Assembly (NCBI GenBank): GCA_017798145.1
Contig: CP059069.1
Location: 4,325,226 to 4,389,225 of the forward strand
From: Akkermansiaceae bacterium
Lineage (GTDB): Bacteria; Verrucomicrobiota; Verrucomicrobiia; Verrucomicrobiales; Akkermansiaceae
DNA length: 64,000 bases
Direction: 5' to 3'
The notes under the pieces are model-generated. The model had not been told where the DNA came from. It saw only the letters and a list, made by a program, of their open reading frames with translations, and searched no databases. Position 1 is the stretch's first letter. Each line of letters begins with the position of its first letter. This document shows, one piece after another, positions 1 to 64,000 of this stretch. The translations under genes were made by a program, and so were the position numbers.

Positions 1-232
1 GATGGCGGCCGCCAACGCCCTTTCCTGCGCAAACATGGCGCTCGCCGGCTTCGACCAGGTGATCCCGCTCGACGAGGTCATCGAGACCGCGAAGCAGGTG
101 GCCAAGCAGATGCCGCGCGAAGTCCGCTGCACGAATCTCGGCGGACTCTCCATCACCCCGACAGCGATCGCCCTTGAGAAAAAACTCGCCGAACGCCGTG
201 CCGCCTCCTGTGGCTCGGGTTGCGGCTGCTGA
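1..232 (+). CDS. sdaA: L-serine ammonia-lyase (Fe-S type), C-terminal end, partial
   Basis: Only the last 76 residues lie in the window and the gene enters from the left edge, so the ATG at base 2 is internal. The visible part resembles the C-terminus of the iron-sulfur L-serine dehydratase alpha domain: an Ala-rich helix, then IPLDEVIETAKQV, then the LGGLSITPTA stretch that closes this family. The protein deaminates L-serine to pyruvate and ammonia using a [4Fe-4S] cluster. It ends in a Cys-rich tail (CGSGCGC), which is unusual. The next gene starts 21 bases downstream on the same strand. The call rests on a short fragment; the upstream sequence would settle it. Confidence 0.7.
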   Translation, partial: MAAANALSCANMALAGFDQVIPLDEVIETAKQVAKQMPREVRCTNLGGLSITPTAIALEKKLAERRAASCGSGCGC

Positions 233-253
233 AAGCTTTTCCTAACAGAATCC

Positions 254-1522
254 ATGGACTCCACCCGCCGCCAGGCACTCAAGACAATCGCCGCGATGGC
301 GACAGTGCAATTCGTCCCGAGCCGCGTTCTCGGCCTCAACGGCCAGACCCCGCCCTCGGAGGAACTCACCAAAGGCATCATCGGCTGCGGAGGCATCAGC
401 GCCCAGCACCTCAAGATGCCCGGGAAGCTGCTCGCGCTCTGCGATGTGGACACCGGGCATCTCTCGCAGCGGATGAAGCAGTCCGGCGGAGAGGAAGCGG
501 GCATCACCGGCTATTCCGATTTCCGCAAACTCATCGCCCGCGATGACATCGATATCGTCCACATCGCCACCCCGCCTCACTGGCACGCCATCATGGCCAT
601 CGAGGCCGCCAAGGCGGGCAAGGACATCTGGTGCGAGAAGCCGATGAGCCGCACCATCGGCGAAGGTCTCGCCATGGTGAAGGCAGTCGAGGCTCAGAAC
701 CGAATCTTCCGCCTGAACACATGGTTCCGCTTCAAGGACAATTTCTACGGCATGGGTACCCCCGTTTCTTCCCTGAAAAAAGCCGTCGATGCGGACATGC
801 TCGGCTGGCCGCTCAAGGTTACCGTTTCCGGCGTGACCGGCTTCGACTGGAAGCTCAATACCTGGGCAGGAAAACCCGGCCTCCCGCCCGAGCCCGTCCC
901 GCCGGAGCTCGACTACGACCTGTGGCTTGGGCCTGCCCCGAAGAAGCCCTACAACAGCCAGCGTGTCCACGCGAAGTTCCGCGGCTACTGGGACTACGAC
1001 GGCGGCGGCCTCGGCGACATGGGCCAGCATTACCTCGATCCCGTCCAATATCTGTTAGGCAAGGACGCAGAGGCGCCCGTCTCCGTGGAAATCGATGCCG
1101 ACCCGCAGGACGCGGAGGCCGTCGGGACATGGCGGCGGATGGAATTCACCTACGCAGACGGCTGCAAGATTGTCCTCGACGGCGAGAACAAGGACAAGGA
1201 AGCCGCCTACATCGAGGGGCCGAAGGGGAAAATCTACCGTGGTTTCAAATCCGACATACCGGATTTCGAGAAAAAGGTCGCCGCCCTGCCGGAGCCCCGT
1301 GCCCAGGAAACCGATTTCCATGAATGCGTCCGCACCCGGAAAAAATTCGCGCTCAACGAGCAGAACGGCTTCTGGTCCTGCACCATCGTCAACATGGGTG
1401 TCACAGCACACCGCCTCAACAAGAACCTCAGGTTCGACTCCAAGGCGCTCAAGTTTGATGATCCCGCCGCCAACGCGCTGATGGACCAGCCCATGCGCGA
1501 GCCGTGGGAAATCGGCGTGTGA
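254..1522 (+). CDS. Gfo/Idh/MocA family oxidoreductase, Tat-exported
   Basis: A 422-residue NAD(P)-dependent oxidoreductase of the Gfo/Idh/MocA superfamily, which typically acts on sugars, inositols or sugar acids. Residues 1-25 carry a twin-arginine motif (STRRQALK) before a hydrophobic stretch, so export in folded form with its cofactor is likely. The Rossmann motif is GIIGCGGISA near residue 41. The EKP motif holding the catalytic Lys (CEKPMS) is near residue 125, and the C-terminal alpha/beta domain contains GGGLGDMGQHYLDP. Tat-exported members are typical of Planctomycetes and Verrucomicrobia and are often linked to polysaccharide breakdown. The substrate cannot be told from sequence. 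The ATG at 254 gives the complete signal region. Confidence 0.88.
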   Translation: MDSTRRQALKTIAAMATVQFVPSRVLGLNGQTPPSEELTKGIIGCGGISAQHLKMPGKLLALCDVDTGHLSQRMKQSGGEEAGITGYSDFRKLIARDDIDIVHIATPPHWHAIMAIEAAKAGKDIWCEKPMSRTIGEGLAMVKAVEAQNRIFRLNTWFRFKDNFYGMGTPVSSLKKAVDADMLGWPLKVTVSGVTGFDWKLNTWAGKPGLPPEPVPPELDYDLWLGPAPKKPYNSQRVHAKFRGYWDYDGGGLGDMGQHYLDPVQYLLGKDAEAPVSVEIDADPQDAEAVGTWRRMEFTYADGCKIVLDGENKDKEAAYIEGPKGKIYRGFKSDIPDFEKKVAALPEPRAQETDFHECVRTRKKFALNEQNGFWSCTIVNMGVTAHRLNKNLRFDSKALKFDDPAANALMDQPMREPWEIGV

Positions 1523-1620
1523 TCCGGGGGCGTTTCGCGTTGTGCGGTCATCGTCACCGATGGAAGGCGGAATCCGATTTCTACTCGCCAAGCCGGATGC
1601 GCGGTAGGAAAGTGAACCCG

Positions 1621-3099
1621 ATGAGCGCGAAGACCAGAAAGCCGGTGGCCAGGGAACTATTGTTCGGGGATCTGTGGGAGTTCGATCCCGCCCCGGAGTC
1701 GGCTCCGGCGGAGATCGCGGATCGCTACAAGCTTTTCATCGGCGGAAAATTCGTCGATCCGAAGTCCAAGAAGTGGTTCGACTCGATCAGCCCGCGGAAC
1801 GAGGAAAAGGTTTCCGAGATCGCCCTGGCGAATGCGGCGGATGTGGATGCAGCCTATGCCGCGGCGGCGAAAGCCTTCCCCGCCTGGTCGAAATTGCCGG
1901 GCGCGGAGCGCGGGAAATATCTCTACCGGTTGGCGCGGCTGCTGCAGGACAGGGCGCGGGAGTTCGCTGTGGCGGAAACGATCGATGGAGGAAAGCCGAT
2001 CAAGGAGGCTCGCGATTTCGATGTCCCGATGGCGGCTGCGCATTTCTTTTACCACGCGGGTTGGGCGGACAAGCTTTCCTACGCAGCCCCCGGAAAAGAC
2101 CTCAAGGCGCTCGGCGTCGTCGGGCAGGTGATCCCGTGGAACTTTCCGCTGCTGATGCTGGCGTGGAAACTCGCGCCTGCCCTCGCACTGGGAAACACAG
2201 TGGTGCTGAAACCGGCGGAGAGCACTTCGGTGACCGCATTGAAATTCGCTGAACTGATCCTCGATGCGGGCTTGCCTCCCGGCGTGGTCAACATCGTCAC
2301 CGGCTTCGGCGAAACGGGCGGTGCCATCGTTAAACATCCCACGGCGGCGAAGATCGCCTTCACCGGCTCGACGGGTGTCGGGAAATGGATCCAGCGGGAA
2401 CTCGCAGGCACCGGGAAACGCCTGACGCTTGAACTGGGCGGCAAGGGCGCGAACATCGTTTTCGAAGACGCCGCCATCGACCAGGCGGTGGAGGGAATCA
2501 TCAACGGGATCTTCTTCAACCAAGGCCACGTCTGCTGCGCGGGCTCACGCCTGCTCGTGCAGGAAAGCATCGAAAGCGAGGTGATGCGCAAGCTGAAGCT
2601 GCGGATGAAGACCCTGAAAGTCGGCGATCCGTTAGACAAGAATACCGACATCGGCGCGATCAATTCCAAGCGCCAATGGGAGCGCATCACCGAACTGGTC
2701 GGCGATGGAGTGAAGGAAGGCGCCGAAATTTTCCAACCGGAATGCAAGCTGCCGAAGAAAGGTTTTTACTTCGCCCCAACTCTGCTTGGCGCTGTCACCC
2801 AGAGCCACCGCGTAGTGAAGGAAGAGATCTTCGGCCCCGTGCTTTCCGTGCTCACCTTCCGCACGCCGGAAGAGGCGGTGGAAAAGGCGAACAACACCGC
2901 CTACGGCCTCAGCGCCGGGGTTTGGACGGACAAGGGATCGAAATATCTACAGGTAGCCTCGCAGTTGAAAGCAGGCGTGGTATGGGGGAACTCCTTCAAC
3001 AAGTTCGACCCCACATCGCCCTTCGGCGGCTTCAAGGAGTCCGGCTTCGGCCGCGAGGGCGGGCGGCAGGGCTTGTTGGAGTATGCGGAGTTGGGCTAG
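1621..3099 (+). CDS. NAD(P)-dependent aldehyde dehydrogenase
   Basis: A 492-residue aldehyde dehydrogenase oxidising an aldehyde to its acid. Visible motifs are the cofactor-binding PWNFPLLM near residue 182, the FTGSTGVGK turn near 257, catalytic Glu271 in ELGGKG, and nucleophile Cys305 in GHVCCAGSR. The C-terminal PFGGFKESGFGRE is also typical. The reading frame opens at a GTG at 1504 inside the preceding gene, but the ATG at 1621 (MSAKTRKP) follows a purine-rich AGGAAAG and gives the normal family length, so it is preferred. It is co-directional with the oxidoreductase about 100 bases upstream, which suggests a shared catabolic role. The substrate is unknown. Confidence 0.88.
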   Translation: MSAKTRKPVARELLFGDLWEFDPAPESAPAEIADRYKLFIGGKFVDPKSKKWFDSISPRNEEKVSEIALANAADVDAAYAAAAKAFPAWSKLPGAERGKYLYRLARLLQDRAREFAVAETIDGGKPIKEARDFDVPMAAAHFFYHAGWADKLSYAAPGKDLKALGVVGQVIPWNFPLLMLAWKLAPALALGNTVVLKPAESTSVTALKFAELILDAGLPPGVVNIVTGFGETGGAIVKHPTAAKIAFTGSTGVGKWIQRELAGTGKRLTLELGGKGANIVFEDAAIDQAVEGIINGIFFNQGHVCCAGSRLLVQESIESEVMRKLKLRMKTLKVGDPLDKNTDIGAINSKRQWERITELVGDGVKEGAEIFQPECKLPKKGFYFAPTLLGAVTQSHRVVKEEIFGPVLSVLTFRTPEEAVEKANNTAYGLSAGVWTDKGSKYLQVASQLKAGVVWGNSFNKFDPTSPFGGFKESGFGREGGRQGLLEYAELG

Positions 3100-3110
3100 G
3101 GATCCCCACG

Positions 3111-3305
3111 TCATTTCGCTTCGGGACAGATCAATTCCACCTTCGGGAAGTAGGTCTGATAGGGGGCGGTGTCCCGGGTGAGGATGGGGATGCCGAGGGC
3201 TTCCGCGTGTCCGCCCGTTTGGTGCGGGTGATCGCCTCGTCCGACCAGTCGGCCCAGATCGGATCTTCGGTGACGACGTCGAGAACGACATTGCTGTCAA
3301 TCCTG
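3111..3305 (-). pseudogene. Remnant of a VapC-type PIN-domain toxin
   Basis: Not an intact gene. On the minus strand two pieces of a PIN-domain ribonuclease toxin can be read. The N-terminal piece starts IDSNVVLDVVTEDPIWADWS (about 3205-3303), with the first catalytic Asp of the PIN fold. The C-terminal piece is AEALGIPILTRDT followed by YFPKVELICPEAK and a stop at 3111-3113. They lie in different frames and adjoin near base 3205, so the central 80 or so residues of a normal 130-residue VapC are missing and the frame is shifted. No antitoxin gene is visible on either side. It lies between two plus-strand genes. Confidence 0.72.
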
Positions 3306-3343
3306 GGAAGGTTTGGTTTTTGGGAAACTCTTTTTTATCAAGG

Positions 3344-3510
3344 AACCGCGATTCCACGCCAATGGACGCGGATCCCGGAAAGCATGCTTAAAAATTCCCG
3401 CTCTCGGACAATGCCCATTCCAGCTTCGCTTTGGGAGTTCTTCCTTGGCGCACTCTGCGTCTCAGCGGTTCGAATTTCTTCTCTTCATTCGCGTGAATTC
3501 GCGGTGAAAA
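3344..3510. repeat. Inverted near-copies of an ACCGCGAATTCACGCGAATG-type repeat
   Basis: Bases 3344-3373 and the reverse complement of 3484-3510 share 18 of 22 aligned positions (consensus ACCGCGA..TCACGC.AATG). They flank a further repeat at 3443-3471, so this stretch, with the VapC remnant next to it, looks like a sink for dispersed repetitive sequence. From general knowledge, such CGCGAATT/ACGCGAATG strings are common in intergenic DNA of several environmental phyla, but no family name is assigned here. Confidence 0.5.
3443..3471 (-). repeat. Dispersed GAACCGC.GAGACGC repeat, copy 1
   Basis: Read on the minus strand, this 29-base element matches the element at 45969-46000 at about 21 of 27 aligned positions with one gap (shared core GAA.CGC..AGACGC, then GCGC.AAG). 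The two copies are over 42 kb apart, both intergenic and in opposite orientation. No reading frame uses either copy convincingly. Confidence 0.5.
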
Positions 3511-3601
3511 TGCAAAACGAGGTGACCGTAGGTGTGGGTCAGTCCGGTTTGGCCTGCCCGATACGTGTTTGTCATGCCATGGCTGCTAGGTAGTCTGGGG
3601 C

Positions 3602-5002
3602 ATGGAAACAAAGCATTTCGACTACGTGGTTATCGGTGGCGGCAGCGCCGGGTATGCGGCGGCGCGGACGGCAAGGGAGACGTTCGGAAACGTCGCCATC
3701 ATCGAGGACGCGGAGGAACTCGGAGGCTTGTGCATCCTGCGCGGGTGCATGCCTTCGAAGACCCTGATCTATTCCGCAGAGGTGCTGCACCTTGCCAAGG
3801 AGGGGAAAAAATTCGGGCTGAATATCTCCGGTGCGGAGATGGATATGGCCGCGCTTCATCAGCGCAAACTCGATGTCATCGGCGATTTCACTTCCTACCG
3901 GCGTGAGCAGCTCGAATCGGATCGCTTTCACCTCATCCGCGACCGGGCGTTTTTCGTGGATGAAAAAACGGTGGATCTTGCCAATTCCGGACAACGGATC
4001 ACGGCGGATCATTTCATGATCGCGACGGGTTCCGTGGTCAACACGCCGGACATCCCCGGCCTCCGGGAAACTCCGCACTGGACGAGCGATGATGTGCTGG
4101 ATCTCGATTTCCTGCCGGAGTCTGTCATCGTCCTCGGCGGCGGCATCGTGGCCTGCGAGCTCGCGCAATTCCTGAACAGGGCGGGATCAAAAGTCATCCA
4201 GATCCAGCGCAGCCCCATCATCCTCAGGGAGACGTCGGAGGATGCGGCAAAGGTTGTCATGCAGGCGTTCCGCGACGAGGGCATCGAGCTTCATACGGAC
4301 ACCGCGCTGGAAAGCGTCGCACAGGAAGGCGGCGAGTTCGTCGTCCGTTTCCGCCAGGGCGGGGAAGCTCGGGAAGCCCGCGCCGCCCATCTCTTCAACG
4401 CGCTCGGCAGGAAGCCCAATGTCTCCGGCCTGAAACTGGAAAACGCCGGGGTGAAGACAAGGAAGTCCGGGCATATCGAGGTCGATGGCATGCAGCGGAC
4501 CGCCAACCCGCGCATTTATGCCGCAGGCGATGTCACCGGGCCGCATGAGATCGTCCACATCGCGATCATGCAGGGTGAGGTCGCCGCGCAACATGCCGCC
4601 GGAAAATGCCCGAACCCGGTGAACTACGATGGCAGGACGGGCGTCGTCTTCACCGATCCGCAGATCGCCGGTGCGGGGATTCCCCTGGAGGAGGCCGAGG
4701 CAAAGGGCATCCGCACGGTGGTCGCGGACTACCCCTTCGACGACCACGGGAAATCCATCCTCATGGACGCGAAATACGGATACGTGAAAGCCTGGGCGGA
4801 TCGCGACAGCGGCAAGTTGATCGGAGCGGAATGCGTCGGCAAGGATGCCGGGGAGCTCATCCACGCCATGGCCGTCGCCATCACCCTCGGCGCGACCCCG
4901 GCGGACTTGCTCAAGGTCCACTGGTATCACCCCACCCTCAGCGAAATCTGGAGCTACCCGCTGGAGGAATTGGCGGAGGAACTGGGGAAGTCAAAACCAT
5001 GA
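3602..5002 (+). CDS. FAD-dependent pyridine nucleotide-disulfide oxidoreductase (dihydrolipoamide dehydrogenase-like)
   Basis: A 466-residue class I flavoprotein disulfide reductase. It shows the FAD-binding IGGGSAGYAA (residues 11-20), the redox pair Cys44/Cys49 in GGLCILRGCMPSK, a second NAD-binding VLGGGIVACELA, and the FAD-contacting IYAAGDV. The C-terminal HPTLSE (His443, Glu448) is the active-site His/Glu pair of the partner subunit in dihydrolipoamide and mercuric reductases. It is not beside 2-oxoacid dehydrogenase genes, so it may be a stand-alone reductase rather than E3, and no mercury genes are near. The stop overlaps the next start by 4 bases (ATGA), which indicates translational coupling. 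Confidence 0.85.
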   Translation: METKHFDYVVIGGGSAGYAAARTARETFGNVAIIEDAEELGGLCILRGCMPSKTLIYSAEVLHLAKEGKKFGLNISGAEMDMAALHQRKLDVIGDFTSYRREQLESDRFHLIRDRAFFVDEKTVDLANSGQRITADHFMIATGSVVNTPDIPGLRETPHWTSDDVLDLDFLPESVIVLGGGIVACELAQFLNRAGSKVIQIQRSPIILRETSEDAAKVVMQAFRDEGIELHTDTALESVAQEGGEFVVRFRQGGEAREARAAHLFNALGRKPNVSGLKLENAGVKTRKSGHIEVDGMQRTANPRIYAAGDVTGPHEIVHIAIMQGEVAAQHAAGKCPNPVNYDGRTGVVFTDPQIAGAGIPLEEAEAKGIRTVVADYPFDDHGKSILMDAKYGYVKAWADRDSGKLIGAECVGKDAGELIHAMAVAITLGATPADLLKVHWYHPTLSEIWSYPLEELAEELGKSKP

Positions 5003-5433
5003 AAATCATCCATACAATCGCAGCCGTGGCCGTGCTGGCATCGCAATCCAGTTGCATCCTCATTACAGATGCGGCAACGCGCCTGGCCTACGACCTGGAA
5101 GCCGGGGCGAAGAAGCTGGAAGCATCGGGCCAGAGCGGGCTGGAGGTGAAACACCGGCCTCTCCCTTTCCCGGATGGGGTGAAGGGCGATTACTTTGTCT
5201 GGCTCCAGGCGGTGCGAAGCGACAAGCCGAATAGCGGGACCCTGGCGGTGGGAGCCGTCAATGGGAGGCGTTTCGGAACCTCCTATCATCTGAATTACAT
5301 GACCGTGCGCAAGGACTTGAGAATCCGGAAAAAGGCGGGCGAACCGACCTACCTCATGCTCAGCAAGACGGGCCTTGCCGACGAAGCAAACCTGAGAGGC
5401 GACAAATCGATCGAGGTCATATCGATCAGGTAG
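4999..5433 (+). CDS. Small exported protein of unknown function
   Basis: A 144-residue protein starting at the ATG that overlaps the stop of the flavoprotein gene. Residues 1-19 form a signal peptide (MKIIHTIAAVAVLASQSSC). The Cys at 19 could be a lipidation site, though the lipobox is poor, with Gln at -3. The rest is basic and mixed alpha/beta with a Gly/Asn-rich centre (VGAVNGRRFGTSYHLN) and no recognised domain. The overlap suggests co-expression with the oxidoreductase, but no functional link is evident. It ends one base before the convergent dehydrogenase gene, so no terminator separates them. Confidence 0.65.
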   Translation: MKIIHTIAAVAVLASQSSCILITDAATRLAYDLEAGAKKLEASGQSGLEVKHRPLPFPDGVKGDYFVWLQAVRSDKPNSGTLAVGAVNGRRFGTSYHLNYMTVRKDLRIRKKAGEPTYLMLSKTGLADEANLRGDKSIEVISIR

Positions 5434-5434
5434 T

Positions 5435-7381
5435 TCACTTCAGCGTCTTGATCCATTTCGCGATCGCTCCTGCTTCATCCTCGGATAGCCCGGGATCCGG
5501 CATGGCGGGGGGAAACCCGACGGGATACATGGCCGTGGGATCGAGGATGGATCTGATGATGTAACCCTCATCCACGGTGACATCTGATGTCTTGCCGTCG
5601 CGGTGGGTCACCTTCTGCTTGCGTCCGAACAGACCTTTGAAATTGGGGCCGACAAGCTGTTGCCCGTCGATGGCATGGCAGGCTGAGCAAACCGCGGCAT
5701 GAACCGCCTCCGCGTATTTGATTGGTTGCCTGGTGGCCAGCGCCGCATCGATGCCAACGGGGCGCTGGGATGTCTGGCCCAGGTGCTTGTTCATCGTGTA
5801 CCAGGCCTCGTTCGCCCAAAGGGACGCATCCTCGATACGCAGGTTCACGACCCAGCCGACATTCTCGTTCGAATACTCCTTGCGGGTCACGAAAGGGGGC
5901 GAGTTGTCACGGAGACCATCGATGGCGATGGACAGGCGTTTCCCGTCTTCGGACAAAGCCATGGACTTCGGTGCAAGTGTTTCCATCCCGACATCCGGGC
6001 CGCCGTAACCGTTCGTCGGGATGTAGGTCCATTGGCGTATGGAAAGTTTCCCCGCTTCCGGCGCGGATTCCAGAGGCCGGAAAAACTCGATTTCCAGCCC
6101 TTCCTTGGTGTCCCGCACGGCCACCATTTCGTTGAACGATTCCGGGAGTGTTTCCCTGAATGAAAGCCGCTGGAGCCCGGTGTAAGGCTCGCCGGGCACG
6201 CCCTGGATGCGCCACAGGCCGCCGTGGCCGATGCCGCCGATGTAGTATTTCCCATCGGGGCCCCCGATCAGGCGGTTCGGGCCGGCGGTGAAGCCGTTCA
6301 CCCCCGCCTTGTCGTAGCCTGCGGAGTGATTGAAAACGGCACCCTGCCACACTTCGCCGACCTTTTCCGTGAAGATCCGGGTCATCGTTCCCTTGGTGAC
6401 ATCCGGCACGAGGAACTGGCCGTTGTAGGCGGATAGTTCGCCTTCGAGGCCTTTGAGCTCCATCGGCTGGGCGGGCGAGCGGGCCACCGATCCCTGCGGC
6501 ATGTGGACGGTGGGCGGGAGCTGGTATTTCGAACCTCCGACCAAGGAATCCACCTCGTCCGGCTGGAAGGCGGCGACGTTCGAATCGTCGCGTTTCATCA
6601 GGAAATGGCCGTAGAAGCCGCCCCTGGTGATTCGGATGAATTCATTGGACGGGTTGAAGACACCTTGGTTGTCGACAACGATGGGGCTTCCGTCGGATGC
6701 CACTGTGAATCCGTTGGGTGTGCGGTAGCCGCCGGCGAGGTATTCGATATCGACGTCCTCCGCCGTTTCCGAACCCGTGATGGGGCCGAGCATGAAGGAT
6801 GAGCCGCGGTGGGTCTTGGGGTTCACCGTCACATTGTATTCGCGCGCGCCCCCGATCTTGATCGATGTCGTCAGGTTTCCCGCGAGGTAGGTCTTGCCGT
6901 CGCGTTCGATTTTCCCGAAGCCGACGGTGTAGGTATGGAAATTCGGCTGTGAGATGCCGTCGATGAGGACGGTTTTTTCATCGGCCGTGAATTTTCCGTC
7001 GCCGTTCCTGTCATCGAGCCGCGAGATCTTGTCCTTCTCTCCTATGTAAATCTTGCCCGAGAAAGTCCCGATGGCCGTTGGTTCGTAGAGTCCGCCCATG
7101 AGCTTTTCCGCGATGATGGGGCCGTCACTTCCGCCCAAGCCCTTGATGCGGAAAACCTCGCCCTCCCTGAACGGCGCCTGGTTCTGCCGGTCCGGTGTGA
7201 ACACGGTCACGTAGAGATCCGCACCCATGAAGCACATTGCGGAAACCTTCAGCTCAACGTCGTTCTCCGGATAGACGTTCTCCATTTTCATCAGCGGATG
7301 GATGCCGGTTTGGGCAGGGAGCGGGGAGGAGGCGATTGCTGCCAGGCAGAGGATGAACGCGATTCGGAGGTTGCTCTTCAT
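5435..7381 (-). CDS. Exported PQQ/sorbosone-type dehydrogenase with C-terminal PVC-type cytochrome c domain
   Basis: A 648-residue exported protein with signal peptide (residues 1-23, ending PLPAQ). The first 400 or so residues have beta-propeller character like glucose/sorbosone dehydrogenases, with repeated blades such as LYEPTAIGTFSGKIYIG and GGYRTPNGF. The last 85 residues are a cytochrome c domain with haem motif CSACH (Cys565, Cys568, His569) and likely distal ligand Met627 in FPPAMPDPG. Such propeller-haem fusions are a hallmark of Planctomycetes/Verrucomicrobia and are thought to oxidise sugars or alcohols in the periplasm. It lies directly upstream of nothing related: murG ends 10 bases before its start. 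The substrate is unknown. Confidence 0.82.
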   Translation of the reverse strand: MKSNLRIAFILCLAAIASSPLPAQTGIHPLMKMENVYPENDVELKVSAMCFMGADLYVTVFTPDRQNQAPFREGEVFRIKGLGGSDGPIIAEKLMGGLYEPTAIGTFSGKIYIGEKDKISRLDDRNGDGKFTADEKTVLIDGISQPNFHTYTVGFGKIERDGKTYLAGNLTTSIKIGGAREYNVTVNPKTHRGSSFMLGPITGSETAEDVDIEYLAGGYRTPNGFTVASDGSPIVVDNQGVFNPSNEFIRITRGGFYGHFLMKRDDSNVAAFQPDEVDSLVGGSKYQLPPTVHMPQGSVARSPAQPMELKGLEGELSAYNGQFLVPDVTKGTMTRIFTEKVGEVWQGAVFNHSAGYDKAGVNGFTAGPNRLIGGPDGKYYIGGIGHGGLWRIQGVPGEPYTGLQRLSFRETLPESFNEMVAVRDTKEGLEIEFFRPLESAPEAGKLSIRQWTYIPTNGYGGPDVGMETLAPKSMALSEDGKRLSIAIDGLRDNSPPFVTRKEYSNENVGWVVNLRIEDASLWANEAWYTMNKHLGQTSQRPVGIDAALATRQPIKYAEAVHAAVCSACHAIDGQQLVGPNFKGLFGRKQKVTHRDGKTSDVTVDEGYIIRSILDPTAMYPVGFPPAMPDPGLSEDEAGAIAKWIKTLK

Positions 7382-7390
7382 GCAGTTATG

Positions 7391-8473
7391 TCAGTTGTTC
7401 AGTATCTCGGCAGTGACTTTTTCGGGCGCATCCGAAATGGCGAGGGATTTCGCGGCGGCGGACATTTTTGAAAGCGCGGCGGGATCGGCGAGTAGGCCGA
7501 TAAGGAGCTTGGCGAGGCAATCCGGGGTGAGATCTTTCTGCTGGATCAGTTTGGCGGCTCCGGCATCGGAGAAAACCCTGGCGTTTGCCGTCTGGTGGTC
7601 GTCGGCGGCGAAGGGGTAGGGGACGAGAATGGAAGGGAGGCCGGCGAGGGAGATTTCCGTGAGGGTGGATGCTCCGGAGCGGGCGATGACGAGATCCGCC
7701 AGGGCGTAGGCGGAGGGCATCTGGTCGCAGAAGCCGATGAGCTTGTAGCCGGGGCGCTGGACGGGGTTTTCCGAGGCGATGCGGTCGCGGTCGTTCGGGC
7801 CGGCGATGTGCAGGATCTGGATATCTTCAGGAAGAAGGGGGGCGGCCTTTGCGGTGAGCTGGTTGAGGCCGAGCGCACCCTGCGAGCCGCCGGTGACGAG
7901 GATGGTCTGCTTGTGAGGGTCGAGGCCGAAGCGTGCGGCGGCATCGGCGCGGGAGGGGAGGTTGAGGATTTCCGGGCGGGCGGGGGTGCCGGTGAGCTGG
8001 GTGGGTGCCTTGAAGAAGGCGGCGGCGGGTTGGAGGCCGATGAAGACCTTGGTGCAGAAGCGGGAGGTGAGGATGTTCGCCCGTCCCGGACGGGCGTTGG
8101 AATCGTGGACGAATGTTTTCTTTCCGAGCTTGTGCCCGGCATAGACGGGGGGGAGCGAGGTGAATCCTCCCATGCCCAGAACGGCGTCGGCACCGAATTC
8201 ACGGATGATCTTTTTCGATGTCCGGATGGATTGGTAAAGCGCCCAGAGGAAAGGGAGCATCTTCGGGGAGAGTGTGGCGGGCTTTGCGATTGCAGGGACC
8301 ACCCTGAAGGTGAGGTGCGGATATTTTGCTGATGCCTGCGAATCGATTTTCTTCTGGGAAATGAGAAGCAGCGGCTCGTGTCCCTGCGCAAGCAGGGACT
8401 CAGCGACGGCGATGCCTGGGAAGAGGTGGCCGCCGGTGCCCCCACAGGCGATTAATATTTTTTTCGGAGACAT
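7391..8473 (-). CDS. murG: UDP-N-acetylglucosamine--N-acetylmuramyl-(pentapeptide) pyrophosphoryl-undecaprenol N-acetylglucosamine transferase
   Basis: A 360-residue GT28 glycosyltransferase that makes lipid II from lipid I on the inner face of the membrane. Diagnostic parts are the N-terminal glycine loop ACGGTGGHLFPG (residues 10-20), the central GMGGFTSLPPVYAG, the HDSNARPGRAN segment (the family has HEQN) and the C-terminal domain with TGGSQGALGLN and the UDP-GlcNAc-binding RSGASTLTEI. Length is normal. It is not embedded in a dcw cluster: neighbours are a dehydrogenase and a peptidase, so this organism has a dispersed division and cell-wall cluster. Confidence 0.95.
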   Translation of the reverse strand: MSPKKILIACGGTGGHLFPGIAVAESLLAQGHEPLLLISQKKIDSQASAKYPHLTFRVVPAIAKPATLSPKMLPFLWALYQSIRTSKKIIREFGADAVLGMGGFTSLPPVYAGHKLGKKTFVHDSNARPGRANILTSRFCTKVFIGLQPAAAFFKAPTQLTGTPARPEILNLPSRADAAARFGLDPHKQTILVTGGSQGALGLNQLTAKAAPLLPEDIQILHIAGPNDRDRIASENPVQRPGYKLIGFCDQMPSAYALADLVIARSGASTLTEISLAGLPSILVPYPFAADDHQTANARVFSDAGAAKLIQQKDLTPDCLAKLLIGLLADPAALSKMSAAAKSLAISDAPEKVTAEILNN

Positions 8474-8611
8474 GTTATGAAAGCGGAGCGGGGGCTGTTG
8501 GGCGGGGATTTCCGGTGATCGGGTTTCGATTGGAAGTTGCTTGCTAAATGTTATTGGCGAAGGTGCCTAGTTTGAGACTCTTCAACAAATTGCATATAAC
8601 TCTCAACTGCT

Positions 8612-10702
8612 TCAGGCCAAGCCTGCCCGTGCGAGGAGAGCGGTGGGGTCGGCGGGTCGGGACATGAAGTTCTCATAGAGGGTCTCTGCGGGGGCGGAGT
8701 TGCCTTTGCTCAGGATTTCCCGGCGGAACGACATGCCTGTCTCGGGGTTGAGGATTCCCTCTTTCTGGAATCGGGTGAAGGCATCCGCATCTAGCACCTC
8801 GGCCCATTTGTAGGAGTAGTAGCCGGCGGCGTAGCCGGTGGGGGAGCTGAACAGGTGGTTGAAGCGGTGCGCCATGGAGGGGCTGGGGGTGGTGACGGGA
8901 GCGCGGTAGGTGGCGAGGATCTCGCGGGTCACCTCATCGAGGTGGCGGCCGAGGTATTTGCCGAGGTGGATGTGGAGCTCGAGGTCGAGCTTGCCGTGGG
9001 CGAGTTGGGTCATGAAGGTGCTTGCGCTGAGGTAGTTCTTGGCGGCTACCATTTTCCCGAAAAGGTCTTCCGGGATGGTTGCGCCGGTCTCGTGGTGGCG
9101 GGCAAAGAGATCGAGTGTCTCGCGCTCCCAGCAATAGTTCTCCATGATCTGGGAGGGCAGCTCGACGAAGTCCCATGCGACGTTGGTTCCGGAAAGGGAT
9201 TTCACCGGGACATCGGAGAGCATGCCGTGGAGAAGGTGGCCGAACTCGTGGAAGATGGTCTCTACCTCGCGGTGGGTTAGGAGGGCGTCCTTACCGCCGA
9301 CGGGCGGGGTCATGTTGCCGATGATGAGGCCGAGGTGGGGCTCGCCGGGGCCGCCGGTGAGAAGGGAGTTCATCCATGCGCCGCCGCGTTTCGTTTCACG
9401 CGGGTGCCAGTCGGCGTAGAAGGAACCGAGGTGTTTCCCGGTTTCCGAGTCGTGGATCTCGTAGAATGTGACCTCCGGGTGCCAGGTCTCGACTGCCCCG
9501 TCCATGGCAGGGTCGGGGGGGCTACCGGGTTCGTAGTAGATGGTTTCGAGCTGGGTGATGGTGATTCCGAAGATGCGGGTGGCGATCTCGAACATGCCTT
9601 CCATAACGCCGGTGACGGGGAAGTAGGGGCGCAGGGCTTCGTCGTCTATGGCATAGTTTTCCTTGCGCTGGAGCTCGGCGTAGTAGGCCGTTTCCCATGG
9701 TTCCAGAGGCTGGGGTAGTTGGGCGCCATGATGCCGCCCCTCCTTGGTGGCCTTGTATTGGGCGAGTTGCCGGACCTCCTCCTTGAACCGTGTCTCGATA
9801 CGCTCGTGGATCCGCTCGACGAAGGCGAGGGCGGTTTCGCCGTCGCGGGCCATGCGGCGCTGGAGGGTGAGGTCGGCGAAATTCGCATGACCTAGGATTT
9901 GGGCCTTTTCGTGGCGGAGCTTGAGGATCTCCCAGACAAGTGAGGAATTGTCGTAGGGCTCGTGGACGGCTACGTTGACCGAAGCCTCCCAGACGGTCTT
10001 GCGCAGGTTCTCGTCCTCCGCGTGCTGCATGATGGGATACATCGATGGGAACTGGAGTGTGAAACGATAGCTGCCCTCCGGATGTCCTTTGGCCTTGGCG
10101 TTGGCGGCGGCGCCGGCGAGGGCGGATTCGGGTAGCCCGGCGAGTTTGGCCTTGTCGTCGATGACGAGTTCCCATGCGTTGGTGGAATCGAGGACGTGTT
10201 CGGAGTATTGTTTGGTGAGCTTGGAGAGTTCCGAGTCGATCGCGGCGATGCGGGCTTTTTTGTCATCGGGAAGGGCGGCGCCGGAGGTCTTGAAATCCTC
10301 GATGGTTTCCTGGATGTGGCGTTGGTGAATGGGTGGGAGGGCTGCGGCGGCTTGGCTTTCCGCAAAGGTGTTGAGGATCTTGAACAGTTGGGGGTTGAGC
10401 GAGAGCGAGGAGTAGAAATCGGTGACTGCGGGCAGCATCCTGTTGAGCGCTTCGCGTTGGGCGGGATTGTCGGAGACGGAATCGAGGTGCTGCAGCCTGC
10501 CCCAGCCCAGCGACAGGGTTTCCGTGGCGTTTTCCAAGGCCAGGAAACTCGATTCGTAGGTGATTTCCGAGGCTGGCTGGGAACAGATTTTCCCGATGGC
10601 GTCCTTCGCGTCGGCGAGGGCTTGGGTGATGGATGGTACGATGGTTTCCGGGGTCAGTGTGGACCAGCGGACGTGGAAGTCTGGGGATAGGAATGGATGC
10701 AT
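8612..10702 (-). CDS. M3 family zinc metallopeptidase (oligopeptidase A-like)
   Basis: A 696-residue cytosolic oligopeptidase of the thimet/PrlC family that trims peptides up to about 20 residues, including cleaved signal peptides. The zinc site HEFGH is at residues 485-489 and the third ligand lies in DFVELPSQIMENY about 25 residues later. The N-terminal helical lid and the C-terminal YYSYKWAEVLDADAF are typical. The frame begins 14 codons earlier at 10744, but those codons are an AT-rich leader containing an inverted repeat (10718-10725 with 10734-10741), so the ATG at 10702 (MHPFLSPDF) is preferred. No strong ribosome site is seen at either. Confidence 0.9.
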   Translation of the reverse strand: MHPFLSPDFHVRWSTLTPETIVPSITQALADAKDAIGKICSQPASEITYESSFLALENATETLSLGWGRLQHLDSVSDNPAQREALNRMLPAVTDFYSSLSLNPQLFKILNTFAESQAAAALPPIHQRHIQETIEDFKTSGAALPDDKKARIAAIDSELSKLTKQYSEHVLDSTNAWELVIDDKAKLAGLPESALAGAAANAKAKGHPEGSYRFTLQFPSMYPIMQHAEDENLRKTVWEASVNVAVHEPYDNSSLVWEILKLRHEKAQILGHANFADLTLQRRMARDGETALAFVERIHERIETRFKEEVRQLAQYKATKEGRHHGAQLPQPLEPWETAYYAELQRKENYAIDDEALRPYFPVTGVMEGMFEIATRIFGITITQLETIYYEPGSPPDPAMDGAVETWHPEVTFYEIHDSETGKHLGSFYADWHPRETKRGGAWMNSLLTGGPGEPHLGLIIGNMTPPVGGKDALLTHREVETIFHEFGHLLHGMLSDVPVKSLSGTNVAWDFVELPSQIMENYCWERETLDLFARHHETGATIPEDLFGKMVAAKNYLSASTFMTQLAHGKLDLELHIHLGKYLGRHLDEVTREILATYRAPVTTPSPSMAHRFNHLFSSPTGYAAGYYSYKWAEVLDADAFTRFQKEGILNPETGMSFRREILSKGNSAPAETLYENFMSRPADPTALLARAGLA

Positions 10703-10777
10703 TTGGGGAAGTTCTAAATTTTGAATTCTAAATTTCAAAATCATAACGAAGAAACCGGCCGGAGGCGCGGTTCTCCA

Positions 10778-11662
10778 TCATGGCTGTAGTGTTTCTGTCA
10801 GGACGAGGGTGCCGATGGCGATTCCGAGGACGATGCGGTACCAGCCGAAGATGCCGAGGCCGTGGGACTGGAGGAAGGATACGAGCCATTTGACGGCGAA
10901 GGCGGCGGAGATGGTGGCAGCGATGATGCCTGCGATGAGAGGTATGGGGCCGTAGGAATCCCACATGAGCTTGGATCCGCCGAACCAGACATCGTAGTCG
11001 GGGCCGGCTTCGCCGAGTTTCCAGATGGCCTTTTTCGCGGTGGCGGCGGTGAGGGTTAGCACGCCGAGAAGGAAGGAATACTCGACGGCGGATTTCACCG
11101 AGAGCCCGACGATGAGGCCACCGCAGATGGTCATCAGTGAGCGGGATGTGCCGGGCCACATGGCGATACACTGGAGGAAACCGATGAAGAGGGCGGACTG
11201 CCAGGCGAGCTTGAGGATGTCGCGGCCGTTGCCGCGGGGCGGGTGGCGTTTCCGCCAGCGGACGGTCCACAGGATGGCGAAGCCGCCCGCCACCCATGCG
11301 AAGATGACGGGCCAGAGGCCGAAGAGCTTTTGCTCGATGATGTCGTTGAGGAGAAGGCCGAGGACTGCGGCGGGGAGGAAGCCCACAAGGACGGCGACGG
11401 CGAGCTTGAGTCCCTCGGGATCGCGGCCGAGGACTCCCATGAGCATTTTCAGGACGTGTTTGTAGTAGAGGCCGAGGACCGCGAGGATGGCTCCGCCCTG
11501 GATGCAGATGGCGAAGCAGTCGGCGGCGAGCTTGTCGATGCCGTTGGCGGTGCCGATGTGCATGAGGCGCTGGGCGACGATGAGGTGGCCGGTCGAGGAG
11601 ACAGGGAGATATTCGGTGATGCCTTCGATGAGGCCGAGGAGGATGGCTTGCCAGATTTCCAT
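10778..11662 (-). CDS. uppP: Undecaprenyl-diphosphatase (BacA/UppP)
   Basis: A 294-residue polytopic membrane protein that recycles undecaprenyl diphosphate to the monophosphate carrier used for peptidoglycan and polysaccharides. It carries the family signatures EGITEYLPVSSTGH (about residues 13-26) and the arginine motif PGTSRS, plus multiple hydrophobic helices. The frame stays open upstream to 11773, but the ATG at 11662 (MEIWQAILLG) matches the usual start, and the extra residues are charged and non-membrane. It ends 75 bases upstream of the peptidase gene start, so the two may be co-transcribed. Confidence 0.95.
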   Translation of the reverse strand: MEIWQAILLGLIEGITEYLPVSSTGHLIVAQRLMHIGTANGIDKLAADCFAICIQGGAILAVLGLYYKHVLKMLMGVLGRDPEGLKLAVAVLVGFLPAAVLGLLLNDIIEQKLFGLWPVIFAWVAGGFAILWTVRWRKRHPPRGNGRDILKLAWQSALFIGFLQCIAMWPGTSRSLMTICGGLIVGLSVKSAVEYSFLLGVLTLTAATAKKAIWKLGEAGPDYDVWFGGSKLMWDSYGPIPLIAGIIAATISAAFAVKWLVSFLQSHGLGIFGWYRIVLGIAIGTLVLTETLQP

Positions 11663-11873
11663 AGGGGCGTGGCGGCAGTTTGGGTATCTGGAGCCAGGGT
11701 TGCAAGGCTTGGGATGGAGAAAGGAAAGCAGCCCTTCCGGCGGTGCCGCAATCCGCGCGATCCACCTCGGCACATCGGGAACTTTGCCAAATCCTGCCGC
11801 CTGAAAGGACGGCTCTCCCTATTTTACAGTTTGCTTGCGGGGGAGGGGATGCGAGCTTGGGCGCGGGAGAAGG

Positions 11874-12434
11874 ATGAAGGAACGGTATCTGAAATTGGTG
11901 AGGAGCGCTTACCGGATGTTGCGGCACCGCAGGTTGCGCGACAGGCCGTGGTGGCGGACGATGACCAGGCCGCTCTTCGATAGGCAGCTCTGGGTGCCGT
12001 GCCGTGATACGGTGGCTTCGGGTCTGGCGATCGGCCTGTTTTTCTCGATGATCCTGATTCTTCCGTTGCAGATGCTATTCGCGGCGGTGCTGGCGATGCG
12101 GTTCAGGGTGAATGTGCCCTTCGCGATGGCGGGCTGCTGGGTTTCCAATGTGTTCACGAACGTGCCGCTGGGTCTGGCGCAGGCATGGCTGGGGAACTGG
12201 ATGATCACCGCGCTGCATTTCCCGATGCCGCATTTCCTCCGCAAGGTACACTTCAACGTGCCGGAAGTCGGCGAGATCAATGCCGCGAACCTGTTCCTGG
12301 GAATGTTCGTTTCCGCGGTGATACTGGCGCTGCTTTCCTACCCGCTGGTGCACCTTTTTTCCGCCGTCATGCCGCATCATCTGCCTGTGCTGAAGCGGCG
12401 CTTGCCTCCGGTTTCTCGGAAGGCTGGGGATTGA
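11874..12434 (+). CDS. DUF2062 membrane protein
   Basis: A 186-residue membrane protein of the DUF2062 family (often found beside glycosyltransferases or peptidoglycan genes; function unknown). After a basic N-terminus (MKERYLKLVRSAYRMLRHRR) comes the characteristic PxxIAxGxAxGxFFSxxPxxxxQ-like segment, here VASGLAIGLFFSMILILPLQ, then further membrane segments (about residues 60-80 and 145-170). A GGGAGAAGG purine tract precedes the ATG at 11874, which is why that start is preferred to the one at 11835. It is divergent from uppP and only about 50 bases upstream of purB. Confidence 0.75.
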   Translation: MKERYLKLVRSAYRMLRHRRLRDRPWWRTMTRPLFDRQLWVPCRDTVASGLAIGLFFSMILILPLQMLFAAVLAMRFRVNVPFAMAGCWVSNVFTNVPLGLAQAWLGNWMITALHFPMPHFLRKVHFNVPEVGEINAANLFLGMFVSAVILALLSYPLVHLFSAVMPHHLPVLKRRLPPVSRKAGD

Positions 12435-12484
12435 GCGGATTTTTGGTTGGACTTGCCGGGTGAAACGGGGGCTTTCTGGCGGCG

Positions 12485-13903
12485 ATGATTCCCAACGTCC
12501 TTGCAGAGAGATATTCGTCCACGGAAATGAACAAGATCTGGTCCGCGGAGGGGCGTATCGTGTTGGAGCGGGAGTATTGGATCGCGGTTATGAAGGCTCA
12601 GCGGGATCTTGGGCTGGGGATTTCCGAGGAGGCCATCGCGGCCTATGAAGAGGTGAAGGACAATGTGGATGTGCGGTCCATCATGGATCGCGAGCGGGTC
12701 ACCCGCCACGATGTGAAGGCGCGGATCGAGGAGTTCAACGGGCTGGCCGGGCATGAGGAGATCCACAAGGGGCTGACCTCGCGCGATCTCACGGAGAACG
12801 TGGAGCAGCTTCAGGTTTTCCGGAGCCTCCTGCTGATTCGGGACAAAACCGTCGCAGCCCTGCGTGGGATGCGCGAGCGTGCGGAGCAGTGGGATGAGAT
12901 GGTGCTGACCGCGCGGACACACAATGTCGCCGCCCAGCCGACGACTTTGGGCAAACGCATAGCCATGTTCGGGGAGGAGCTGCTTTCCGGATTCCGCATG
13001 CTGGAGGATGTCATCGCCGGCTATGCCGTGCGTGGATTGAAAGGGGCGGTCGGCACGCAGATGGATCAGCTCTCGCTCTTCGGTGGGGATGCGGAGAAAG
13101 TCGCCGAGCTTGAGAAACGCATCGTCGCCCATCTAGGCATCCCGCAGCAGTGGAGCAACGTGGGCCAGGTGTATCCGCGGTCGCTGGATCTGCGGGTCGT
13201 CTCCATCCTCACGGAGCTGGCGAGCGGCCCGTCATCCTTTTGTAAAACCCTCCGCCTCATGGCCGGGAACGAAACCGCCAGCGAGGGTTTCGCGCCGGGG
13301 CAGACAGGATCGAGCGCGATGCCGCACAAGATGAACTCCCGTTCCTGCGAGCGGGTGAACGGTTTCCACGTGATCCTCAAAGGCTACCTCGCCATGGCCG
13401 CCGGTCTCGCCGGGGACCAGTGGAACGAGGGCGATGTGAGCTGTTCCGTAGTGCGCCGCGTGATGCTTCCGGATGCTTTTTTCTGCATCGACGGCATGTT
13501 CGAGACCTATCTGACGATCCTCGGCCAGATGGACGCCTACGAGGCGGTGATCGCTTCGGAAACCGCCCGTTACCTGCCTTTCCTGATGACCACCACGGTG
13601 ATGATGGAGGCGGTGAAACGCGGGGTCGGACGGGAGACTGCGCACAAGGCGATCAAGGAGCACGCGGTTGCGACGGTTGCGGACATGCGCACGGGTGCGG
13701 TGGATAAGAACAATCTGCTGGACCGGCTTGCCGAAGACGGCCGACTGGGCCTATCCCGCGACGAGCTCGGCGAGATCCTGGAAAAGGGCGACAAGGAAGT
13801 CGGCGCCGCCAAGTCACAGGTGAACTTTTTCTCCGGAGAAGTCAGAAAACTTGAGCAGAAATGGCCTGAGGCTTCGGCTTACGCGCCGGGCGGGATTCTG
13901 TAG
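12485..13903 (+). CDS. purB: Adenylosuccinate lyase
   Basis: A 472-residue member of the fumarase/aspartase superfamily. It cleaves SAICAR and adenylosuccinate, releasing fumarate, at two steps of purine synthesis. The superfamily signature GSSAMPHKMNSRSCE is present near residue 278. The conserved HKGLTSRDLTEN near residue 96 and TARTHNVAAQPTTLGKR carrying a catalytic His are also seen. The other de novo purine gene in the window, purC, lies 20 kb away, so the pathway is not clustered. It is co-directional with the DUF2062 gene; the following gene is convergent with 155 bases between. Confidence 0.95.
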   Translation: MIPNVLAERYSSTEMNKIWSAEGRIVLEREYWIAVMKAQRDLGLGISEEAIAAYEEVKDNVDVRSIMDRERVTRHDVKARIEEFNGLAGHEEIHKGLTSRDLTENVEQLQVFRSLLLIRDKTVAALRGMRERAEQWDEMVLTARTHNVAAQPTTLGKRIAMFGEELLSGFRMLEDVIAGYAVRGLKGAVGTQMDQLSLFGGDAEKVAELEKRIVAHLGIPQQWSNVGQVYPRSLDLRVVSILTELASGPSSFCKTLRLMAGNETASEGFAPGQTGSSAMPHKMNSRSCERVNGFHVILKGYLAMAAGLAGDQWNEGDVSCSVVRRVMLPDAFFCIDGMFETYLTILGQMDAYEAVIASETARYLPFLMTTTVMMEAVKRGVGRETAHKAIKEHAVATVADMRTGAVDKNNLLDRLAEDGRLGLSRDELGEILEKGDKEVGAAKSQVNFFSGEVRKLEQKWPEASAYAPGGIL

Positions 13904-14058
13904 GACTTTGCACCGCAGGCTTTGGACTAATGGGATTCCCATTCCCAGCTCTGACGCTGCGTGCTGAACAGAGGAACGGATTCCATCTTCCACCCCGTTG
14001 AGCCGACGGAAATCTGCGGATGAGAGCCGCAGCAGTGCAGAGCCTCCTGCGGTTCACA

Positions 14059-15900
14059 TCAGCCTCCCGTGCGGGGCGGACCCTTTTTCTTCGGCTTGTC
14101 CGGGGTGACATCGCGCATGCCGCCGGATTTGCCGCGCTGCTGCTGGAGCTTCTGCATTTCGGCTTGTTTTTCGGCCATCCGCTGCACCCAGGATTTCTTG
14201 CCGCCGTCCTTGCGGGCGACGAGTTCCGGCTCGGGGATCTTGTTCATCAGGTAGGTCTGTCCGATGGAGAAGATGTTCTGCGTGGTCCAGTAGAGTGCGA
14301 GGGCGGAGGCGTATGCGTAGCAGAAGAAGAAGAACATCAGCGGCATGAACATCATGATGCGCTGCTGCATCTTGTCGCCGGTCTTGGGCATCATCGCCAT
14401 CTGGATGGCGCTGGTGGCGGCCATGACGATGGGGAGAAGATTGATCGGGATGCCGAAGAAATGGGCGACGGTGTCCGGCTGCGAAAGGTCATCGACCCAG
14501 AGGAAAGGCTGGTTGCGGAGCTCCACGGCGTAATCGAGCATGCGGAAGAATCCGAAGAAGATAGGGATCTGGATGAGCATGGGAAGGCATCCGCCGAGGG
14601 GGTTGATGCCGTATTTGCGGTAGAGGCCCATCATCTCGGTATTGAGCTTGTTGGGGTCGTCGGGATATTTCTCCTTCAGCTCCTTCATCTTGGGCTGGAG
14701 CTTGGACATGCGCTTCATCGAGTGGGTCGATTTCGCGTGGAGCGGCCAGATGGCGATGCGGACGATGAGGGTGAGGCAGATGATGGCGAGCCCCCATGAC
14801 TCGTGGGAGGAAACCTTCATCAGGCCATCGTGGAGGAGGTTGAGTAGCCAGTTTAGGAAGCGCGACACCGGGCTGAAGAAGCCGTATTGCATCATGTCGC
14901 CCCAGCCGTCGCCGCCGCCTTCCGCGTTGTCGAGCTTGCGTAGCATCGTGTTCGCCTTTGGGCCGACGAAGATGCGGTAGCTCAGGCTGACGGGCTGGCC
15001 GGTGGAAAGGGAGATTTCAGGCAACGAGATGGCTGCCTGGACGGCAGGGTATTCCTTGCCACCCTCGGTGAGTGATACGGTCTGCGGCTTTCCCCAGACA
15101 AGCGTCTTGGCTTCCTTCTCCGGGCGGATGACGATGGAGAAGAACTGGTTGGTGATGCCCGCGTACTGGATCTGCTCCTCCGCTTCGCTGTTGATGATGG
15201 ATTTTTCCGAGGAGAACCAACCGCCCTTGAAGCCTGTCGCGGCATGAAAGTGCATCTCGTTGTCCGAATACCAGAAGAAGCCCGTGTATGCGGCCCGCTC
15301 CTTTTCGTGGAGGGGCGCTGAGGAACCCAGGAAAAGTCCGTAGCGGGAGAGGTCGAAATCGCCGATGCCGGTGTATTCGAATGCGAGATCCAGCTTGAGG
15401 AAATAGCCTTTCCCGGGGATGTCGGAATTTTCCAGCGAGAAGGTTTTCTTGGCGATGACGCCGGTGGGCAGCTTGGCGATGAACACGGCGGTCTCGCCGG
15501 GGACGGATTGGTCCGCCTTGTAGGCGTAGGTGGAGTTCTCGAGTTTCTCCCTATCGTCCACGAAACCCGCGATGGGGCCCGCTCCGTGGATGTTGATGCG
15601 CACCTTTGAGGATCTGCCGACGTTTTTCTGCTCCTTGAGATCCGCGAACTTGATGCCCCCGCCGATGTTGGAGAGGGTGAAGGCGACTTTCTCGTTCTCG
15701 AGGACGATGAGTTCCTCCTCCGTGGGAGGGGGAGGGGTCTCGACGCTGAGCGCGGCCTCCCCGGCGGTTGCTGCAGCTTGCCCGGTGTCCTCAGCAACGG
15801 GCTTCGGCGCGGGCGGGGCTTTCTTCGGGGTGAAATGGATGTTAAGGGCGATCAGTACGCCGCAGACGGCGAGGACGATCCAGGTTTTACGGTCGTACAT
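14059..15900 (-). CDS. yidC: Membrane protein insertase YidC
   Basis: A 613-residue insertase that, alone or with Sec, integrates proteins into the inner membrane. An N-terminal anchor (residues 5-22), a large periplasmic beta domain to about residue 340 and a conserved C-terminal core are visible. The core includes WGLAIICLTLIVRIAIWPL, the LQPKMKELKEKYPDDPNKLN cytoplasmic loop and GGCLPMLIQIPIFFGFFRML. The basic Gln/Lys-rich tail is typical of Gram-negative forms. In many bacteria it lies with rpmH-rnpA; here it does not. An Ala/Pro-rich linker (about residues 27-58) follows the first helix. Confidence 0.96.
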   Translation of the reverse strand: MYDRKTWIVLAVCGVLIALNIHFTPKKAPPAPKPVAEDTGQAAATAGEAALSVETPPPPTEEELIVLENEKVAFTLSNIGGGIKFADLKEQKNVGRSSKVRINIHGAGPIAGFVDDREKLENSTYAYKADQSVPGETAVFIAKLPTGVIAKKTFSLENSDIPGKGYFLKLDLAFEYTGIGDFDLSRYGLFLGSSAPLHEKERAAYTGFFWYSDNEMHFHAATGFKGGWFSSEKSIINSEAEEQIQYAGITNQFFSIVIRPEKEAKTLVWGKPQTVSLTEGGKEYPAVQAAISLPEISLSTGQPVSLSYRIFVGPKANTMLRKLDNAEGGGDGWGDMMQYGFFSPVSRFLNWLLNLLHDGLMKVSSHESWGLAIICLTLIVRIAIWPLHAKSTHSMKRMSKLQPKMKELKEKYPDDPNKLNTEMMGLYRKYGINPLGGCLPMLIQIPIFFGFFRMLDYAVELRNQPFLWVDDLSQPDTVAHFFGIPINLLPIVMAATSAIQMAMMPKTGDKMQQRIMMFMPLMFFFFCYAYASALALYWTTQNIFSIGQTYLMNKIPEPELVARKDGGKKSWVQRMAEKQAEMQKLQQQRGKSGGMRDVTPDKPKKKGPPRTGG

Positions 15901-16063
15901 GGGGTGGGGAAATTGGTTGGTTGCCCGGCGGTTTTGGAATCCGGGTAGGGCTGATTAGGTGCTGGACGGGCTGCGGTCAATTGCCAAGACGCCGGAAACG
16001 CCCGACCCCCGGCTTGTCCCTTGCATAGCGATCTTTGCGGGCCCACGCTTTCCGCACGCCAAC

Positions 16064-16912
16064 ATGGAAGCCCCAGCAAACAACAACGCCACCGAAGCAG
16101 CCGCAGCCATCCTCGCCGGGAAACCGGGCGGGATCAAGCACTCCGTCTGCCGCTGGTGCTATGATGACATCCCGCTCGAGAGTCTCTGCGAGGCAGCGAA
16201 GGGGATGGGTGTGCAATCCATCGAGCTGGTTGAAACGTCGGACTTCCCCATCCTCAGGAAGCATGGCCTGGACTGCGCGATGGTGACCTTCCCGACGGCG
16301 GTCACAAAGCACGGCGTGAAGGTCGGCATGATCGAGAAATCCTTCAACCGAACGGAGCACCACGATGCCCTTGTGGAGGTTTATGAAAAAAAGCTCAGCG
16401 ACTGCGCGGCGGTGGGCGCTAGGCAGCTCATCTGCTTTCCGGGGAACCGTGACGGGATGGGCGATGAGGAGGGCCTGGAGAACTGTGAGGCAGGCCTGAG
16501 GCGTATCCTGCCTCTTGCCGAAAAGCTCGGTGTGATCCTTTCCATGGAGCTTCTCAACTCGCGCGTGGATCATCCGGATTACATGTGCGACCGCACGGCA
16601 TGGGGAACGGCGCTTGTGGATCGCATCGCGAGCCCGAACTTCAGGCTGCTCTACGACATCTACCACATGCAGGTCATGGAGGGGGATATCATCGCCACGA
16701 TACGGGCGAAGCATGACTACTTCTCCCACTACCATACCGGCGGCGTGCCTGGGAGAAATGAGATCGATGAGAGCCAGGAGCTTAACTATCCGGCGATCAT
16801 GAGAGCCATCGTGGAAACCGGATACAGCGGCTACGTCGGCCAGGAGTTCATCCCGAAAAACCCGGACAAGCTAGCCAGCCTGAGGCAGGGGGTGGGGATC
16901 TGCACGGTTTGA
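16064..16912 (+). CDS. Hydroxypyruvate isomerase-like TIM-barrel protein
   Basis: A 282-residue AP-endonuclease-2/xylose-isomerase-type TIM barrel, closest in appearance to hydroxypyruvate isomerases. Metal-site style motifs are visible: a Glu in LSMELLNSR, the DIYHMQ segment, SHYHTGGVPGRNE and the C-terminal GYVGQEFIP. Such enzymes interconvert hydroxypyruvate and tartronate semialdehyde or act on related sugar intermediates. The open frame begins at a GTG at 15959, but the ATG at 16064 (MEAPANNN) gives normal length and starts shortly before the conserved SVCRWCYDDIP. It diverges from yidC. The exact substrate is unproven. Confidence 0.82.
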   Translation: MEAPANNNATEAAAAILAGKPGGIKHSVCRWCYDDIPLESLCEAAKGMGVQSIELVETSDFPILRKHGLDCAMVTFPTAVTKHGVKVGMIEKSFNRTEHHDALVEVYEKKLSDCAAVGARQLICFPGNRDGMGDEEGLENCEAGLRRILPLAEKLGVILSMELLNSRVDHPDYMCDRTAWGTALVDRIASPNFRLLYDIYHMQVMEGDIIATIRAKHDYFSHYHTGGVPGRNEIDESQELNYPAIMRAIVETGYSGYVGQEFIPKNPDKLASLRQGVGICTV

Positions 16913-16967
16913 CCCCATGGGATAAGGCCGCATGCCGCCTCTTCTGCCCAGTATTGAAGGGCATAAC

Positions 16968-16994
16968 AAAAAAGGGAGCCGCTTACGGCTCCCT
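16968..16994 (-). terminator. Intrinsic terminator of tRNA-Leu
   Basis: On the minus strand a 9-bp GC-rich stem (AGGGAGCCG/CGGCTCCCT) with a 4-base loop is followed directly by six T residues. It begins 26 bases beyond the 3' end of the tRNA gene. On the plus strand the same hairpin has no T tract, so it is oriented for the tRNA. Confidence 0.85.
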
Positions 16995-17019
16995 AACTTG
17001 TTCATCCTAAATGGAAAAG

Positions 17020-17101
17020 TGCTCGAAAGAGGACTCGAACCTCCACAGGTTTCCCTACTAGATCCTTAGTCTAGCGCGTCTACCAATTCCGCCATCCGAG
17101 C
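17020..17101 (-). tRNA. tRNA-Leu, anticodon AAG
   Basis: An 82-base class II tRNA read on the minus strand. The acceptor stem GCTCGGA pairs with TTCGAGC (one G-T), the D-arm is of leucine type (TGGCGGAATTGGTAGACGC), and the anticodon stem is CTAGA/TCTAG with loop CTAAGGA. There is a short variable arm, the T-arm GGAGG/CCTCT has loop TTCGAGT, and the discriminator is A. The anticodon bases at 17067-17065 read AAG. The 3' CCA is not encoded. Leucine tRNAs reading CUY codons usually carry GAG in bacteria, so A34 is unusual and would probably be inosine or unmodified A. Confidence 0.93.
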
Positions 17102-17242
17102 TTTTCTTTCCGGTTTGGGTGGGCGCAGGAAATATGACGAAGGGCCGGGCTTTGCAAGAGAATGTTCGGATTTTTTTCCCTGATGGGGCGGTGGTGTCGG
17201 CTTATCCTTGAAGTCCCTGCGGGTTGCCATTACCCAGAGCGC

Positions 17243-18877
<1,635 letters not shown>

Positions 18878-18890
18878 CAAGCAAACAAAC

Positions 18891-19763
18891 ATGAATTTGC
18901 GCACCATACCAGCCCTTGTTCTGCTCACCGCCGTGGCGGGCGCGGCACCGGTCGTCATCGACGATGCCGCCCTGATCCGCGCGCTCCAGAAAGGTGTCTC
19001 CGATTTCGCCGAATCGGGAGAGGGCATCACCGCAGACCAGCTCGCGAAAGATGTGGCCGCGGCTCCAGCCAAGCTGGATCTTGCGATTCCTGCGGTGAGC
19101 CCCCCGGAGAACCTTGATGCATCCGTCTATCTCATCGGTTCCGTTTACAAATGCGGCAAGTGCGACAAGTGGCATTCCTCGGGAACCGCGACGGCATGGG
19201 CCTTGGCCGAGGATGGCCTGATGGTGAGCAACCACCATGTCTTCGCGAACACCAAGGGCGGGGCGATGGGTGTCTGCGGCATCGACGGGAAAGTCCATCG
19301 GGTCATGGAAATCCTCGCTGCGGACGAAGCCAACGACATCGCCATTTTCCGCGTCGACGCAAGCGGTCTCCAGCCGCTGGGCATCGGCGAACCGGCACCG
19401 GTCGGCACGGCCGTGCAGGTCATCGGGAATCCGGACCAGCGGCTGTTCACCCACACCTTCGGCCACGTTTCCCGCTACCACAACCGCCCGAAGGCACCCG
19501 GCGGCGCGGGCATCCTGCAGATGTCCATCACCGCGGACTATGCCAAGGGTTCCTCAGGCGGGCCGGTGCTCAACGCGGCAGGCGAGGTCATCGGGATGGT
19601 CAGCTCCACCCAGTCGATCTACTACAAGGGCAAGGAGCAGGGGCCCTTGCAGATGGTCGTAAAAAACTGCGTTCCGGCTTCCTCCATCTCTGCGATGATC
19701 CCGCAATACGGCGGGAAAACGGCGCAAGTGCCGGAGGGCGCTCCCCAGGAACAGCCGCAATGA
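18891..19763 (+). CDS. Exported trypsin-like serine protease
   Basis: A 290-residue protease with signal peptide (residues 1-19, ending AGAAP) and a chymotrypsin-fold domain like DegP without PDZ domains. The triad is visible: His116 in SNHHVF, Asp149 in ANDIAIF and Ser222 in GSSGGPVL. An extra CGKC pair (Cys88, Cys91) sits ahead of the first beta barrel and may bind metal or form a disulfide. The 60-residue pro-like region after the signal (AALIRALQKGVSDF...) is unassigned. It likely acts in the periplasm on damaged proteins. It follows the ABC-F gene by 13 bases and overlaps the next micro-ORF by 4. Confidence 0.83.
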   Translation: MNLRTIPALVLLTAVAGAAPVVIDDAALIRALQKGVSDFAESGEGITADQLAKDVAAAPAKLDLAIPAVSPPENLDASVYLIGSVYKCGKCDKWHSSGTATAWALAEDGLMVSNHHVFANTKGGAMGVCGIDGKVHRVMEILAADEANDIAIFRVDASGLQPLGIGEPAPVGTAVQVIGNPDQRLFTHTFGHVSRYHNRPKAPGGAGILQMSITADYAKGSSGGPVLNAAGEVIGMVSSTQSIYYKGKEQGPLQMVVKNCVPASSISAMIPQYGGKTAQVPEGAPQEQPQ

Positions 19764-19834
19764 GAAGGAAGCTCATCATCGCCATGCTATTGCTCGTGGC
19801 TACGGCGGCGGCCTACTGGCTGGGCAAGCCGTAG
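19760..19834 (+). CDS. Possible 24-residue single-pass membrane peptide
   Basis: A tiny frame beginning at an ATG that overlaps the protease stop (ATGA), encoding a basic start (MRRKL) and one hydrophobic helix of about 17 residues, ending WLGKP. The 4-base overlap and the positive-inside membrane pattern argue for translation; its small size argues caution. If real, it could tether or modulate the upstream exported protease. No homolog is recognised. Confidence 0.4.
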   Translation: MRRKLIIAMLLLVATAAAYWLGKP

Positions 19835-19886
19835 GCCGGAAGGAGTGTGGGTGCCTTGGGCGGCTTTCGCTATCCGCGTCGGAATC

Positions 19887-20711
19887 TCATTGTTTCGGGA
19901 TCAGCCGTATCTGATAGATCTTCGGCCAGCATTTTCCGGTGACGAACAATTCCCGCGACTGCGGGTCGTAGGCGATGCCGTTGAGCACATGTTCGGGATC
20001 GAGCCTACGGGACTTGGCATCGATCCCGGTCAGGTCGATCACGCCGAGGACGGTGCCGTCCTTGGGGTTGATGCGCAGGATGAAATCGCTGTGCCACACG
20101 TTTGCGAAAATCTCGCCCTCGATGAATTCCAGTTCATTGAGGAGATTGACCGGCTTGCCATTGAGGCGCACCCGCAGCTCCCGCCAGACGCGGAAGGTCT
20201 TGGGGTCGAGAAAACGCAGCCGGTCGCTGCCATCGCTCATGACCAGGGATGCCCCGTCGCTCGTGAGCCCCCAGCCTTCGCCATCGTATCTGAAGTTCCC
20301 CAAGGGCTCCAGGGTCTTGGTGTCATAAAGGAAGCCCTGCCGGCCGTGCCATGTCAGCTGATGGAGTTTCCCATCCAGGTCCGCCACGCCTTCCCCGAAA
20401 AAATTGGCAGGCAAGTCTCTTTTCCTCAGCACCTTTCCTGTTTCCTTCTCAACGCGGCGTATGCTCGACGTGCCATATCCGCCGGTGGTTTCGATCCAAT
20501 CACCGTGCGATAGAAGCAATCCCTGGGTGAAAGCCCCTGTGTCATGGGGAAGCTCGCGGAGCACCTCATAGCCCAGCATGGGATGGGCTTTCCAATCCGG
20601 AGCCACCGGCGCTTCGGCAGGCTCCTTGACCTGATTCACCCCCTGTGCCTTTTTCTGGCAAGCCCCCGATGAGAGGGCGAGGAGTGCGGCGGCGAAGATG
20701 CGGAATTTCAT
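19887..20711 (-). CDS. Glutaminyl-peptide cyclotransferase (plant/bacterial beta-propeller type), likely lipoprotein
   Basis: A 274-residue secreted enzyme of the five-bladed propeller cyclotransferase family, which converts N-terminal Gln of peptides to pyroglutamate. Family features are FTQGLLLSHGDWIETTGGYGTS near the N-terminal third, the FGEGVADLDGKLHQLTW blade, LNELEFIEGEIFANVW and the closing LNGIAYDPQSRELFVTGK. The signal region MKFRIFAAALLALSSGAC suggests lipidation at Cys18, with a somewhat poor lipobox. The ATG at 20711 is chosen because the frame's earlier start at 20738 would put charged residues before the signal. It is convergent with the protease unit. Confidence 0.85.
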   Translation of the reverse strand: MKFRIFAAALLALSSGACQKKAQGVNQVKEPAEAPVAPDWKAHPMLGYEVLRELPHDTGAFTQGLLLSHGDWIETTGGYGTSSIRRVEKETGKVLRKRDLPANFFGEGVADLDGKLHQLTWHGRQGFLYDTKTLEPLGNFRYDGEGWGLTSDGASLVMSDGSDRLRFLDPKTFRVWRELRVRLNGKPVNLLNELEFIEGEIFANVWHSDFILRINPKDGTVLGVIDLTGIDAKSRRLDPEHVLNGIAYDPQSRELFVTGKCWPKIYQIRLIPKQ

Positions 20712-20846
20712 GATGGGAAGGGGTTGTGCATCCGCCACCGTTGGGCCCGAAACGCAATGCGTGGCGGCGGCAGGGAATCCTGTTGGGAAATGCGAATCCT
20801 GTCGATAGGCAACACCCGTGTGGCTGGTGAAAGATGATCCGGCGCC

Positions 20847-22196
20847 TCACAGGCCGGAAGCCCGGAACAGCAGCCGGAATGCGGGCGAGAAATCATCCGG
20901 GCAAGCCGCGAGCCAAGCCGCGATCTCCTCCACCGGGAAGGGCATGACGGAATCGATCTCCGCCGCCGGGAAGCGGATGGAGCCGTTATGGCGGATGAGG
21001 AAAAGGTGGACGTGCTCCCAGCCGGTATGTTCCGAAGGAGCGGCCGTCGCAAGATGCCGGAGATCCTCAGGGGTGATGTCGCGGATGCCCATTTCCTCGC
21101 CCAGCTCGCGGACGGCGGCCTCGCGATAGCCTTCCCCCGCATCGAGGTGGCCGGAGACGCTGGAGTCCCAGACGCCCGGGTTCATGTCCTTGATGAGGGA
21201 GCGTTTCTGGAGGTAGAGGTCGCCGTTGCGGTTGAGAACGAAGACATGGACCGCGCGGTGGATGAGGCCTTGGGAATGGACTTCCGAGCGGGTGGCCGTG
21301 CCGGTGGGGACATCGTTTTCATCCACCACATCGAAGACCTCATCCGCCTTCTGTGCATTGTCCTTGAGCGGGTGGGGATCGTAGGCACGGGTCAGGGCGA
21401 TCCATTTCCCGAGATCCAGCTCTTCGCCGCGCACGGTGGTGGAAAGCCCCATGCGCTTCGCGATCCCTTCCCATGGTGGGGAATCCGGGAGCTGCTTGCG
21501 TAGCTGTTTGCGGCGCTGTGCAAAGCCGCGGCGCACCAGCTCATCGAAGAGGCGGGCATCGAAGGGTTCCTGCCCTCGCTCATCGCGTGGAGTGAGCACC
21601 GCTACGGCGGAGTCGATGGTGGGCTTCGGGAAAAACGCGTCGGGCGGGACCACGCGCAGGGATTTGATTTCCCAGTTCACCTGCATCCGCAGGCTCAGGA
21701 TGCCGTAATCCTTGCCTCCGGGCTGCGCGCCGAGGCGGTCGATGACTTCCTTCTGCAGCATGATCACCGCGCGGGAAAAGGGGTGGGGACGCCCTAACAG
21801 GTTTTTCATGATCGCCCCGCCTGAGGAATAGGGGAGATTGCCGAGCAACTTGACCGGGCGGTGCCTGAAGAGGAGGCGGCGGTCGAACTTCGCCCCATCC
21901 GCATGATGCACCTCCACATCGTCCCGGTGGGAGAATTTTTCCTTCAGCGCACCGGCAAGCCTTCCGTCGAACTCCACGAGGACGACGCGCTTCGCTTTTC
22001 CGATGACATGCTCCGTGAGCGAGCCCGTGCCCGGCCCTACCTCGACGACCGTATCGGCTTCGGAAATCTCGAGCTGGGAGACGATCCAGCGCGCCATGTT
22101 GGGATCGGTCAGGAAATTCTGGCCGAGCTGCTTGCTTGGCAGCACCCTGGCGCGATCGAGCGCCTCGCGAATCTCCTGTCCTGTCATGGGCGGCAT
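20847..22196 (-). CDS. rsmA: Fusion: 16S rRNA dimethyladenosine transferase RsmA (KsgA) + C-terminal Nudix hydrolase
   Basis: One uninterrupted 449-residue frame with two enzymes. Residues 1-275 are RsmA, which dimethylates A1518/A1519 of 16S rRNA. Visible motifs are LGQNFL (24-29), the SAM loop GPGTGSL (54-60), the catalytic NLPYSSG (120-126) and FFPKP (188-192). Residues 286-449 are a Nudix domain resembling the IPP-isomerase/YfcD type. It begins DEVFDVVDENDVP and has a full Nudix box from Gly349 to Ile371 (GHLDAGE ... REL.EEMG). No stop, frameshift or internal ribosome site separates them, so it is a genuine fusion rather than two genes. The Nudix substrate is unknown. Confidence 0.9.
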   Translation of the reverse strand: MPPMTGQEIREALDRARVLPSKQLGQNFLTDPNMARWIVSQLEISEADTVVEVGPGTGSLTEHVIGKAKRVVLVEFDGRLAGALKEKFSHRDDVEVHHADGAKFDRRLLFRHRPVKLLGNLPYSSGGAIMKNLLGRPHPFSRAVIMLQKEVIDRLGAQPGGKDYGILSLRMQVNWEIKSLRVVPPDAFFPKPTIDSAVAVLTPRDERGQEPFDARLFDELVRRGFAQRRKQLRKQLPDSPPWEGIAKRMGLSTTVRGEELDLGKWIALTRAYDPHPLKDNAQKADEVFDVVDENDVPTGTATRSEVHSQGLIHRAVHVFVLNRNGDLYLQKRSLIKDMNPGVWDSSVSGHLDAGEGYREAAVRELGEEMGIRDITPEDLRHLATAAPSEHTGWEHVHLFLIRHNGSIRFPAAEIDSVMPFPVEEIAAWLAACPDDFSPAFRLLFRASGL

Positions 22197-22239
22197 CCTT
22201 GCCGCGCAAGCGACACCTGGCGAGCGCGGAAATGCAGGC

Positions 22240-22788
22240 CTAGCGGGATGTGAACACCCGGCCTTTGCCAGTCACCCAAGCCGTCCTGACACTGGAGTAA
22301 AGCCCGTTGAGCTGCTGCTCGGAAAGCAGCCGGTATTCGATCGTTTTGCTGTGCGTCGTCAGCGGGTATTTCTTCACGACCATATCCTGCACCTCGGTGC
22401 CTGCACGCCTGGCCGCGCCGTCCACAAGGGCGAGCGCCCTCTCCGCGGCATCGGATGCGGCGGCACCGACCCCGGTGGCGGTGATCGGGGTGATGAAATA
22501 GAAGCGTGCCAGCGCCTGGCCGGTGGTGTCCACCGTCACCTCATCGACGATGAGCGTGCCGTCGAGGACATACTTGTGGCGGCTGACCGAGGAGATCCTG
22601 CCGAGGGCGACGAGGTAGTTGCCGCCAGCAAGGTTTGCCTCCCAATAGCCGTTGCGCACCTCCCTGTCGGTGGGTCCGTTGGCGTTGGGGTTGTCCGGAT
22701 CGGCATTGGTGCCGCCGTTGTTGTTCTGCGCAAATGCGTTGAAGGCAAGGAGGAGTGTCGCAATCAGGACGGCGGCTGGTTTTTTCAT
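22240..22788 (-). CDS. Exported protein of unknown function
   Basis: A 182-residue protein with a clear signal peptide (MKKPAAVLIATLLLAFNAFAQ). After an Asn/Pro/Asp-rich linker (about residues 22-42) comes a compact domain beginning NGYWEANLAGGNYLVALGRIS and rich in alternating beta and Ala-rich helix. There are no Cys residues and no known catalytic motif. It precedes rsmA on the same strand by 43 bases, and no functional link is visible. It looks like a small periplasmic or surface protein whose family is not recognised here. Confidence 0.7.
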   Translation of the reverse strand: MKKPAAVLIATLLLAFNAFAQNNNGGTNADPDNPNANGPTDREVRNGYWEANLAGGNYLVALGRISSVSRHKYVLDGTLIVDEVTVDTTGQALARFYFITPITATGVGAAASDAAERALALVDGAARRAGTEVQDMVVKKYPLTTHSKTIEYRLLSEQQLNGLYSSVRTAWVTGKGRVFTSR

Positions 22789-22886
22789 GATGGTGGGAAC
22801 CTATGCGGGAAGCGGGCGCTTGGCCAGCTTCCAAAAATACTACGGAAAACTTAATCATTGCCAGTTCATCCCTTCGGTAGCATGCT

Positions 22887-23375
22887 ATGCGCATGGTTCG
22901 TTACCGCCCTAACGTCGCGGCGCTGATGGTGAACGCGGATGGAAATCTCCTCATCTGCGAGCGCGCAGGTGTGCAAGGGGCGTGGCAATTCCCCCAAGGC
23001 GGTGTGGATGCTGGTGAAAGCATGGAGCAGGCGCTTTTCCGCGAGGTGCGCGAGGAAATCGGCATCGCCAGCAAACATTATGAGATCATAAGCCGCCGAG
23101 ACGGCTACCGTTACCTCTACCCGCCGGATGTGCGTGTGAAAAAGATCAGGAAGCACGGCAACCACGGACAGGAGCAGACGTATTTCCTCTGCAAGCTCAA
23201 GCCATCCGCACCACCCGTCAACGTGAACCAGATCCCGCAGGAATTCGGCGCATACCGCTGGATCCAGCCGGATGAGTTCGATCTCGACTGGCTGCCCGCC
23301 TTCAAGCACGAGGTTTACCGGTGCGTGATGGCCGATTTCTTCGGGGTAGATCTCGACCCTGCGCAAAAAATCTGA
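22887..23375 (+). CDS. rppH: RNA pyrophosphohydrolase-like Nudix hydrolase
   Basis: A 162-residue RppH-type Nudix enzyme, which in E. coli removes pyrophosphate from mRNA 5' ends to trigger decay. It starts with YRPNVAALMVNADGNLL, followed by GAWQFPQGGVDAGES and a complete Nudix box (EREV-type core here as REVREEIG), and later KHGNHGQEQTYFLC and FGAYRWIQPDEFD. The last two are conserved in RppH/diadenosine polyphosphatases. Length matches. It is divergent from the exported-protein gene and is followed by a strong hairpin terminator at 23462. Confidence 0.87.
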   Translation: MRMVRYRPNVAALMVNADGNLLICERAGVQGAWQFPQGGVDAGESMEQALFREVREEIGIASKHYEIISRRDGYRYLYPPDVRVKKIRKHGNHGQEQTYFLCKLKPSAPPVNVNQIPQEFGAYRWIQPDEFDLDWLPAFKHEVYRCVMADFFGVDLDPAQKI

Positions 23376-23461
23376 GTTCTACGCGATTGCGTGATTCCCT
23401 TGTCGGGTTTTGCGGGTAGGATGAGGGCGTGTAAGGGATAGCACATAGCCCCCCAAAGGGC

Positions 23462-23503
23462 CCAAGGGCGCCGGAAATTCAAGGGATCCGGCGCCCTTGG
23501 TTT
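23462..23503 (+). terminator. Strong terminator hairpin downstream of rppH
   Basis: A perfect 14-bp stem (23462-23475 with 23487-23500, core AAGGGCGCCGGA) with an 11-base loop, followed by TTTGT. It lies 86 bases after the rppH stop and could end rppH or a short transcript reading through. Confidence 0.75.
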
Positions 23504-23734
23504 GTACTCCCAGTGCCTCCAGGGCCAGGAATCGAGAAAATGTTAGAATTTCATCCTTGATTGATTGATATTTTCAAAATATTAATTGACTTGCTCTTGG
23601 GAAATTTAATTTCGGTTAATTTCCTGAGCGTGACATTTCCATTTCCTGCAGACTGGTGCTGCGAGCCTATCTCCGGGGGGAAGTAGGCAACGCCAGCAGG
23701 CTGCGGGGATCTTTGGGGGGAATGTGCAAGTTCA

Positions 23735-23770
23735 GGGCGTGTTTGGGGTCAAATCCAAGCACGCCCGATT
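23735..23770 (+). terminator. 12-bp hairpin at the end of a candidate small RNA
   Basis: Bases 23735-23746 (GGGCGTGTTTGG) pair with 23755-23766 with one G-T, leaving an 8-base loop, and are followed by GATTGCTTT. It could terminate the convergent nucleotidyltransferase gene on the minus strand or a plus-strand small RNA; the T tract is weak in both directions. Confidence 0.45.
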
Positions 23771-23789
23771 GCTTTCCGGGATCCGGGGC

Positions 23790-24686
23790 TCAGTCCCCCA
23801 GCGAATTTGGATACTCGCCGGCGGCGATGAGATCCGCGATTGCCTTGACCACATGATCCTTGTCCTCCGCGTAGGTCACTCCGAACCATGAGGAGCTTGT
23901 CGTGATCGCACGGCAGCTGGTCTTTCCCTTGCGGATGAGAGAGTCCACAACGGTGGGGATGTAGGATTCGCCGGTCATCCCGAAGTGTTTCCCGAGGAAT
24001 TCCATGAACTCGCCTTCAAGATCTTGCACGAACTCGGCCGGGAAGAGCCAGAAATTCATCGAGGCGGGGGCTGATGCCGGGATTTCGCTGCGGACGCCAT
24101 CCAGTCCCTCACCTGTCACCCTGCCATCGGCTTCCCTGCCGATCTTGACGAATTCCTCGACGCTCTCCAAGAGCCCCTCGGCGGAAACCCCGCAGATCCC
24201 GCGGTTCACCTGGCCGTGATCCGAGAGGGTGTTCTCCAGCGGATAGGCGATGAGCGCACAGGTGTCGGCGGAAATATCGGCCAGGAAACCGGCGGCGCGG
24301 GCATAGGCATCGCGGCCATAGAAATCATCCGCATTGATCACGGCGAAAGGGCCGTCGATGAGGTGCCGCGCCGCCCGCACCGCGTGGGTGGTGCCCCAAG
24401 GCTTGCTGCGCCCTTCGGGAGGTGTGAAGGGGGCTGGCAGGTCATCGAGTTTCTGGAAAGCGTAATCGACCCGGATCTTTCCGGCAAAGCGAGCGCCTAT
24501 CCCTTCACGGAAGGCATCCGCGAAATCCTCGCGGATCACGAAGATCACGCGGTCGAAGCCTGCGCGGATCGCATCATACACCGAGTAGTCGAGGACGGTC
24601 TCCCCGTTGGGGCCCATGGGGTCGATCTGTTTGAGTCCGCCGTAGCGGCTTCCCATTCCGGCGGCGAGTACGATGAGCGAAGGCAT
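23790..24686 (-). CDS. Sugar-phosphate nucleotidyltransferase family protein
   Basis: A 298-residue Rossmann-like nucleotidyltransferase of the NTP_transferase superfamily. The N-terminal LAAGMGSRYGGLKQ (residues 7-20) is the G-x-G-x-R nucleotide-binding loop, and INADDFYG near residue 118 holds the metal-binding Asp pair. Such proteins activate sugars or related molecules with NTPs, but the usual sugar-specific motifs are not obvious, and the C-terminal half (SWFGVTYAEDKDHV) fits the group seen in Verrucomicrobia and Bacteroidetes with no defined substrate. It is a single-gene unit with an 8-bp inverted repeat upstream (24893-24914). Confidence 0.75.
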   Translation of the reverse strand: MPSLIVLAAGMGSRYGGLKQIDPMGPNGETVLDYSVYDAIRAGFDRVIFVIREDFADAFREGIGARFAGKIRVDYAFQKLDDLPAPFTPPEGRSKPWGTTHAVRAARHLIDGPFAVINADDFYGRDAYARAAGFLADISADTCALIAYPLENTLSDHGQVNRGICGVSAEGLLESVEEFVKIGREADGRVTGEGLDGVRSEIPASAPASMNFWLFPAEFVQDLEGEFMEFLGKHFGMTGESYIPTVVDSLIRKGKTSCRAITTSSSWFGVTYAEDKDHVVKAIADLIAAGEYPNSLGD

Positions 24687-24803
24687 GGCGGTTTCTATGG
24701 CAGGCAGCGCCGGATTGGCAAGGATATGCGGAAAGGCTCTCCGTACCGCTTCACGAAATCCGCATTCGCCCGGATGCGGAGGGGGGGCGCGGATCCGGGA
24801 ATA

Positions 24804-24838
24804 CGTAAGGCGGAGCCGACTAGCGGCTCCGCCTTACG
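24804..24838. repeat. Perfect 15-bp palindromic element with ACTAG loop
   Basis: Bases 24804-24818 pair perfectly with 24824-24838 around the loop ACTAG, giving core CGTAAGGCGGAGCCG. There is no T tract on either side, so it is not a typical terminator. The shape resembles REP/BIME-type palindromes mobilised by RAYT transposases, which is an inference; no RAYT gene is in the window. It lies between two minus-strand genes. Confidence 0.65.
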
Positions 24839-24892
24839 CTGAGATTCCGGGACTGTGCCTGAGCAAGATGGGGGAAGAAACCGCGCTCCGGC

Positions 24893-24914
24893 AACATGCG
24901 TATGTTCGCATGTT
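24893..24914. promoter_or_regulatory. Inverted repeat AACATGCG-N6-CGCATGTT
   Basis: A perfect 8-bp inverted repeat with a 6-base spacer, about 210 bases upstream of the nucleotidyltransferase start and 53 bases beyond the end of the thioredoxin-like gene. The symmetry and spacing fit a dimeric repressor site, but no regulator gene is adjacent and the distance from the start is long. Confidence 0.35.
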
Positions 24915-24967
24915 CCAGAAATAGCGATATCACGGGATCGCGTAGTATCTGGGGGCGGCGCCGATTT

Positions 24968-26110
24968 TCACTCAAGCCCTTTTAGGATCTCCGCGCGCAG
25001 CTCTACGGCATCCACTTCGTCGGCATCCTGCCAGAGAATTTCCCCCTTTGTGGAGATGATGACGGTGAGTGGCAGGGCGCCGGTCCATTCCGGTGCGATG
25101 GCCTCGGCAAGCTTGTCCGGATTGCCGCCCGCCCAGATGTAGTTGTTGGATGTGCGGCCTTCCTTTTCCATGGAAGGCTTGGTGCGGTTCGACAGCGCGG
25201 CGTGGCGGGACTCGAGGAATTTCAGCACCTTGTCCCTATCTTCGGCCGGATCCATGGAGATGGAGATGAAATCGACATTGCGGTTCTGGAAGCGGCGGTA
25301 GGTGTCCACAAGCATGGGGAACTCGGCGACGCATGGGCCGCAGGTTGTGGACCAGAAATTGATCACGCGGACGTTGCCGGATTTGTTTTCGCGGAGAGCT
25401 TTGGCAAGGCTTTCGTCGAGGTCATCGAGGGTGACAGCCTTTTCCTCCCATGCCTTTTGGTCCTGCTCGACGCTGTTGCCCTTGAAGAGCCACTTTGTGG
25501 AGCATCCAAAGGAACGTGTCACCGGCTCGGCGATTTCCTTCCCAGCGAGGATGGAGTCGAAGGCATCGCGGATATAGGATTTCTCGACGGGGCCCTTGGA
25601 GCGTCCGGCATCGTCCATGCGGCCGGTGTAGCGGAGCTTGCGGTCTTGGTCGAAGACGAAGACATGGGGGGTGGATTGGGCGCCGCAGGCGGTGGCGAAG
25701 GCTTGCACCTCACCATCGTAGAGGTATGGGAAGGTCCAGCCGTGGCTGTCTGCGAAGGGTTTCATTTCCTCGAAGGAATCCCCGTAGGGGGAATATCCGA
25801 GCTCGTCGGGGCGGAGGCTGGCAGGGTTGTTGGAATTCACCGCGACGACGGCAACGCCCTTGTTCTTGTAGGCCTGGTGGATTTCCTCGGTGCGGACGGC
25901 GGCGGCCACGGAATCAGGGCAGTGGTTGCAGGTGAAAATGATGCAGAGGATCTTTGCGTCCGCATAATCCTTTTCCGTATGCCGCTTGCCATCGGTGCCG
26001 GGTAAGGCGAAGGGCGGCATGTCTGACCCTATGGGCAGGACTTTCGGGACTTCGGCGGCGAAACTTGCGGCGGCGGCAGCCGACATGATGGCTAGGATGG
26101 TGTTTTTCAT
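24968..26110 (-). CDS. Exported double thioredoxin-fold protein
   Basis: A 380-residue periplasmic protein with signal peptide (residues 1-19, ending SFAAE). It has two thioredoxin-fold modules. The first (about 25-190) is AhpC/TSA/TlpA-like with Cys61 and Cys64 in TCNHCP. The second (about 225-380) is TlpA-like with a classical Cys257-Gly-Pro-Cys260. Both pairs are intact, so both halves could be redox-active. The linker contains a lone Cys in FGCSTKWL, also common in PVC redoxins of this type. A role in periplasmic disulfide reduction or peroxide handling is likely but unproven. No cytochrome maturation genes adjoin it. Confidence 0.82.
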   Translation of the reverse strand: MKNTILAIMSAAAAASFAAEVPKVLPIGSDMPPFALPGTDGKRHTEKDYADAKILCIIFTCNHCPDSVAAAVRTEEIHQAYKNKGVAVVAVNSNNPASLRPDELGYSPYGDSFEEMKPFADSHGWTFPYLYDGEVQAFATACGAQSTPHVFVFDQDRKLRYTGRMDDAGRSKGPVEKSYIRDAFDSILAGKEIAEPVTRSFGCSTKWLFKGNSVEQDQKAWEEKAVTLDDLDESLAKALRENKSGNVRVINFWSTTCGPCVAEFPMLVDTYRRFQNRNVDFISISMDPAEDRDKVLKFLESRHAALSNRTKPSMEKEGRTSNNYIWAGGNPDKLAEAIAPEWTGALPLTVIISTKGEILWQDADEVDAVELRAEILKGLE

Positions 26111-26484
26111 GATGCCGCATACGATAGGCGGGTTTGCTTACTTACAAGGCTGAAAACAGGAAAACGCCGGTGGGTTTGGGGCGACTGCGCCCCGCAGGGA
26201 GATGAGGCCGGCGAGAAAACCGCCACAGAAGTCGCACAAGGCACATATCAGGATCCGCCGTTACGCAGCATGCCGGGAACTGGGATTCAGATCCCAGTTT
26301 CAGGCAGAGATCGTGAAACCGAATGCGGGACAGTTTGTGAATCTTGCGCGATCGGTGGCCAAATCCCCGCTGTTTCCGTCCCGCTGTTTCCGTCCCGCGG
26401 TTGATCCCACTGTTGTGCCTGATATCAGGAAACCATGATTTTCCGCAGATTTATCTCGCGCTGGCGGCCGAAATTGTTTAGGAA
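26111..26484. other. Intergenic region, 374 bases
   Basis: Divergent spacer between the thioredoxin-like gene and the coiled-coil pair. It contains a 9-bp hairpin (26278-26286 with 26291-26299, AACTGGGAT) and a 14-base direct repeat (CCCGCTGTTTCCGT at 26366-26379 and 26380-26393, with a partial third copy). The open frame at 26202-26438 crosses both and lacks protein-like composition. No RNA family is recognised. Confidence 0.5.
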
Positions 26485-27135
26485 ATGCGAAACATTTTCA
26501 CGGTTATGCCAGCACCCACCGAATACACCCACCCGATCAATGTACGCACCAGCCAGCTCGACATGCCGAAGCGCGGGGGGCGCCAGGACGATTACGACGA
26601 CAAGATCCGCAACGCCCAGCTGGAGCTGGAGCGCATCCAGCTGGAGCGCGAGGAGCTGGAGCGCAAAAAACGAGAGCTGGAAGAGCTGACCGCTAGGAAA
26701 CGCGAGTTCCTCTCCCAGCAGGTGGAGCTGACCGAGAGGCTGACTTCGGCCATCACCCTGATCGATAGGGAGCTTGTCGCCCTGCGCGAGGAGACGAGCC
26801 AGCTGGAGCAGTGCCGCTCATGTTTTGCGGAGCACCTCGACAAGATCCAGAAGCACGATCCGGAGAAATGGACGCGGGACAATCTCCATGAGAAGCTGGA
26901 CAAGGCGACGTTGGTCACCGACCAGGCCGCAGACGAATACGACCAGGCGGCGGCATACTTCGAGGGGAGCCGGGCAGGAGGAATTTTCGGGAGGTCGTCC
27001 AAGGGGGCGCGCCGCAAGGCCAAGGCGAAAGGCGGCGAATCTGAATTCCGCAGCCAGTTCGTAAGCGGGCTTGCGTTCAACCTTCCCATCATCGCGTTGG
27101 GTGCGCTCGCGCTCATCGCCTACCTCATCAAGTGA
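26485..27135 (+). CDS. Coiled-coil protein with C-terminal membrane anchor
   Basis: A 216-residue protein. Residues 35-130 are a long charged coiled coil built from repeats such as LELERIQLEREELERK, with one Cys pair (CRSC) midway. A Lys/Arg/Gly-rich stretch (GARRKAKAKGG) follows, and a single membrane helix ends the protein (residues 197-215, LPIIALGALALIAYLIK). It is therefore likely a tail-anchored cytoplasmic scaffold. The ATG at 26485 has AGGA two bases upstream, which is close; the ATG at 26506 (MPAPTEYTH) is the alternative. It is paired with a second tail-anchored coil gene 4 bases later. Confidence 0.72.
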   Translation: MRNIFTVMPAPTEYTHPINVRTSQLDMPKRGGRQDDYDDKIRNAQLELERIQLEREELERKKRELEELTARKREFLSQQVELTERLTSAITLIDRELVALREETSQLEQCRSCFAEHLDKIQKHDPEKWTRDNLHEKLDKATLVTDQAADEYDQAAAYFEGSRAGGIFGRSSKGARRKAKAKGGESEFRSQFVSGLAFNLPIIALGALALIAYLIK

Positions 27136-27139
27136 AGCC

Positions 27140-27469
27140 ATGGCAAAACTGAAACAGGGAAATCTCTTTGAGGAGGATGCGGAGTTGCTGGCGTTGCGCG
27201 AAAGGGAAAGGAATCTCGAGCAAGCCCACAAGGATGTCGTACAGCTGCCGGCAAGGCTTGAACGGGAGAGGCGGGAGCGGGACTCGACCATGCCGCCGAT
27301 GGCGGAGATCAGGGAGCGAGAGCAGATCAGGCAGTTCGAGAGAAGCCTGAGCCGCGGCCAGATCGAGAACACCCTGCGGGCGCAGAGGCAGAGTCTCGCC
27401 ATGATGCTGCTCCTTGCCACGGCCACGGTGCTGATGCTTTTTTGGGCTTACCGCATCGCATTCAACTAG
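27140..27469 (+). CDS. Small tail-anchored coiled-coil protein
   Basis: A 109-residue protein starting 4 bases after the previous stop, so very likely in the same operon. Residues 10-80 are charged and helical (LFEEDAELLALRERERNLEQ and further RER-rich turns), and residues 87-106 form one membrane helix (LAMMLLLATATVLMLFWAY). The same topology as its upstream partner (cytoplasmic coil, C-terminal anchor) suggests a heteromeric membrane scaffold. No family is recognised. Its stop overlaps the end of the convergent CDF transporter by 4 bases. Confidence 0.68.
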   Translation: MAKLKQGNLFEEDAELLALRERERNLEQAHKDVVQLPARLERERRERDSTMPPMAEIREREQIRQFERSLSRGQIENTLRAQRQSLAMMLLLATATVLMLFWAYRIAFN

Positions 27470-28338
27470 GGTTTCTCCCAGTTTTCGATGCGCTGCTCCG
27501 AGGAGCGCGGCTCAAGGTGAGTGATGACCCTTCCCTCGGGAGCGATGATTTCCGCAACCGCAGACTCGATGTCCGTGGCTTGCCTGTGCGCTTCGACCAC
27601 GCTCATGCCATCCGGGAAAACCAGGTGGAATTCCACCCAATGGGCGCGTCCGGAATGGCGGTGCCTGAAATTATGGTATGCGAGATCGCGGGAACACGTT
27701 TCCCTATCGAGGACATCCCTTGCCTGTTGCTCGATGACGGGATCCGCCTCGTCGAGCAAGCCGCCAAGGCTGTCGCGAATGAGCCTGAGCCCGATGCGAA
27801 GTATATTCAGGGCGGCAATGACGGCACACACCGGATCCCACCAGACCCAAGCGGTGAGCTTGACCAGGGCCAATGCTGTGATGACGGCCAGGCTGGACCA
27901 TACATCGGTGAGGACATGGATGCCGTTTGCGCGGATAAGCGAGGAACCGGATTTCCGCCCGATCCGCACCAGGGAGAGCCCGAGGGCGAGGTTCACTGCG
28001 GCGGCGGCCGAAGTGATCCAGAGGCCGATGCCGAGGTTCTGCAGGTTCACCCCATATACGAATTGCTTGCCCGCCTCATAGAGGATGAACACGGCGGCGG
28101 CGGAGATCATCGCCCCTTCGAAGCCGGATGATATGTAGGAAATCTTGTCGTGCCCGAAATGATGGGTGCCATCGGCTGGCTTATGCGAAAGACGCAGTGC
28201 CCAGGCTGCGAATGCCACCGCGAAGACATGCACAACGGACTCCACCGCATCCGAGTAGATGGCGGATGAGCCGGTGACGACCGACGCGAAGGTCTTGCCT
28301 GCCAGGAGTGCGAGCGCGCACGCCAGAGAGAGATTCAT
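27466..28338 (-). CDS. Cation diffusion facilitator (CDF) metal transporter
   Basis: A 290-residue CDF antiporter, which exports Zn2+, Co2+, Fe2+ or Mn2+ in exchange for protons. Six membrane segments can be drawn. The TM2 site is in AIYSDAVESVVHV, the HHFGHDK loop follows TM3, TM5 carries HVLTDVW (H-x3-D), and a cytoplasmic C-terminal domain has HWVEFHLVFP. The metal cannot be told from these. The frame continues upstream over the divergent 28469 gene; the ATG at 28338 (MNLSLACALAL) starts at TM1. A TTG at 28407 would add 23 residues and cannot be excluded. Confidence 0.83.
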   Translation of the reverse strand: MNLSLACALALLAGKTFASVVTGSSAIYSDAVESVVHVFAVAFAAWALRLSHKPADGTHHFGHDKISYISSGFEGAMISAAAVFILYEAGKQFVYGVNLQNLGIGLWITSAAAAVNLALGLSLVRIGRKSGSSLIRANGIHVLTDVWSSLAVITALALVKLTAWVWWDPVCAVIAALNILRIGLRLIRDSLGGLLDEADPVIEQQARDVLDRETCSRDLAYHNFRHRHSGRAHWVEFHLVFPDGMSVVEAHRQATDIESAVAEIIAPEGRVITHLEPRSSEQRIENWEKP

Positions 28339-28468
28339 GAGCCATTTCTGCTGCAGGAATCCCGACACGCCCGGATCCTGCCCGCTGATTCGCAAAAGCC
28401 AATGCAAAAACCCATGCTGCCAAGTCCGCAGTGGCGGGGGTGCCCCGGACGGTGTATCAGTCGCGCCA

Positions 28469-28819
28469 ATGAAAGAACTATTCCGCGAGCGGGATTTCAC
28501 GAAGGTCGGGTATTTCCAGTCCGTCCTGGAGGCGGAGGGCATCGCCACCATCGTGAGGAACAAGCACCTCACCATGTCCGGCCTCACCGAGATCCCCATC
28601 CCGGAGTTTTTCCCCGCGCTGTGTGTCATCGACGAAGGGGATTATCCGCAGGCCATGGAAATCATCCGCAATCATATCACCCAGAATGCGGTGGGCGCGG
28701 ATCTGGAAATACGGTGCCCGTCATGCGGCGAGACCAATCCGGGCAACTTCGACCTGTGCTGGTCTTGCGGCGCGGACATGGGTGGCGGCTTGCCTGGCGG
28801 GGATGCAGGCGCTATCTAG
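28469..28819 (+). CDS. DUF2007 domain protein with C-terminal zinc ribbon
   Basis: A 116-residue cytosolic protein. Residues 1-70 match the small DUF2007 'putative signal transducing' fold (KELFRERDFTKVGYFQSVLEAEGI ... FPALCVIDEGDYPQAMEI). Residues 83-103 form a zinc ribbon, CPSCGETNP followed by LCWSCG (CxxC-x12-CxxC). The tail is Gly-rich. DUF2007 proteins are small regulators or adaptors of unknown partner. It diverges from the CDF transporter with about 130 bases between starts, so a shared metal-linked regulation is possible but not shown. Confidence 0.72.
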   Translation: MKELFRERDFTKVGYFQSVLEAEGIATIVRNKHLTMSGLTEIPIPEFFPALCVIDEGDYPQAMEIIRNHITQNAVGADLEIRCPSCGETNPGNFDLCWSCGADMGGGLPGGDAGAI

Positions 28820-28823
28820 GGGC

Positions 28824-29012
28824 ATGGATTTCACCACATGGGAGACGATGGATCCCCACATGCTTGTCGGCTTGCTGAATACGGAGCTCAGGAACCATGC
28901 GGAGTGCCTCGACGATCTGATCAAGACGCATGGCTTGCCCCGCGAGCGTCTCGTGCTGAAAATGGAGCTTGCGGGCTACGACTACCGAGAGGCGCAACGC
29001 CAGTTCCGGTAA
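28824..29012 (+). CDS. DUF4250 family small protein
   Basis: A 62-residue helical protein beginning at the ATG 4 bases after the DUF2007 stop, so co-transcribed. The pattern MDPHMLVGLLNTELRN followed by CLDDLIKTHGLPRERL and a closing helix matches the short DUF4250 family, whose function is unknown. No signal peptide or membrane segment. Its stop is embedded in the A-run that serves as the T tract of the convergent RRM gene's terminator. Confidence 0.6.
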   Translation: MDFTTWETMDPHMLVGLLNTELRNHAECLDDLIKTHGLPRERLVLKMELAGYDYREAQRQFR

Positions 29013-29046
29013 AAAAAACGCCCGGCCCCAATCAAGGGAGCCGGAC
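29011..29046 (-). terminator. Intrinsic terminator of the RRM-protein gene
   Basis: On the minus strand a stem of about 11 bp (CGTCCGGCTCC with GGGGCCGGGCG, two G-T pairs) is followed by eight T residues. It lies 40 bases after the RRM gene stop and abuts the end of the convergent DUF4250 gene. Confidence 0.85.
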
Positions 29047-29085
29047 GCTGGAGTTGTTCGGTTATGAACTTGTGATTGCAGTGGA

Positions 29086-29496
29086 TTACCAGCGTCCGCC
29101 ATCGCGTCCGCCGCCGCGGTTTCCACCGCCGCCTTTGTAGCCTCCGCCACCACCACCGCCGCCACCGCCGCCACGGTTTCCACCGCCGCCGTAGCCGCCG
29201 CCACCACCGCCGCCGCCGTAGCCACCACCACCGCCGCCGCCGCTCGGGCGTGCTTCACGGGGTTCCGATGCGTTCACGCGGAGGGCGCGGCCGCTGTAAT
29301 CTTGCCCGTTGAGCGCCTCGATGGCTGCATTGAGCTGGGATTGGTCGCCCAGGGTCACGAAGGCGAATCCCTTGGATTGCCCGGTGTCACGGTCGGTGAT
29401 GATCTTGACCCGTTCGACGGGGCCGTATGCGGCGAAGAGGTCGGAAACTTCTCCTTCAGTTGCTGTGTAGGGCAGATTGCCCACATAAATGTCCAT
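29086..29496 (-). CDS. Glycine-rich RNA-binding protein with one RRM
   Basis: A 136-residue single-RRM protein. RNP2 is IYVGNLPY (residues 3-10) and RNP1 is KGFAFVTL (about 42-49), followed from residue 84 by a long Gly/Tyr/Arg tail (GGGYGGGG and GGNRGGG units). Bacterial proteins of this build (cyanobacterial Rbp, many Bacteroidetes and Verrucomicrobia) bind single-stranded RNA and are often cold- or stress-induced. The Gly-rich tail may support condensate formation. A 9-bp hairpin in its leader (29508-29550) suggests post-transcriptional control. It is divergent from a sensor kinase. Confidence 0.9.
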   Translation of the reverse strand: MDIYVGNLPYTATEGEVSDLFAAYGPVERVKIITDRDTGQSKGFAFVTLGDQSQLNAAIEALNGQDYSGRALRVNASEPREARPSGGGGGGGYGGGGGGGGYGGGGNRGGGGGGGGGGGYKGGGGNRGGGRDGGRW

Positions 29497-29507
29497 TTGT
29501 TCAGATT

Positions 29508-29550
29508 TGACGCCAGTTTTCTTTAAGCAATTCCCCCGATCCTGGCGTCA
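29508..29550 (-). promoter_or_regulatory. 5' UTR hairpin of the RRM-protein gene
   Basis: TGACGCCAG at 29508-29516 pairs perfectly with CTGGCGTCA at 29542-29550, leaving a 25-base loop that, read on the minus strand, contains GGGGGAA and an A-rich end. The hairpin ends 11 bases before the start codon at 29496, so in the mRNA it could mask or expose the initiation region. This fits an RNA thermometer or an autoregulatory binding site, but sequence alone cannot choose. Confidence 0.45.
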
Positions 29551-29766
29551 CGGATCAAACAAAGAGCGAGCAAACCCATATTTGGTTCGATCAAACCCCG
29601 ATCAGTGATCCGAATCGGTTGCTTAGCAAGGATAAAATTTTCGTAATTGCACATTTTCAGTGGCGCTTTGATTTTCGATGGCTTCGGCAATGATTTCATG
29701 GCCTGTGGGGTAAATTTTTAGTTAATTAACCTTGATAATTTTAAAAAGTTCTGCATTCTCGTCCCA

Positions 29767-31803
29767 GTGATCAGCAGTCCCTTGCTCATTTTCAGACGGC
29801 AGTCAGCCTGCATGTTGGCTGCCTGTGCGCTCGCAGCGATTTCCTGCGGGGAGGGGCTATTGGCGTCGGAGGTCATGTCGAATCCGATCGGCAAGGTGGC
29901 GAGGCTTTTCAATCCCAAGCTGGTCAAGATGGAGGATAGGGTGGAATTCCTCAACCGACAGCTCATATCGCTCGCCGCGCACGAGGAAAAAAACCTCAGG
30001 TACGGTGTCGGTTGCAGGGGGGCGCGCAAGGATCCGACGGATGCGCCGCCCTCGCTAACGGTTGATTTGGGAAGGGATTTCCCCATCGACACGCTCTTCC
30101 TGATCCCGCTCCAGTCAGGTGAGGGTGGGAGTATATTCCCGAAAGCGTTCAAGATCGAGCTCTCATCGGACGCGGGTTTTTCCGAGCACCGTGTGCTTTA
30201 CGATACAGGGCGGAACATTTTCCCCGACACAGGTGGCAAGCCGGTGAAATTTTCCGGCCAGGGTGCTGTGGCTAGGTATGTGAGGATCACAGTCTGGCAG
30301 GGGAGCCTCCGTGGGAGGAGCGAGGTTTTCGGACTTTCTGAGCTTGTTGTGATTTCCGGGGGCTTTCCGGTTTCCTTCGGCTGCGAGGTTTCCGATGTTG
30401 GGGGGCTGCGGGTTGAGAACATGTGGTATCCCGAGGCTCTCACGGATGGGAGGATGCCACTGGGTTCGTGGGAAGGTGGCAATTGGGCCGACGGGATGGT
30501 CGCGCCGGAAAGCTTCGAGGTCCACGGTGTAGGGCAGGCGATCTCATGGGGCTCCGATTTCGGAAAAACCGAAAAACTTGATCTCCTGATCCTATTCCCC
30601 ATGGAAATCCACGGAATGCTTGAGGCCAGCGTCATACCGGAAAAACTCGAGGTGCGGGTGCTCGCTGAGGATGAGGTGGGGTTCACATCCGTCCGCACCT
30701 GGGAGGCGCCCTTCAAGGGGGGGCCACAGGATGTGCCGTTTGTCTTGGATCTCGGCGGCGTTTCCGCAAAAGCCATTCAGATCAACGGTTTGGAGGCAAG
30801 CATGGTCGGCCAAGTGCCGATGTTCGGGCTTTCCGAAATCCAGGTCTGGGCAGACGGGATAAACATCGTAAAAGGCCGCAAGGTCACGCGCAGCTTCGCT
30901 GGCGACACCGCAGATGTGGATTACCTAACGGACGGCTTCGCCAGCGCGCGCGAGATCATCCCCGTGGGATCCTGGCTCACCCAGCTCCATGACAGGTGGA
31001 GGCTGGAAAGGGAAATCGAGGCGCTGCGACCGATGCAGGCGCAGATGGCTTCCGAGAGCGAGCTCAACGCAACCTGGGGCTCCGCGATGATGCTCGGTTT
31101 GACCTTCTTGATCCCCGTTTTCATCGTCGAGCGCAGGCGGCTCATCTCCAGGAACCAGATCGACGAGCTGCGCAAGCGCATCGCCTCCGACCTGCACGAT
31201 GACATAGGCAGCAATCTCGGCAGCATCTCGCTCATAGCCCGCACGGCCAGGAAAGACCTCGTCAGGCAGCACGGGCCGGAAGGGGTGAGCCAGGATCTGG
31301 GGGAGGTGGAGAGCATTGCCAGGGAGAGCTCGCTCGCCATGAGGGACATCGTCTGGCTGCTGGAGAGGAAACAGGACTCCATCGGGGATCTCGTCCACCG
31401 AATGCGAGAGACGGCTACCCGGCTGCTCCGCGAGGTGGACTACAGCATCGAGTGCGATTCGGGCAAAGCCGCCGCGAAGCTCTCTCTGGATGCCAAGCGA
31501 CATCTCTTCCTATTCTACAAGGAGGCTGTCCACAACATACTCAAGCACTCCGGCGCGACCAGCGTCTCGATCCGGCTCTGGGACGAGGGCGACAAGCTGG
31601 CTCTGGAAGTGATCGACAACGGCAAAGGGCTTCCGAAAGTGGTCGTGGACGGAAAGGAAGTCACAAAGACGGTAAGGAAGCTGGACGAAAGGGCGCGGGT
31701 GTTGGAAGGTGATCTTGTCATGCAAACCGAACCCGGCAAGGGAACCAGGATCCTCCTGATGGTGAAACGATCCCTACTCATTGCCGCACCCAACCTGAAA
31801 TGA
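29767..31803 (+). CDS. Sensor histidine kinase (NarL-partner type) with discoidin-like periplasmic domains
   Basis: A 678-residue sensor. The frame opens at a GTG; residues 8-33 act as signal or first anchor, and the second membrane helix is at 437-454. The 400-residue periplasmic part has two discoidin/F5-8C-like beta domains (about 90-200 and 215-365; note LTVDLGRDFPIDTLFLIP and FVLDLGGVSAKAIQI). The kinase is HisKA_3/HATPase: His477 in SDLHDDIGSNLGSIS, N-box EAVHNILKHSGA (586-597), and G-box DNGKGLP. Its stop overlaps the response-regulator start (ATGA). The ectodomain suggests a glycan or surface ligand. A GTG start with no ribosome site leaves the exact N-terminus open. Confidence 0.85.
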   Translation: MISSPLLIFRRQSACMLAACALAAISCGEGLLASEVMSNPIGKVARLFNPKLVKMEDRVEFLNRQLISLAAHEEKNLRYGVGCRGARKDPTDAPPSLTVDLGRDFPIDTLFLIPLQSGEGGSIFPKAFKIELSSDAGFSEHRVLYDTGRNIFPDTGGKPVKFSGQGAVARYVRITVWQGSLRGRSEVFGLSELVVISGGFPVSFGCEVSDVGGLRVENMWYPEALTDGRMPLGSWEGGNWADGMVAPESFEVHGVGQAISWGSDFGKTEKLDLLILFPMEIHGMLEASVIPEKLEVRVLAEDEVGFTSVRTWEAPFKGGPQDVPFVLDLGGVSAKAIQINGLEASMVGQVPMFGLSEIQVWADGINIVKGRKVTRSFAGDTADVDYLTDGFASAREIIPVGSWLTQLHDRWRLEREIEALRPMQAQMASESELNATWGSAMMLGLTFLIPVFIVERRRLISRNQIDELRKRIASDLHDDIGSNLGSISLIARTARKDLVRQHGPEGVSQDLGEVESIARESSLAMRDIVWLLERKQDSIGDLVHRMRETATRLLREVDYSIECDSGKAAAKLSLDAKRHLFLFYKEAVHNILKHSGATSVSIRLWDEGDKLALEVIDNGKGLPKVVVDGKEVTKTVRKLDERARVLEGDLVMQTEPGKGTRILLMVKRSLLIAAPNLK

Positions 31804-32453
31804 GCGAAAAAAAGAAAATCTCCAAGATCTGGATTCTCGAGGATCACCAGGTTTTCGCAAAGCAGATCCGCCGCCTCATCGATGGCGAGGACGATCTTGA
31901 ATGTCCCTACCATTTCTCGACTCCCGATGAGTTTTTCGAGAAGCTGGAATATACCTCCGAATACCCGGATGTGCTCCTGCTCGATCTCGGGCTGCCCAGG
32001 ATGGACGGCCTTGAGGTGCTTGTTAAGGTCAGAAAGAAATTTCCCGATCTCAAGGTGCTCATCCTATCTGCTTTCGACGACCGCGAGCGGGTCTACAGGG
32101 CGATCTGCAACGGAGCCTCCGGCTATCTCCTCAAGACCGCGGATCCCGATGAGATCCTAAGCGGCCTCCATGATGTCATCCACGGCGCGGCCGCCCTGAG
32201 CAGCGCGATCGCCACCATGATCCTCAACGGTTTCTCCAAGCACGGCCCGGTCGAGGAGGTGGAGGCGCTGACAAGCCGCGAGGAGGATGTCCTCAAGTCG
32301 CTCGTGAAAGGATACTCCAAGAAGGAGATAGCCGAAGACCTGTCCATCTCCGCCCACACGGTCGACATGCACTTGCGCTCCATCTACCGGAAGCTGCATG
32401 TCCGCACCCAGACGGAAGCGGTCTCCAAGGCGCTTCGGCAAGGGATCGTTTGA
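31800..32453 (+). CDS. NarL/FixJ family response regulator
   Basis: A 217-residue two-domain regulator. The receiver domain (about 8-125) has acidic Glu14/Asp15, phosphoacceptor Asp62 in LLLDLGLPRMDG and Lys112. The LuxR-type helix-turn-helix (about 155-215) reads LTSREEDVLKSLVKGYSKKEIAEDLSIS followed by the recognition helix HTVDMHLRSIYRKL. Start overlaps the kinase stop by 4 bases, so the two form a cognate pair. Targets are unknown. purC follows 110 bases later and is probably a separate unit. Confidence 0.93.
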   Translation: MSEKKKISKIWILEDHQVFAKQIRRLIDGEDDLECPYHFSTPDEFFEKLEYTSEYPDVLLLDLGLPRMDGLEVLVKVRKKFPDLKVLILSAFDDRERVYRAICNGASGYLLKTADPDEILSGLHDVIHGAAALSSAIATMILNGFSKHGPVEEVEALTSREEDVLKSLVKGYSKKEIAEDLSISAHTVDMHLRSIYRKLHVRTQTEAVSKALRQGIV

Positions 32454-32563
32454 TTGCCGCCGGATTTTGGAACGGGCTCGATGCTTCCGCCACTGCGGGC
32501 GGCGGACGGAATCCCGCCGGTGAGCAGGCTTGACCGCCAGGGAGGGAAAACCTACCACAGGGA

Positions 32564-33283
32564 ATGCAGCCGATTTATGAGGGGAAAGCGAAGCGACTTT
32601 GGGAAACGGAAGACCCCGCGACGCTTAGGATGGAGTTCAAGAATGATGCCACCGCATTCAACGGCGAGAAAAAGGCCAGCTTCGAGAACAAGGGGCGGCT
32701 GAACAACGCGATCAGCACCCTGATTTACCAATACCTGGAGAAAGCCGGCATCCCCACCCACTTCGTCCGCCAGATCGACGAGACGAACGTGGAGGTCAGG
32801 AAAGTCACGATCCTGATGGTCGAGGTGATCGTCCGCAATGTCTCGGCGGGCAGCTACTGCAAGCGCTCCGGATTGGAAGAGGGCAAGCCCTTTTCCCAGC
32901 CCGTCATCGAATTCTCCTACAAGAGCGACGAACTCGGGGATCCCCTCATCAACGACGACTACATCCGCGAGATGGGTCTGGCGACCGCGGAAGACATGGC
33001 TTTCCTCCGCGAGTCCGCGCTGAAGGTGAACACCATCCTCTCCGGGTTCTTCGCCGAGGTCGGGCTGAAGCTGGTGGACTTCAAGCTGGAGTTCGGTAGG
33101 CTCGCCTCCGATCCGTCGAAGATCGTCCTCGCCGATGAGATCAGTCCGGACGGTTGCCGCCTGTGGGATCTCAAGACCGGTGAGAAAATGGACAAGGATC
33201 GCTTCCGCCGCGATCTCGGCAATGTCATGGAAGCCTACGAGGAGGTTCTCAAGCGCCTCAAGGCGCGTCTCGAAACCAACTGA
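32564..33283 (+). CDS. purC: Phosphoribosylaminoimidazole-succinocarboxamide synthase
   Basis: A 239-residue SAICAR synthetase, which joins aspartate to CAIR using ATP in purine synthesis. The start YEGKAKRLWETED, the KNDATAFNGEKK nucleotide site, VEVIVRNVSAGSYCKR, and SPDGCRLWD near the end are diagnostic. Length is normal. The product of this step is the substrate of purB (12485), which is elsewhere in the window. A small lipoprotein gene follows by 9 bases. Confidence 0.96.
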   Translation: MQPIYEGKAKRLWETEDPATLRMEFKNDATAFNGEKKASFENKGRLNNAISTLIYQYLEKAGIPTHFVRQIDETNVEVRKVTILMVEVIVRNVSAGSYCKRSGLEEGKPFSQPVIEFSYKSDELGDPLINDDYIREMGLATAEDMAFLRESALKVNTILSGFFAEVGLKLVDFKLEFGRLASDPSKIVLADEISPDGCRLWDLKTGEKMDKDRFRRDLGNVMEAYEEVLKRLKARLETN

Positions 33284-33292
33284 CCCAAGGAT

Positions 33293-33748
33293 ATGAAACT
33301 AACAGCCACCCTCGCCGCCTTCCTTCTCGCCGCCTGTTCCGCTCCGACAGAGCCGCTGGTCGTGAAACAGTTCACACTCCGCGACCAGGACACTCTCAAG
33401 GAGAACGATCCGATGGTGCGCAACGAGAAGCTCCGCCGCCTCTACGGGGCGGTCAGCCTTGAGGAGCGCAAGGGCAGGCTCGGCCAATACTACACCGTAA
33501 TCTGGAGCGATACACCTACAGGGACGACCAGAAAAACCGGGCGCGAGATCCGTTTCCAATACCAACAGGGCGGCAGCAAGGTGAAGACGATGACCAGATC
33601 CCTTGAACCCGGCGCTTCCTCCGGCAAGGAGGAATTCGCCATCATCGGCGACGACTATTTCCAGAACGGTCGCGTGCTCACATGGAAGATCGATTTGCTC
33701 CACGGCGGCGCACCCATCGCCTCGAAGCAATCCTACCTCTGGGAATGA
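33293..33748 (+). CDS. Small lipoprotein of unknown function
   Basis: A 151-residue protein with a good lipoprotein signal (MKLTATLAAFLLAAC; lipobox LAAC, Cys15). The mature part is beta-rich and basic with FQYQQGGSKVKTMTRS near the middle and no recognised domain. It starts 9 bases after purC behind AAGGAT, so co-transcription with purC is likely though no functional link is apparent. Comparable hypothetical lipoproteins appear common in Verrucomicrobia. Confidence 0.72.
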   Translation: MKLTATLAAFLLAACSAPTEPLVVKQFTLRDQDTLKENDPMVRNEKLRRLYGAVSLEERKGRLGQYYTVIWSDTPTGTTRKTGREIRFQYQQGGSKVKTMTRSLEPGASSGKEEFAIIGDDYFQNGRVLTWKIDLLHGGAPIASKQSYLWE

Positions 33749-33815
33749 CTTCCTGAATTCAACTTCCAAGGAATGGGAAGTCGTCGATCCTGCACCCTTG
33801 ATTGAAAGCTGAATT

Positions 33816-35045
33816 TTGAAAATTGAAGTCTTGAACACCGGCACCGAGCTTCTGCTCGGCAACACCCTCAACACCCACGGCGGCTGGTTCGGCCGGCAGC
33901 TCTTCACCATGGGTCTGCGCATCGCCCGGCAGGCGACCGTCCCCGATGGCGATGCGATCCGCGAGGCTTTCGCGGAAATGGTTGTCCGCGCCGATGTCAT
34001 CCTGATCACCGGCGGTCTCGGTCCGACGAGCGATGACCTGACGCGCGAGGTCGTGGCGGAAACGCTTGGACTGGAGCTGCACCTCGACGGGCAGGCCTTG
34101 AGCGCCCTGGAGTCGTTCTTCGCACTGCGCGGCAAAACCATGGCACCCGCGAACCTGCGGCAGGCGATGGTTCCCACCGGAGCCGATGTCCTGCCGAACC
34201 CGAACGGAACAGCCCCCGGCCTCTACATCCCGCCGCGAATCAACAAGCTTTCCAACTGCGCCGTCTTCCTCCTCCCCGGCCCGCCGCGCGAGCTTTACCC
34301 GATGTTCCATGAGGAGGTCGCCCCGCGGCTGCGTGCCCTCTCGGGGGTGGCGGATGTGGCCACCGTTTCCGAACTCAAATTCACCGGCATCGGCGAGAGC
34401 GATTTCCACCACGGCATCGATGACCAGCTTGCGGCCATTCCCGGCCTGGAATACGGCTACTGCGCGCGCATGGGTGAGGTCGATCTGCGCCTGATCGGGA
34501 ACGGCGAAAGCATCCTTTCCGCCCGCGATCTGGTGATGGGGAAATTCTCACAATTCCTCATCAGCGACGATGGCTCTTCCCTGGAGTCCACCGTCATCCG
34601 CCTGCTGCGGGAAAAGGGCATGACCCTGGCCACCGCCGAGAGCTGCACCGGCGGACTGATCGCCAACCGCCTCACGAATGTCCCAGGGGCTTCGGAAGCA
34701 TTCACCCACGGCTGGGTCACCTATGCGGACGCGGCCAAGACCGGCCAGCTCCATGTCCCTGCGGAAACGATAGCAGCCCACGGAGCTGTCTCCGAGGAAA
34801 CCGCCCGCGCCATGGCGGAAGGTGCGCTGGCGGAAAGCAAGGCCGATCTCGCCGTCTCCGTCACCGGCATCGCCGGCCCCTCGGGTGGGACGGAAGACAA
34901 GCCGGTCGGCACGGCATGGATCGGCCTTGCCGCCAGGGGCGGGGAGACGGCGGCCGTGAAAGTCTATCACCCCCGCAACCGCAAGGACTTCAAGCAATCC
35001 GTCTCGCAATCAGCCCTCGATCTGGTGCGGCGCAAGCTGCTCTAG
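33816..35045 (+). CDS. cinA: CinA family protein: molybdopterin-binding-like domain plus nicotinamide-nucleotide amidase
   Basis: A 409-residue CinA. The N-terminal domain (about 1-170) is MoCF-like with NTGTELLLGNTLNTH and ITGGLGPTSDDLTRE and can act as an ADP-ribose pyrophosphatase in characterised members. The C-terminal domain (about 250-409) is the PncC amidase, with TAESCTGGLIANRLT and VTGIAGPSGGTEDKPVGT. Together they recycle NMN and damaged pyridine nucleotides. The frame starts with TTG at 33816 (LKIEVLNTGTE), the only start that keeps the conserved N-terminus. It follows the lipoprotein gene by 67 bases. Confidence 0.93.
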   Translation: MKIEVLNTGTELLLGNTLNTHGGWFGRQLFTMGLRIARQATVPDGDAIREAFAEMVVRADVILITGGLGPTSDDLTREVVAETLGLELHLDGQALSALESFFALRGKTMAPANLRQAMVPTGADVLPNPNGTAPGLYIPPRINKLSNCAVFLLPGPPRELYPMFHEEVAPRLRALSGVADVATVSELKFTGIGESDFHHGIDDQLAAIPGLEYGYCARMGEVDLRLIGNGESILSARDLVMGKFSQFLISDDGSSLESTVIRLLREKGMTLATAESCTGGLIANRLTNVPGASEAFTHGWVTYADAAKTGQLHVPAETIAAHGAVSEETARAMAEGALAESKADLAVSVTGIAGPSGGTEDKPVGTAWIGLAARGGETAAVKVYHPRNRKDFKQSVSQSALDLVRRKLL

Positions 35046-35362
35046 CCCTGCCCGCCCTGCGGCGGTTGAGTCTTGGCGGTTTTGAGCCGCTCGCGGAATG
35101 CGGGATCGATGTTGGGCTGGGGAATGTCTTTTCCCAGGATGGCCTGCCCGAGATCGCCGAACACGCAGTTTATGACGAGGAAGGCGATGCTGCCCATCGC
35201 GAGTATGAAGGCCGTCCAGAGGCAGCGGTTTGCGATTTCCCTTCCGATGGCACCCCATGACTGGAGTATTCCGGCCAAGGTCGCTGCCGCGGTGCAGGCG
35301 GTGAGTATCCAGAATACCAATGCCTTCACGGCGGAATGCGGGAGGTAGCCTCTTATGCCCAT
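35042..35362 (-). CDS. Small membrane protein of unknown function
   Basis: A 106-residue protein with two hydrophobic helices (about 15-32 and 47-66) and a polar Pro/Gln-rich C-terminal tail ending QPPQGGQG. No motif is recognised. Its stop and that of convergent cinA share the four bases CTAG at 35042-35045. The ATG at 35362 gives a basic N-terminus before the first helix. Moderate confidence that it is real: composition is protein-like and membrane topology is clear, but there is no family. Confidence 0.58.
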   Translation of the reverse strand: MGIRGYLPHSAVKALVFWILTACTAAATLAGILQSWGAIGREIANRCLWTAFILAMGSIAFLVINCVFGDLGQAILGKDIPQPNIDPAFRERLKTAKTQPPQGGQG

Positions 35363-35405
35363 GGTCGTGGAAGGTTGTCGTTTTGGTGGGCGGATATGGA
35401 GTTGC

Positions 35406-36371
35406 CTAGGGTGTGAGAGCCGCGTTGACGAGGATCTCCAGCTTCACGATATCGGCCGCGAAGCCGCGTATGCCTTGGGCGGTTTTCTCGGTTGCCATGG
35501 CGTCGTCGTTGAACATCAGGCGGAAGGATTTCTCATCGAGCGAGATTTTCTCCACCGGATCGGCGGCGGCGATTTCCGGGGTGAGCTTGGCCTCGATGGA
35601 TTCCCCGGAGGCGGCGAGCTCGGCGAGGAGCTTGGGCGCGATGGTGAGCAGGTCGCAACCGGCGAGGGAGGTGATCTCGCCCTTGTTTCGGAAGGAGGCG
35701 CCCATGACCTCGGTCTTGTATCCGAACTTCTTGTAGTAGTTGTAGATCGCCTTCACCGAGATCACTCCGGGATCCTTGTCCCCTTCGAAATCGGGCGTGC
35801 CCTCAGTGTTCGCCTTGTGCCAATCGAGGATGCGGCCGACGAAGGGGGAGATGAGCTGGACCTTGGCCTCTGCGCAGGCGACCGCCTGGGCGAAGGAGAA
35901 GAGCAGGGTGAGGTTGCAATGGATGCCGTCCTTTTCGAGGGCTTCGGCGGCCTTGATGCCTTCCCACGTGGAGGCGATCTTGATGAGCACGCGATCCCGG
36001 GGGATGCCTTCCTTCTCGTAAGCGGCGATGAGCTCGCGTGCCTTGGCAACGGTGCCAGCCGTGTCGAAGGAGAGGCGGGCATCAACCTCGGTGGAAACGC
36101 GGCCCGGCACGATCTTGAGGATTTCCAGGCCGAAGAGGATCAGGATGCGGTCGAGGACGGCATCGGTGAGCGCCTGGCCGGAGAGGCCGCCGCCCTTGAA
36201 CTCGGCGATGGCGCGGTCGATGAGAGGGCGGTATTCGGGTTTCCCTGCGGCCTGGAGGATGAGGGAGGGGTTTGTGGTCGCGTCCTGGGGCATGAATTCC
36301 TTCATGGCCTCGAAATCGCCTGTGTCGGCGACGACCGTGGTGAGCTTCTTGAGTTGGTCGAGTTGGTTCAT
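35406..36371 (-). CDS. tal: Transaldolase
   Basis: A 321-residue transaldolase of the non-oxidative pentose phosphate pathway, moving a dihydroxyacetone unit between sugar phosphates. The Schiff-base lysine is in [11 protein letters not shown], and [32 protein letters not shown] and [11 protein letters not shown] are diagnostic. Length matches the classical E. coli TalB type rather than the short TalC/FSA type. It stands alone between a small membrane protein and the GH78 gene. Confidence 0.95.
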
Positions 36372-36490
36372 TTCGTGGAAACGGTAGCAGCCGCCTGATC
36401 TGTGTGAACGCTAATCATGTGATTTTTTTCTGAAAAGCGTGAGTGGGAGTGCTGGGACGGAAGTGTGGGAAGGGGTGTTCCAATGGTTCT

Positions 36491-39346
36491 TCACTCTCCG
36501 GGTGCCACGTTGAATCGGTAGCGGCCGCCGCCGAGCTTCAGGCTGTGTTTGGTGGAGTCGCCGCGTGTTTGGAGGATTTCCGGATGTTCGGAAAGGGGCT
36601 TGCCGCCTTCCGTGATGACATCGCCGGGCAGGGCGGGGAGCTCGACGCTGGCGGTCGCGCCGTGTGGGATGGTGATTTCGAACTCGCGGGTCTCACCTTT
36701 GATATGCCAGTTTGATACAATCTTGCCACGTACGGTATCGTGGGAGGATTTCACCCAATACAGGCCGCCTACGGTCTGCGGGCGGATGAGGATGCGGTCG
36801 AAGGCGACGGCGTCCTCCGCGCATTCGATGCCGCCGAGCCAGTTGAAGAACCACGCGGAGATCGAGCCGAACATGGGATGGTTATGGGATTTCACGTCGG
36901 CACCGCCTTCCCAGTCTTCCCAAAGTGTGGTGGCGCCGTTTTTCAGCATCCACTTCCATGAGGGGAAGGAGTCGCGGTCGGCCAGGGCGTAGGCAAGGTC
37001 GCTGCGGCCGTTCTTGGAAAGCTCGTCGAGCAGGATCTGGGTGCCGAAGATACCGGTGGTGAGGCGCGGGGAATCCTCGGGGGCTGTCAGGTTGCGGACA
37101 AGCTCACCGAATACCGCCTTGCGATCCGCCGCGCCGGCCGCGCCGTAGCCGAGCGCAAAGGTCTGTGCGGATTGGGTGGCGACGCCGACCCTGCCGCTCT
37201 CCTTGTCGAGGAAAGCCTTGGACCAGGCGGTGGCGGACTCTTCCGCGATGGCTTCGTAGCGGGTTGCGTCATCGATTTTCCCGATGAGGCGGGCCAGGCG
37301 CGCGACCCTGCGGGCGGCATCGATGAACATTGCTGTGAGGAACTCCGGTCCCTTCCCCTGTTCCAGGGATTCGTGATCGCCGAGGCCGTTGGTGACGAGG
37401 CCTTCCTTGCGGCTTGCTGCCACGCCATCGAGCCATTTCATCGCGACTGGAACCTGCTCATCGAGCAATGCCCGTGCGCCGTAGTGCTGGTGGAGCTGTT
37501 CTAACAGGAGCGGATGGGCCATGGCCCAGCCGACGCCGCAGTAGTCAATGCCGACGAAGGGCGCGGTGTCGGTCAGGCGGCCGTCGGGGCGGGCGGCATC
37601 GGCCCAGTCGCGGACGGTCTTCGAGTAGAAGCCGGACATGTCGAAATTCATCATGAACGTCTCGCTGGTGGCGACGATGTCACCTCCGTATCCGAAGCGC
37701 TCGCGGTGCGGGCAGTCGGACTGGACGGTGACAACATTGTTCAGGAAGGTGCGGCGACAGATTTCCTGTATGCGGTTGAGGTCTTCGTTTGAGCAGGAGA
37801 AACTGCCGGCATCGGGCAGGTCGGTGTGGAATGGAAGGGCACTGAAATCCTTGGTGGAAGGAGTGGTGGGCAATCCGCTGATCTCCATGTAGCGGAAGGC
37901 GTGGAAGGTGAAGCGTGGGACAAAGGTTTCCTCTCCACCGCCCTTGGCGATGTAAACGTCCTGCTGCCACGCAAATTCCGGCGCACCCGGGCCACCCTTG
38001 GATTCCTGGGTGCCTTTTTTGAAGCCTTTGATCTGTCCCGCGATGCTGGTGAGTGGGTTGAGGGTGCCGTCCTCGTTGAGGAGCTCGCCGTAGCGGAAGG
38101 TGATCCGGGTGCCGGCCGGGGCATTGATTCTGATTCCGGGAACTGCCGTAAGGTTCAGCCCGAAGTCCACGATGTGAACCCCGGGCTTGGGTGAGGTGAT
38201 GGTCTGTGCCGGATAGCCCCCTTTGTGCCTCACGGGTGGCATTTGGAGCGGCTGGAGAGGTTCGAGCGTAGAGTCGCCGCTGACCTTGGCCTTGCTCCAT
38301 TTGCTGTCGTCGAAGCCGGGTTTGTCCCAGCCAGTGGGTTCAAGCCTGGCATCGCGTTCCTCACCGATGAAGATGCTGTTGCGGATGGTCGGCCCCTGCG
38401 CGGTGGTCCAGCCATCACCGGTGGTGATGGTGGTGGAGGTGCCATCCGGGTGATCCACCACAAGGAGCGCGATGGCACGGGGGCGGCCGACGGGTAGGGA
38501 GCCCCGGATGTTGCGGTGACCCCACATGCGGAGGGGCAGGGGATTGTACCAACCGTTGCCTAGCCGTATGCCGAGGCAGTGCTTGCCTTCCTTGATGCGG
38601 TCGGTGACGTCGTGGCTGCTGAAGAGGATGCGCTTGTCGAAGTTTGTCCACGGGGGATTGAATGCGTAATTGTCCAGGACTTGGCCGTTGATGCTGGCCA
38701 TGCCAAGGCCGAGTCCGGCAAAGTGCAGGCGTGCGCGGGTGACTGGTTTCGGTATCTCGAACTCCCGTCGCATGAGCGGGGCTGGGTCTGGCTTGTAGAA
38801 ATCCGCGTCCTCCGTCGGGTTTTCTCGGCCGTCATCGATCCACTGCGCACCCTGCCAGTCGGCGGGCGTTGCGGGGGCGACTTCCCAGATGGCCGGTTCG
38901 CTCCACGGGGATGGTTCCTGCCCTTTCCCCCACCAGCGCACCTTCCAATGGCATGAGGCTCCGGCTGCGAGCGCTTTTCCACCGTATTCCAGCCCCGGCG
39001 CCCGGCCTGCGGGCGTTTTCCCGGAGTCCCAGAGATCCGCTTTTCCCTCCTCGAGCAGAGCCGGACTGCTCGCAACGAGCACTTGCCATGCGCTTGCGGT
39101 GACATTGCGTTCCTCGGAAACGATCTTCCAAGTGAGCATCGGTTTCGCCGAGCCTCCGAGCGGGTGACCCTCATCGCGTTTGATGAAACCGCGTTTGCTT
39201 ATCACCGGTTTCTGCGAGTCGCAGAAAGGAGGAGTCATCCCGTCGCTGCGGAGATCCAGGGGTTGCGTCAGGGGTGGGTTCTTTGTTTCCGCGTGCATCG
39301 TGGCGATGGTGGAGCTGAGGAGTGAGAGGACGGTGAGGATTTTCAT
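36491..39346 (-). CDS. Alpha-L-rhamnosidase, GH78 family, exported
   Basis: A 951-residue exported glycosidase with signal peptide (MKILTVLSLLSSTIATMHA). Domain order is the family's: beta modules (about 40-420) with SWQVLVAS-like and PPWTNFDKRI segments, then an (alpha/alpha)6 barrel. Its acidic active-site region reads SDCPHRERFGYGGD and is followed by RPDGRLTDTAPF and TTLWEDWEGG. A C-terminal beta domain closes it. It removes terminal rhamnose from plant or algal polysaccharides, presumably in periplasm or medium. The frame's TTG at 39355 is less likely than the ATG at 39346. It is not in a polysaccharide-utilisation cluster with SusC/D genes. Confidence 0.9.
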   Translation of the reverse strand: MKILTVLSLLSSTIATMHAETKNPPLTQPLDLRSDGMTPPFCDSQKPVISKRGFIKRDEGHPLGGSAKPMLTWKIVSEERNVTASAWQVLVASSPALLEEGKADLWDSGKTPAGRAPGLEYGGKALAAGASCHWKVRWWGKGQEPSPWSEPAIWEVAPATPADWQGAQWIDDGRENPTEDADFYKPDPAPLMRREFEIPKPVTRARLHFAGLGLGMASINGQVLDNYAFNPPWTNFDKRILFSSHDVTDRIKEGKHCLGIRLGNGWYNPLPLRMWGHRNIRGSLPVGRPRAIALLVVDHPDGTSTTITTGDGWTTAQGPTIRNSIFIGEERDARLEPTGWDKPGFDDSKWSKAKVSGDSTLEPLQPLQMPPVRHKGGYPAQTITSPKPGVHIVDFGLNLTAVPGIRINAPAGTRITFRYGELLNEDGTLNPLTSIAGQIKGFKKGTQESKGGPGAPEFAWQQDVYIAKGGGEETFVPRFTFHAFRYMEISGLPTTPSTKDFSALPFHTDLPDAGSFSCSNEDLNRIQEICRRTFLNNVVTVQSDCPHRERFGYGGDIVATSETFMMNFDMSGFYSKTVRDWADAARPDGRLTDTAPFVGIDYCGVGWAMAHPLLLEQLHQHYGARALLDEQVPVAMKWLDGVAASRKEGLVTNGLGDHESLEQGKGPEFLTAMFIDAARRVARLARLIGKIDDATRYEAIAEESATAWSKAFLDKESGRVGVATQSAQTFALGYGAAGAADRKAVFGELVRNLTAPEDSPRLTTGIFGTQILLDELSKNGRSDLAYALADRDSFPSWKWMLKNGATTLWEDWEGGADVKSHNHPMFGSISAWFFNWLGGIECAEDAVAFDRILIRPQTVGGLYWVKSSHDTVRGKIVSNWHIKGETREFEITIPHGATASVELPALPGDVITEGGKPLSEHPEILQTRGDSTKHSLKLGGGRYRFNVAPGE

Positions 39347-39889
39347 GGGAACCAAGGAAGGATGTGATCCCTGCCGAAAAGTGCGATACGAAATTTCCCG
39401 TGGATTTGAATCTGGCCGTGTGCGCCGACCGAACCGGATCAGATCGGTCAGTGAGGGCGGATCGGGTGGGTCAGGGGCGCTTTGGAGATTCTTATTTCTG
39501 AACGGATGAGGTATGGTGCGGCTTCCCTACCGTCTCGAATCACGATTTCTGAGAATGCGACAAGTGGAGCGAAGGCTTGGCCGCTCATCGCGCTGGGCTC
39601 GAACGCGCCGAGCAGTTCTTCACACCGTACCGGCCTGATCCTCACACGCCCCATCAAAGCCGCCTTCGCAGGCGAACCGCTGGATTTCGCACCTGAACAG
39701 TCACGCAGGGGAATGTTACTTAGCGGGTGATGCCCCATATACGATCCCAACACAACCGCTTGAAGCTAAGATCCCGAGCGATTTCCCCTTGGTGGCTTAA
39801 AATCAAGAATTGCGCCTTTTTGCGCATTTTACGGAATGCGGATTCCGACGCACATGTTAGGGTTTTGTTGTTTCCAACCAAACAACATC
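39347..39889. other. Intergenic region, 543 bases, upstream of GH78 and HiPIP
   Basis: Divergent spacer. It holds opposed open frames (39448-39753 minus, 39482-39730 plus) with no start signals, no homology that could be recognised and Ser/Arg-rich composition typical of GC-rich spacer. Near the right end are two TTGCGC units in an AT-rich stretch (about 39810-39835) that may be part of a promoter, then the 20-bp near-palindrome at 39867. Nothing else is supported. Confidence 0.5.
39867..39886. promoter_or_regulatory. 20-bp near-palindrome upstream of HiPIP, copy 1
   Basis: GTTGTTTCCAACCAAACAAC has perfect 7-base arms (GTTGTTT/AAACAAC) and ends only 3 bases before the HiPIP start codon, in place of a ribosome site. 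A nearly identical element (18 of 20 bases) precedes the esterase gene at 40366. A DNA operator or an mRNA hairpin covering the initiation site are both possible. Confidence 0.5.
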
Positions 39890-40228
39890 ATGAACGACCG
39901 CCGTAATTTCCTCCGCAAACTCGCTGTCTCCACCGCCATCCCCGCGCTGCTCTGTGGTCGGGCGTTCGGCCAAGAGCCACCACCTCCCGTTAAGCTCGAG
40001 GAGACCGATCCCGTTGCGGTGGCTCTAGGCTACAGGGAGGACACCACCAAGGTGGATCAGACAAAATACCCGATGCACAAGCCCGAACAAAGGTGTGACA
40101 ACTGTGCGCTCTACACGGGCAAGGCCGGTGAAGCGACCGGGCCATGCGGTGCCTTCGGAGGCAAGCTCGTCACCGCCGCCGGTTGGTGCCAGGTCTGGGC
40201 GAAAAAGCCTGAGCCGGTTAAGCCATAA
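39890..40228 (+). CDS. High-potential iron-sulfur protein (HiPIP), Tat-exported
   Basis: A 112-residue precursor. Residues 1-27 are a twin-arginine signal (NDRRNFLRKLAVS), as expected for a protein exported with a folded cofactor. The mature part has Cys69, Cys72, Cys86 and Cys100 in the HiPIP pattern (RCDNCALY, GPCGAFGGKLV, GWCQVWAKK) binding one [4Fe-4S] cluster cycling between +2 and +3. It would be a periplasmic one-electron carrier. The partner is not evident nearby. The ATG at 39890 is chosen over upstream in-frame starts because it puts the RR motif at the proper distance from the N-terminus. Confidence 0.87.
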   Translation: MNDRRNFLRKLAVSTAIPALLCGRAFGQEPPPPVKLEETDPVAVALGYREDTTKVDQTKYPMHKPEQRCDNCALYTGKAGEATGPCGAFGGKLVTAAGWCQVWAKKPEPVKP

Positions 40229-40365
40229 CCGGGACTGCGGCACAGCCCGCTTTCAGCCTCCATCCGTCCAGGGGCGGATGGAGTGTTAGCCGATCTTCGG
40301 TGGTATTGCTTGTTGCAAGAGGCCAATGCGTCCAAGCGCCTTTACCTTCCAGCCTAGGGGTGCTA

Positions 40366-40385
40366 GTTGTTTCCAAACGAACAAC
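40366..40385. promoter_or_regulatory. 20-bp near-palindrome upstream of SASA esterase, copy 2
   Basis: GTTGTTTCCAAACGAACAAC differs from the copy at 39867 at only two positions, and ends 13 bases before the esterase start codon. The two genes are co-directional and 170 bases apart, so duplication with the leader or a shared regulator are both plausible. Confidence 0.5.
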
Positions 40386-40398
40386 CGACCACTGGAAA

Positions 40399-41814
40399 AT
40401 GAAAATCTGCCACACCGCATCCCTAGCCCTGGCCGCAAGCTTGCTCGCAGCCACTTCTGCGTACTCCGAGTCAAAGCCCGTCAAGGTTTACATCATGGCG
40501 GGGCAATCCAACATGGTCGGGATCGGGCAGGTGAACGGTGGCGGGACGCGCTGGGGCGGTGAGTTCACCGATCCTGTGCTTTCCGTTTACGAAGGGGAGT
40601 ATGACCCAGCGGCGGATTACGATGCGCTTAAGGCGGTGAGCACCCTGAAGCTGGAAAGCTTCGGCGGCACTTCGCCCACTCCGTATCCAGGTGGCGGGGT
40701 GCAGGTTGTGCGCGGGGAAGTGGCGATGCCTGAGACGGGCGTATATGAGTTCCGCCCCGGCTACGGTGCTTCTGCGGACAATATCATGATGGTCGATGGC
40801 AAGGAGGTTTACCGCAAGGAGGCGGGGAAGAATCCGGTGCATGTCCAGATGAAGCTGGAGGCGGGCAAGAAGCTGCCGTTCAAGATCACTTACCTGAACA
40901 AGGACGCCGGGGGTCTGGGCTGGTATGCGCGGGTGGATATCCCAGGCACGCTCTCAACCGTCGTGAAGCAGGACGGCAAGTTCCCCCATCTCATCGATGA
41001 GGATGGCAATTGGAAATCCCGCGACGATGTCTATTACAAGGGCGTGGTGACAGCCACCGCCGACAAGTGGCTGGCACCCGGCTGCGGCGCGGGGGAAAAT
41101 AACATCGGCCCGGAGCTTGGGTTTGGAAACATCATCGGGGATTACCATGAGGAGCCGGTTTTGTTGCTCAAAGCCTCACAGGGGAATAGGTCGCTGGCAT
41201 GGGATTTCCTGCCGCCGGGCAGCGAGCGCTTCGAGATCGGGGATACGGTCTATGCGGGTTACAAGGATACGCCGGACTCTTGGAAAAAGGGCACGGAGCC
41301 GGTGCCGGTGGACTGGTATGCGGGCAAGCAATACGACGATTGCTTCCAGGCGGCGCATGAGGTTTTGAAAAATTTCGATGGCAAGTTTCCGGATTGGAAG
41401 GAGCGCGGGTATGAGATCGCCGGGTTCGTCTGGTGGCAAGGGCACAAGGATCAGGGCAGCGCGGTTCATGCGGAACGCTATGAGCAGAATCTTGTCCGCC
41501 TGATCAAATCGCTGCGCGAGGAATTCAAGGCACCGGATGCGCCTTTCGTGGTCGGCACCATCGGCTTCGGCGGATGGGAGATGGCGGGAAATGCGGTGAC
41601 GGTGGCCAACGCGCAACTCGCGGTGAGTGGGGAGAAGGGGAAATACCCGGAGTTCAAGGGCAACGTGAAATCGGTGGAGACCCGCGATTTCTGGAGGCCT
41701 GCGGATCAATCACCAAAGGATCAGGATTTCCATTACAACCAGAATGCCGAGACCTACATGCTCGTCGGCGAGGCGCTCGGGAAGGGGATGCTTGAGCTTC
41801 TGGAAAAGAAGTGA
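40399..41814 (+). CDS. Exported SASA/SGNH carbohydrate esterase with inserted PA14-like domain
   Basis: A 471-residue exported esterase with signal peptide (residues 1-22, ending TSAYS). The SGNH/SASA catalytic parts are GQSNMVG with Ser37, GPELGFG, VWWQGHKDQGS and the Asp443-x-His445 pair in DFHYN. Between the first and second block, about residues 70-190 form a PA14-like beta sandwich (VYEFRPGYGASADNIMMVDG), a likely carbohydrate-binding insert. It would remove acetyl groups from sialic acid-like or plant and algal sugars. The ATG at 40399 is preferred since the upstream frame (from 40300) passes through the near-palindrome and lacks a signal sequence. Confidence 0.83.
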   Translation: MKICHTASLALAASLLAATSAYSESKPVKVYIMAGQSNMVGIGQVNGGGTRWGGEFTDPVLSVYEGEYDPAADYDALKAVSTLKLESFGGTSPTPYPGGGVQVVRGEVAMPETGVYEFRPGYGASADNIMMVDGKEVYRKEAGKNPVHVQMKLEAGKKLPFKITYLNKDAGGLGWYARVDIPGTLSTVVKQDGKFPHLIDEDGNWKSRDDVYYKGVVTATADKWLAPGCGAGENNIGPELGFGNIIGDYHEEPVLLLKASQGNRSLAWDFLPPGSERFEIGDTVYAGYKDTPDSWKKGTEPVPVDWYAGKQYDDCFQAAHEVLKNFDGKFPDWKERGYEIAGFVWWQGHKDQGSAVHAERYEQNLVRLIKSLREEFKAPDAPFVVGTIGFGGWEMAGNAVTVANAQLAVSGEKGKYPEFKGNVKSVETRDFWRPADQSPKDQDFHYNQNAETYMLVGEALGKGMLELLEKK

Positions 41815-41933
41815 CCTTTGCCTGTCGCACCGCTCGGGGTTTCCGGCCATCCGCCAGGCCATGTGGGCGGGGCTGCGGTTTTTCTGCGGGAACTTGGCTT
41901 GACCGCGCAGGGCGGACTTCCAAGCATTCCCGC

Positions 41934-42566
41934 ATGTCGAAATATGCAGGGGAGGAAGTCTTGGTGGTGAAACGCGGTTTGCTGGAGGGGCTGGGGATGT
42001 TCGAGGGCTTGCGAACGGAGCGGGTGGATGATGCGGTGGAGGCATTGCTGGATGCAGAGAACCATTTTTTCATGGATAGGGCGGCGGCGGAGGAAGATCC
42101 GGGTCACAAGCAGCTGATCCCTTATTGTATCTTCAGGTGTGGCGACAGGGTGCTATACTACACCCGCGGGAAATCCGGGGGGGAGAGCCGCCTGCATGCA
42201 AAGATTTCTGTCGGGGTCGGCGGGCACATTAATCCGGTGGACATGGGCGAGGGCAGGCAGGGAGCGGCCGCGTATTATGCGGCGGTGCAGCGGGAGATCG
42301 ACGAGGAGCTGGATATCGCCTGCGATTACAGCATGAGCGTCGTCGGGCTGCTCAACGATGATTCCAATCCCGTCGGCCAGGTGCATCTGGGGGTTGTCCA
42401 TCTGGTGGAGCTGGAGGGCGAGGAGGTTTTTTCCCGGGAGGAGGCTCTGGCAAACCTTTCCTGGGCGAGTGTATCCGAGTTGAACGGGGAGCTTGCCGAT
42501 AGGCTGGAAACCTGGAGCGCGTTCTGCGTCGACTGGCTGGCGGCGCAAGCCACCGAAAAAAGGTGA
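41934..42566 (+). CDS. Predicted phosphoesterase of the MutT/Nudix superfamily (COG4112-like)
   Basis: A 210-residue cytosolic protein starting at the ATG MSKYAGEEVLVVKR. The core reads IPYCIFRCGDRVLYYTRGK, then KISVGVGGHINPVDM, then the Nudix-like REIDEELDI, and VGLLNDDSNPVGQVHLGVVH. This matches the predicted phosphoesterases that diverge from ordinary Nudix hydrolases; the substrate is unknown. It is preceded by 120 bases after the esterase and followed by an epimerase gene 81 bases later, all in the same direction. Confidence 0.75.
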   Translation: MSKYAGEEVLVVKRGLLEGLGMFEGLRTERVDDAVEALLDAENHFFMDRAAAEEDPGHKQLIPYCIFRCGDRVLYYTRGKSGGESRLHAKISVGVGGHINPVDMGEGRQGAAAYYAAVQREIDEELDIACDYSMSVVGLLNDDSNPVGQVHLGVVHLVELEGEEVFSREEALANLSWASVSELNGELADRLETWSAFCVDWLAAQATEKR

Positions 42567-42647
42567 GGCCGGCCTTGGTGGGGGAATCGCACCTTTGGCA
42601 AAGGGAAGGTGGTTGATGGGCTGGCTCTTTGGGATAGGCTGCTGTCG

Positions 42648-43454
42648 ATGAGCAGGGTTCTTGTGATTGGTGCGGGGTATCTCGGAGAGGAGATATTGAG
42701 GATTTTCCGGGAGGAAGGATGGGATGCGCAGGGCGTTTCGCTGGGCGGGGGGGATGGATTGTTGGCTTGTGATGTGGGGGATGCGGATTGCGTTCGGAGG
42801 CTTCCGGATGCGGATGCGGTGGTTCATTGCGCTTCGTCTGGCCGGGGTGGTGAAGATGCGTATCGCAGGGTGTATCTGCAGGGCTGCCGGAATCTGGTGG
42901 CACGCTTTCCGGGGGCGGATATCCTTTTTACTTCCAGCAGCTCGGTGTATGCGCAGGTGGGCGGGCAGCTTGTGACAGAGGAATCCGAGACGGTGCCGGA
43001 CCGGGAAACAGGAAGACTCCTGCTGGAGGCGGAGCGCGTGATCCTGGATGCAGGGGGCATCGTGGCGCGATTGGCCGGGATCTATGGGCCGGGGAGAAGC
43101 GTGTTGCTGCGGAAATTTCTCGAAGAGGAGGCGGTGATCGAGGATGACGGCGGGCGTTTCCTGAACCAAATCCACCGGGACGATGCGGCGAGGGCGGTCG
43201 TGGATCTCCTGACGATGGGGAATTTCCCGGCGGGGCAGATTTTCAATGTCAGCGATTCGGAGAGCCTGACGCAGCTGGAGGTCTATCAGGGCCTGGCACG
43301 GATTTTCGGGAGGGATCTGCCGCCCAGCGGGCCGAGGGATCTGAACCGGAAGCGTGGGTGGACGAACAAGAGGGTTTCCAATGCGAAGCTGAGAGCGGAG
43401 ACAGGTTGGAAGCCGCAATATCCGTGTTTTCTGGATGCCGTGGGAGGCTTATGA
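42648..43454 (+). CDS. NAD-dependent epimerase/dehydratase family protein (SDR)
   Basis: A 268-residue extended SDR. The Rossmann loop is VIGAGYLGEEIL (residues 5-16). VVHCASSGRGG, the active-site region TSSSSVYAQ and GIYGPGR are visible, but the usual YxxxK is not clear (the position after EAERVILDAGG holds no Tyr-x3-Lys), so the catalytic chemistry is uncertain and it may be a YeeZ-like SDR. FLNQIHRDDAARAV is typical of the substrate domain. ATG at 42648 (MSRVLVIG) is the family-like start. It is convergent with ispE, 33 bases apart. Confidence 0.78.
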   Translation: MSRVLVIGAGYLGEEILRIFREEGWDAQGVSLGGGDGLLACDVGDADCVRRLPDADAVVHCASSGRGGEDAYRRVYLQGCRNLVARFPGADILFTSSSSVYAQVGGQLVTEESETVPDRETGRLLLEAERVILDAGGIVARLAGIYGPGRSVLLRKFLEEEAVIEDDGGRFLNQIHRDDAARAVVDLLTMGNFPAGQIFNVSDSESLTQLEVYQGLARIFGRDLPPSGPRDLNRKRGWTNKRVSNAKLRAETGWKPQYPCFLDAVGGL

Positions 43455-43487
43455 GCGTAAGAAGGCGGTCGCAGACGCAGCTGTCCC

Positions 43488-44306
43488 TCACAAGCTGCCC
43501 GACCATGTCCAGAGGTTTTGGTCGAAATACTTATGCGCGGAGTTGATGAGGCGAGCTGGGTCGGCGTTGGGGCGTAGGATGGCGAATACGGTGGAGCCCG
43601 AGCCGGACATGAGGGCGGCTCTCGTGTCGCGGCGTTGGAGCAGCCAATCCTTGAGTTCCGCGAGGTAGCGGTGTTTTCGGAAGACGGGTTTTTCCAGGTC
43701 GTTGATGAGGGTGAGTTCGCCGAGATGCTGTTCACCGTAGCGGATGCCGGGGAGGGGCTCTGCATCGAGGCAGTTGCGGTAGGAATCAGGGGTTGGGACG
43801 GAGAACATCGGCTTGAATAGGACGATGGGGAGCGGCGGTGGGTTCTTGGCTGCGGTGATGATTTCCCCGCGTCCGGTGCAGCGGGCGGTTCCGGCGTATA
43901 GGAAAAACGGGATGTCGGAGCCGAGGGCGGCAGCGATGTTGTGGAGGGTTTCCGGCGGGAGGGGTTTGTCGAGTTGTCCGTTAAGTGCCAAAAGGGTGGT
44001 GGCGGCGTTGGAAGAGCCACCGCCAAGGCCGGCTCCGTGGGGGATGCGTTTTTCCAGATGGATGTGGTAGGGAAGGGATTCCCGGGATTCGGCTGCAAGT
44101 GCTTCGGCGGCTTTGACGATGAGGTTGCCGCTGTCGGTGGGGAGCGATAGATCGTCGCAGGTGAAGGAGAAGGATCTCGCCGGGGTTATGGTGATCCCGT
44201 CCGCGAGTCCCGGAAGCTTGGCCATGAGGGTGTCGATCTCGTGGAAGCCGTCGGGCCGCTTGCCGAGGATGCGGAGGGAGAGGTTGATCTTTGCCGGTGA
44301 GAGCAT
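43488..44306 (-). CDS. ispE: 4-diphosphocytidyl-2-C-methyl-D-erythritol kinase
   Basis: A 272-residue GHMP kinase of the MEP isoprenoid pathway that phosphorylates CDP-ME. The start AKINLSLRILGKRPDGFHEIDT, the ATP loop PHGAGLGGGSSNAATT and the C-terminal MSGSGSTVFAI are characteristic. Length is slightly below average but complete. It supplies isoprenoids including undecaprenyl carriers (compare uppP and murG here). pgeF lies 40 bases upstream on the same strand, so they likely share a transcript. Confidence 0.93.
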   Translation of the reverse strand: MLSPAKINLSLRILGKRPDGFHEIDTLMAKLPGLADGITITPARSFSFTCDDLSLPTDSGNLIVKAAEALAAESRESLPYHIHLEKRIPHGAGLGGGSSNAATTLLALNGQLDKPLPPETLHNIAAALGSDIPFFLYAGTARCTGRGEIITAAKNPPPLPIVLFKPMFSVPTPDSYRNCLDAEPLPGIRYGEQHLGELTLINDLEKPVFRKHRYLAELKDWLLQRRDTRAALMSGSGSTVFAILRPNADPARLINSAHKYFDQNLWTWSGSL

Positions 44307-44345
44307 GGGGAAAGTGCCGAATGATTTGAGGGATGGATTTGAATT

Positions 44346-45053
44346 TCAATTTGTCCCTCCATCTCCCTGCGGTCGGTTGTGATCAGCGGAAAAGGTTGAT
44401 AACGAGAGGAGGGCGAGCATGCGGCCGGTTTGGCCTTTTTCGATCCGGTAGGAGTAGTGGCGTGTGAGGTCGGAGGCGGTGTTTTCGCAGGAGTCGTGGT
44501 AGTTGCGGATGCCCAGTCCGCGTGCCTGGGCGGCGATGGTGGAGGCGATGTCCACTTCGTAATCGGGTGGGCGGATGCAGGGGGAGAGGGCGCAGATGAG
44601 GTCGGCGGGGTCGGTGCCGAAAGTGGCTTCCATTTTGCCGACTGCCGCGGCGAGGATGTTGCCTTCGGTGCCTTTTTTCCCGGAATGGAGGAGGGCGATG
44701 GAGCGTGTGACGGGATCGGCGAGGTAGATGGCAGCGCAATCGGCGACGTATATGGCCAGGAGTTGGCCTGGGAGATTGGTGATCAGCCCGTCCACGAGGG
44801 GGTGGGTGATGGGAGCCGTTCCCGAAGGAGAATCGATCAGGGCGACTCGATTTCCGTGGATCTGCTCGGCGTGGTGGCGGGTGAGGGTTTCGGGAAACCT
44901 TTCCGCGATGATCGTGTCATGGTGTGGGGCGAGGTTGCGCAGCGCGAAGTCTCGGTCGCCCAGGACATCGACCTCGGAAAGGCGGGGTATCCAGTCTGCG
45001 CGGAATCCGGGGATGCTGGAGATGGGATTTAGAAACAAGAACGCCTCCGTCAC
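44346..45053 (-). CDS. pgeF: Peptidoglycan editing factor family protein (PgeF/YfiH, LACC1-like)
   Basis: A 235-residue member of the YfiH/PgeF/LACC1 family; in E. coli the protein keeps Ser from replacing Ala in peptidoglycan, and mammalian relatives act on purines. Conserved parts are RHHAEQIHGNRV, LLAIYVADCAAIYLAD (with Cys) and LLHSGKKGTEGNIL in place of the common HAGWRG. It starts with GTG at 45053 and no in-frame ATG serves better. The start codon lies at the edge of a 9-bp hairpin (45042-45075). ispE follows on the same strand. Confidence 0.82.
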   Translation of the reverse strand: MTEAFLFLNPISSIPGFRADWIPRLSEVDVLGDRDFALRNLAPHHDTIIAERFPETLTRHHAEQIHGNRVALIDSPSGTAPITHPLVDGLITNLPGQLLAIYVADCAAIYLADPVTRSIALLHSGKKGTEGNILAAAVGKMEATFGTDPADLICALSPCIRPPDYEVDIASTIAAQARGLGIRNYHDSCENTASDLTRHYSYRIEKGQTGRMLALLSLSTFSADHNRPQGDGGTN

Positions 45054-45075
45054 GGGGTGAACCGTAACGGAGGCG
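45042..45075 (-). terminator. Hairpin after marR overlapping the pgeF start
   Basis: On the minus strand CGCCTCCGT (complement of 45067-45075) pairs with ACGGAGGCG (45042-45050), followed by TTCTTGTTT. The GTG of pgeF sits at the loop edge. It may terminate marR, and read-through would then be needed for pgeF, or it may control pgeF translation. Confidence 0.5.
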
Positions 45076-45119
45076 CTTGGTAATCGCCAAGCTGGATTAT
45101 TCAGGGGGGAGACAGAGTC

Positions 45120-45581
45120 TTAGGCAATCGCGCGGTTTTTGAGCGCACGGTTGGTGTGTTCCACTGTTTCGGCCTCTTCTTCATCCATGCCTGCCAGTAT
45201 GTTGGCCAGATCCGTCGCGATCTCCTTGCGCATCTTGGAAACAAGGTCGATTCCCTTTGATGTGATGCGCACCATGATCTTACGGCGGTCTTCGGCTGCA
45301 TGAACTCTCTCAACGTAGGACAGTTTCTCCAACCGATCCACGAGGCCGGTGGCGGCTGCCGTGGAATGTCCCATTTTTTTCGCGATGTCGGACATGGTCA
45401 GATAGTCTTCGCTGGAAAGATAGGTTAGGAGGAAGAACTGGGGGAATGAGACGTTCCCCTTGTTGAGTTCGCTTGACAGGTTAAGAATGCAGCTTCTCTG
45501 CGTGAACAGGACGAAGTCTGCAAGACGATCGGCATCGGCTTTCGCCGAGGTGCCGGAGGCACTTGGTTGTGTGTTTTTCAT
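45120..45581 (-). CDS. MarR family transcriptional regulator
   Basis: A 153-residue winged-helix regulator. The DNA-binding core is LTMSDIAKKMGHSTAAATGLVDRLEKLSYVERV, with wing residues AAEDRRKIMVRIT, flanked by N- and C-terminal dimerisation helices. MarR proteins respond to small phenolic or oxidant ligands and often repress their own operon. Divergent upstream DNA has two inverted repeats (45601-45616 and 45690-45730) that are candidate operators. pgeF and ispE follow on the same strand, but the target genes are not known. Confidence 0.9.
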   Translation of the reverse strand: MKNTQPSASGTSAKADADRLADFVLFTQRSCILNLSSELNKGNVSFPQFFLLTYLSSEDYLTMSDIAKKMGHSTAAATGLVDRLEKLSYVERVHAAEDRRKIMVRITSKGIDLVSKMRKEIATDLANILAGMDEEEAETVEHTNRALKNRAIA

Positions 45582-45600
45582 TTTGGCTGGTTGTAGTGTT

Positions 45601-45616
45601 CATGTTTGGGGACATG
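45601..45616. promoter_or_regulatory. Candidate MarR operator, CATGT-N6-ACATG
   Basis: A 5-bp inverted repeat with 6-base spacer, 20 bases upstream of the marR start. The position fits autorepression. The symmetry is short, so it could be chance. Confidence 0.35.
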
Positions 45617-45689
45617 TAAGGGAGCACAGCCATTGCGAAAGAGAAGATAACCGGGTTGCCGGATAGTAATCAACCCTAAAGTTAAAATT

Positions 45690-45730
45690 TTTTCAAAAAG
45701 ACTGCACGTATGCTCGGTGCTTTTTGAAAA
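45690..45730. promoter_or_regulatory. 11-bp inverted repeat upstream of marR
   Basis: TTTTCAAAAAG (45690-45700) pairs perfectly with CTTTTTGAAAA (45720-45730) around a 19-base loop. It is AT-rich and lies about 110 bases upstream of the marR start. It could be a binding site, or the hairpin of a small RNA on either strand. Confidence 0.45.
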
Positions 45731-45968
45731 TAGCGGATCCCGCCTGTTAAGGAAAGCTGTAAATTTTGGAAAAGTTAACCAATTGGAATTCAAGGGATAA
45801 GGGGCTTATTCACAGCCCATTTTCAGAGAGAGTGTGGCTTCGGGTGTCAGTCTGAGACGGGGGAATCTCATGTTATCCTTAGGTGGTTCTTTGGCTTTCA
45901 ATGGCGGTTTTGGTGATTTTTGGATTGGTGAACAATCGCCCGGAGCCGCAGAACCATACGAAGATATT

Positions 45969-46000
45969 GAAACGCAAAGACGCGAAGGCGCAAAGATTCC
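45969..46000 (+). repeat. Dispersed GAAACGCAAAGACGC repeat, copy 2
   Basis: GAAACGCAAAGACGCGAAGG followed by CGCAAAGATTCC, in an intergenic region. It matches the minus-strand copy at 3443-3471 at about 21 of 27 aligned positions. The strings AACGCAAAGACGC and GGCGCAAAG are self-similar tandem-like units, a feature of this repeat class. Confidence 0.55.
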
Positions 46001-46308
46001 CGGTTTGAATTCACCAGGCGTACCCGATGAGTGTTGAAAGGCTCTGCGCCTTGCATGTCCAGTTTGACTTTCCATCAAGGGCACCCCGCCGCTCCGCCGG
46101 GAAAATCCCCGTCCCGCTGCGCCGGTAGGCCGATCCCTAGGCAGTAAGCCTCCGTGGAACAGGGGAGATTTCCGCCGCCGTGATGCGCAAAATGCTCTGC
46201 GTGCGCAACAAGGGTGCCGAGAAATCCGGATTTTCACTTGTACGGTCAGACCACCGCTCCGCGGAACACCATTCCCATGGCCAAAGAGGATATCGCTCCT
46301 GCAAAACC

Positions 46309-46337
46309 TTGACAGGCCCCGCCGTTTCGGCCATTTT
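46309..46337 (+). promoter_or_regulatory. Candidate sigma-70 promoter of rpmE2
   Basis: TTGACA at 46309-46314 is a perfect -35 match. A 17-base spacer leads to CATTTT at 46332-46337, a weak -10. It lies 44 bases upstream of the L31 start, a suitable distance. Confidence 0.5.
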
Positions 46338-46380
46338 CCCCGCCCCGCGCGTTGGTACGTGCGGCAACCAGAACACTCCA

Positions 46381-46650
46381 ATGAAAAAGGATCTCCATCC
46401 ACAATACAACCCCGTCGTCTTCGTTGACATGACCACGGGCGCACGCTTCGTCACGAAATCCACCAAGTCCTCGGACAAGAAGGAAGTCATCGACGGTGTC
46501 GAACACTCCGTGATATCCGCAGGCATCACCTCCGATTCCCACCCCTTCTTCACCGGGCTCGCGCAGTTCGTGGACACCGAGGGCCGCATCGACAAGTTCC
46601 AGAAGCGTTTCGGCGCAGTCCGCCGCGTCGGCAAGCCGAAGATTGGCTGA
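46381..46650 (+). CDS. rpmE2: 50S ribosomal protein L31, type B
   Basis: An 89-residue L31 of the zinc-independent type B. It begins MKKDLHPQYNPVVFVDMTTG and carries SDSHPFFTGLAQFVDTEGRI and KFQKRFG, with none of the CxxC zinc ligands of type A. In some bacteria it replaces the type A form when zinc is scarce. A promoter (46309) and a terminator (46681) bracket it, so it is a one-gene unit. The frame's earlier start (46180) lies before the promoter and is rejected. Confidence 0.93.
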   Translation: MKKDLHPQYNPVVFVDMTTGARFVTKSTKSSDKKEVIDGVEHSVISAGITSDSHPFFTGLAQFVDTEGRIDKFQKRFGAVRRVGKPKIG

Positions 46651-46680
46651 GCCACAGAACGGAAAAGATTCGTTCTTCAC

Positions 46681-46717
46681 GAAACGGCATCCCGCAAGGT
46701 ATGCCGTTTCTTCGTTA
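46681..46717 (+). terminator. Terminator hairpin of rpmE2
   Basis: GAAACGGCAT (46681-46690) pairs perfectly with ATGCCGTTTC (46701-46710), loop of 10 bases, followed by TTCGTTAT. It lies 30 bases after the stop and 26 bases before the end of the convergent hydrolase gene, and may serve both. Confidence 0.75.
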
Positions 46718-46735
46718 TGGCTGCCAAGGGTTCGG

Positions 46736-47656
46736 TCACAGCACCCCTTCGAGCCATGCGAGCATGCGTTTCCGGTAGGCTCCCTCATTTCGCGCCAGCG
46801 AGTCCCCGTGGCTGCCGCCCTTCACCTCGAAGAATGTCTTCGGTTCGCTGGCGAGATCGAAGAGCTGTTTGCCTTGTGCAATAGGCACCACCTGATCCCT
46901 ATCCCCATGCACCACAAGCAGAGGGGTGTCGCTGAGTTTCCCGATGAAATCCTTGGGCGACAAATCGTCGGTGATGAGCCTCGCCCCGTATTCGCCGCCG
47001 ACGATGCGCGCCATCGCCTGGTAGGAGGAAAAGGTCCCGTCGATCACGATGGCCCGCAAACCCTCCGGCTGCTTTTCCGAGAGAGCTGCGACGGACTTTG
47101 CGCCGCCGAGGCTGTGGCCGAAGGAAATGAGTTTCCCGGCATCCACATCCTTGCGTGCCGCGACGTATGCGAAGGCGCCCTTCACATCCTCCACCATGCC
47201 TTTGCGATCCAGTTCGCCGCCGGATTTCCCAAAGCCGCGGTAATCGTACATGAACACCTGGTAGCCGGCCTCCACCAGCCAGAGGACAAAGCCCAGGTGG
47301 TGCCCGATGGATCCGGCGTTGCCATGCGAGAATACCACGGTGCCTTTCGCGCGCGCCGCCTTCGCGGGCATGAACCATCCATGGAGTTTCGTGCCGTCCG
47401 TGGAAAGGAAATCGATGTCGTCGTATCTGAATCCCCACTTCGCAGGGGTGGCGGGCTCGTCCCGGGTCGGGAAATAAAAGAGCTTGTTCGTATCGACCCC
47501 AGCCAGCAGCCGGTTCACGGCACTTTCCGGATCGGATCCCGCATCGCGCAGATACTCGTGGAGTTTCTCGGCGGACGGCGGCAGCGGAGTGGCGGGTGTC
47601 TGTGCGCCCGCGCAGGAAATCCCCGCGAGCAAGAGCCATTTTCCATAGGACTTCAT
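46736..47656 (-). CDS. Exported alpha/beta hydrolase
   Basis: A 306-residue alpha/beta hydrolase with signal peptide (MKSYGKWLLLAGISCAGAQT). The oxyanion region VVFSHGNAGSIGHH, the nucleophile elbow FGHSLGGAKS with catalytic Ser, an Asp in VVHGDRDQVVP and a C-terminal His in GGSHGDS form the triad. It resembles the serine-aminopeptidase/BAAT-type hydrolase group, whose substrates vary (esters, peptides, lipids). The frame's start at 47713 is rejected because the ATG at 47656 begins the signal sequence. The HDAC-like gene ends 82 bases upstream on the same strand. Confidence 0.8.
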   Translation of the reverse strand: MKSYGKWLLLAGISCAGAQTPATPLPPSAEKLHEYLRDAGSDPESAVNRLLAGVDTNKLFYFPTRDEPATPAKWGFRYDDIDFLSTDGTKLHGWFMPAKAARAKGTVVFSHGNAGSIGHHLGFVLWLVEAGYQVFMYDYRGFGKSGGELDRKGMVEDVKGAFAYVAARKDVDAGKLISFGHSLGGAKSVAALSEKQPEGLRAIVIDGTFSSYQAMARIVGGEYGARLITDDLSPKDFIGKLSDTPLLVVHGDRDQVVPIAQGKQLFDLASEPKTFFEVKGGSHGDSLARNEGAYRKRMLAWLEGVL

Positions 47657-47738
47657 GGCAAACAGGGTAGATCCGATCCCGCGTTTGTCGAGAAGGGGAA
47701 AGTGGATGGCCAAAGCCAGTGGATCCGATCTCTCGGTT

Positions 47739-48803
47739 TCAGGGTATCGTGGCGGGTTTTTCGAGCGCCTCGATGTGTCGGCGCACGCCCTCGGTTATGC
47801 CGCGTTCGCTGTAGCCGCCCTCAAGGAGCGATACGATGCGTCCGTGTCCCTGCTCGCGGCAGAGGGCGCGGAGGATTTCCGTCAGCTCGGCATAGACATC
47901 GCTGGTCCAGCCGAGGGAGCCGAGGGGATCGGCCTCGTGGGCGTCGAAGCCCGCCGAGATGATGAGGAGCTGGGGCTTGAATTTCCGGAACGCTTCGGAA
48001 AGCTGCGTGCGGTATGCTGCGAGCACGGCCTTGTCGCCGCTGCCCGCCGCCAGCGGGATGTTGAGGTTGAACCCTTCGCCCGCGCCCTTGCCGGTGATTT
48101 CCGGTGCGCCGCTCGGCCCGGGGTAGAAGGGGTATTGGTGGGTGGAGAGAACGAAGACCGATGGGTCTTCCAGGAAAACCGCCTGTGTCCCATCGCCGTG
48201 GTGCACGTCCCAATCGACGATCATCACGCGTTCCAGCCTGTGTTGCCTCTGCGCATAGCGTGCGGCGATGGCTGCGTTCCCGAAGAAGCAAAAGCCCTTT
48301 GCATTCGAGGGCATGGCATGGTGTCCGGGCGGGCGCAGAGCGGCGAATGCGTTTTCCACGCGGCCTTCCATGACGAGATCCACCGCCGTCAGCGCCCCGG
48401 CCACCGCCTTGGCGGAGACCTCGTAGGTGCGGGTGGAGATCGGCGTGTCCGCGCTGCCGTGCATCTGCTTCTCCCCCGCCTCACAGGCACGCTTCAGCGC
48501 GGCGACATACCCGGGATCGTGGACGGCCTTGATCCACGGCAGGGGATCGGCTCTTTCATCCGGCGCCGCCCACAGCAATCTCTCCGAAACCGGATGCCCC
48601 TTGAGATGTTTCGTCAGCATGCGCAGCCGCTCCGCATGCTCCGGGAAACCCGGGCCGGTGTCGTGTTCGAGGAATACATCATCGTAGATGATGGCCGTGC
48701 GGAATGCATCCGGCTTGGGTTCTGTCGCATCCATGTCCGCACTGAAAGGGAGAAGCGCGGCGCTGGAAAGCAACAAGGCGCGGCTGTGATGGCTGGTTGT
48801 CAT
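47739..48803 (-). CDS. Histone deacetylase-like amidohydrolase, possibly exported
   Basis: A 354-residue class II-like HDAC family deacylase. Zinc and catalytic motifs are visible: RPPGHHAMP (His-His), VDWDVHHGDGTQ (Asp/His ligands), STHQYPFYPG and SAGFDAHEADPLG. Bacterial relatives act on acetylpolyamines or acyl amides. The first 23 residues (MTTSHHSRALLLSSAALLPFS) look like a signal peptide, which is unusual; starting at ATG 48734 would remove it. The 48803 start has GGA-like sequence just ahead, so it is kept with reserve. It diverges from the VIT protein gene. Confidence 0.82.
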   Translation of the reverse strand: MTTSHHSRALLLSSAALLPFSADMDATEPKPDAFRTAIIYDDVFLEHDTGPGFPEHAERLRMLTKHLKGHPVSERLLWAAPDERADPLPWIKAVHDPGYVAALKRACEAGEKQMHGSADTPISTRTYEVSAKAVAGALTAVDLVMEGRVENAFAALRPPGHHAMPSNAKGFCFFGNAAIAARYAQRQHRLERVMIVDWDVHHGDGTQAVFLEDPSVFVLSTHQYPFYPGPSGAPEITGKGAGEGFNLNIPLAAGSGDKAVLAAYRTQLSEAFRKFKPQLLIISAGFDAHEADPLGSLGWTSDVYAELTEILRALCREQGHGRIVSLLEGGYSERGITEGVRRHIEALEKPATIP

Positions 48804-48865
48804 TTTCCAGGACAGTTTTCAACGTATCCCAGGACACCGCAACCCCGCATCGGATTCGGAACGGC

Positions 48866-48887
48866 GGAATTTTTTCCGAAAAATTCC
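48866..48887. promoter_or_regulatory. Perfect 9-bp inverted repeat GGAATTTTT-N4-AAAAATTCC
   Basis: In the divergent HDAC/VIT-protein spacer, GGAATTTTT (48866-48874) pairs with AAAAATTCC (48879-48887). It is AT-rich, 74 bases upstream of the VIT gene and 63 bases from the HDAC start. It may be an operator controlling both. Confidence 0.4.
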
Positions 48888-48960
48888 AAGGATTCCCCAT
48901 TTCGCGTGTCTGATGTAGGTAGGGGATCTCACTCCCCGGGAAACCCAGCCACGCCGTATC

Positions 48961-51900
48961 ATGAAAAAATCCCCGTCCATCACCCTGCTCATAGCGGCTG
49001 CCTGCAGCCTGTTCTCGCTGCCCTCCTCCCATGCCCAGGAGGACGACAGGGGCTTCATCAGGATGCCCATGCCCATCATGCCGCCCATGCCGCCGCCGCG
49101 CATTGTCGTCCGCACACCGGATGTCGGGCCGATGCAGACCCGCGAGATGTCGGTCGTATCACGGGTCAACGGGCTGCATGCCGTGGTCGAGACCACGATC
49201 GTTTTCCACAACCCCAATGCCCGCGACCTCGAGGGCGAGCTGGTTTTCCCCCTGCCCGACGGCGCGGCGGTCTGTGGCTACTCACTGGACATAGCCGGCG
49301 TGCTGGTGGATGGCGTGGTCGTGACCAAGGAGCGCGCCCGCGTCGCCTTCGAGACGGAGGTGCGCCGAAACGTCGATCCGGGCTTGGTCGAGCACATCCA
49401 GGGAAACCTCTACCGCACGCGGATCTATCCGCTCCCGGCCAACGGCGAGCGGCGCATCCGCCTGACCTACACCACGCCGCTCGCCACCGCCCAGAACGGT
49501 GATGCGGCCCTCCAAATCCCCATGCCGCGCGAGGTCATCGCAAAACTGGACGTGAAGATCGAGGTATCGGCCCCGGACGGCATCGCGCCCGAGGTCGGTG
49601 GCCTTGGCGATGCACGCTTCGAGAAAGCCGAAAAAATCTGGCGGGTCGCTTCCACCTCCGAGAACGCCAAGCCCGGCGAGGACATCCTCGTGGCGCTGCC
49701 GAAGCCCCCTGTCTCGTTCCAGCGCATCGAGCGGGATGCGGCGGGCACGAACCGTTTCATGGTCACGGCGCTTGCCCCGGCAAGGAAACAGATCGCACCG
49801 GAGCCCGGTAAAATCCATGTCCTCTGGGATGCCTCCGGAAGCCGCTACGGCGCGGATTTCACGAAGGAATTCGAGCTTCTGAAACGGACCAAGGCCACCG
49901 GCTACTCCCTCACCGTTTTCCGCGATATGCCGGAGCCCTCCCGCGATTTCGCGAACGTCGATGAACTCATCGCCGCCATCAAGGATGCGCCCTATGACGG
50001 TGGCACGGACATCTCCGTCCTTGCCAGCCAGCCAGCCGCCCACACCCTGCTTTTCACCGATGGCTTCGATACCCTTTCGGGTGTGACGCTGGAATTCGGC
50101 GGCTCCATACCCGTCGCGATCGTTTCGCAGACGGTGGCGAACCGCGAGGCCTTGCGTCAGGCCTGCGCCGGGGCGCTGATCGACCTGCAGACCACAACCC
50201 CGGAAGCGGCATGGTCTGAAATCGAAAACCCTTCCAGCCGCGTCATCGGGATCAAGGGCACCGGTGTCGCAAACGTCCAGGGGATAGGCCAGCCCGCCCA
50301 AGGCCGAATCAGCCTGCTCGGCGAGCTGACCGGCGATGAGGCATCCGTGCGCATCCAATACGCCGATGGCTCCGAGTCGGAACCTTTTGCCCTAAGCGGC
50401 GCCGATGCCACCGAGGGCGAAATCCTGGCCACCGCCTGGGCCGCCGCCCGCGTAAGCCAACTCTCGCCGCGCTCCGATGAATTTTCCGACGAACTCCTGA
50501 CACTCGGCAGGACATACGGCATCGTCAGCCCCGCGACCTCGCTCATCGTCCTTGAGACCCTCGACCAATGGGTGCGGCACGAGATCGAGCCACCGGCCAC
50601 CCTGCCGGACATGCGCCGCCAGTGGCAGGGGGAGATGAAACGCCTGGCCAAGCAGAACGATGCCGATCCTGCCCGGCGCCTGGAACAGATCGCAGGTCTT
50701 TGGAAAGAGCGTGTCGCATGGTGGAAAACCGATTTCTCGAAAGCCAGGGTTGAGCCCCGGGGAAATGGTCGTGAGGAAAACGAACGTGCCCTGACAGACA
50801 GCGCGGTTGCCGAGGCGGCTCCCAGCGCGCCTGCTTCCGCAGCGGATCCGTTTGCCGCGCCAAATGAACAACTCCAGCGCAACACCGGCGGTGGAGGCGG
50901 TGGATTCGCTCGAGGTATCGATGCGAAAATGGAAGCGGGTAAGGATGGCTCCGCACCAGGCGCCTCCATCGAGATCAAGCCCTGGAGCCCCGACACCCCC
51001 TACCTGAAAGCGATACGCGCGGCCAAGGACGGGCTGCGTTACTCCGCCTATCTGGATCAACGGGAAAAGTGGGCGGAAAGCCCGGCCTTTTTCCTCGACT
51101 GCGCCGGGGTGTTTTTCGGGGACGGCGAAGAAGCCCTCGCCCGCCGCATCCTCACAAACCTCGCCGAGCTTCGCATCGAGGAGCCCGGACTCCTGCGCGT
51201 GCTTGCATGGCGTTTGCAGCAGGCGGGGGAGTTTGATCCGGCCATAGTCATCCTCCGCCGCGTCGCCAAGCTCCGCCCGGAGGAACCACAATCGTTCCGC
51301 GATCTTGCACTCGCCCTTTCCGAGCGCGGTCGCTCCAAGAAAACCAAGGCCGACCTTGAGGAAGCGATGGGTCTTTTCCTCAAGGTCGCCCTGGGCGGCT
51401 GGGGTCGCCATGGTGAGAGCATCCCCATTTTTGCCCTGGAGGAAATGAACGGCCTCATCGCCTGGACAGAACGCCAGGATTGGCCGGAAGCCAAAAAACC
51501 GGTGATCCCGGAATTCGACAAGCGCCTGCGCGACAACCTCGACACCGACATCCGCATCGTCATGTCCTGGGACGCGGATGCGACCGACATGGACCTGCAC
51601 GTGATGGAACCCGGCGGCGAGGAAGCCTGCTACAGCCACAACCGCACCGCCCGCGGCGGGCTTGTCTCGCAGGACATCACCGATGGCTACGGCCCGGAGG
51701 AATACATGATCCGCAAGGCGCCTGAGGGCGGCTACGCGATCAGCACGAACTATTTCGGATCGCGCCAGCAAACCGTTGTCGGCCCGGCCACCGTCACCGC
51801 AACGGTTTTCACGAACTGGGGCAGGCCAAACGAGGAGCGCCAGGTGCTCACCATCCGCCTCGACAAGGAGAAGGAGAAAATCGACATCGGAACGATCACG

Positions 51901-52122
51901 TTCGGGAGTTCCGAACCCCCAGCGGATAAGGGGAATCTCCGCACCGGGATGAAAAGGGAAGAAGTGCTCGCGCTCTTTCCCAATCCCACCGACCCCGCCG
52001 CCAATCCATTGGAATACCCTGACGGTGCAAAGACCCTGAAAATTTTCTTCAACAAAAAGGGCAAGCTTCGCCGTGTTGTGGAAACCCTGCCCGGCGGGAC
52101 GGAGACCATCATACTGCAATGA
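48961..52122 (+). CDS. Giant exported VIT/VWA/TPR/DUF2135 protein with BamE-like tail
   Basis: A 1053-residue protein with signal peptide (residues 1-25, ending SHAQ). Order: Met/Pro-rich stretch (35-48); VIT domain (about 58-190, DLEGELVFPLPDGAAV and VEHIQGNLYRTRIYP); VWA-like domain (about 280-400, with MIDAS-type DASGSR near 290); low-complexity Gly/Ala region (about 620-660); TPR-like helices (about 690-800); DUF2135 (about 860-975, SWDADATDMDLHVMEPGG). The tail (GMKREEVLALFPNPTD) looks like BamE/SmpA. VIT-VWA proteins bind partner proteins in the envelope; no function is established. Its stop overlaps a downstream ATG (ATGA). Confidence 0.83.
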   Translation: MKKSPSITLLIAAACSLFSLPSSHAQEDDRGFIRMPMPIMPPMPPPRIVVRTPDVGPMQTREMSVVSRVNGLHAVVETTIVFHNPNARDLEGELVFPLPDGAAVCGYSLDIAGVLVDGVVVTKERARVAFETEVRRNVDPGLVEHIQGNLYRTRIYPLPANGERRIRLTYTTPLATAQNGDAALQIPMPREVIAKLDVKIEVSAPDGIAPEVGGLGDARFEKAEKIWRVASTSENAKPGEDILVALPKPPVSFQRIERDAAGTNRFMVTALAPARKQIAPEPGKIHVLWDASGSRYGADFTKEFELLKRTKATGYSLTVFRDMPEPSRDFANVDELIAAIKDAPYDGGTDISVLASQPAAHTLLFTDGFDTLSGVTLEFGGSIPVAIVSQTVANREALRQACAGALIDLQTTTPEAAWSEIENPSSRVIGIKGTGVANVQGIGQPAQGRISLLGELTGDEASVRIQYADGSESEPFALSGADATEGEILATAWAAARVSQLSPRSDEFSDELLTLGRTYGIVSPATSLIVLETLDQWVRHEIEPPATLPDMRRQWQGEMKRLAKQNDADPARRLEQIAGLWKERVAWWKTDFSKARVEPRGNGREENERALTDSAVAEAAPSAPASAADPFAAPNEQLQRNTGGGGGGFARGIDAKMEAGKDGSAPGASIEIKPWSPDTPYLKAIRAAKDGLRYSAYLDQREKWAESPAFFLDCAGVFFGDGEEALARRILTNLAELRIEEPGLLRVLAWRLQQAGEFDPAIVILRRVAKLRPEEPQSFRDLALALSERGRSKKTKADLEEAMGLFLKVALGGWGRHGESIPIFALEEMNGLIAWTERQDWPEAKKPVIPEFDKRLRDNLDTDIRIVMSWDADATDMDLHVMEPGGEEACYSHNRTARGGLVSQDITDGYGPEEYMIRKAPEGGYAISTNYFGSRQQTVVGPATVTATVFTNWGRPNEERQVLTIRLDKEKEKIDIGTITFGSSEPPADKGNLRTGMKREEVLALFPNPTDPAANPLEYPDGAKTLKIFFNKKGKLRRVVETLPGGTETIILQ

Positions 52123-52226
52123 ACTGCCGGAGAGCCATGCCTGTTTCCGGCTTCCCCAGCACAAGCGTATCCACGAAGGGGAATCCCAGGCTTGCCATCA
52201 ATCCGGAAATGACGTTTTATCCCGTT

Positions 52227-52787
52227 ATGGAAAAGTTACCAATATTTCTCATAGCGCTCGCATCCATGATTTCGACGGCCTTCGCGCAGATCGAGGCAGG
52301 CCAATCCGTCATCATCAAGATCATGGGAGTGCCCGCCGAAGAGAAGGCGAAGATCGACGAGACCTATCCGGTTGCGAAAAACGGGATGGTGAACATGCCC
52401 TTCGTCGGCGAGATCCGCGCGGCGGGGCTGGAGTCCCACGTGCTGGCGAAATCGATCCAGAACGCTTACCGCGATGGCGGGATTTTCAACAACGCGGTCA
52501 TCCAGGTGCTCGCCAACCAGAACGATATCGCGCCTGTCGAGCAGCAGGTTCACCTGGGAGGCCGAGTCAACGCTCCCGGGGCAAAACCTTTCCGCAACGG
52601 ACTGACGGTTTACCAAGCCATACAGGCTGCGGGTGGGCCCGATGAGTTCGGTGCGATGAACCGAGTGATCCTGATCCGTATGGGAAAACAGCAAATCATC
52701 GACCTCAGGACTATCGAAGGCAAGTCAGTGCTGGCTGATGTCCATGACACCATCGTGGTTCCCCAGAAGAATTGGCGGAACATGTAG
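52227..52787 (+). CDS. Polysaccharide export (Wza-type) / SLBB domain protein
   Basis: A 186-residue secreted protein with signal peptide (MEKLPIFLIALASMISTAFAQ). Residues 22-95 match the polysaccharide export domain (GQSVIIKIMGVPAEEKAKID, YPVAKNGMVNMPFVGEIRAAGL), and residues 105-150 form one SLBB fold (QQVHLGGRVNAPGAKPF). It lacks the large outer-membrane barrel helix of full Wza. The frame opens at an ATG overlapping the preceding stop (52119), but only from 52227 is there a clean signal peptide; the 52209 ATG is an alternative. It probably works with the VIT protein or an unlinked exporter. Confidence 0.8.
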   Translation: MEKLPIFLIALASMISTAFAQIEAGQSVIIKIMGVPAEEKAKIDETYPVAKNGMVNMPFVGEIRAAGLESHVLAKSIQNAYRDGGIFNNAVIQVLANQNDIAPVEQQVHLGGRVNAPGAKPFRNGLTVYQAIQAAGGPDEFGAMNRVILIRMGKQQIIDLRTIEGKSVLADVHDTIVVPQKNWRNM

Positions 52788-52842
52788 CTGCCTTGCGCCT
52801 CGCATCCCGCAGGTCATCGGGTTTGCGAATGAACAAGCTCCC

Positions 52843-52870
52843 AGCCATCCCCTTGTTGGGATGGCTTTTT
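52843..52870 (+). terminator. Intrinsic terminator after the SLBB protein gene
   Basis: AGCCATCCC (52843-52851) pairs with GGGATGGCT (52858-52866), 6-base loop, followed by TTTT. It lies 55 bases after the stop and separates the VIT/SLBB unit from the cassette that starts at 52998. Confidence 0.9.
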
Positions 52871-52997
52871 CGTTTCCGTGAGTGGCGTCGGCACCAATCT
52901 CCGGCCTGGAGTTGTGCCGATTTCTCCGGATTCCGAAAGATTTGGATTGCATGTAATAGAAAAGAAGTCAGCTTTGGCCAAACCCATTTACTTTGTA

Positions 52998-55900
52998 ATG
53001 CCAAACCCACTTAACCCCATCGGGCTATCCGTTTTCATAACCGGGAAACGTGCTTGCGAGTCGCGCGGATTCGCGTTGGTCGTGACCCTCTCGCTGATGG
53101 TGCTCCTGAGCATCATCGCGCTCGGCATGCTATCGATCTCCTCGATCGCCCTGCGGGCATCCGGCGCGGGGGATGCGAATATGCTGGCGCGCGCCAATGC
53201 CCGGATGGCGCTGATGATGGCCATCGGCCAGTTGCAGCGCGAGATGGGGCCGGATTCACGCATCTCCACCCCGCATGATCTCGGCGGGCAGCCCGGTGGG
53301 AATCCCGGATGGGTCGGTGTCTTCGATGCCTGGAAAACGGATCCCGCCAACAGCACCACCCCATCGACCCCGCAATCCCGCGTGCTGAAATTCCGCACAT
53401 GGCTCGTCTCGGGCGCGGATGGTACGGGTGTCACCACGGGGGACATGGTGTCATTGCTTGGAACCGGGAGCCTCGGCACCAACGCGGCGGCGGATGATCT
53501 CGTCTCGGCTCCCTTGGTCGAGCTGACTGATCCCGGGAAAAAGGGGAAGATTGCCTGGTGGGTTTCCGATGAATCGGTAAAGGCCAAGGTCAATGCAGGC
53601 CCGGAATCGCCGAACAACCCGGCATTCGGCAATGCGAATGCCTTTTTCAACGCACAGTCCGCCCCGAATGTCGGCCACAAGGCTTTCACGGAGCTTGCCT
53701 CGCTCGATTGGAAGGAGGGCCAGCGCGGTGCGACGGTTTCCACCGGTGCGCTCGGCCTTGCCGCAGGGCTAGGTGCAAGCGGGGTTGGCGCCGCGATCCA
53801 TGACCTCACGGTGCATTCTTCCGGAGTTCTCGCAGATGTCCGCGAAGGGCGTCTCAAGCGAGATCTAAGCAGCCTGCTGGCACGTCCAATCGCCGAGTTG
53901 GAAAACAAGCCGCTCTATCTGGCCGACGGGCGCATGAACCGTTTCGAAATCACCGAACAAGGTGCGATTTCCAATGCCGCGTATATCCCCCCCAGCAGCG
54001 GCGCTGGGGCGAATCGCTGGGGGATCAACCTCGAGGAACTGCACCTGTTCCACCAGATCCACCGCGAGATCGACTGGAGCTCGGGAAAACCGCAGCTGGT
54101 CAACAAAAGTAGCAGGTCGCAGATGGTAAATGACCGATTCTTCATCTATCGGAAGCCGACCATGGAAGCCGTGAGCCTCATTCTGTCCCTCATCGCGTCC
54201 CCCGAGGCGGGAACCAACCCGGTCACCTACCGCATGGATGCGAACATGGACACCATCATCGCCCTCTCAAACCCGAACGACATCCCGACCGTGTGGCCGG
54301 ATAGCGTGCGTTTCCGCGTGGATACGGAGGGTTTCCCCTACAGGCCCGACTGGAACATCACCAGGAATGGTGTGGTGATCGTCGGTCATGTGGTTCAGCC
54401 GATCAACAGCCAATTCTTCAAATCCTCCCTACAGACCGGTTTCACCCTTGAGGCGGGGGAGGCAGCTGTGTTCGGCGCCTCCACCACAGACACGCAGGCC
54501 ACCCAGGTCAACCTGACGCGAGGTTACGTGCCGCGTGGCGGAGTTCGCATTGAAGACGGCGCATGGGATACAAACAACAGGCCCGATCCCTCGGACGGTC
54601 TACGGGCCACCGGCTTGCGGCCAACGGATAAAATGGATTTCTCGATGATCCCAGCCCCTGCGGGCAATGGGAATACTCCCAGCGGATGGATCTCATCCTA
54701 TGCGAGGATGACCGATACGTCCGGCGGGGGGACGACGAACCTGGCCACACACCGATTCGGGGGCGGCGGAGGCAGCAATTTAAACACCGCGCCGACAAGC
54801 ACCTACACGCCTGCGTCGATCCGGCCCTCGCAAAGGCCGGAAATTCGTGAGTTCATAGGGAAACCCTTGCCGGTGATCATGTTTACGACAATGTCGAACA
54901 CCGAAAGGAGTCGCACCAGCTTCCAGCCACCGAATGCAATCCCTTCACGCCCTTATCTGATCCACGAGCCGGCGACCACCAACATGATTGCCATAACCAA
55001 TCAGGCTCCAAATACCTTGCTGACAATGCATAGCTCACAATTGGTGAGCATCGCGGATCCAATGGACTACGCCTTCGGCAACGACCGCACCATGGCGGCG
55101 GGGGCCGGCGGGCGGAATCTATATCATGGTGGATCACGGGAAGCGGGTCTGGGTGGCAGCTTCAACGTGGTCAAGCGCCGCATACCGTTGGTGGCACCCC
55201 TTTCCCTTGGGGCTTTCGAAAACGCGATCGCCTGCGGGTTTTCCAGTCGTTTTGCAGGTGGTCCCTCGCTCAGCGCCGCCCCGGACACCCTGCCTACAAT
55301 GCCTGCCCCACGCCCAAACGGAAACGGGATGGAACCAGAGGCGACCATGGTGACACTGGCGAAATCCATAGGCAACTCATGGACGAACCCATTCCTGAGC
55401 TCCGATGTCATAGAAGACGGCACCTACCACGACCAGTCATGGATGGTGAACACCGCGCTCTGGGATTCATGGTTCCTTTCCGGCATCGTCGATGGACGTG
55501 GGGCCGGTGCCTCGACATGGATGAGCGATTCCCGCAGCCCGCTCGCACAGTTCCGCCAATTCGCCGAAACCGGTGGCGGGCTCCGCAACAAGCGCCTGAT
55601 CTATCACCCTAGCAAGCCGCTCAGCGAGGCCCTGGACGAGCTGTTCACGGGCGACGACTTCAAGCCGGCCGCCGTCAACAAGCTCACGAAATACCTGCTC
55701 GTCGACGGCGCGTTCAACGTGAACTCGACTTCGGAGGTGGCATGGAAGGCTTTTCTGACGAGTGTGAAGGGTCAGGAACTTCTCGATGCAAGCGGTTCTG
55801 CCCAGAAAAAGAGCCATCCATTCGGCACCCTTGGATATGCGGTCAGCCAAGCCACCAGCGGTACGGATGGGGACTGGAGAGGATTCCGGGATTTTAGCGA

Positions 55901-56450
55901 TTCCGATCTGGAAAAGCTCTCGAAGGCCATCGTTGAGGAAGTGAAAGCGCGCGGCCCATTCCTGAACATGGCGGACTTCGTGAACCGCCGCCCGAACGGA
56001 GCCACTGCCGCAGAAAAGGCCTTGGGTGCGCTGCAAGCTGCCATCGACAAGTCCGGGATCAACTCGCGCTTCCTCGGCGCAGGGCGCACCTTGGTGAGCG
56101 CCGACATATCCATGCTTGCGGGCAAGAACACATTGTCGGACGAGCCAACACCCGCACGTGCCATCGGTGGGGCGGGCTTTTTCAGCCAGGCTGCGTTGCT
56201 CACCTCGCTCGGCCCCCAGATCACGGTGCGTGGCGATACGTTTGTCATCCGCACATACGGGGATCACCGCAGTTCCACCGGCACCATCCTTTCCAAGGCG
56301 TGGTGCGAGGCGGTTGTCCAGAGGACTCCGGATTATGTGGACGCCACCGACGCGCCGGATACAACCGGGACGCTGACTGCGGCAAACGAAAGCTTCGGAA
56401 GGAAATTCAAGATCATTTCCTTCCGCTGGCTCAACTCCAAGGAAATCTGA
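52998..56450 (+). CDS. Verru_Chthon cassette protein A-like giant pseudopilin-like surface protein
   Basis: A 1150-residue protein. The N-terminus (residues 1-24 basic, then GFALVVTLSLMVLLSIIALGM at about 24-44) is a type III (prepilin-like) signal with probable cleavage after Gly24, though no Glu at +5 is present. The following 30 residues (LRASGAGDANMLARANARMALMMAIGQLQREM) are the conserved helix of the Verru_Chthon A family as recalled. The remainder is a large, Asn/Gly/Pro-rich, mostly beta region with no enzymatic motif. The family's usual B-D pseudopilin partners do not follow; two paralogous secreted proteins do. The start is the ATG after the in-frame upstream frame; a terminator ends the previous unit 128 bases upstream. 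Confidence 0.7.
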   Translation: MPNPLNPIGLSVFITGKRACESRGFALVVTLSLMVLLSIIALGMLSISSIALRASGAGDANMLARANARMALMMAIGQLQREMGPDSRISTPHDLGGQPGGNPGWVGVFDAWKTDPANSTTPSTPQSRVLKFRTWLVSGADGTGVTTGDMVSLLGTGSLGTNAAADDLVSAPLVELTDPGKKGKIAWWVSDESVKAKVNAGPESPNNPAFGNANAFFNAQSAPNVGHKAFTELASLDWKEGQRGATVSTGALGLAAGLGASGVGAAIHDLTVHSSGVLADVREGRLKRDLSSLLARPIAELENKPLYLADGRMNRFEITEQGAISNAAYIPPSSGAGANRWGINLEELHLFHQIHREIDWSSGKPQLVNKSSRSQMVNDRFFIYRKPTMEAVSLILSLIASPEAGTNPVTYRMDANMDTIIALSNPNDIPTVWPDSVRFRVDTEGFPYRPDWNITRNGVVIVGHVVQPINSQFFKSSLQTGFTLEAGEAAVFGASTTDTQATQVNLTRGYVPRGGVRIEDGAWDTNNRPDPSDGLRATGLRPTDKMDFSMIPAPAGNGNTPSGWISSYARMTDTSGGGTTNLATHRFGGGGGSNLNTAPTSTYTPASIRPSQRPEIREFIGKPLPVIMFTTMSNTERSRTSFQPPNAIPSRPYLIHEPATTNMIAITNQAPNTLLTMHSSQLVSIADPMDYAFGNDRTMAAGAGGRNLYHGGSREAGLGGSFNVVKRRIPLVAPLSLGAFENAIACGFSSRFAGGPSLSAAPDTLPTMPAPRPNGNGMEPEATMVTLAKSIGNSWTNPFLSSDVIEDGTYHDQSWMVNTALWDSWFLSGIVDGRGAGASTWMSDSRSPLAQFRQFAETGGGLRNKRLIYHPSKPLSEALDELFTGDDFKPAAVNKLTKYLLVDGAFNVNSTSEVAWKAFLTSVKGQELLDASGSAQKKSHPFGTLGYAVSQATSGTDGDWRGFRDFSDSDLEKLSKAIVEEVKARGPFLNMADFVNRRPNGATAAEKALGALQAAIDKSGINSRFLGAGRTLVSADISMLAGKNTLSDEPTPARAIGGAGFFSQAALLTSLGPQITVRGDTFVIRTYGDHRSSTGTILSKAWCEAVVQRTPDYVDATDAPDTTGTLTAANESFGRKFKIISFRWLNSKEI

Positions 56451-56452
56451 AC

Positions 56453-57211
56453 ATGCATCGCAACACATTCCCCGCTCCGGGCTCCCGACGAATTGCAGGG
56501 CTTGTCCGTCCGGCCTTCTCGCTATGCATGTCCATGCTTGCTTCCATCTCCTCGCTTGGCATTTGCCATGCTCAGGAAGCGCCAGTTCCCAATAAGAGGG
56601 AGGAAGGCCCCAAGGCGCGGATACTCTGTGTGCAGACTCTGACCAAAGCGGATGAGGAAGCGATCCTGGCAGTGAAAAACGAGGCTGGGGAATTCAGGGA
56701 GTATGGCAAGATCGAGCTCCGCACAGCGTTCATCGGCGATTGGGTGCCCGTGCAAAAAGGCGTTACCCATGTGGTTAGGAGGAAAGGTGAGGGATTCGCA
56801 TCCCTATGTTCGTTCACCATCGCCGAGGCTTCGAAACGGGTCATCCTCATCATGCTGCCCGACACAAAAACCAACACCTACCGCATTCAGGTGATCGATG
56901 TAGGAAAGCTCCGGTTCCAGAAAGGCAAGGCACTGATCGTGAACTATGGTGGTGTCCCGGCAGCGGTTGTGATGGGCAATAAGAACATCACTGTGGCTCC
57001 AGGCAAGCAGGTGGTCCAGGCCATCGATGCGAACGAGGACGGGATGTATCGCATGCTCATCGGCCATGTGGACAAGGACAGGAACATCGTGGCCTGCTAT
57101 GACCGCTATGTTTCCTCAAATCCCAACACCAGGAAGATTGTCCTGCTCTTCCCTGATCCGGACACCGGCCTGCGCGCGATGAGCCTTTCCGAATTCGGCC
57201 CCTTTGATTGA
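56453..57211 (+). CDS. Secreted paralog 1 of the cassette
   Basis: A 252-residue exported protein with a long basic signal region (residues 1-40, ending ICHAQ), start 2 bases after the giant gene's stop. The mature part is beta-rich. Its end, ACYDRYVSSNPNTRKIVLLFP and GLRAMSLSEFGPFD, closely matches the end of the next gene, and the two align throughout (both have ARILCVQT/MRLVCATS openings). No known domain is recognised. Position and homology make it a subunit of the same surface or secretion assembly as its neighbours. Confidence 0.75.
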   Translation: MHRNTFPAPGSRRIAGLVRPAFSLCMSMLASISSLGICHAQEAPVPNKREEGPKARILCVQTLTKADEEAILAVKNEAGEFREYGKIELRTAFIGDWVPVQKGVTHVVRRKGEGFASLCSFTIAEASKRVILIMLPDTKTNTYRIQVIDVGKLRFQKGKALIVNYGGVPAAVVMGNKNITVAPGKQVVQAIDANEDGMYRMLIGHVDKDRNIVACYDRYVSSNPNTRKIVLLFPDPDTGLRAMSLSEFGPFD

Positions 57212-57245
57212 TCCAATCTCCAGCAACAAAAAAACCACCATCGCT

Positions 57246-57947
57246 ATGACCACCCTTCCACTCACGCGCCGCGTGTTCCCTGCTTCCGTCCTGGCCGCAA
57301 CCGTGTCGATGGCAATGTCCCTCGCACCCACCGCAGCGGCGGACGGGGAAAAAATGCGCCTCGTATGCGCCACGAGCCTTGAGGAGGATCAGGAGCTGGT
57401 GCTCGCCTCGCGCGCAGAAGGAGGCGGTTGGCGGGAACTGGGCAAGGTGGTGATCAGGTCGTCACTCACCACCGACGTGTTGCCCGCCAAGCAGGGCGAG
57501 CTGCACCTCGCCGTGCGAAAAGGTGGCAAGCTCGAATCCATCTGCAAGTTCACTTTTCCGGCGGACGCGCGCCATGGCCTGGTCTTTTTGAAAGCGAACA
57601 CCGAGTCGAAGACCTACGATGCACATTTCGTGGATCCGGAGAAGGCGGGTTTTGTGAAAGGAAGCCTGCTGATCCTGAATCTCAGCGCGCATGAGGGAAC
57701 GGTGTCCCTTGGCGCCGCCGAGACGAAGGTGCCGGCGGGTGAGCGTGCGTTGGCGAAGCCGGCCACAGAGGACAACGGGATGTTCCAGATGCAGGTATCC
57801 TTCACGGACGAAAGCGGAAACGTGATGAATTGTTACGACCGCTATGTCTCCAGGAATCCGAATTCCCGTGACATGCTTTTACTCTTGCCCAGCGCAGAGA
57901 CCGGCATAATGGCGATGACATTGCCATTGTTCGGGGAGTTTGAGTGA
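57246..57947 (+). CDS. Secreted paralog 2 of the cassette
   Basis: A 233-residue exported protein, signal region MTTLPLTRRVFPASVLAATV through PTAAA. The RR at 8-9 is followed by V-F-P, not a full Tat motif. It is a paralog of the preceding gene: both end in a CYDRYVS.NPN.R motif followed by a hydrophobic strand (LLLLPSAETGIMAM here). The frame has a TTG at 57204, but the ATG at 57246 is preferred. Last gene of the unit; a hairpin at 57982 follows. Confidence 0.75.
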   Translation: MTTLPLTRRVFPASVLAATVSMAMSLAPTAAADGEKMRLVCATSLEEDQELVLASRAEGGGWRELGKVVIRSSLTTDVLPAKQGELHLAVRKGGKLESICKFTFPADARHGLVFLKANTESKTYDAHFVDPEKAGFVKGSLLILNLSAHEGTVSLGAAETKVPAGERALAKPATEDNGMFQMQVSFTDESGNVMNCYDRYVSRNPNSRDMLLLLPSAETGIMAMTLPLFGEFE

Positions 57948-57981
57948 GCCCTGCGCCTTTACCCCAATATCGATAAATCAA

Positions 57982-58016
57982 CACACCCGCCCCGGCCTGA
58001 GCCATGAGCGGGTGTG
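57982..58016. terminator. Hairpin between convergent cassette and PDZ gene
   Basis: CACACCCGC (57982-57990) pairs with GCGGGTGTG (58008-58016) with a 17-base loop. T tracts are weak on both sides (TTGATTT on the minus strand). It lies 35 bases after paralog 2 and 21 bases before the convergent gene's end. Confidence 0.5.
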
Positions 58017-58036
58017 CCTTGCCTCCCTGGAAAATT

Positions 58037-58960
58037 TCAGTTGTCGATGGTGTCAGCCTTGTCGCGCAGATTGCCAAGGCGGAAGGAAAAGCCAGTCCCG
58101 TTGCCGGAGCTCACCTTTTCGACGCGATCCCGGATGTCCTCCGGTGCGGCGGCCTTGTCCTCAGCCGTATTCCACGGCCCTTCCCAGATGATCCTGTTGT
58201 CCGTGCCGCGGACTTTCACCTGGGTGTCCCCTGCAGAGGTCTTGATCTCGATGGAGCCCTCCCCGTCCATGAGGCGTATCGTCGAGTTTTGCTGGATGGT
58301 TCCGCCTTCGGGAAAGGTGAAGTCCATGCTTCCGCCGAGGAGGTTCAAGCGTTCGCGCATCTGGCGGAAGGCGTTCTCAAACTGGGAGTCGGGCGCATCT
58401 CCACGTCCGAAGGCGCCTAGATTCTGGTCGAACAGGCTGCGCAGTCGATCCGCATGGATCTTGGGTATGCCATCGAGGAGAGGCTCGGCGTCCGTCCGGG
58501 CGATGGCATCCGCAGGGCGCTCGGCCAGGGTGACTTCGACCTTGGCGGGTTTGCCCTTGTGGATGAGATCCACCTTCAGTCGGTCGCCCGCCTTGCGGCC
58601 AAGGATTACCGAGGTGAGGGCGTCCGGACTTGCGACAGGCTTGCCGTCTAGGGATGTGATGATGTCGTTGGCGGAGAGTCCTGCCTTTTCCGCAGGGCTG
58701 TCCGGGCACACGGTGCGGATGATTACGCCCGTGCCCGCGGCAAGGCCGAGGTGATCCGCCACCATGTCCGGCACTTCCGCCGTGGCGATGCCGATGAATG
58801 GGGAGCTTTCCGCGCGCTGCGCCGGTGCATCCTCCCCTTGCAGCAGGGCTGCGGGAGGGGTGCTTGTCTCAGGCGGCGGCTCGATGGCGGCGGCGCTCGG
58901 GATGACGTTCAGTCCGACAATAATGCCGCTTGCAGAGATGATTCCTATTCCGATTTTCAT
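58037..58960 (-). CDS. Exported PDZ-domain protein
   Basis: A 307-residue protein with signal-like N-terminus (IISASGIIVGLNVIPSAAA) and one PDZ domain (about 58-150, ending the peptide groove with AGLSANDIITSLDGKPV). The C-terminal 150 residues are charged with an Asp/Gly-rich strand region and no protease domain. PDZ modules in the envelope recognise C-terminal peptides of misfolded proteins. It follows the anti-sigma gene on the same strand by 58 bases, so it may be a target or sensor of the ECF system, as DegP-like factors are in E. coli. Confidence 0.77.
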   Translation of the reverse strand: MKIGIGIISASGIIVGLNVIPSAAAIEPPPETSTPPAALLQGEDAPAQRAESSPFIGIATAEVPDMVADHLGLAAGTGVIIRTVCPDSPAEKAGLSANDIITSLDGKPVASPDALTSVILGRKAGDRLKVDLIHKGKPAKVEVTLAERPADAIARTDAEPLLDGIPKIHADRLRSLFDQNLGAFGRGDAPDSQFENAFRQMRERLNLLGGSMDFTFPEGGTIQQNSTIRLMDGEGSIEIKTSAGDTQVKVRGTDNRIIWEGPWNTAEDKAAAPEDIRDRVEKVSSGNGTGFSFRLGNLRDKADTIDN

Positions 58961-59018
58961 ATCGATTGCTTTCTATACTAGGAGCGTAGTAGATGAGGGG
59001 ATTTGTCTCCCGAAAGAG

Positions 59019-59675
59019 TCAGTCAATCTTTTCCGGGATGATGACGTACTCGTGGCGGGGCTTCTCCACCTGGTAGGTCTCGCCTTTCTCGTTCTTCAGG
59101 GTAACCATGTCGGTGAAAGTGAGCCGCCAGACCCGGTGTGGCTGGTTTTTGCCCCGCCAGATGACGCCTTCGTCGCGGGTCTCGCTGAGGTTGCGCCCGT
59201 ATCCGGCCGGGACGAAATTCGGATCGGGATGCGTATTGGGACTGGCATTGGGGATGGTTTTCCCCACCGCAGGTTTCCCATTGCCCGCTGTGGCCTTTCC
59301 GGCACCGCCCCACGGGATCATGAATGCGGTGAGAGCTCCGAGCAAAGCCACGGCGGCAGCCGCCGCAACGTTGAGGCGAGGGAAGCGGCGCACCTTTTCC
59401 AGGCCGGCCTTGGACTGTTTGTGGAAGAGCACGATCTTTTCATCCACGGCGAAGGGAGTCTCGCCGACCGCCGAGAGCAGGGACGCATGGAAGGCGGCGG
59501 GCAGCGGGCGTGGCTTGACGGCGGCTAGCGCGAGGCCGAAGGCGGCGTCCTCGCTGGAGAGCTCAAGGCCTGTGCCTTCCGCACAGGCGGTGAGGCGGTC
59601 TAGGAACGCGGCATCCGGCAGTGCGGGTGCCTTGCTGCGGAGTTCCTCCACGAAGATGTCTGGGATGTCTGGCAT
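59019..59675 (-). CDS. Putative anti-sigma factor, single-pass membrane protein
   Basis: A 218-residue protein following the ECF sigma gene by 26 bases. Residues 1-90 form a cytoplasmic alpha-helical region (MPDIPDIFVEELRSKAP ... FAVDEKIVLFHKQ) that would bind the sigma factor, residues 101-120 are a membrane helix (LNVAAAAAVALLGALTAFMI), and residues 125-218 are periplasmic. No zinc-binding ASD motif (HxxxCxxC) is seen. The assignment is from topology and position only, which is typical for ECF systems. Its periplasmic part contains no recognised fold. Confidence 0.66.
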   Translation of the reverse strand: MPDIPDIFVEELRSKAPALPDAAFLDRLTACAEGTGLELSSEDAAFGLALAAVKPRPLPAAFHASLLSAVGETPFAVDEKIVLFHKQSKAGLEKVRRFPRLNVAAAAAVALLGALTAFMIPWGGAGKATAGNGKPAVGKTIPNASPNTHPDPNFVPAGYGRNLSETRDEGVIWRGKNQPHRVWRLTFTDMVTLKNEKGETYQVEKPRHEYVIIPEKID

Positions 59676-59701
59676 ATCTTGTTGTTCGCTTGGTGGGTTT
59701 T

Positions 59702-60280
59702 TCAGATGGAGAGGTCGCCACGCCTGCGGGCGGAGCCTAGTTCGCGCTTCAGGGCTTCCAGTCCATAGCGATACCGGGAGGCGGCCGTGTTTTGGGAAAT
59801 TCCCAGCGCCTCCCCGATTTCCGCGAATGTCCTTTCACCCCATACTTTCATGATGACGACCTCGGAAAATTTTTCCGGCAAGGCTTTGAGCGCTTCCTCG
59901 AGCTGGGCGCGAACCTCGTCATCGGCGCCTTCCGCGTCGAACCACGGATGGAACGCCTCAAATTGCTCCGCCTCGGTGTCTGCGGAAACATTGTCCTCCC
60001 GGCGCTTGCGGCGGTCGTCCTTGCGGGAGAGGTCGATGGCGAGGCGGCGTATGGTGGTGTAAAGGTAGGGCTGCCATGCATCCTGGCCCCCGACGAATTC
60101 ACCGCCGCGTATCTTCTCCACGAGCTTCAGGATGGCATCCTGGAGCACGTCCTGGGCATCCTCATATGTGCGTGTCTGGTTCCGCGCGAACAGGAAAAGT
60201 TTCGGTGCATGTTCCTCGATCCACTCGCGCCAAGCGCTTGCGGCGGGTGAGGTCTGTATCGGGGCTTCTGTAACTGTCAT
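59702..60280 (-). CDS. ECF-family RNA polymerase sigma factor
   Basis: A 192-residue ECF sigma factor. Region 2 is DAQDVLQDAILKLVEK, with the DNA-melting and -10-reading part YLYTTIRRLAIDLSRKDDRR. Region 4 is LPEKFSEVVIMKVWGERTFAEIGEALGISQNTAASRYRYGLEALK. A charged linker (about 90-115) joins them. It heads a unit sigma, then putative anti-sigma, then PDZ protein, suggesting control by envelope stress. Its own promoter is not clear; the divergent spacer holds a palindrome at 60378. Confidence 0.88.
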   Translation of the reverse strand: MTVTEAPIQTSPAASAWREWIEEHAPKLFLFARNQTRTYEDAQDVLQDAILKLVEKIRGGEFVGGQDAWQPYLYTTIRRLAIDLSRKDDRRKRREDNVSADTEAEQFEAFHPWFDAEGADDEVRAQLEEALKALPEKFSEVVIMKVWGERTFAEIGEALGISQNTAASRYRYGLEALKRELGSARRRGDLSI

Positions 60281-60377
60281 TTTCTCTTATTTGTCTAGCG
60301 TCACCTTCGCGCGGTTTTGTTCAATTTCCAATGCTGCTCATTTTCGGCCTTTCCCTGGAAGCCATGTTCTGAGACTT

Positions 60378-60392
60378 TGTGATGACGTCACA
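60378..60392. promoter_or_regulatory. Palindrome TGTGATGACGTCACA
   Basis: In the spacer between the ECF sigma gene and the NHL protein gene. It contains a perfect TGACGTCA within outer TGTGA/TCACA arms (spacer of 5 rather than the 6 of a CRP site). It overlaps the alternative start codons of the NHL frame, supporting the later start at 60409. Confidence 0.35.
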
Positions 60393-60408
60393 CGAAGCTG
60401 TAAATCCC

Positions 60409-61698
60409 ATGAGAGCGCTCCGTTTCATTCCGCTGTCCATGGCCGCCGCCGCCCTCCACGGGGAGGCTGTTGTCTCGCCGGTCTCCGGGGTGAACCGTGA
60501 GGCGGGGCACCGCGATGGGAAAGGCGCCGGGGCGGCTTTCAACGATCCCATGGGGCTTGCCCGCGATGCCCAGGGTAATGTTTTCCTCTGCGATGCGCGC
60601 AACCACGTGATCCGCAAGATCACTGCGGCGGGTGTGGTATCCACGGTTGCGGGCGCGCCGGGTGTCGGCGGCTGGGCGGATGGTGCGGGCGGCGCGGCGC
60701 GTTTCCGATTCCCGGCAGACATTGCGGTCTCCCCGGAGGGCGATCTCTACGTTGCGGATAGCGGCAACCACTGCATCCGCATGATCAAAGCGGATGGGAC
60801 GGTCAGCACGATTGCCGGCAGCCCGGGGAGCACCGCCGATGTCCCGGCAGGAACCGCATCCGGCTATGCCGTGGTGCCGCGCAACCCGGATGGCAGCGGA
60901 GGCGCAGCGCGCTTCAACAGCCCGGGTGGGATCGCGTATGCGGGGGGTGATCTATATGTGAGCGATACAGGCAACCATCTCATTCGCCGCGTCGATATGC
61001 AGGGGAACGTGACGACCGTTGCCGGCAAGGCTGGCGAATGGGGCTGGGCCGACGGAGCCGGAGCCAGCGCCCGCTTCAGCGCCCCGCTCGGCATGTGCAT
61101 GGGATCGGACGGAAATCTCTACATCGCGGATTCGGATAACCACGCGATACGCCGCATGACGCCGCAGGCAACCGTGACCACATTTTCCGGGGATCCGGCA
61201 GAACACGGTTGCAAGGCCGGCGCGAAAACGGAGGTGCGTTATTCCGTCCCCGTGGATGTATCGCCCCATCCTGAAGGGGGATTCATCGTCTGCGAATCCT
61301 TCTGCAACACGCTCTTCCGGGTGGGCGCCGACGGTTCGGCCGCGATTTTCTCCGGCGGTTCTTCCGGCACAGCCCGTCATGCTGATCTTTCCAATCCAAG
61401 TTCCGCTGTCTGTGATGCGCTTGGCAATGTTTACGTCGCCGACACGTTCAGCCAGGAGATACGCCTGGTGATTGAGAAGTTCGGGATGGCCATTTCCGGA
61501 GTTGGCGCGGACAAGCGCCTCACCATCACCTGGGACAGCCTGCCTGGGAGGGATTACCAGCTGCAACTGCTCGGCGAAAGCGGCTGGGGTAATGCACCGC
61601 ATCCGCCGGTGCGAGCTGTCGGCCAGGTTTCAAGCACCAGCTTTCCGCTGCCTTCCGATCCGAACGGCATCTACCGTATCCTACTGCTTGGTTTTTAG
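60409..61698 (+). CDS. Exported NHL-repeat beta-propeller protein
   Basis: A 429-residue protein with signal peptide (MRALRFIPLSMAAAALHGEA). At least five NHL-type blades are visible by the recurring DAQGNVFLCDARNHVIRKI, GDLYVADSGNHCIRMI, GDLYVSDTGNHLIRRV, GNLYIADSDNHAIRRM and GNVYVADTFSQEIRLV. The last 70 residues form an immunoglobulin-like tail (ITWDSLPGRDYQLQLLG). NHL propellers bind proteins or sugars and some are extracellular enzymes; no catalytic set is recognised. The GTG at 60379 and ATG at 60382 are alternatives that would extend the N-terminus beyond a normal signal peptide. Confidence 0.82.
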   Translation: MRALRFIPLSMAAAALHGEAVVSPVSGVNREAGHRDGKGAGAAFNDPMGLARDAQGNVFLCDARNHVIRKITAAGVVSTVAGAPGVGGWADGAGGAARFRFPADIAVSPEGDLYVADSGNHCIRMIKADGTVSTIAGSPGSTADVPAGTASGYAVVPRNPDGSGGAARFNSPGGIAYAGGDLYVSDTGNHLIRRVDMQGNVTTVAGKAGEWGWADGAGASARFSAPLGMCMGSDGNLYIADSDNHAIRRMTPQATVTTFSGDPAEHGCKAGAKTEVRYSVPVDVSPHPEGGFIVCESFCNTLFRVGADGSAAIFSGGSSGTARHADLSNPSSAVCDALGNVYVADTFSQEIRLVIEKFGMAISGVGADKRLTITWDSLPGRDYQLQLLGESGWGNAPHPPVRAVGQVSSTSFPLPSDPNGIYRILLLGF

Positions 61699-61708
61699 CG
61701 CGTGCTGC

Positions 61709-62905
61709 TCATGGAAACTCCAGGCACAAGGCCTTGAGATACTTCGCCTCGCGGAAATCCGCCGGATGATCCGTTGCATGGCCGCTGCGCCAAAGCACAC
61801 GGAATATCCGTCCGGTATCGCGCGCCGCCGTTTCCACCACCCGCAAAAATTCCTCTTCGGGGACATGTGCGGAGCATGATGCGGCGACGAGAATCCCGCC
61901 CGGGCGCAGGTGGCGCAGGGCGGCGGCATTGAGCTTCCCGTATGCCCGCACAGCGCCCTCCCTTTCAGACTCCCGCTTGGCCAGGCTTGGCGGATCGGTA
62001 ATGATGAGATCGTATTTTCCCTCCGTCTCCTCCAACCACTTGAACGCATCCGCCTGCACAGCATGACGCTCCACGGAGGCAAGCGACGGATTGAGCGAAA
62101 CATTGCGCGCCGCACTGTCCAGCGCATGACGGCTGATATCGAGATCCGTGATGGACTTCGCGCCACCGCGTGCGGCATAGAGGGAAAAGCCACCCGTGAA
62201 GCTGAACACGTTGAGCACATCACGCCCCATTGACAGCCCCTCGACTCGTGCCCGGTTCTCGCGCTGATCCAGGAAAAACCCGGTCTTCTGCCCGTGCATC
62301 ACCGCCGCCTCAAAGCGCAACCCGTTTTCCGAGAATACCACCGTCTCACGGCCGGCTGCGCCCCGGAAGCCCTCCGCGATCCCCGCCTCCGCCGCCATCG
62401 CCGCGATGTTGCGGCTCAGCCTCAGGACGAGGTGTTCCGGAGAGAGCACCTCGCGGAACACTTCCTCGATCACGTCCCAATGCGGCAGCCATCCCGCCGC
62501 ATAGATTTTCACCACCAGAGTGTCCGCATACCTGTCCGCCACGATCCCGGGAAAACCCTCGCTCTCGCCGTTGATCAGCCGCGCCCCGTCCGTGCTGTCT
62601 GTTAGGACGGAGCCCTCCCGTCGCGCAAGGCAGGCGAGAGCCTTTCCCATCCACCAGTCCCGGCCTATCGCCGCAGGCTTGCCGCAGTGGAGGATGCGGG
62701 TGCGGATCGGTGAATCGGAATCATAAAGGCCGATGGCGAGGAAGCGATCCTTGCGGTCGTACATCACCGCCAGCTCACCCGTGGTGCCGGGTCGGTTCTG
62801 TGCTTTCACGCTGTCGGCAAACACCCACGGATGCCCACCGCGCACCGCCGCCTCCGCCCTCGGGAAAAGCGCGAGCCGCAGCCTTGTATTTGGTTCATCG
62901 CTCAT
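61709..62905 (-). CDS. rlmI: RlmI-like 23S rRNA (cytosine-C5) methyltransferase
   Basis: A 398-residue class I methyltransferase. An N-terminal PUA domain (LRLALFPRAEAAVRGGHPWVFADSV) precedes the catalytic domain, with SAM loop NVFSFTGGFSLYAARGGA and the DPPSLAKRES motif, and CSAHVPEEEF carrying a Cys near the end. The architecture is that of RlmI, which methylates C1962 of E. coli 23S rRNA. Length is normal. It converges with the NHL gene (10 bases apart). Confidence 0.87.
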   Translation of the reverse strand: MSDEPNTRLRLALFPRAEAAVRGGHPWVFADSVKAQNRPGTTGELAVMYDRKDRFLAIGLYDSDSPIRTRILHCGKPAAIGRDWWMGKALACLARREGSVLTDSTDGARLINGESEGFPGIVADRYADTLVVKIYAAGWLPHWDVIEEVFREVLSPEHLVLRLSRNIAAMAAEAGIAEGFRGAAGRETVVFSENGLRFEAAVMHGQKTGFFLDQRENRARVEGLSMGRDVLNVFSFTGGFSLYAARGGAKSITDLDISRHALDSAARNVSLNPSLASVERHAVQADAFKWLEETEGKYDLIITDPPSLAKRESEREGAVRAYGKLNAAALRHLRPGGILVAASCSAHVPEEEFLRVVETAARDTGRIFRVLWRSGHATDHPADFREAKYLKALCLEFP

Positions 62906-63061
62906 GCGCAGCTAGCAGAACCCGCGGCCATCCGGCATACAAGCACCAAGGGCATCTGCCTCCCAATCGAACGGAGCAGGGGATGGGACTGCGCGTCGGA
63001 TGAAATGAGCTGCCGTTGGAGAAACATCATAGCCGTCACACTGCAGGATCACATTCAGCGC

Positions 63062-64000
63062 TTACTTGGCGCGCCATGGCGTCGCACCGCCCCTTGCAAT
63101 GTGTTTGCGGAGCATTTCGGTCAACTCCGCGAGCTTGGCTTTCTCGGTTGCCGCCAGGTTGTTCTTTTCCTGGGGATCCTCCGCGAGGTGATAAAGTTCG
63201 AGGGGGCTGAACGGATCGTTCTGCATGAGCTTCCAGCCTTCATGGATGATGGCCTCGTAGCTTTTCCCGGCATAGGCTCCGCCCTCGCGGCGGACGAAGT
63301 AGAGTTCGCGCGGGGTGTCATCAGCTGCTCCCCGCAGGATGGGCACGAGGCTGCGGGCATCGAGATCACGGGCAGGCGGCACCCCGGCCAGCTGAAGGAA
63401 GGTTGGGAATACATCGAAGACCAATCCCTCATATCCGCTGCTGGTGCCAGCCTTGATCCCTGCGGGCCAGCGGATGGAAAATGGCACTTTCAGCCCACCG
63501 TCGTAATGATCCTGCTTGCCGCCGCGCCATGGGTCGTTGTTCTGCCCGTGGGGGATGGAGCCGCCGTTGTCCGAGCTGAATACAACGACCGTGTTTTCCT
63601 CGAGGCCGGACTCCCGCAGGGCGGCCAGCACCGTGCCGATCCAGTGGTCGAGGTGTTCGACAAAGGCGACGTTCCTGGCGCGCTTCGGGTTGAGGCCGGG
63701 TGAGCGCTGCCTGACTTTCTCGAACCATTCCTTGGGCGGCTCGATGGGGAAATGCGGGGCGTTGTAGGAGAGATAGAGGAAGAACGGTTTTCCGGAAGCC
63801 CCTCGTTCCCGCAGATACCCGCAGGCCCATTCGCTGAAAAGCTCCGTGGCGTGCCCCTCGGGCTTGATCGTTTCCGTGTTCAGGCGCATGAAATTCTTCC
63901 CATTCCTGCCATGTCCGTAGTAGCTGTCCATCATGTCGCCGAGGAAGCCGTGGAAGTGGTCGAAGCCGCGCTCGTTGGGGGTGTTGGGGGATTCGAGGCC
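63062..64000 (-). CDS. Sulfatase, C-terminal part (partial)
   Basis: The gene enters from the right edge, so 312 C-terminal residues are visible. The N-terminal domain with the formylglycine Cys/Ser (C/S-x-P-x-R) lies outside. The window part shows GFDHFHGF, FLYLSYNAPHFPIEPP, VVVFSSDNGGSIPHGQNNDPWRGGKQDHYDGGLKVPFSIRWP, and a typical C-terminal beta region ending HIARGGATPWRAK. Arylsulfatase-type enzymes remove sulfate from algal or animal polysaccharides. Maturation by a formylglycine-generating enzyme is required and none is in view. The substrate is unknown. Confidence 0.9.
   Translation of the reverse strand, partial: GLESPNTPNERGFDHFHGFLGDMMDSYYGHGRNGKNFMRLNTETIKPEGHATELFSEWACGYLRERGASGKPFFLYLSYNAPHFPIEPPKEWFEKVRQRSPGLNPKRARNVAFVEHLDHWIGTVLAALRESGLEENTVVVFSSDNGGSIPHGQNNDPWRGGKQDHYDGGLKVPFSIRWPAGIKAGTSSGYEGLVFDVFPTFLQLAGVPPARDLDARSLVPILRGAADDTPRELYFVRREGGAYAGKSYEAIIHEGWKLMQNDPFSPLELYHLAEDPQEKNNLAATEKAKLAELTEMLRKHIARGGATPWRAK

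Follow-up and report, generated by a model that had tools for sequence, protein, structure and literature searches.

Giant GspK-like pseudopilins encoded with exported partners in Akkermansiaceae suggest a set of swappable filament tips

Descriptions of type II secretion systems (T2SS) and type IV filaments normally assign a single cap subunit to each system. A GspK-type subunit lacks Glu5; it can occupy only the tip position in a type IV filament or T2SS pseudopilus, where it starts assembly. The Akkermansiaceae, from which the DNA studied here derives, are important in gut mucus and in the breakdown of polysaccharides in marine and freshwater environments. The absence of Glu5 from tip subunits is documented, as is the pairing of the subunit CofB with the secreted protein CofJ (PMC10191384). 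In aquatic Akkermansiaceae, a pilus locus like Amuc_1098-1102 is conserved and has been proposed to serve attachment (PMC13174399), and Verruconatronum alginivorum carries very many PulG-like pseudopilin paralogs (67 homologs), one of which is over-expressed on alginate (PMC13274419). The Verru_Chthon cassette is defined by the protein models TIGR02600 (A), TIGR02598 (B), TIGR02599 (C) and TIGR02596 (D), and its name was found in no paper of the literature searched.

In the stretch of 64,000 nucleotides analysed here (the window), three open reading frames on the + strand occupy positions 52998-56450, 56453-57211 and 57246-57947, separated by gaps of 2 and 34 bases, which agrees with the co-directional trio described in the first-pass annotation. 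The first encodes a giant protein of 1150 aa that has no Pfam family. Its prepilin-like N-terminus, as claimed earlier, can be read in the sequence (SRG|FALVV; 53061..53246, + strand, including the helix), with Val and not Glu at position +5, and in the predicted model one helix spans residues 25-83. The two following genes encode partner 1 (252 aa, family A1/A5) and partner 2 (233 aa), both with a signal-peptide-like start and homologous to each other (33% identity across 226 residues, E 4e-49), so that their description as exported paralogs holds. An upstream gene for an SLBB/Poly_export protein (52119-52787) ends at a stem-loop resembling an intrinsic terminator (52843..52871, + strand; 9-pair stem, loop of 6, tail TTTTTC), and the terminator proposed there is thus present as a terminator-like site. 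The hairpin proposed near 57982 survives as an inverted repeat visible in the sequence (57981..58017, no strand assigned; arms CACACCCGC...GCGGGTGTG) but not as a terminator, since it lacks a T-run and the terminator scan gave no call there.

Judged from its sequence, the giant looks like a GspK-like cap pseudopilin, a description that fits it better than Verru_Chthon cassette protein A. At the superfamily level, it has a prepilin-like N-terminus without Glu5 and the C-terminal motifs of GspK in order. The N-terminus (...CESRG|FALVVTLSLMVLL...) matched a GspK profile with a probability of 95 and an E value of 2e-8, and the NCBIfam GspK model matched this region in 34 of 40 giants. Glu5 is absent from all 83 giants in which the position is readable; in the same genome, GspG, GspH and GspI carry it and GspK has Ala at that site. 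When compared by hhalign with 30 GspK sequences, the giant gave co-linear matches at residues 884-903, 959-997 and 1062-1107, with NxN, HhH-like and C-terminal strand motifs in order. The last of these (E 4e-4 to 2e-3), a short match of about 40 columns, scored 35, a value that none of 60 column-permuted controls reached (maximum 19.9); the other two are weak taken singly, and no single match to GspK is full length. For the middle region, 44 of the 60 permuted controls were equally high. The GspK-like C-terminal part (55647..56336, + strand) contains FNVNSTS, RGPFLNMADFVNRR and RGDTFVIRTYGD...EAVVQR. Between the GspK-like ends, an insert that is variable and about 650 residues long (approximately residues 217-883; 53646..55646, + strand) forms the gap separating the co-linear matches. 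It is rich in predicted beta strands, and its mean top-residue frequency in 50-residue blocks (in A7) is 0.21-0.48, compared with 0.40-0.62 in the C-terminal part. On the GspK model NF037980, the giant reached 22.3 bits, through its N-terminus only and below the curated cut-off of 130 bits, but this cut-off is strict for Verrucomicrobiota, as the genome's own canonical GspK scores just 83 bits. The PF03934 model gave no above-threshold match in the giants, and a sequence search of the giant against the PDB gave no match. A fold search with the whole giant, dominated by its long inserts, likewise returned no significant match; the best pilin was 3ci0_K at rank 5 (E 0.22, not significant).

The exported partner belongs to no known family in Pfam, NCBIfam or the PDB sequences. 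The best Pfam match among 44 members of the partner family was below threshold (E 0.047), neither partner had a credible match in NCBIfam, and the best PDB sequence was a de novo design (E 0.016). DUF4397 was considered as a name and not accepted, having matched 1 of the 44 members at E 0.096. The predicted model of partner 1 (pLDDT 88, about 97 in the mature part) contains two Ig-like beta-sandwiches. Foldseek related it to the extracellular domain of PepT1/PepT2 (5A9D, 5A9I; E 1e-7 to 4e-5) and to the C-terminal domain of AlgF (6D10; E 0.02), a likeness in tandem Ig-like beta-sandwiches that, at about 10% identity, concerns the fold only and carries no functional inference.

The genome itself has 12 loci with this grouping of giant and partner and its relatives have about 100, which is far beyond chance. 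Every one of the 12 giants is accompanied, directly on its 3' side, by one or more homologs of the exported protein; one partner is usual, and two constitute a sub-form, found here and also at L033, L036 and L037. The grouping had been taken as novel; it is not confined to this locus. A set of 25 genomes contained 114 giants with a C-terminus. The small gene followed 98 of them, at most 600 bp away and in the same orientation, and no partner was detected for the other 16, some of which are cut by contig ends; in 80 further loci, the small gene followed 68 of 85 non-edge giants. This gene-neighbourhood comparison was the co-occurrence test set beforehand, and it bears out the claim of a conserved cassette whose partners differ from pseudopilins B-D. 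The layout is divergent in five loci of Roseibacillus or related bacteria. More than 500 loci encode relatives of the giant, nearly all in Verrucomicrobiota and mostly in Akkermansiaceae. The giants of genus g10 have no detectable partner, just a very weak candidate, and the partner homologs in this genus and at the weakly related locus L031 of the genome itself are hints at E ~1e-3. The distances among giants and among partners are closely correlated, both across 71 pairs (r = 0.93, 0 of 2000 permutations as high) and across the 11 intact paralog pairs of the genome itself (r = 0.95, 0 of 5000). Such co-divergence would also be expected if the gene pair duplicates as one unit and is therefore no proof of contact.

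The reading that we favour, with a probability of about 55%, is that the giants serve as alternative caps for a filament, paired one by one with cognate exported tip proteins, on shared machinery. The cassette is one of about 12 dispersed copies; its first gene would encode an enlarged GspK-type minor pseudopilin and its second (sometimes also a third) a two-Ig-like-domain exported protein that would act as the cognate non-pilin partner of the cap. The prepilin peptidase, GspG-J and the secretin, encoded elsewhere, would be common to all cassettes, and a switch in which cassette is expressed would change the tip of the common filament. The genome has one canonical operon with the order G-H-I-J-K-L-M-C-D (GspG-K/L/M/C/D) at L181, a separate pseudopilin locus at L031, a prepilin peptidase and several GspE/PilB-type ATPases. 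The use of the giants in a filament, the binding of the partner to the giant and the target of the tip, including any glycan specificity, are what we infer. The first-pass annotation had also considered that ordinary B-D partners elsewhere in the genome might act without the paralogs, a condition that applies here only in part: pseudopilins are indeed encoded at L181 and L031, but the giants of this genome are always found with their own partner.

The giant had initially been taken for Verru_Chthon cassette protein A, and the cassettes could be a divergent branch of that family with the same function. The two proteins align across the first ~220 positions (probability 96.5, E 8e-10), both families are multi-copy in their genomes, and they replace one another by lineage. 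However, membership of TIGR02600 requires more than 332.3 bits along about 1296 positions, and the giant reached 27.9 bits with only the N-terminal 59 columns covered; nothing aligned past column 221, and the genome has no match to TIGR02600 above the cut-off. None of the 12 giants adjoins pseudopilin B, C or D, which true Verru_Chthon cassettes have. Score, coverage and neighbours thus rule out membership. The six true Verru_Chthon loci examined lack a homolog of the small protein and carry A-B-C-D-like genes, and one genome, G019, has both families with different partners. A common function for the two is therefore unlikely in our judgement. Three of the six true loci lie next to a gene some 2000 codons long that encodes autotransporter-like repeats, as judged from its sequence only.

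The giants might instead cap type IV pili of the Amuc_1098-1102 kind rather than a T2SS pseudopilus, the cassette providing an adhesive tip with the small protein as a PilY1-like adhesion module. The genome encodes two Amuc_1098-type pilus secretins besides the several ATPases, the conserved pilus locus has been linked to attachment (PMC13174399), and these families live on particles. The profile similarity, on the other hand, points to the GspK of T2SS, the genome has a GspG-K set that includes a GspK of its own, and none of the loci examined places a giant within a pilus operon; we regard a pilus tip as a possible but less probable assignment. The earlier idea that the giants build a surface layer or a fibre independent of both T2SS and pili fits the size of the giant, its strand-rich insert and its many copies per genome, but the missing Glu5 speaks against a main subunit that polymerises (PMC10191384) and the cassettes contain no assembly genes, which makes it quite improbable. 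That the cassettes are a self-duplicating gene family of little function, spread by recombination, is very improbable: one of the 12 copies is frameshifted (L024, 13836-17524), but the others are open over at least 1100 codons, their C-terminus is strongly conserved across genera and co-divergence with the partner is kept.

Under the favoured reading of alternative caps, the tip would most likely bind or export something specific to the growth substrate, for example a sulfated glycan. Among the neighbours of the cassettes, sulfatases accounted for 6/66 and sugar-regulator domains for 5/66, against at most 1/108 in random loci in each case, a link that rests on 11 loci with p ~0.01-0.03 per family. 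SASA esterases were not enriched (2/66 versus 3/108), and no carbohydrate gene adjoins the window's own cassette. It is a tentative extension that a dozen interchangeable, co-inherited tip pairs, each expressed together with a given glycan locus, could provide substrate-specific tips on one filament system. Our findings suggest a previously undescribed, swappable set of filament tips. About a dozen giant cap-like subunits with co-inherited partners, some in sulfatase or sugar-regulated neighbourhoods, would allow asking how tips choose their cargo or target. Many unannotated Akkermansiaceae proteins also acquire a name and a role that can be tested.

Compared with known systems, the giant shares with GspK/XcpX, the cap minor pseudopilin of type II secretion (3CI0, 5VTM), the N-terminus without Glu5 and the co-linear C-terminal motifs, but GspK has about 310 residues and is encoded with GspG-J, whereas the giants are far longer and occur in many copies with an exported partner. 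The Verru_Chthon cassette, from the same bacterial order, is similar in its multi-copy giant with a homologous prepilin-like start; it has B-D where the present cassette has an exported beta protein, and the rest of the giant is unalignable. Verruconatronum alginivorum is likewise a member of the Verrucomicrobiota with multiplied pseudopilins, but these are PulG-like and not giant GspK-like caps, and no partner is described (PMC13274419). The type IVb pilus pairs CofB/CofJ and TcpB/TcpF resemble the cassette in layout, as a tip minor pilin with a cognate exported non-pilin protein (PMC10191384), while the giants are GspK-like, with many alternatives per genome. If the tip pairs are indeed swappable, the multiplied SusC/SusD pairs of Bacteroidota would be their parallel in role.

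The long gene at 52998-56450 of the window encodes the 1150-aa giant and is followed, after gaps of 2 and 34 bases, by the genes for partner 1 (56453-57211, 252 aa) and partner 2 (57246-57947, 233 aa), in agreement with the first-pass annotation. Its description of the latter two as exported paralogs is also borne out by 33% identity (E 4e-49) and by signal-peptide-like stretches at both starts. The upstream terminator at 52843 is a stem-loop of terminator form, while the hairpin proposed downstream has the inverted repeat but not the T-run. Positions 48961-52122 encode an exported protein of 1053 aa that combines VIT and DUF2135 domains with TPR-like repeats; next to it, the gene for a short SLBB/Poly_export protein (52119-52787) stands without the other genes of an export operon. 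On the minus strand at 58037-60280, convergent with the cassette, the sequence suggests three successive genes, for a sigma-factor-like protein, a small possible anti-sigma factor and a PDZ-like exported protein.

Pfam gave no match above threshold to any of the three proteins, and the library matches of the giant were N-terminal only, at 22.3 bits to the GspK model NF037980 (cut-off, 130 bits) and 27.9 bits to TIGR02600 (cut-off, 332.3 bits). The score and coverage of the latter match, together with the neighboring genes, led to rejection of its proposed identity as Verru_Chthon protein A. Comparison with a GspK profile built from members of the phylum and E. coli K-12 GspK gave co-linear matches at four places: the N-terminus (probability, 95; E 2e-8), an NxN motif (giant residues 884-903), the region of the RGPF helix (959-997) and the last strands (1062-1107; E 4e-4 for the C-terminus alone). 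The C-terminal match scored 35, compared to a maximum of 19.9 in 60 column-permuted GspK alignments. The roughly 650 residues that separate these GspK-like ends matched nothing and include the least conserved stretches of the giant. The AlphaFold model (mean pLDDT, 82; pTM, 0.86) has one long helix (residues 25-83), as is characteristic of pilins, and a fold search listed E. coli GspK (3ci0_K) at a non-significant E 0.22. Glu5, the absence of which is the sign of a capping tip subunit (PMC10191384), is missing in all 83 giants with a readable cleavage motif. The GspK encoded in this genome also lacks it, in contrast to the GspG, GspH and GspI of the genome, in which it is present. The partner is modeled as all beta, with a pLDDT of about 97 over the mature part, and its only significant fold matches were the extracellular domains of PepT1 and PepT2, which are tandem Ig-like; matches to AlgF and to CBM41 starch-binding domains were weak. 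It falls in no Pfam family, and neither NCBIfam models, searched with the two window partners, nor the sequences of solved chains gave a credible match.

The window is from a genome assembled as a single contig of 4.39 Mb, in which the TIGR02600 search picked out 13 loci with long open reading frames, all scoring below the cut-off. Twelve are homologs of the window giant, and all 12 have a homolog of the window partners, of about 220 to 250 aa, directly 3', with a second copy at three loci (the window, L023 and L021). Eleven giants could be aligned, at 35% mean column identity; the twelfth (L024, 13836-17524) has a frameshift, with the frame switch between 15245 and 15275, which in an otherwise clean genome is either a pseudogene or an assembly error. 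The thirteenth locus (L031, 2803-8011) differs: its GspK-like protein of 905 aa, which matches NF037980 at 703-732, is accompanied by two pseudopilin-like genes and by two exported proteins that bear no more than a faint resemblance to the partner family.

Pairwise distances of giants and partners were strongly correlated (r = 0.93 over 71 pairs; none of 2,000 permutations as high). This held for the 11 intact pairs of the own genome (r = 0.95; 0 of 5,000 permutations), where species history has no effect on the correlation, and nearest neighbors were concordant in 9 of them. Giant and partner genes have thus been duplicated together and have diverged in step, which fits a physical pair of the two proteins but is no proof of one.

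The grouping of giant and exported partner, first noticed in the window, is conserved. Profile searches of 25 genomes, for both giant and partner, found 114 giants that had a C-terminus and, for 98 of these, a partner on the same strand within 600 bp 3'; some of the 16 others are at contig ends. In 85,000 species genomes, a scan identified at least 537 stretches that encode a giant relative, and in the loci from it the partner was the next gene for 68 of 85 non-edge giants (median gap, 33 bases). Nearly all named carriers belong to the Verrucomicrobiota, for the most part to the Akkermansiaceae as broadly defined in GTDB (Luteolibacter, Haloferula, Roseibacillus and Rubritalea); a few others include Prosthecobacter and Coraliomargarita, and one contig is labeled Deltaproteobacteria. 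The exact two-partner layout recurs in close relatives (L033, L036 and L037), and five loci (L045, L047, L053, L083 and L102) have the partner divergently upstream; these belong to Roseibacillus and relatives, and a conserved 239-aa exported protein comes after the partner. Across an evenly drawn sample of the order, no genome had the partner without a giant. Most genomes of one genus of the same family, probably Akkermansia, have one to four giant matches (loci L198, L199, L200 and L201, with a divergent pair at 5587-9498 and 9786-12731 of L199) and no clear partner, the single very weak candidate being an exported protein of 270 aa encoded 3' of one giant.

The own genome has a single canonical operon, G-H-I-J-K-L-M-C-D (L181; NCBIfam models recognize G, K and D, and the remaining genes are assigned from their order and weak matches), together with several GspE/PilB ATPases, two Amuc_1098-type pilus secretins and one A24 prepilin peptidase gene. 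Since this operon has its own GspK, the giants would be extra caps and not the sole ones. We favor, at a probability of roughly 0.55, a cap-plus-partner role with a type II secretion system (T2SS) or T2SS-like pseudopilus. The giant would be processed, initiate the filament in place of GspK and display its large variable insert; the exported partner would dock on the giant, while shared pseudopilins and the secretin would supply the remaining functions. That the giants are instead the tips of pili is a less probable reading, to which we give about half that credence; other readings take the remaining weight, and these rivals partly overlap.

Among the 66 proteins scanned up to about 5.5 kb from the own-genome cassettes, compared to 108 in 16 random loci, sulfatases (6/66 versus at most 1/108; p 0.012) and the sugar-regulator domain Peripla_BP_3 (5/66 versus at most 1/108; p 0.030) were enriched, together at p 0.0005, and a rhamnosidase adjoins the cassette at L026. 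The effect is small but suggestive of a link to glycan genes; no gene of these kinds is adjacent to the window cassette. In Verruconatronum, a PulG-like pseudopilin that has 67 homologs is overexpressed on alginate (PMC13274419).

Of 57 genomes of the order, 40 encode true TIGR02600 proteins; these genomes belong to families other than that of the window. One genome (G019) carries both kinds of giant. At three loci (L139, L141 and L142), true Verru_Chthon A-D cassettes adjoin a gene of about 2,000 to 2,400 codons with autotransporter-like repeats, possibly their cargo. In the Verru_Chthon loci read, protein A precedes or is flanked by pseudopilin-like genes and a partner homolog is absent, whereas the partner of the window-type giant is an exported protein. 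The two kinds of giant can be aligned over only the first 220 or so positions (E 8e-10) and are best regarded as oversized cap pseudopilins of two branches that differ in their partners.
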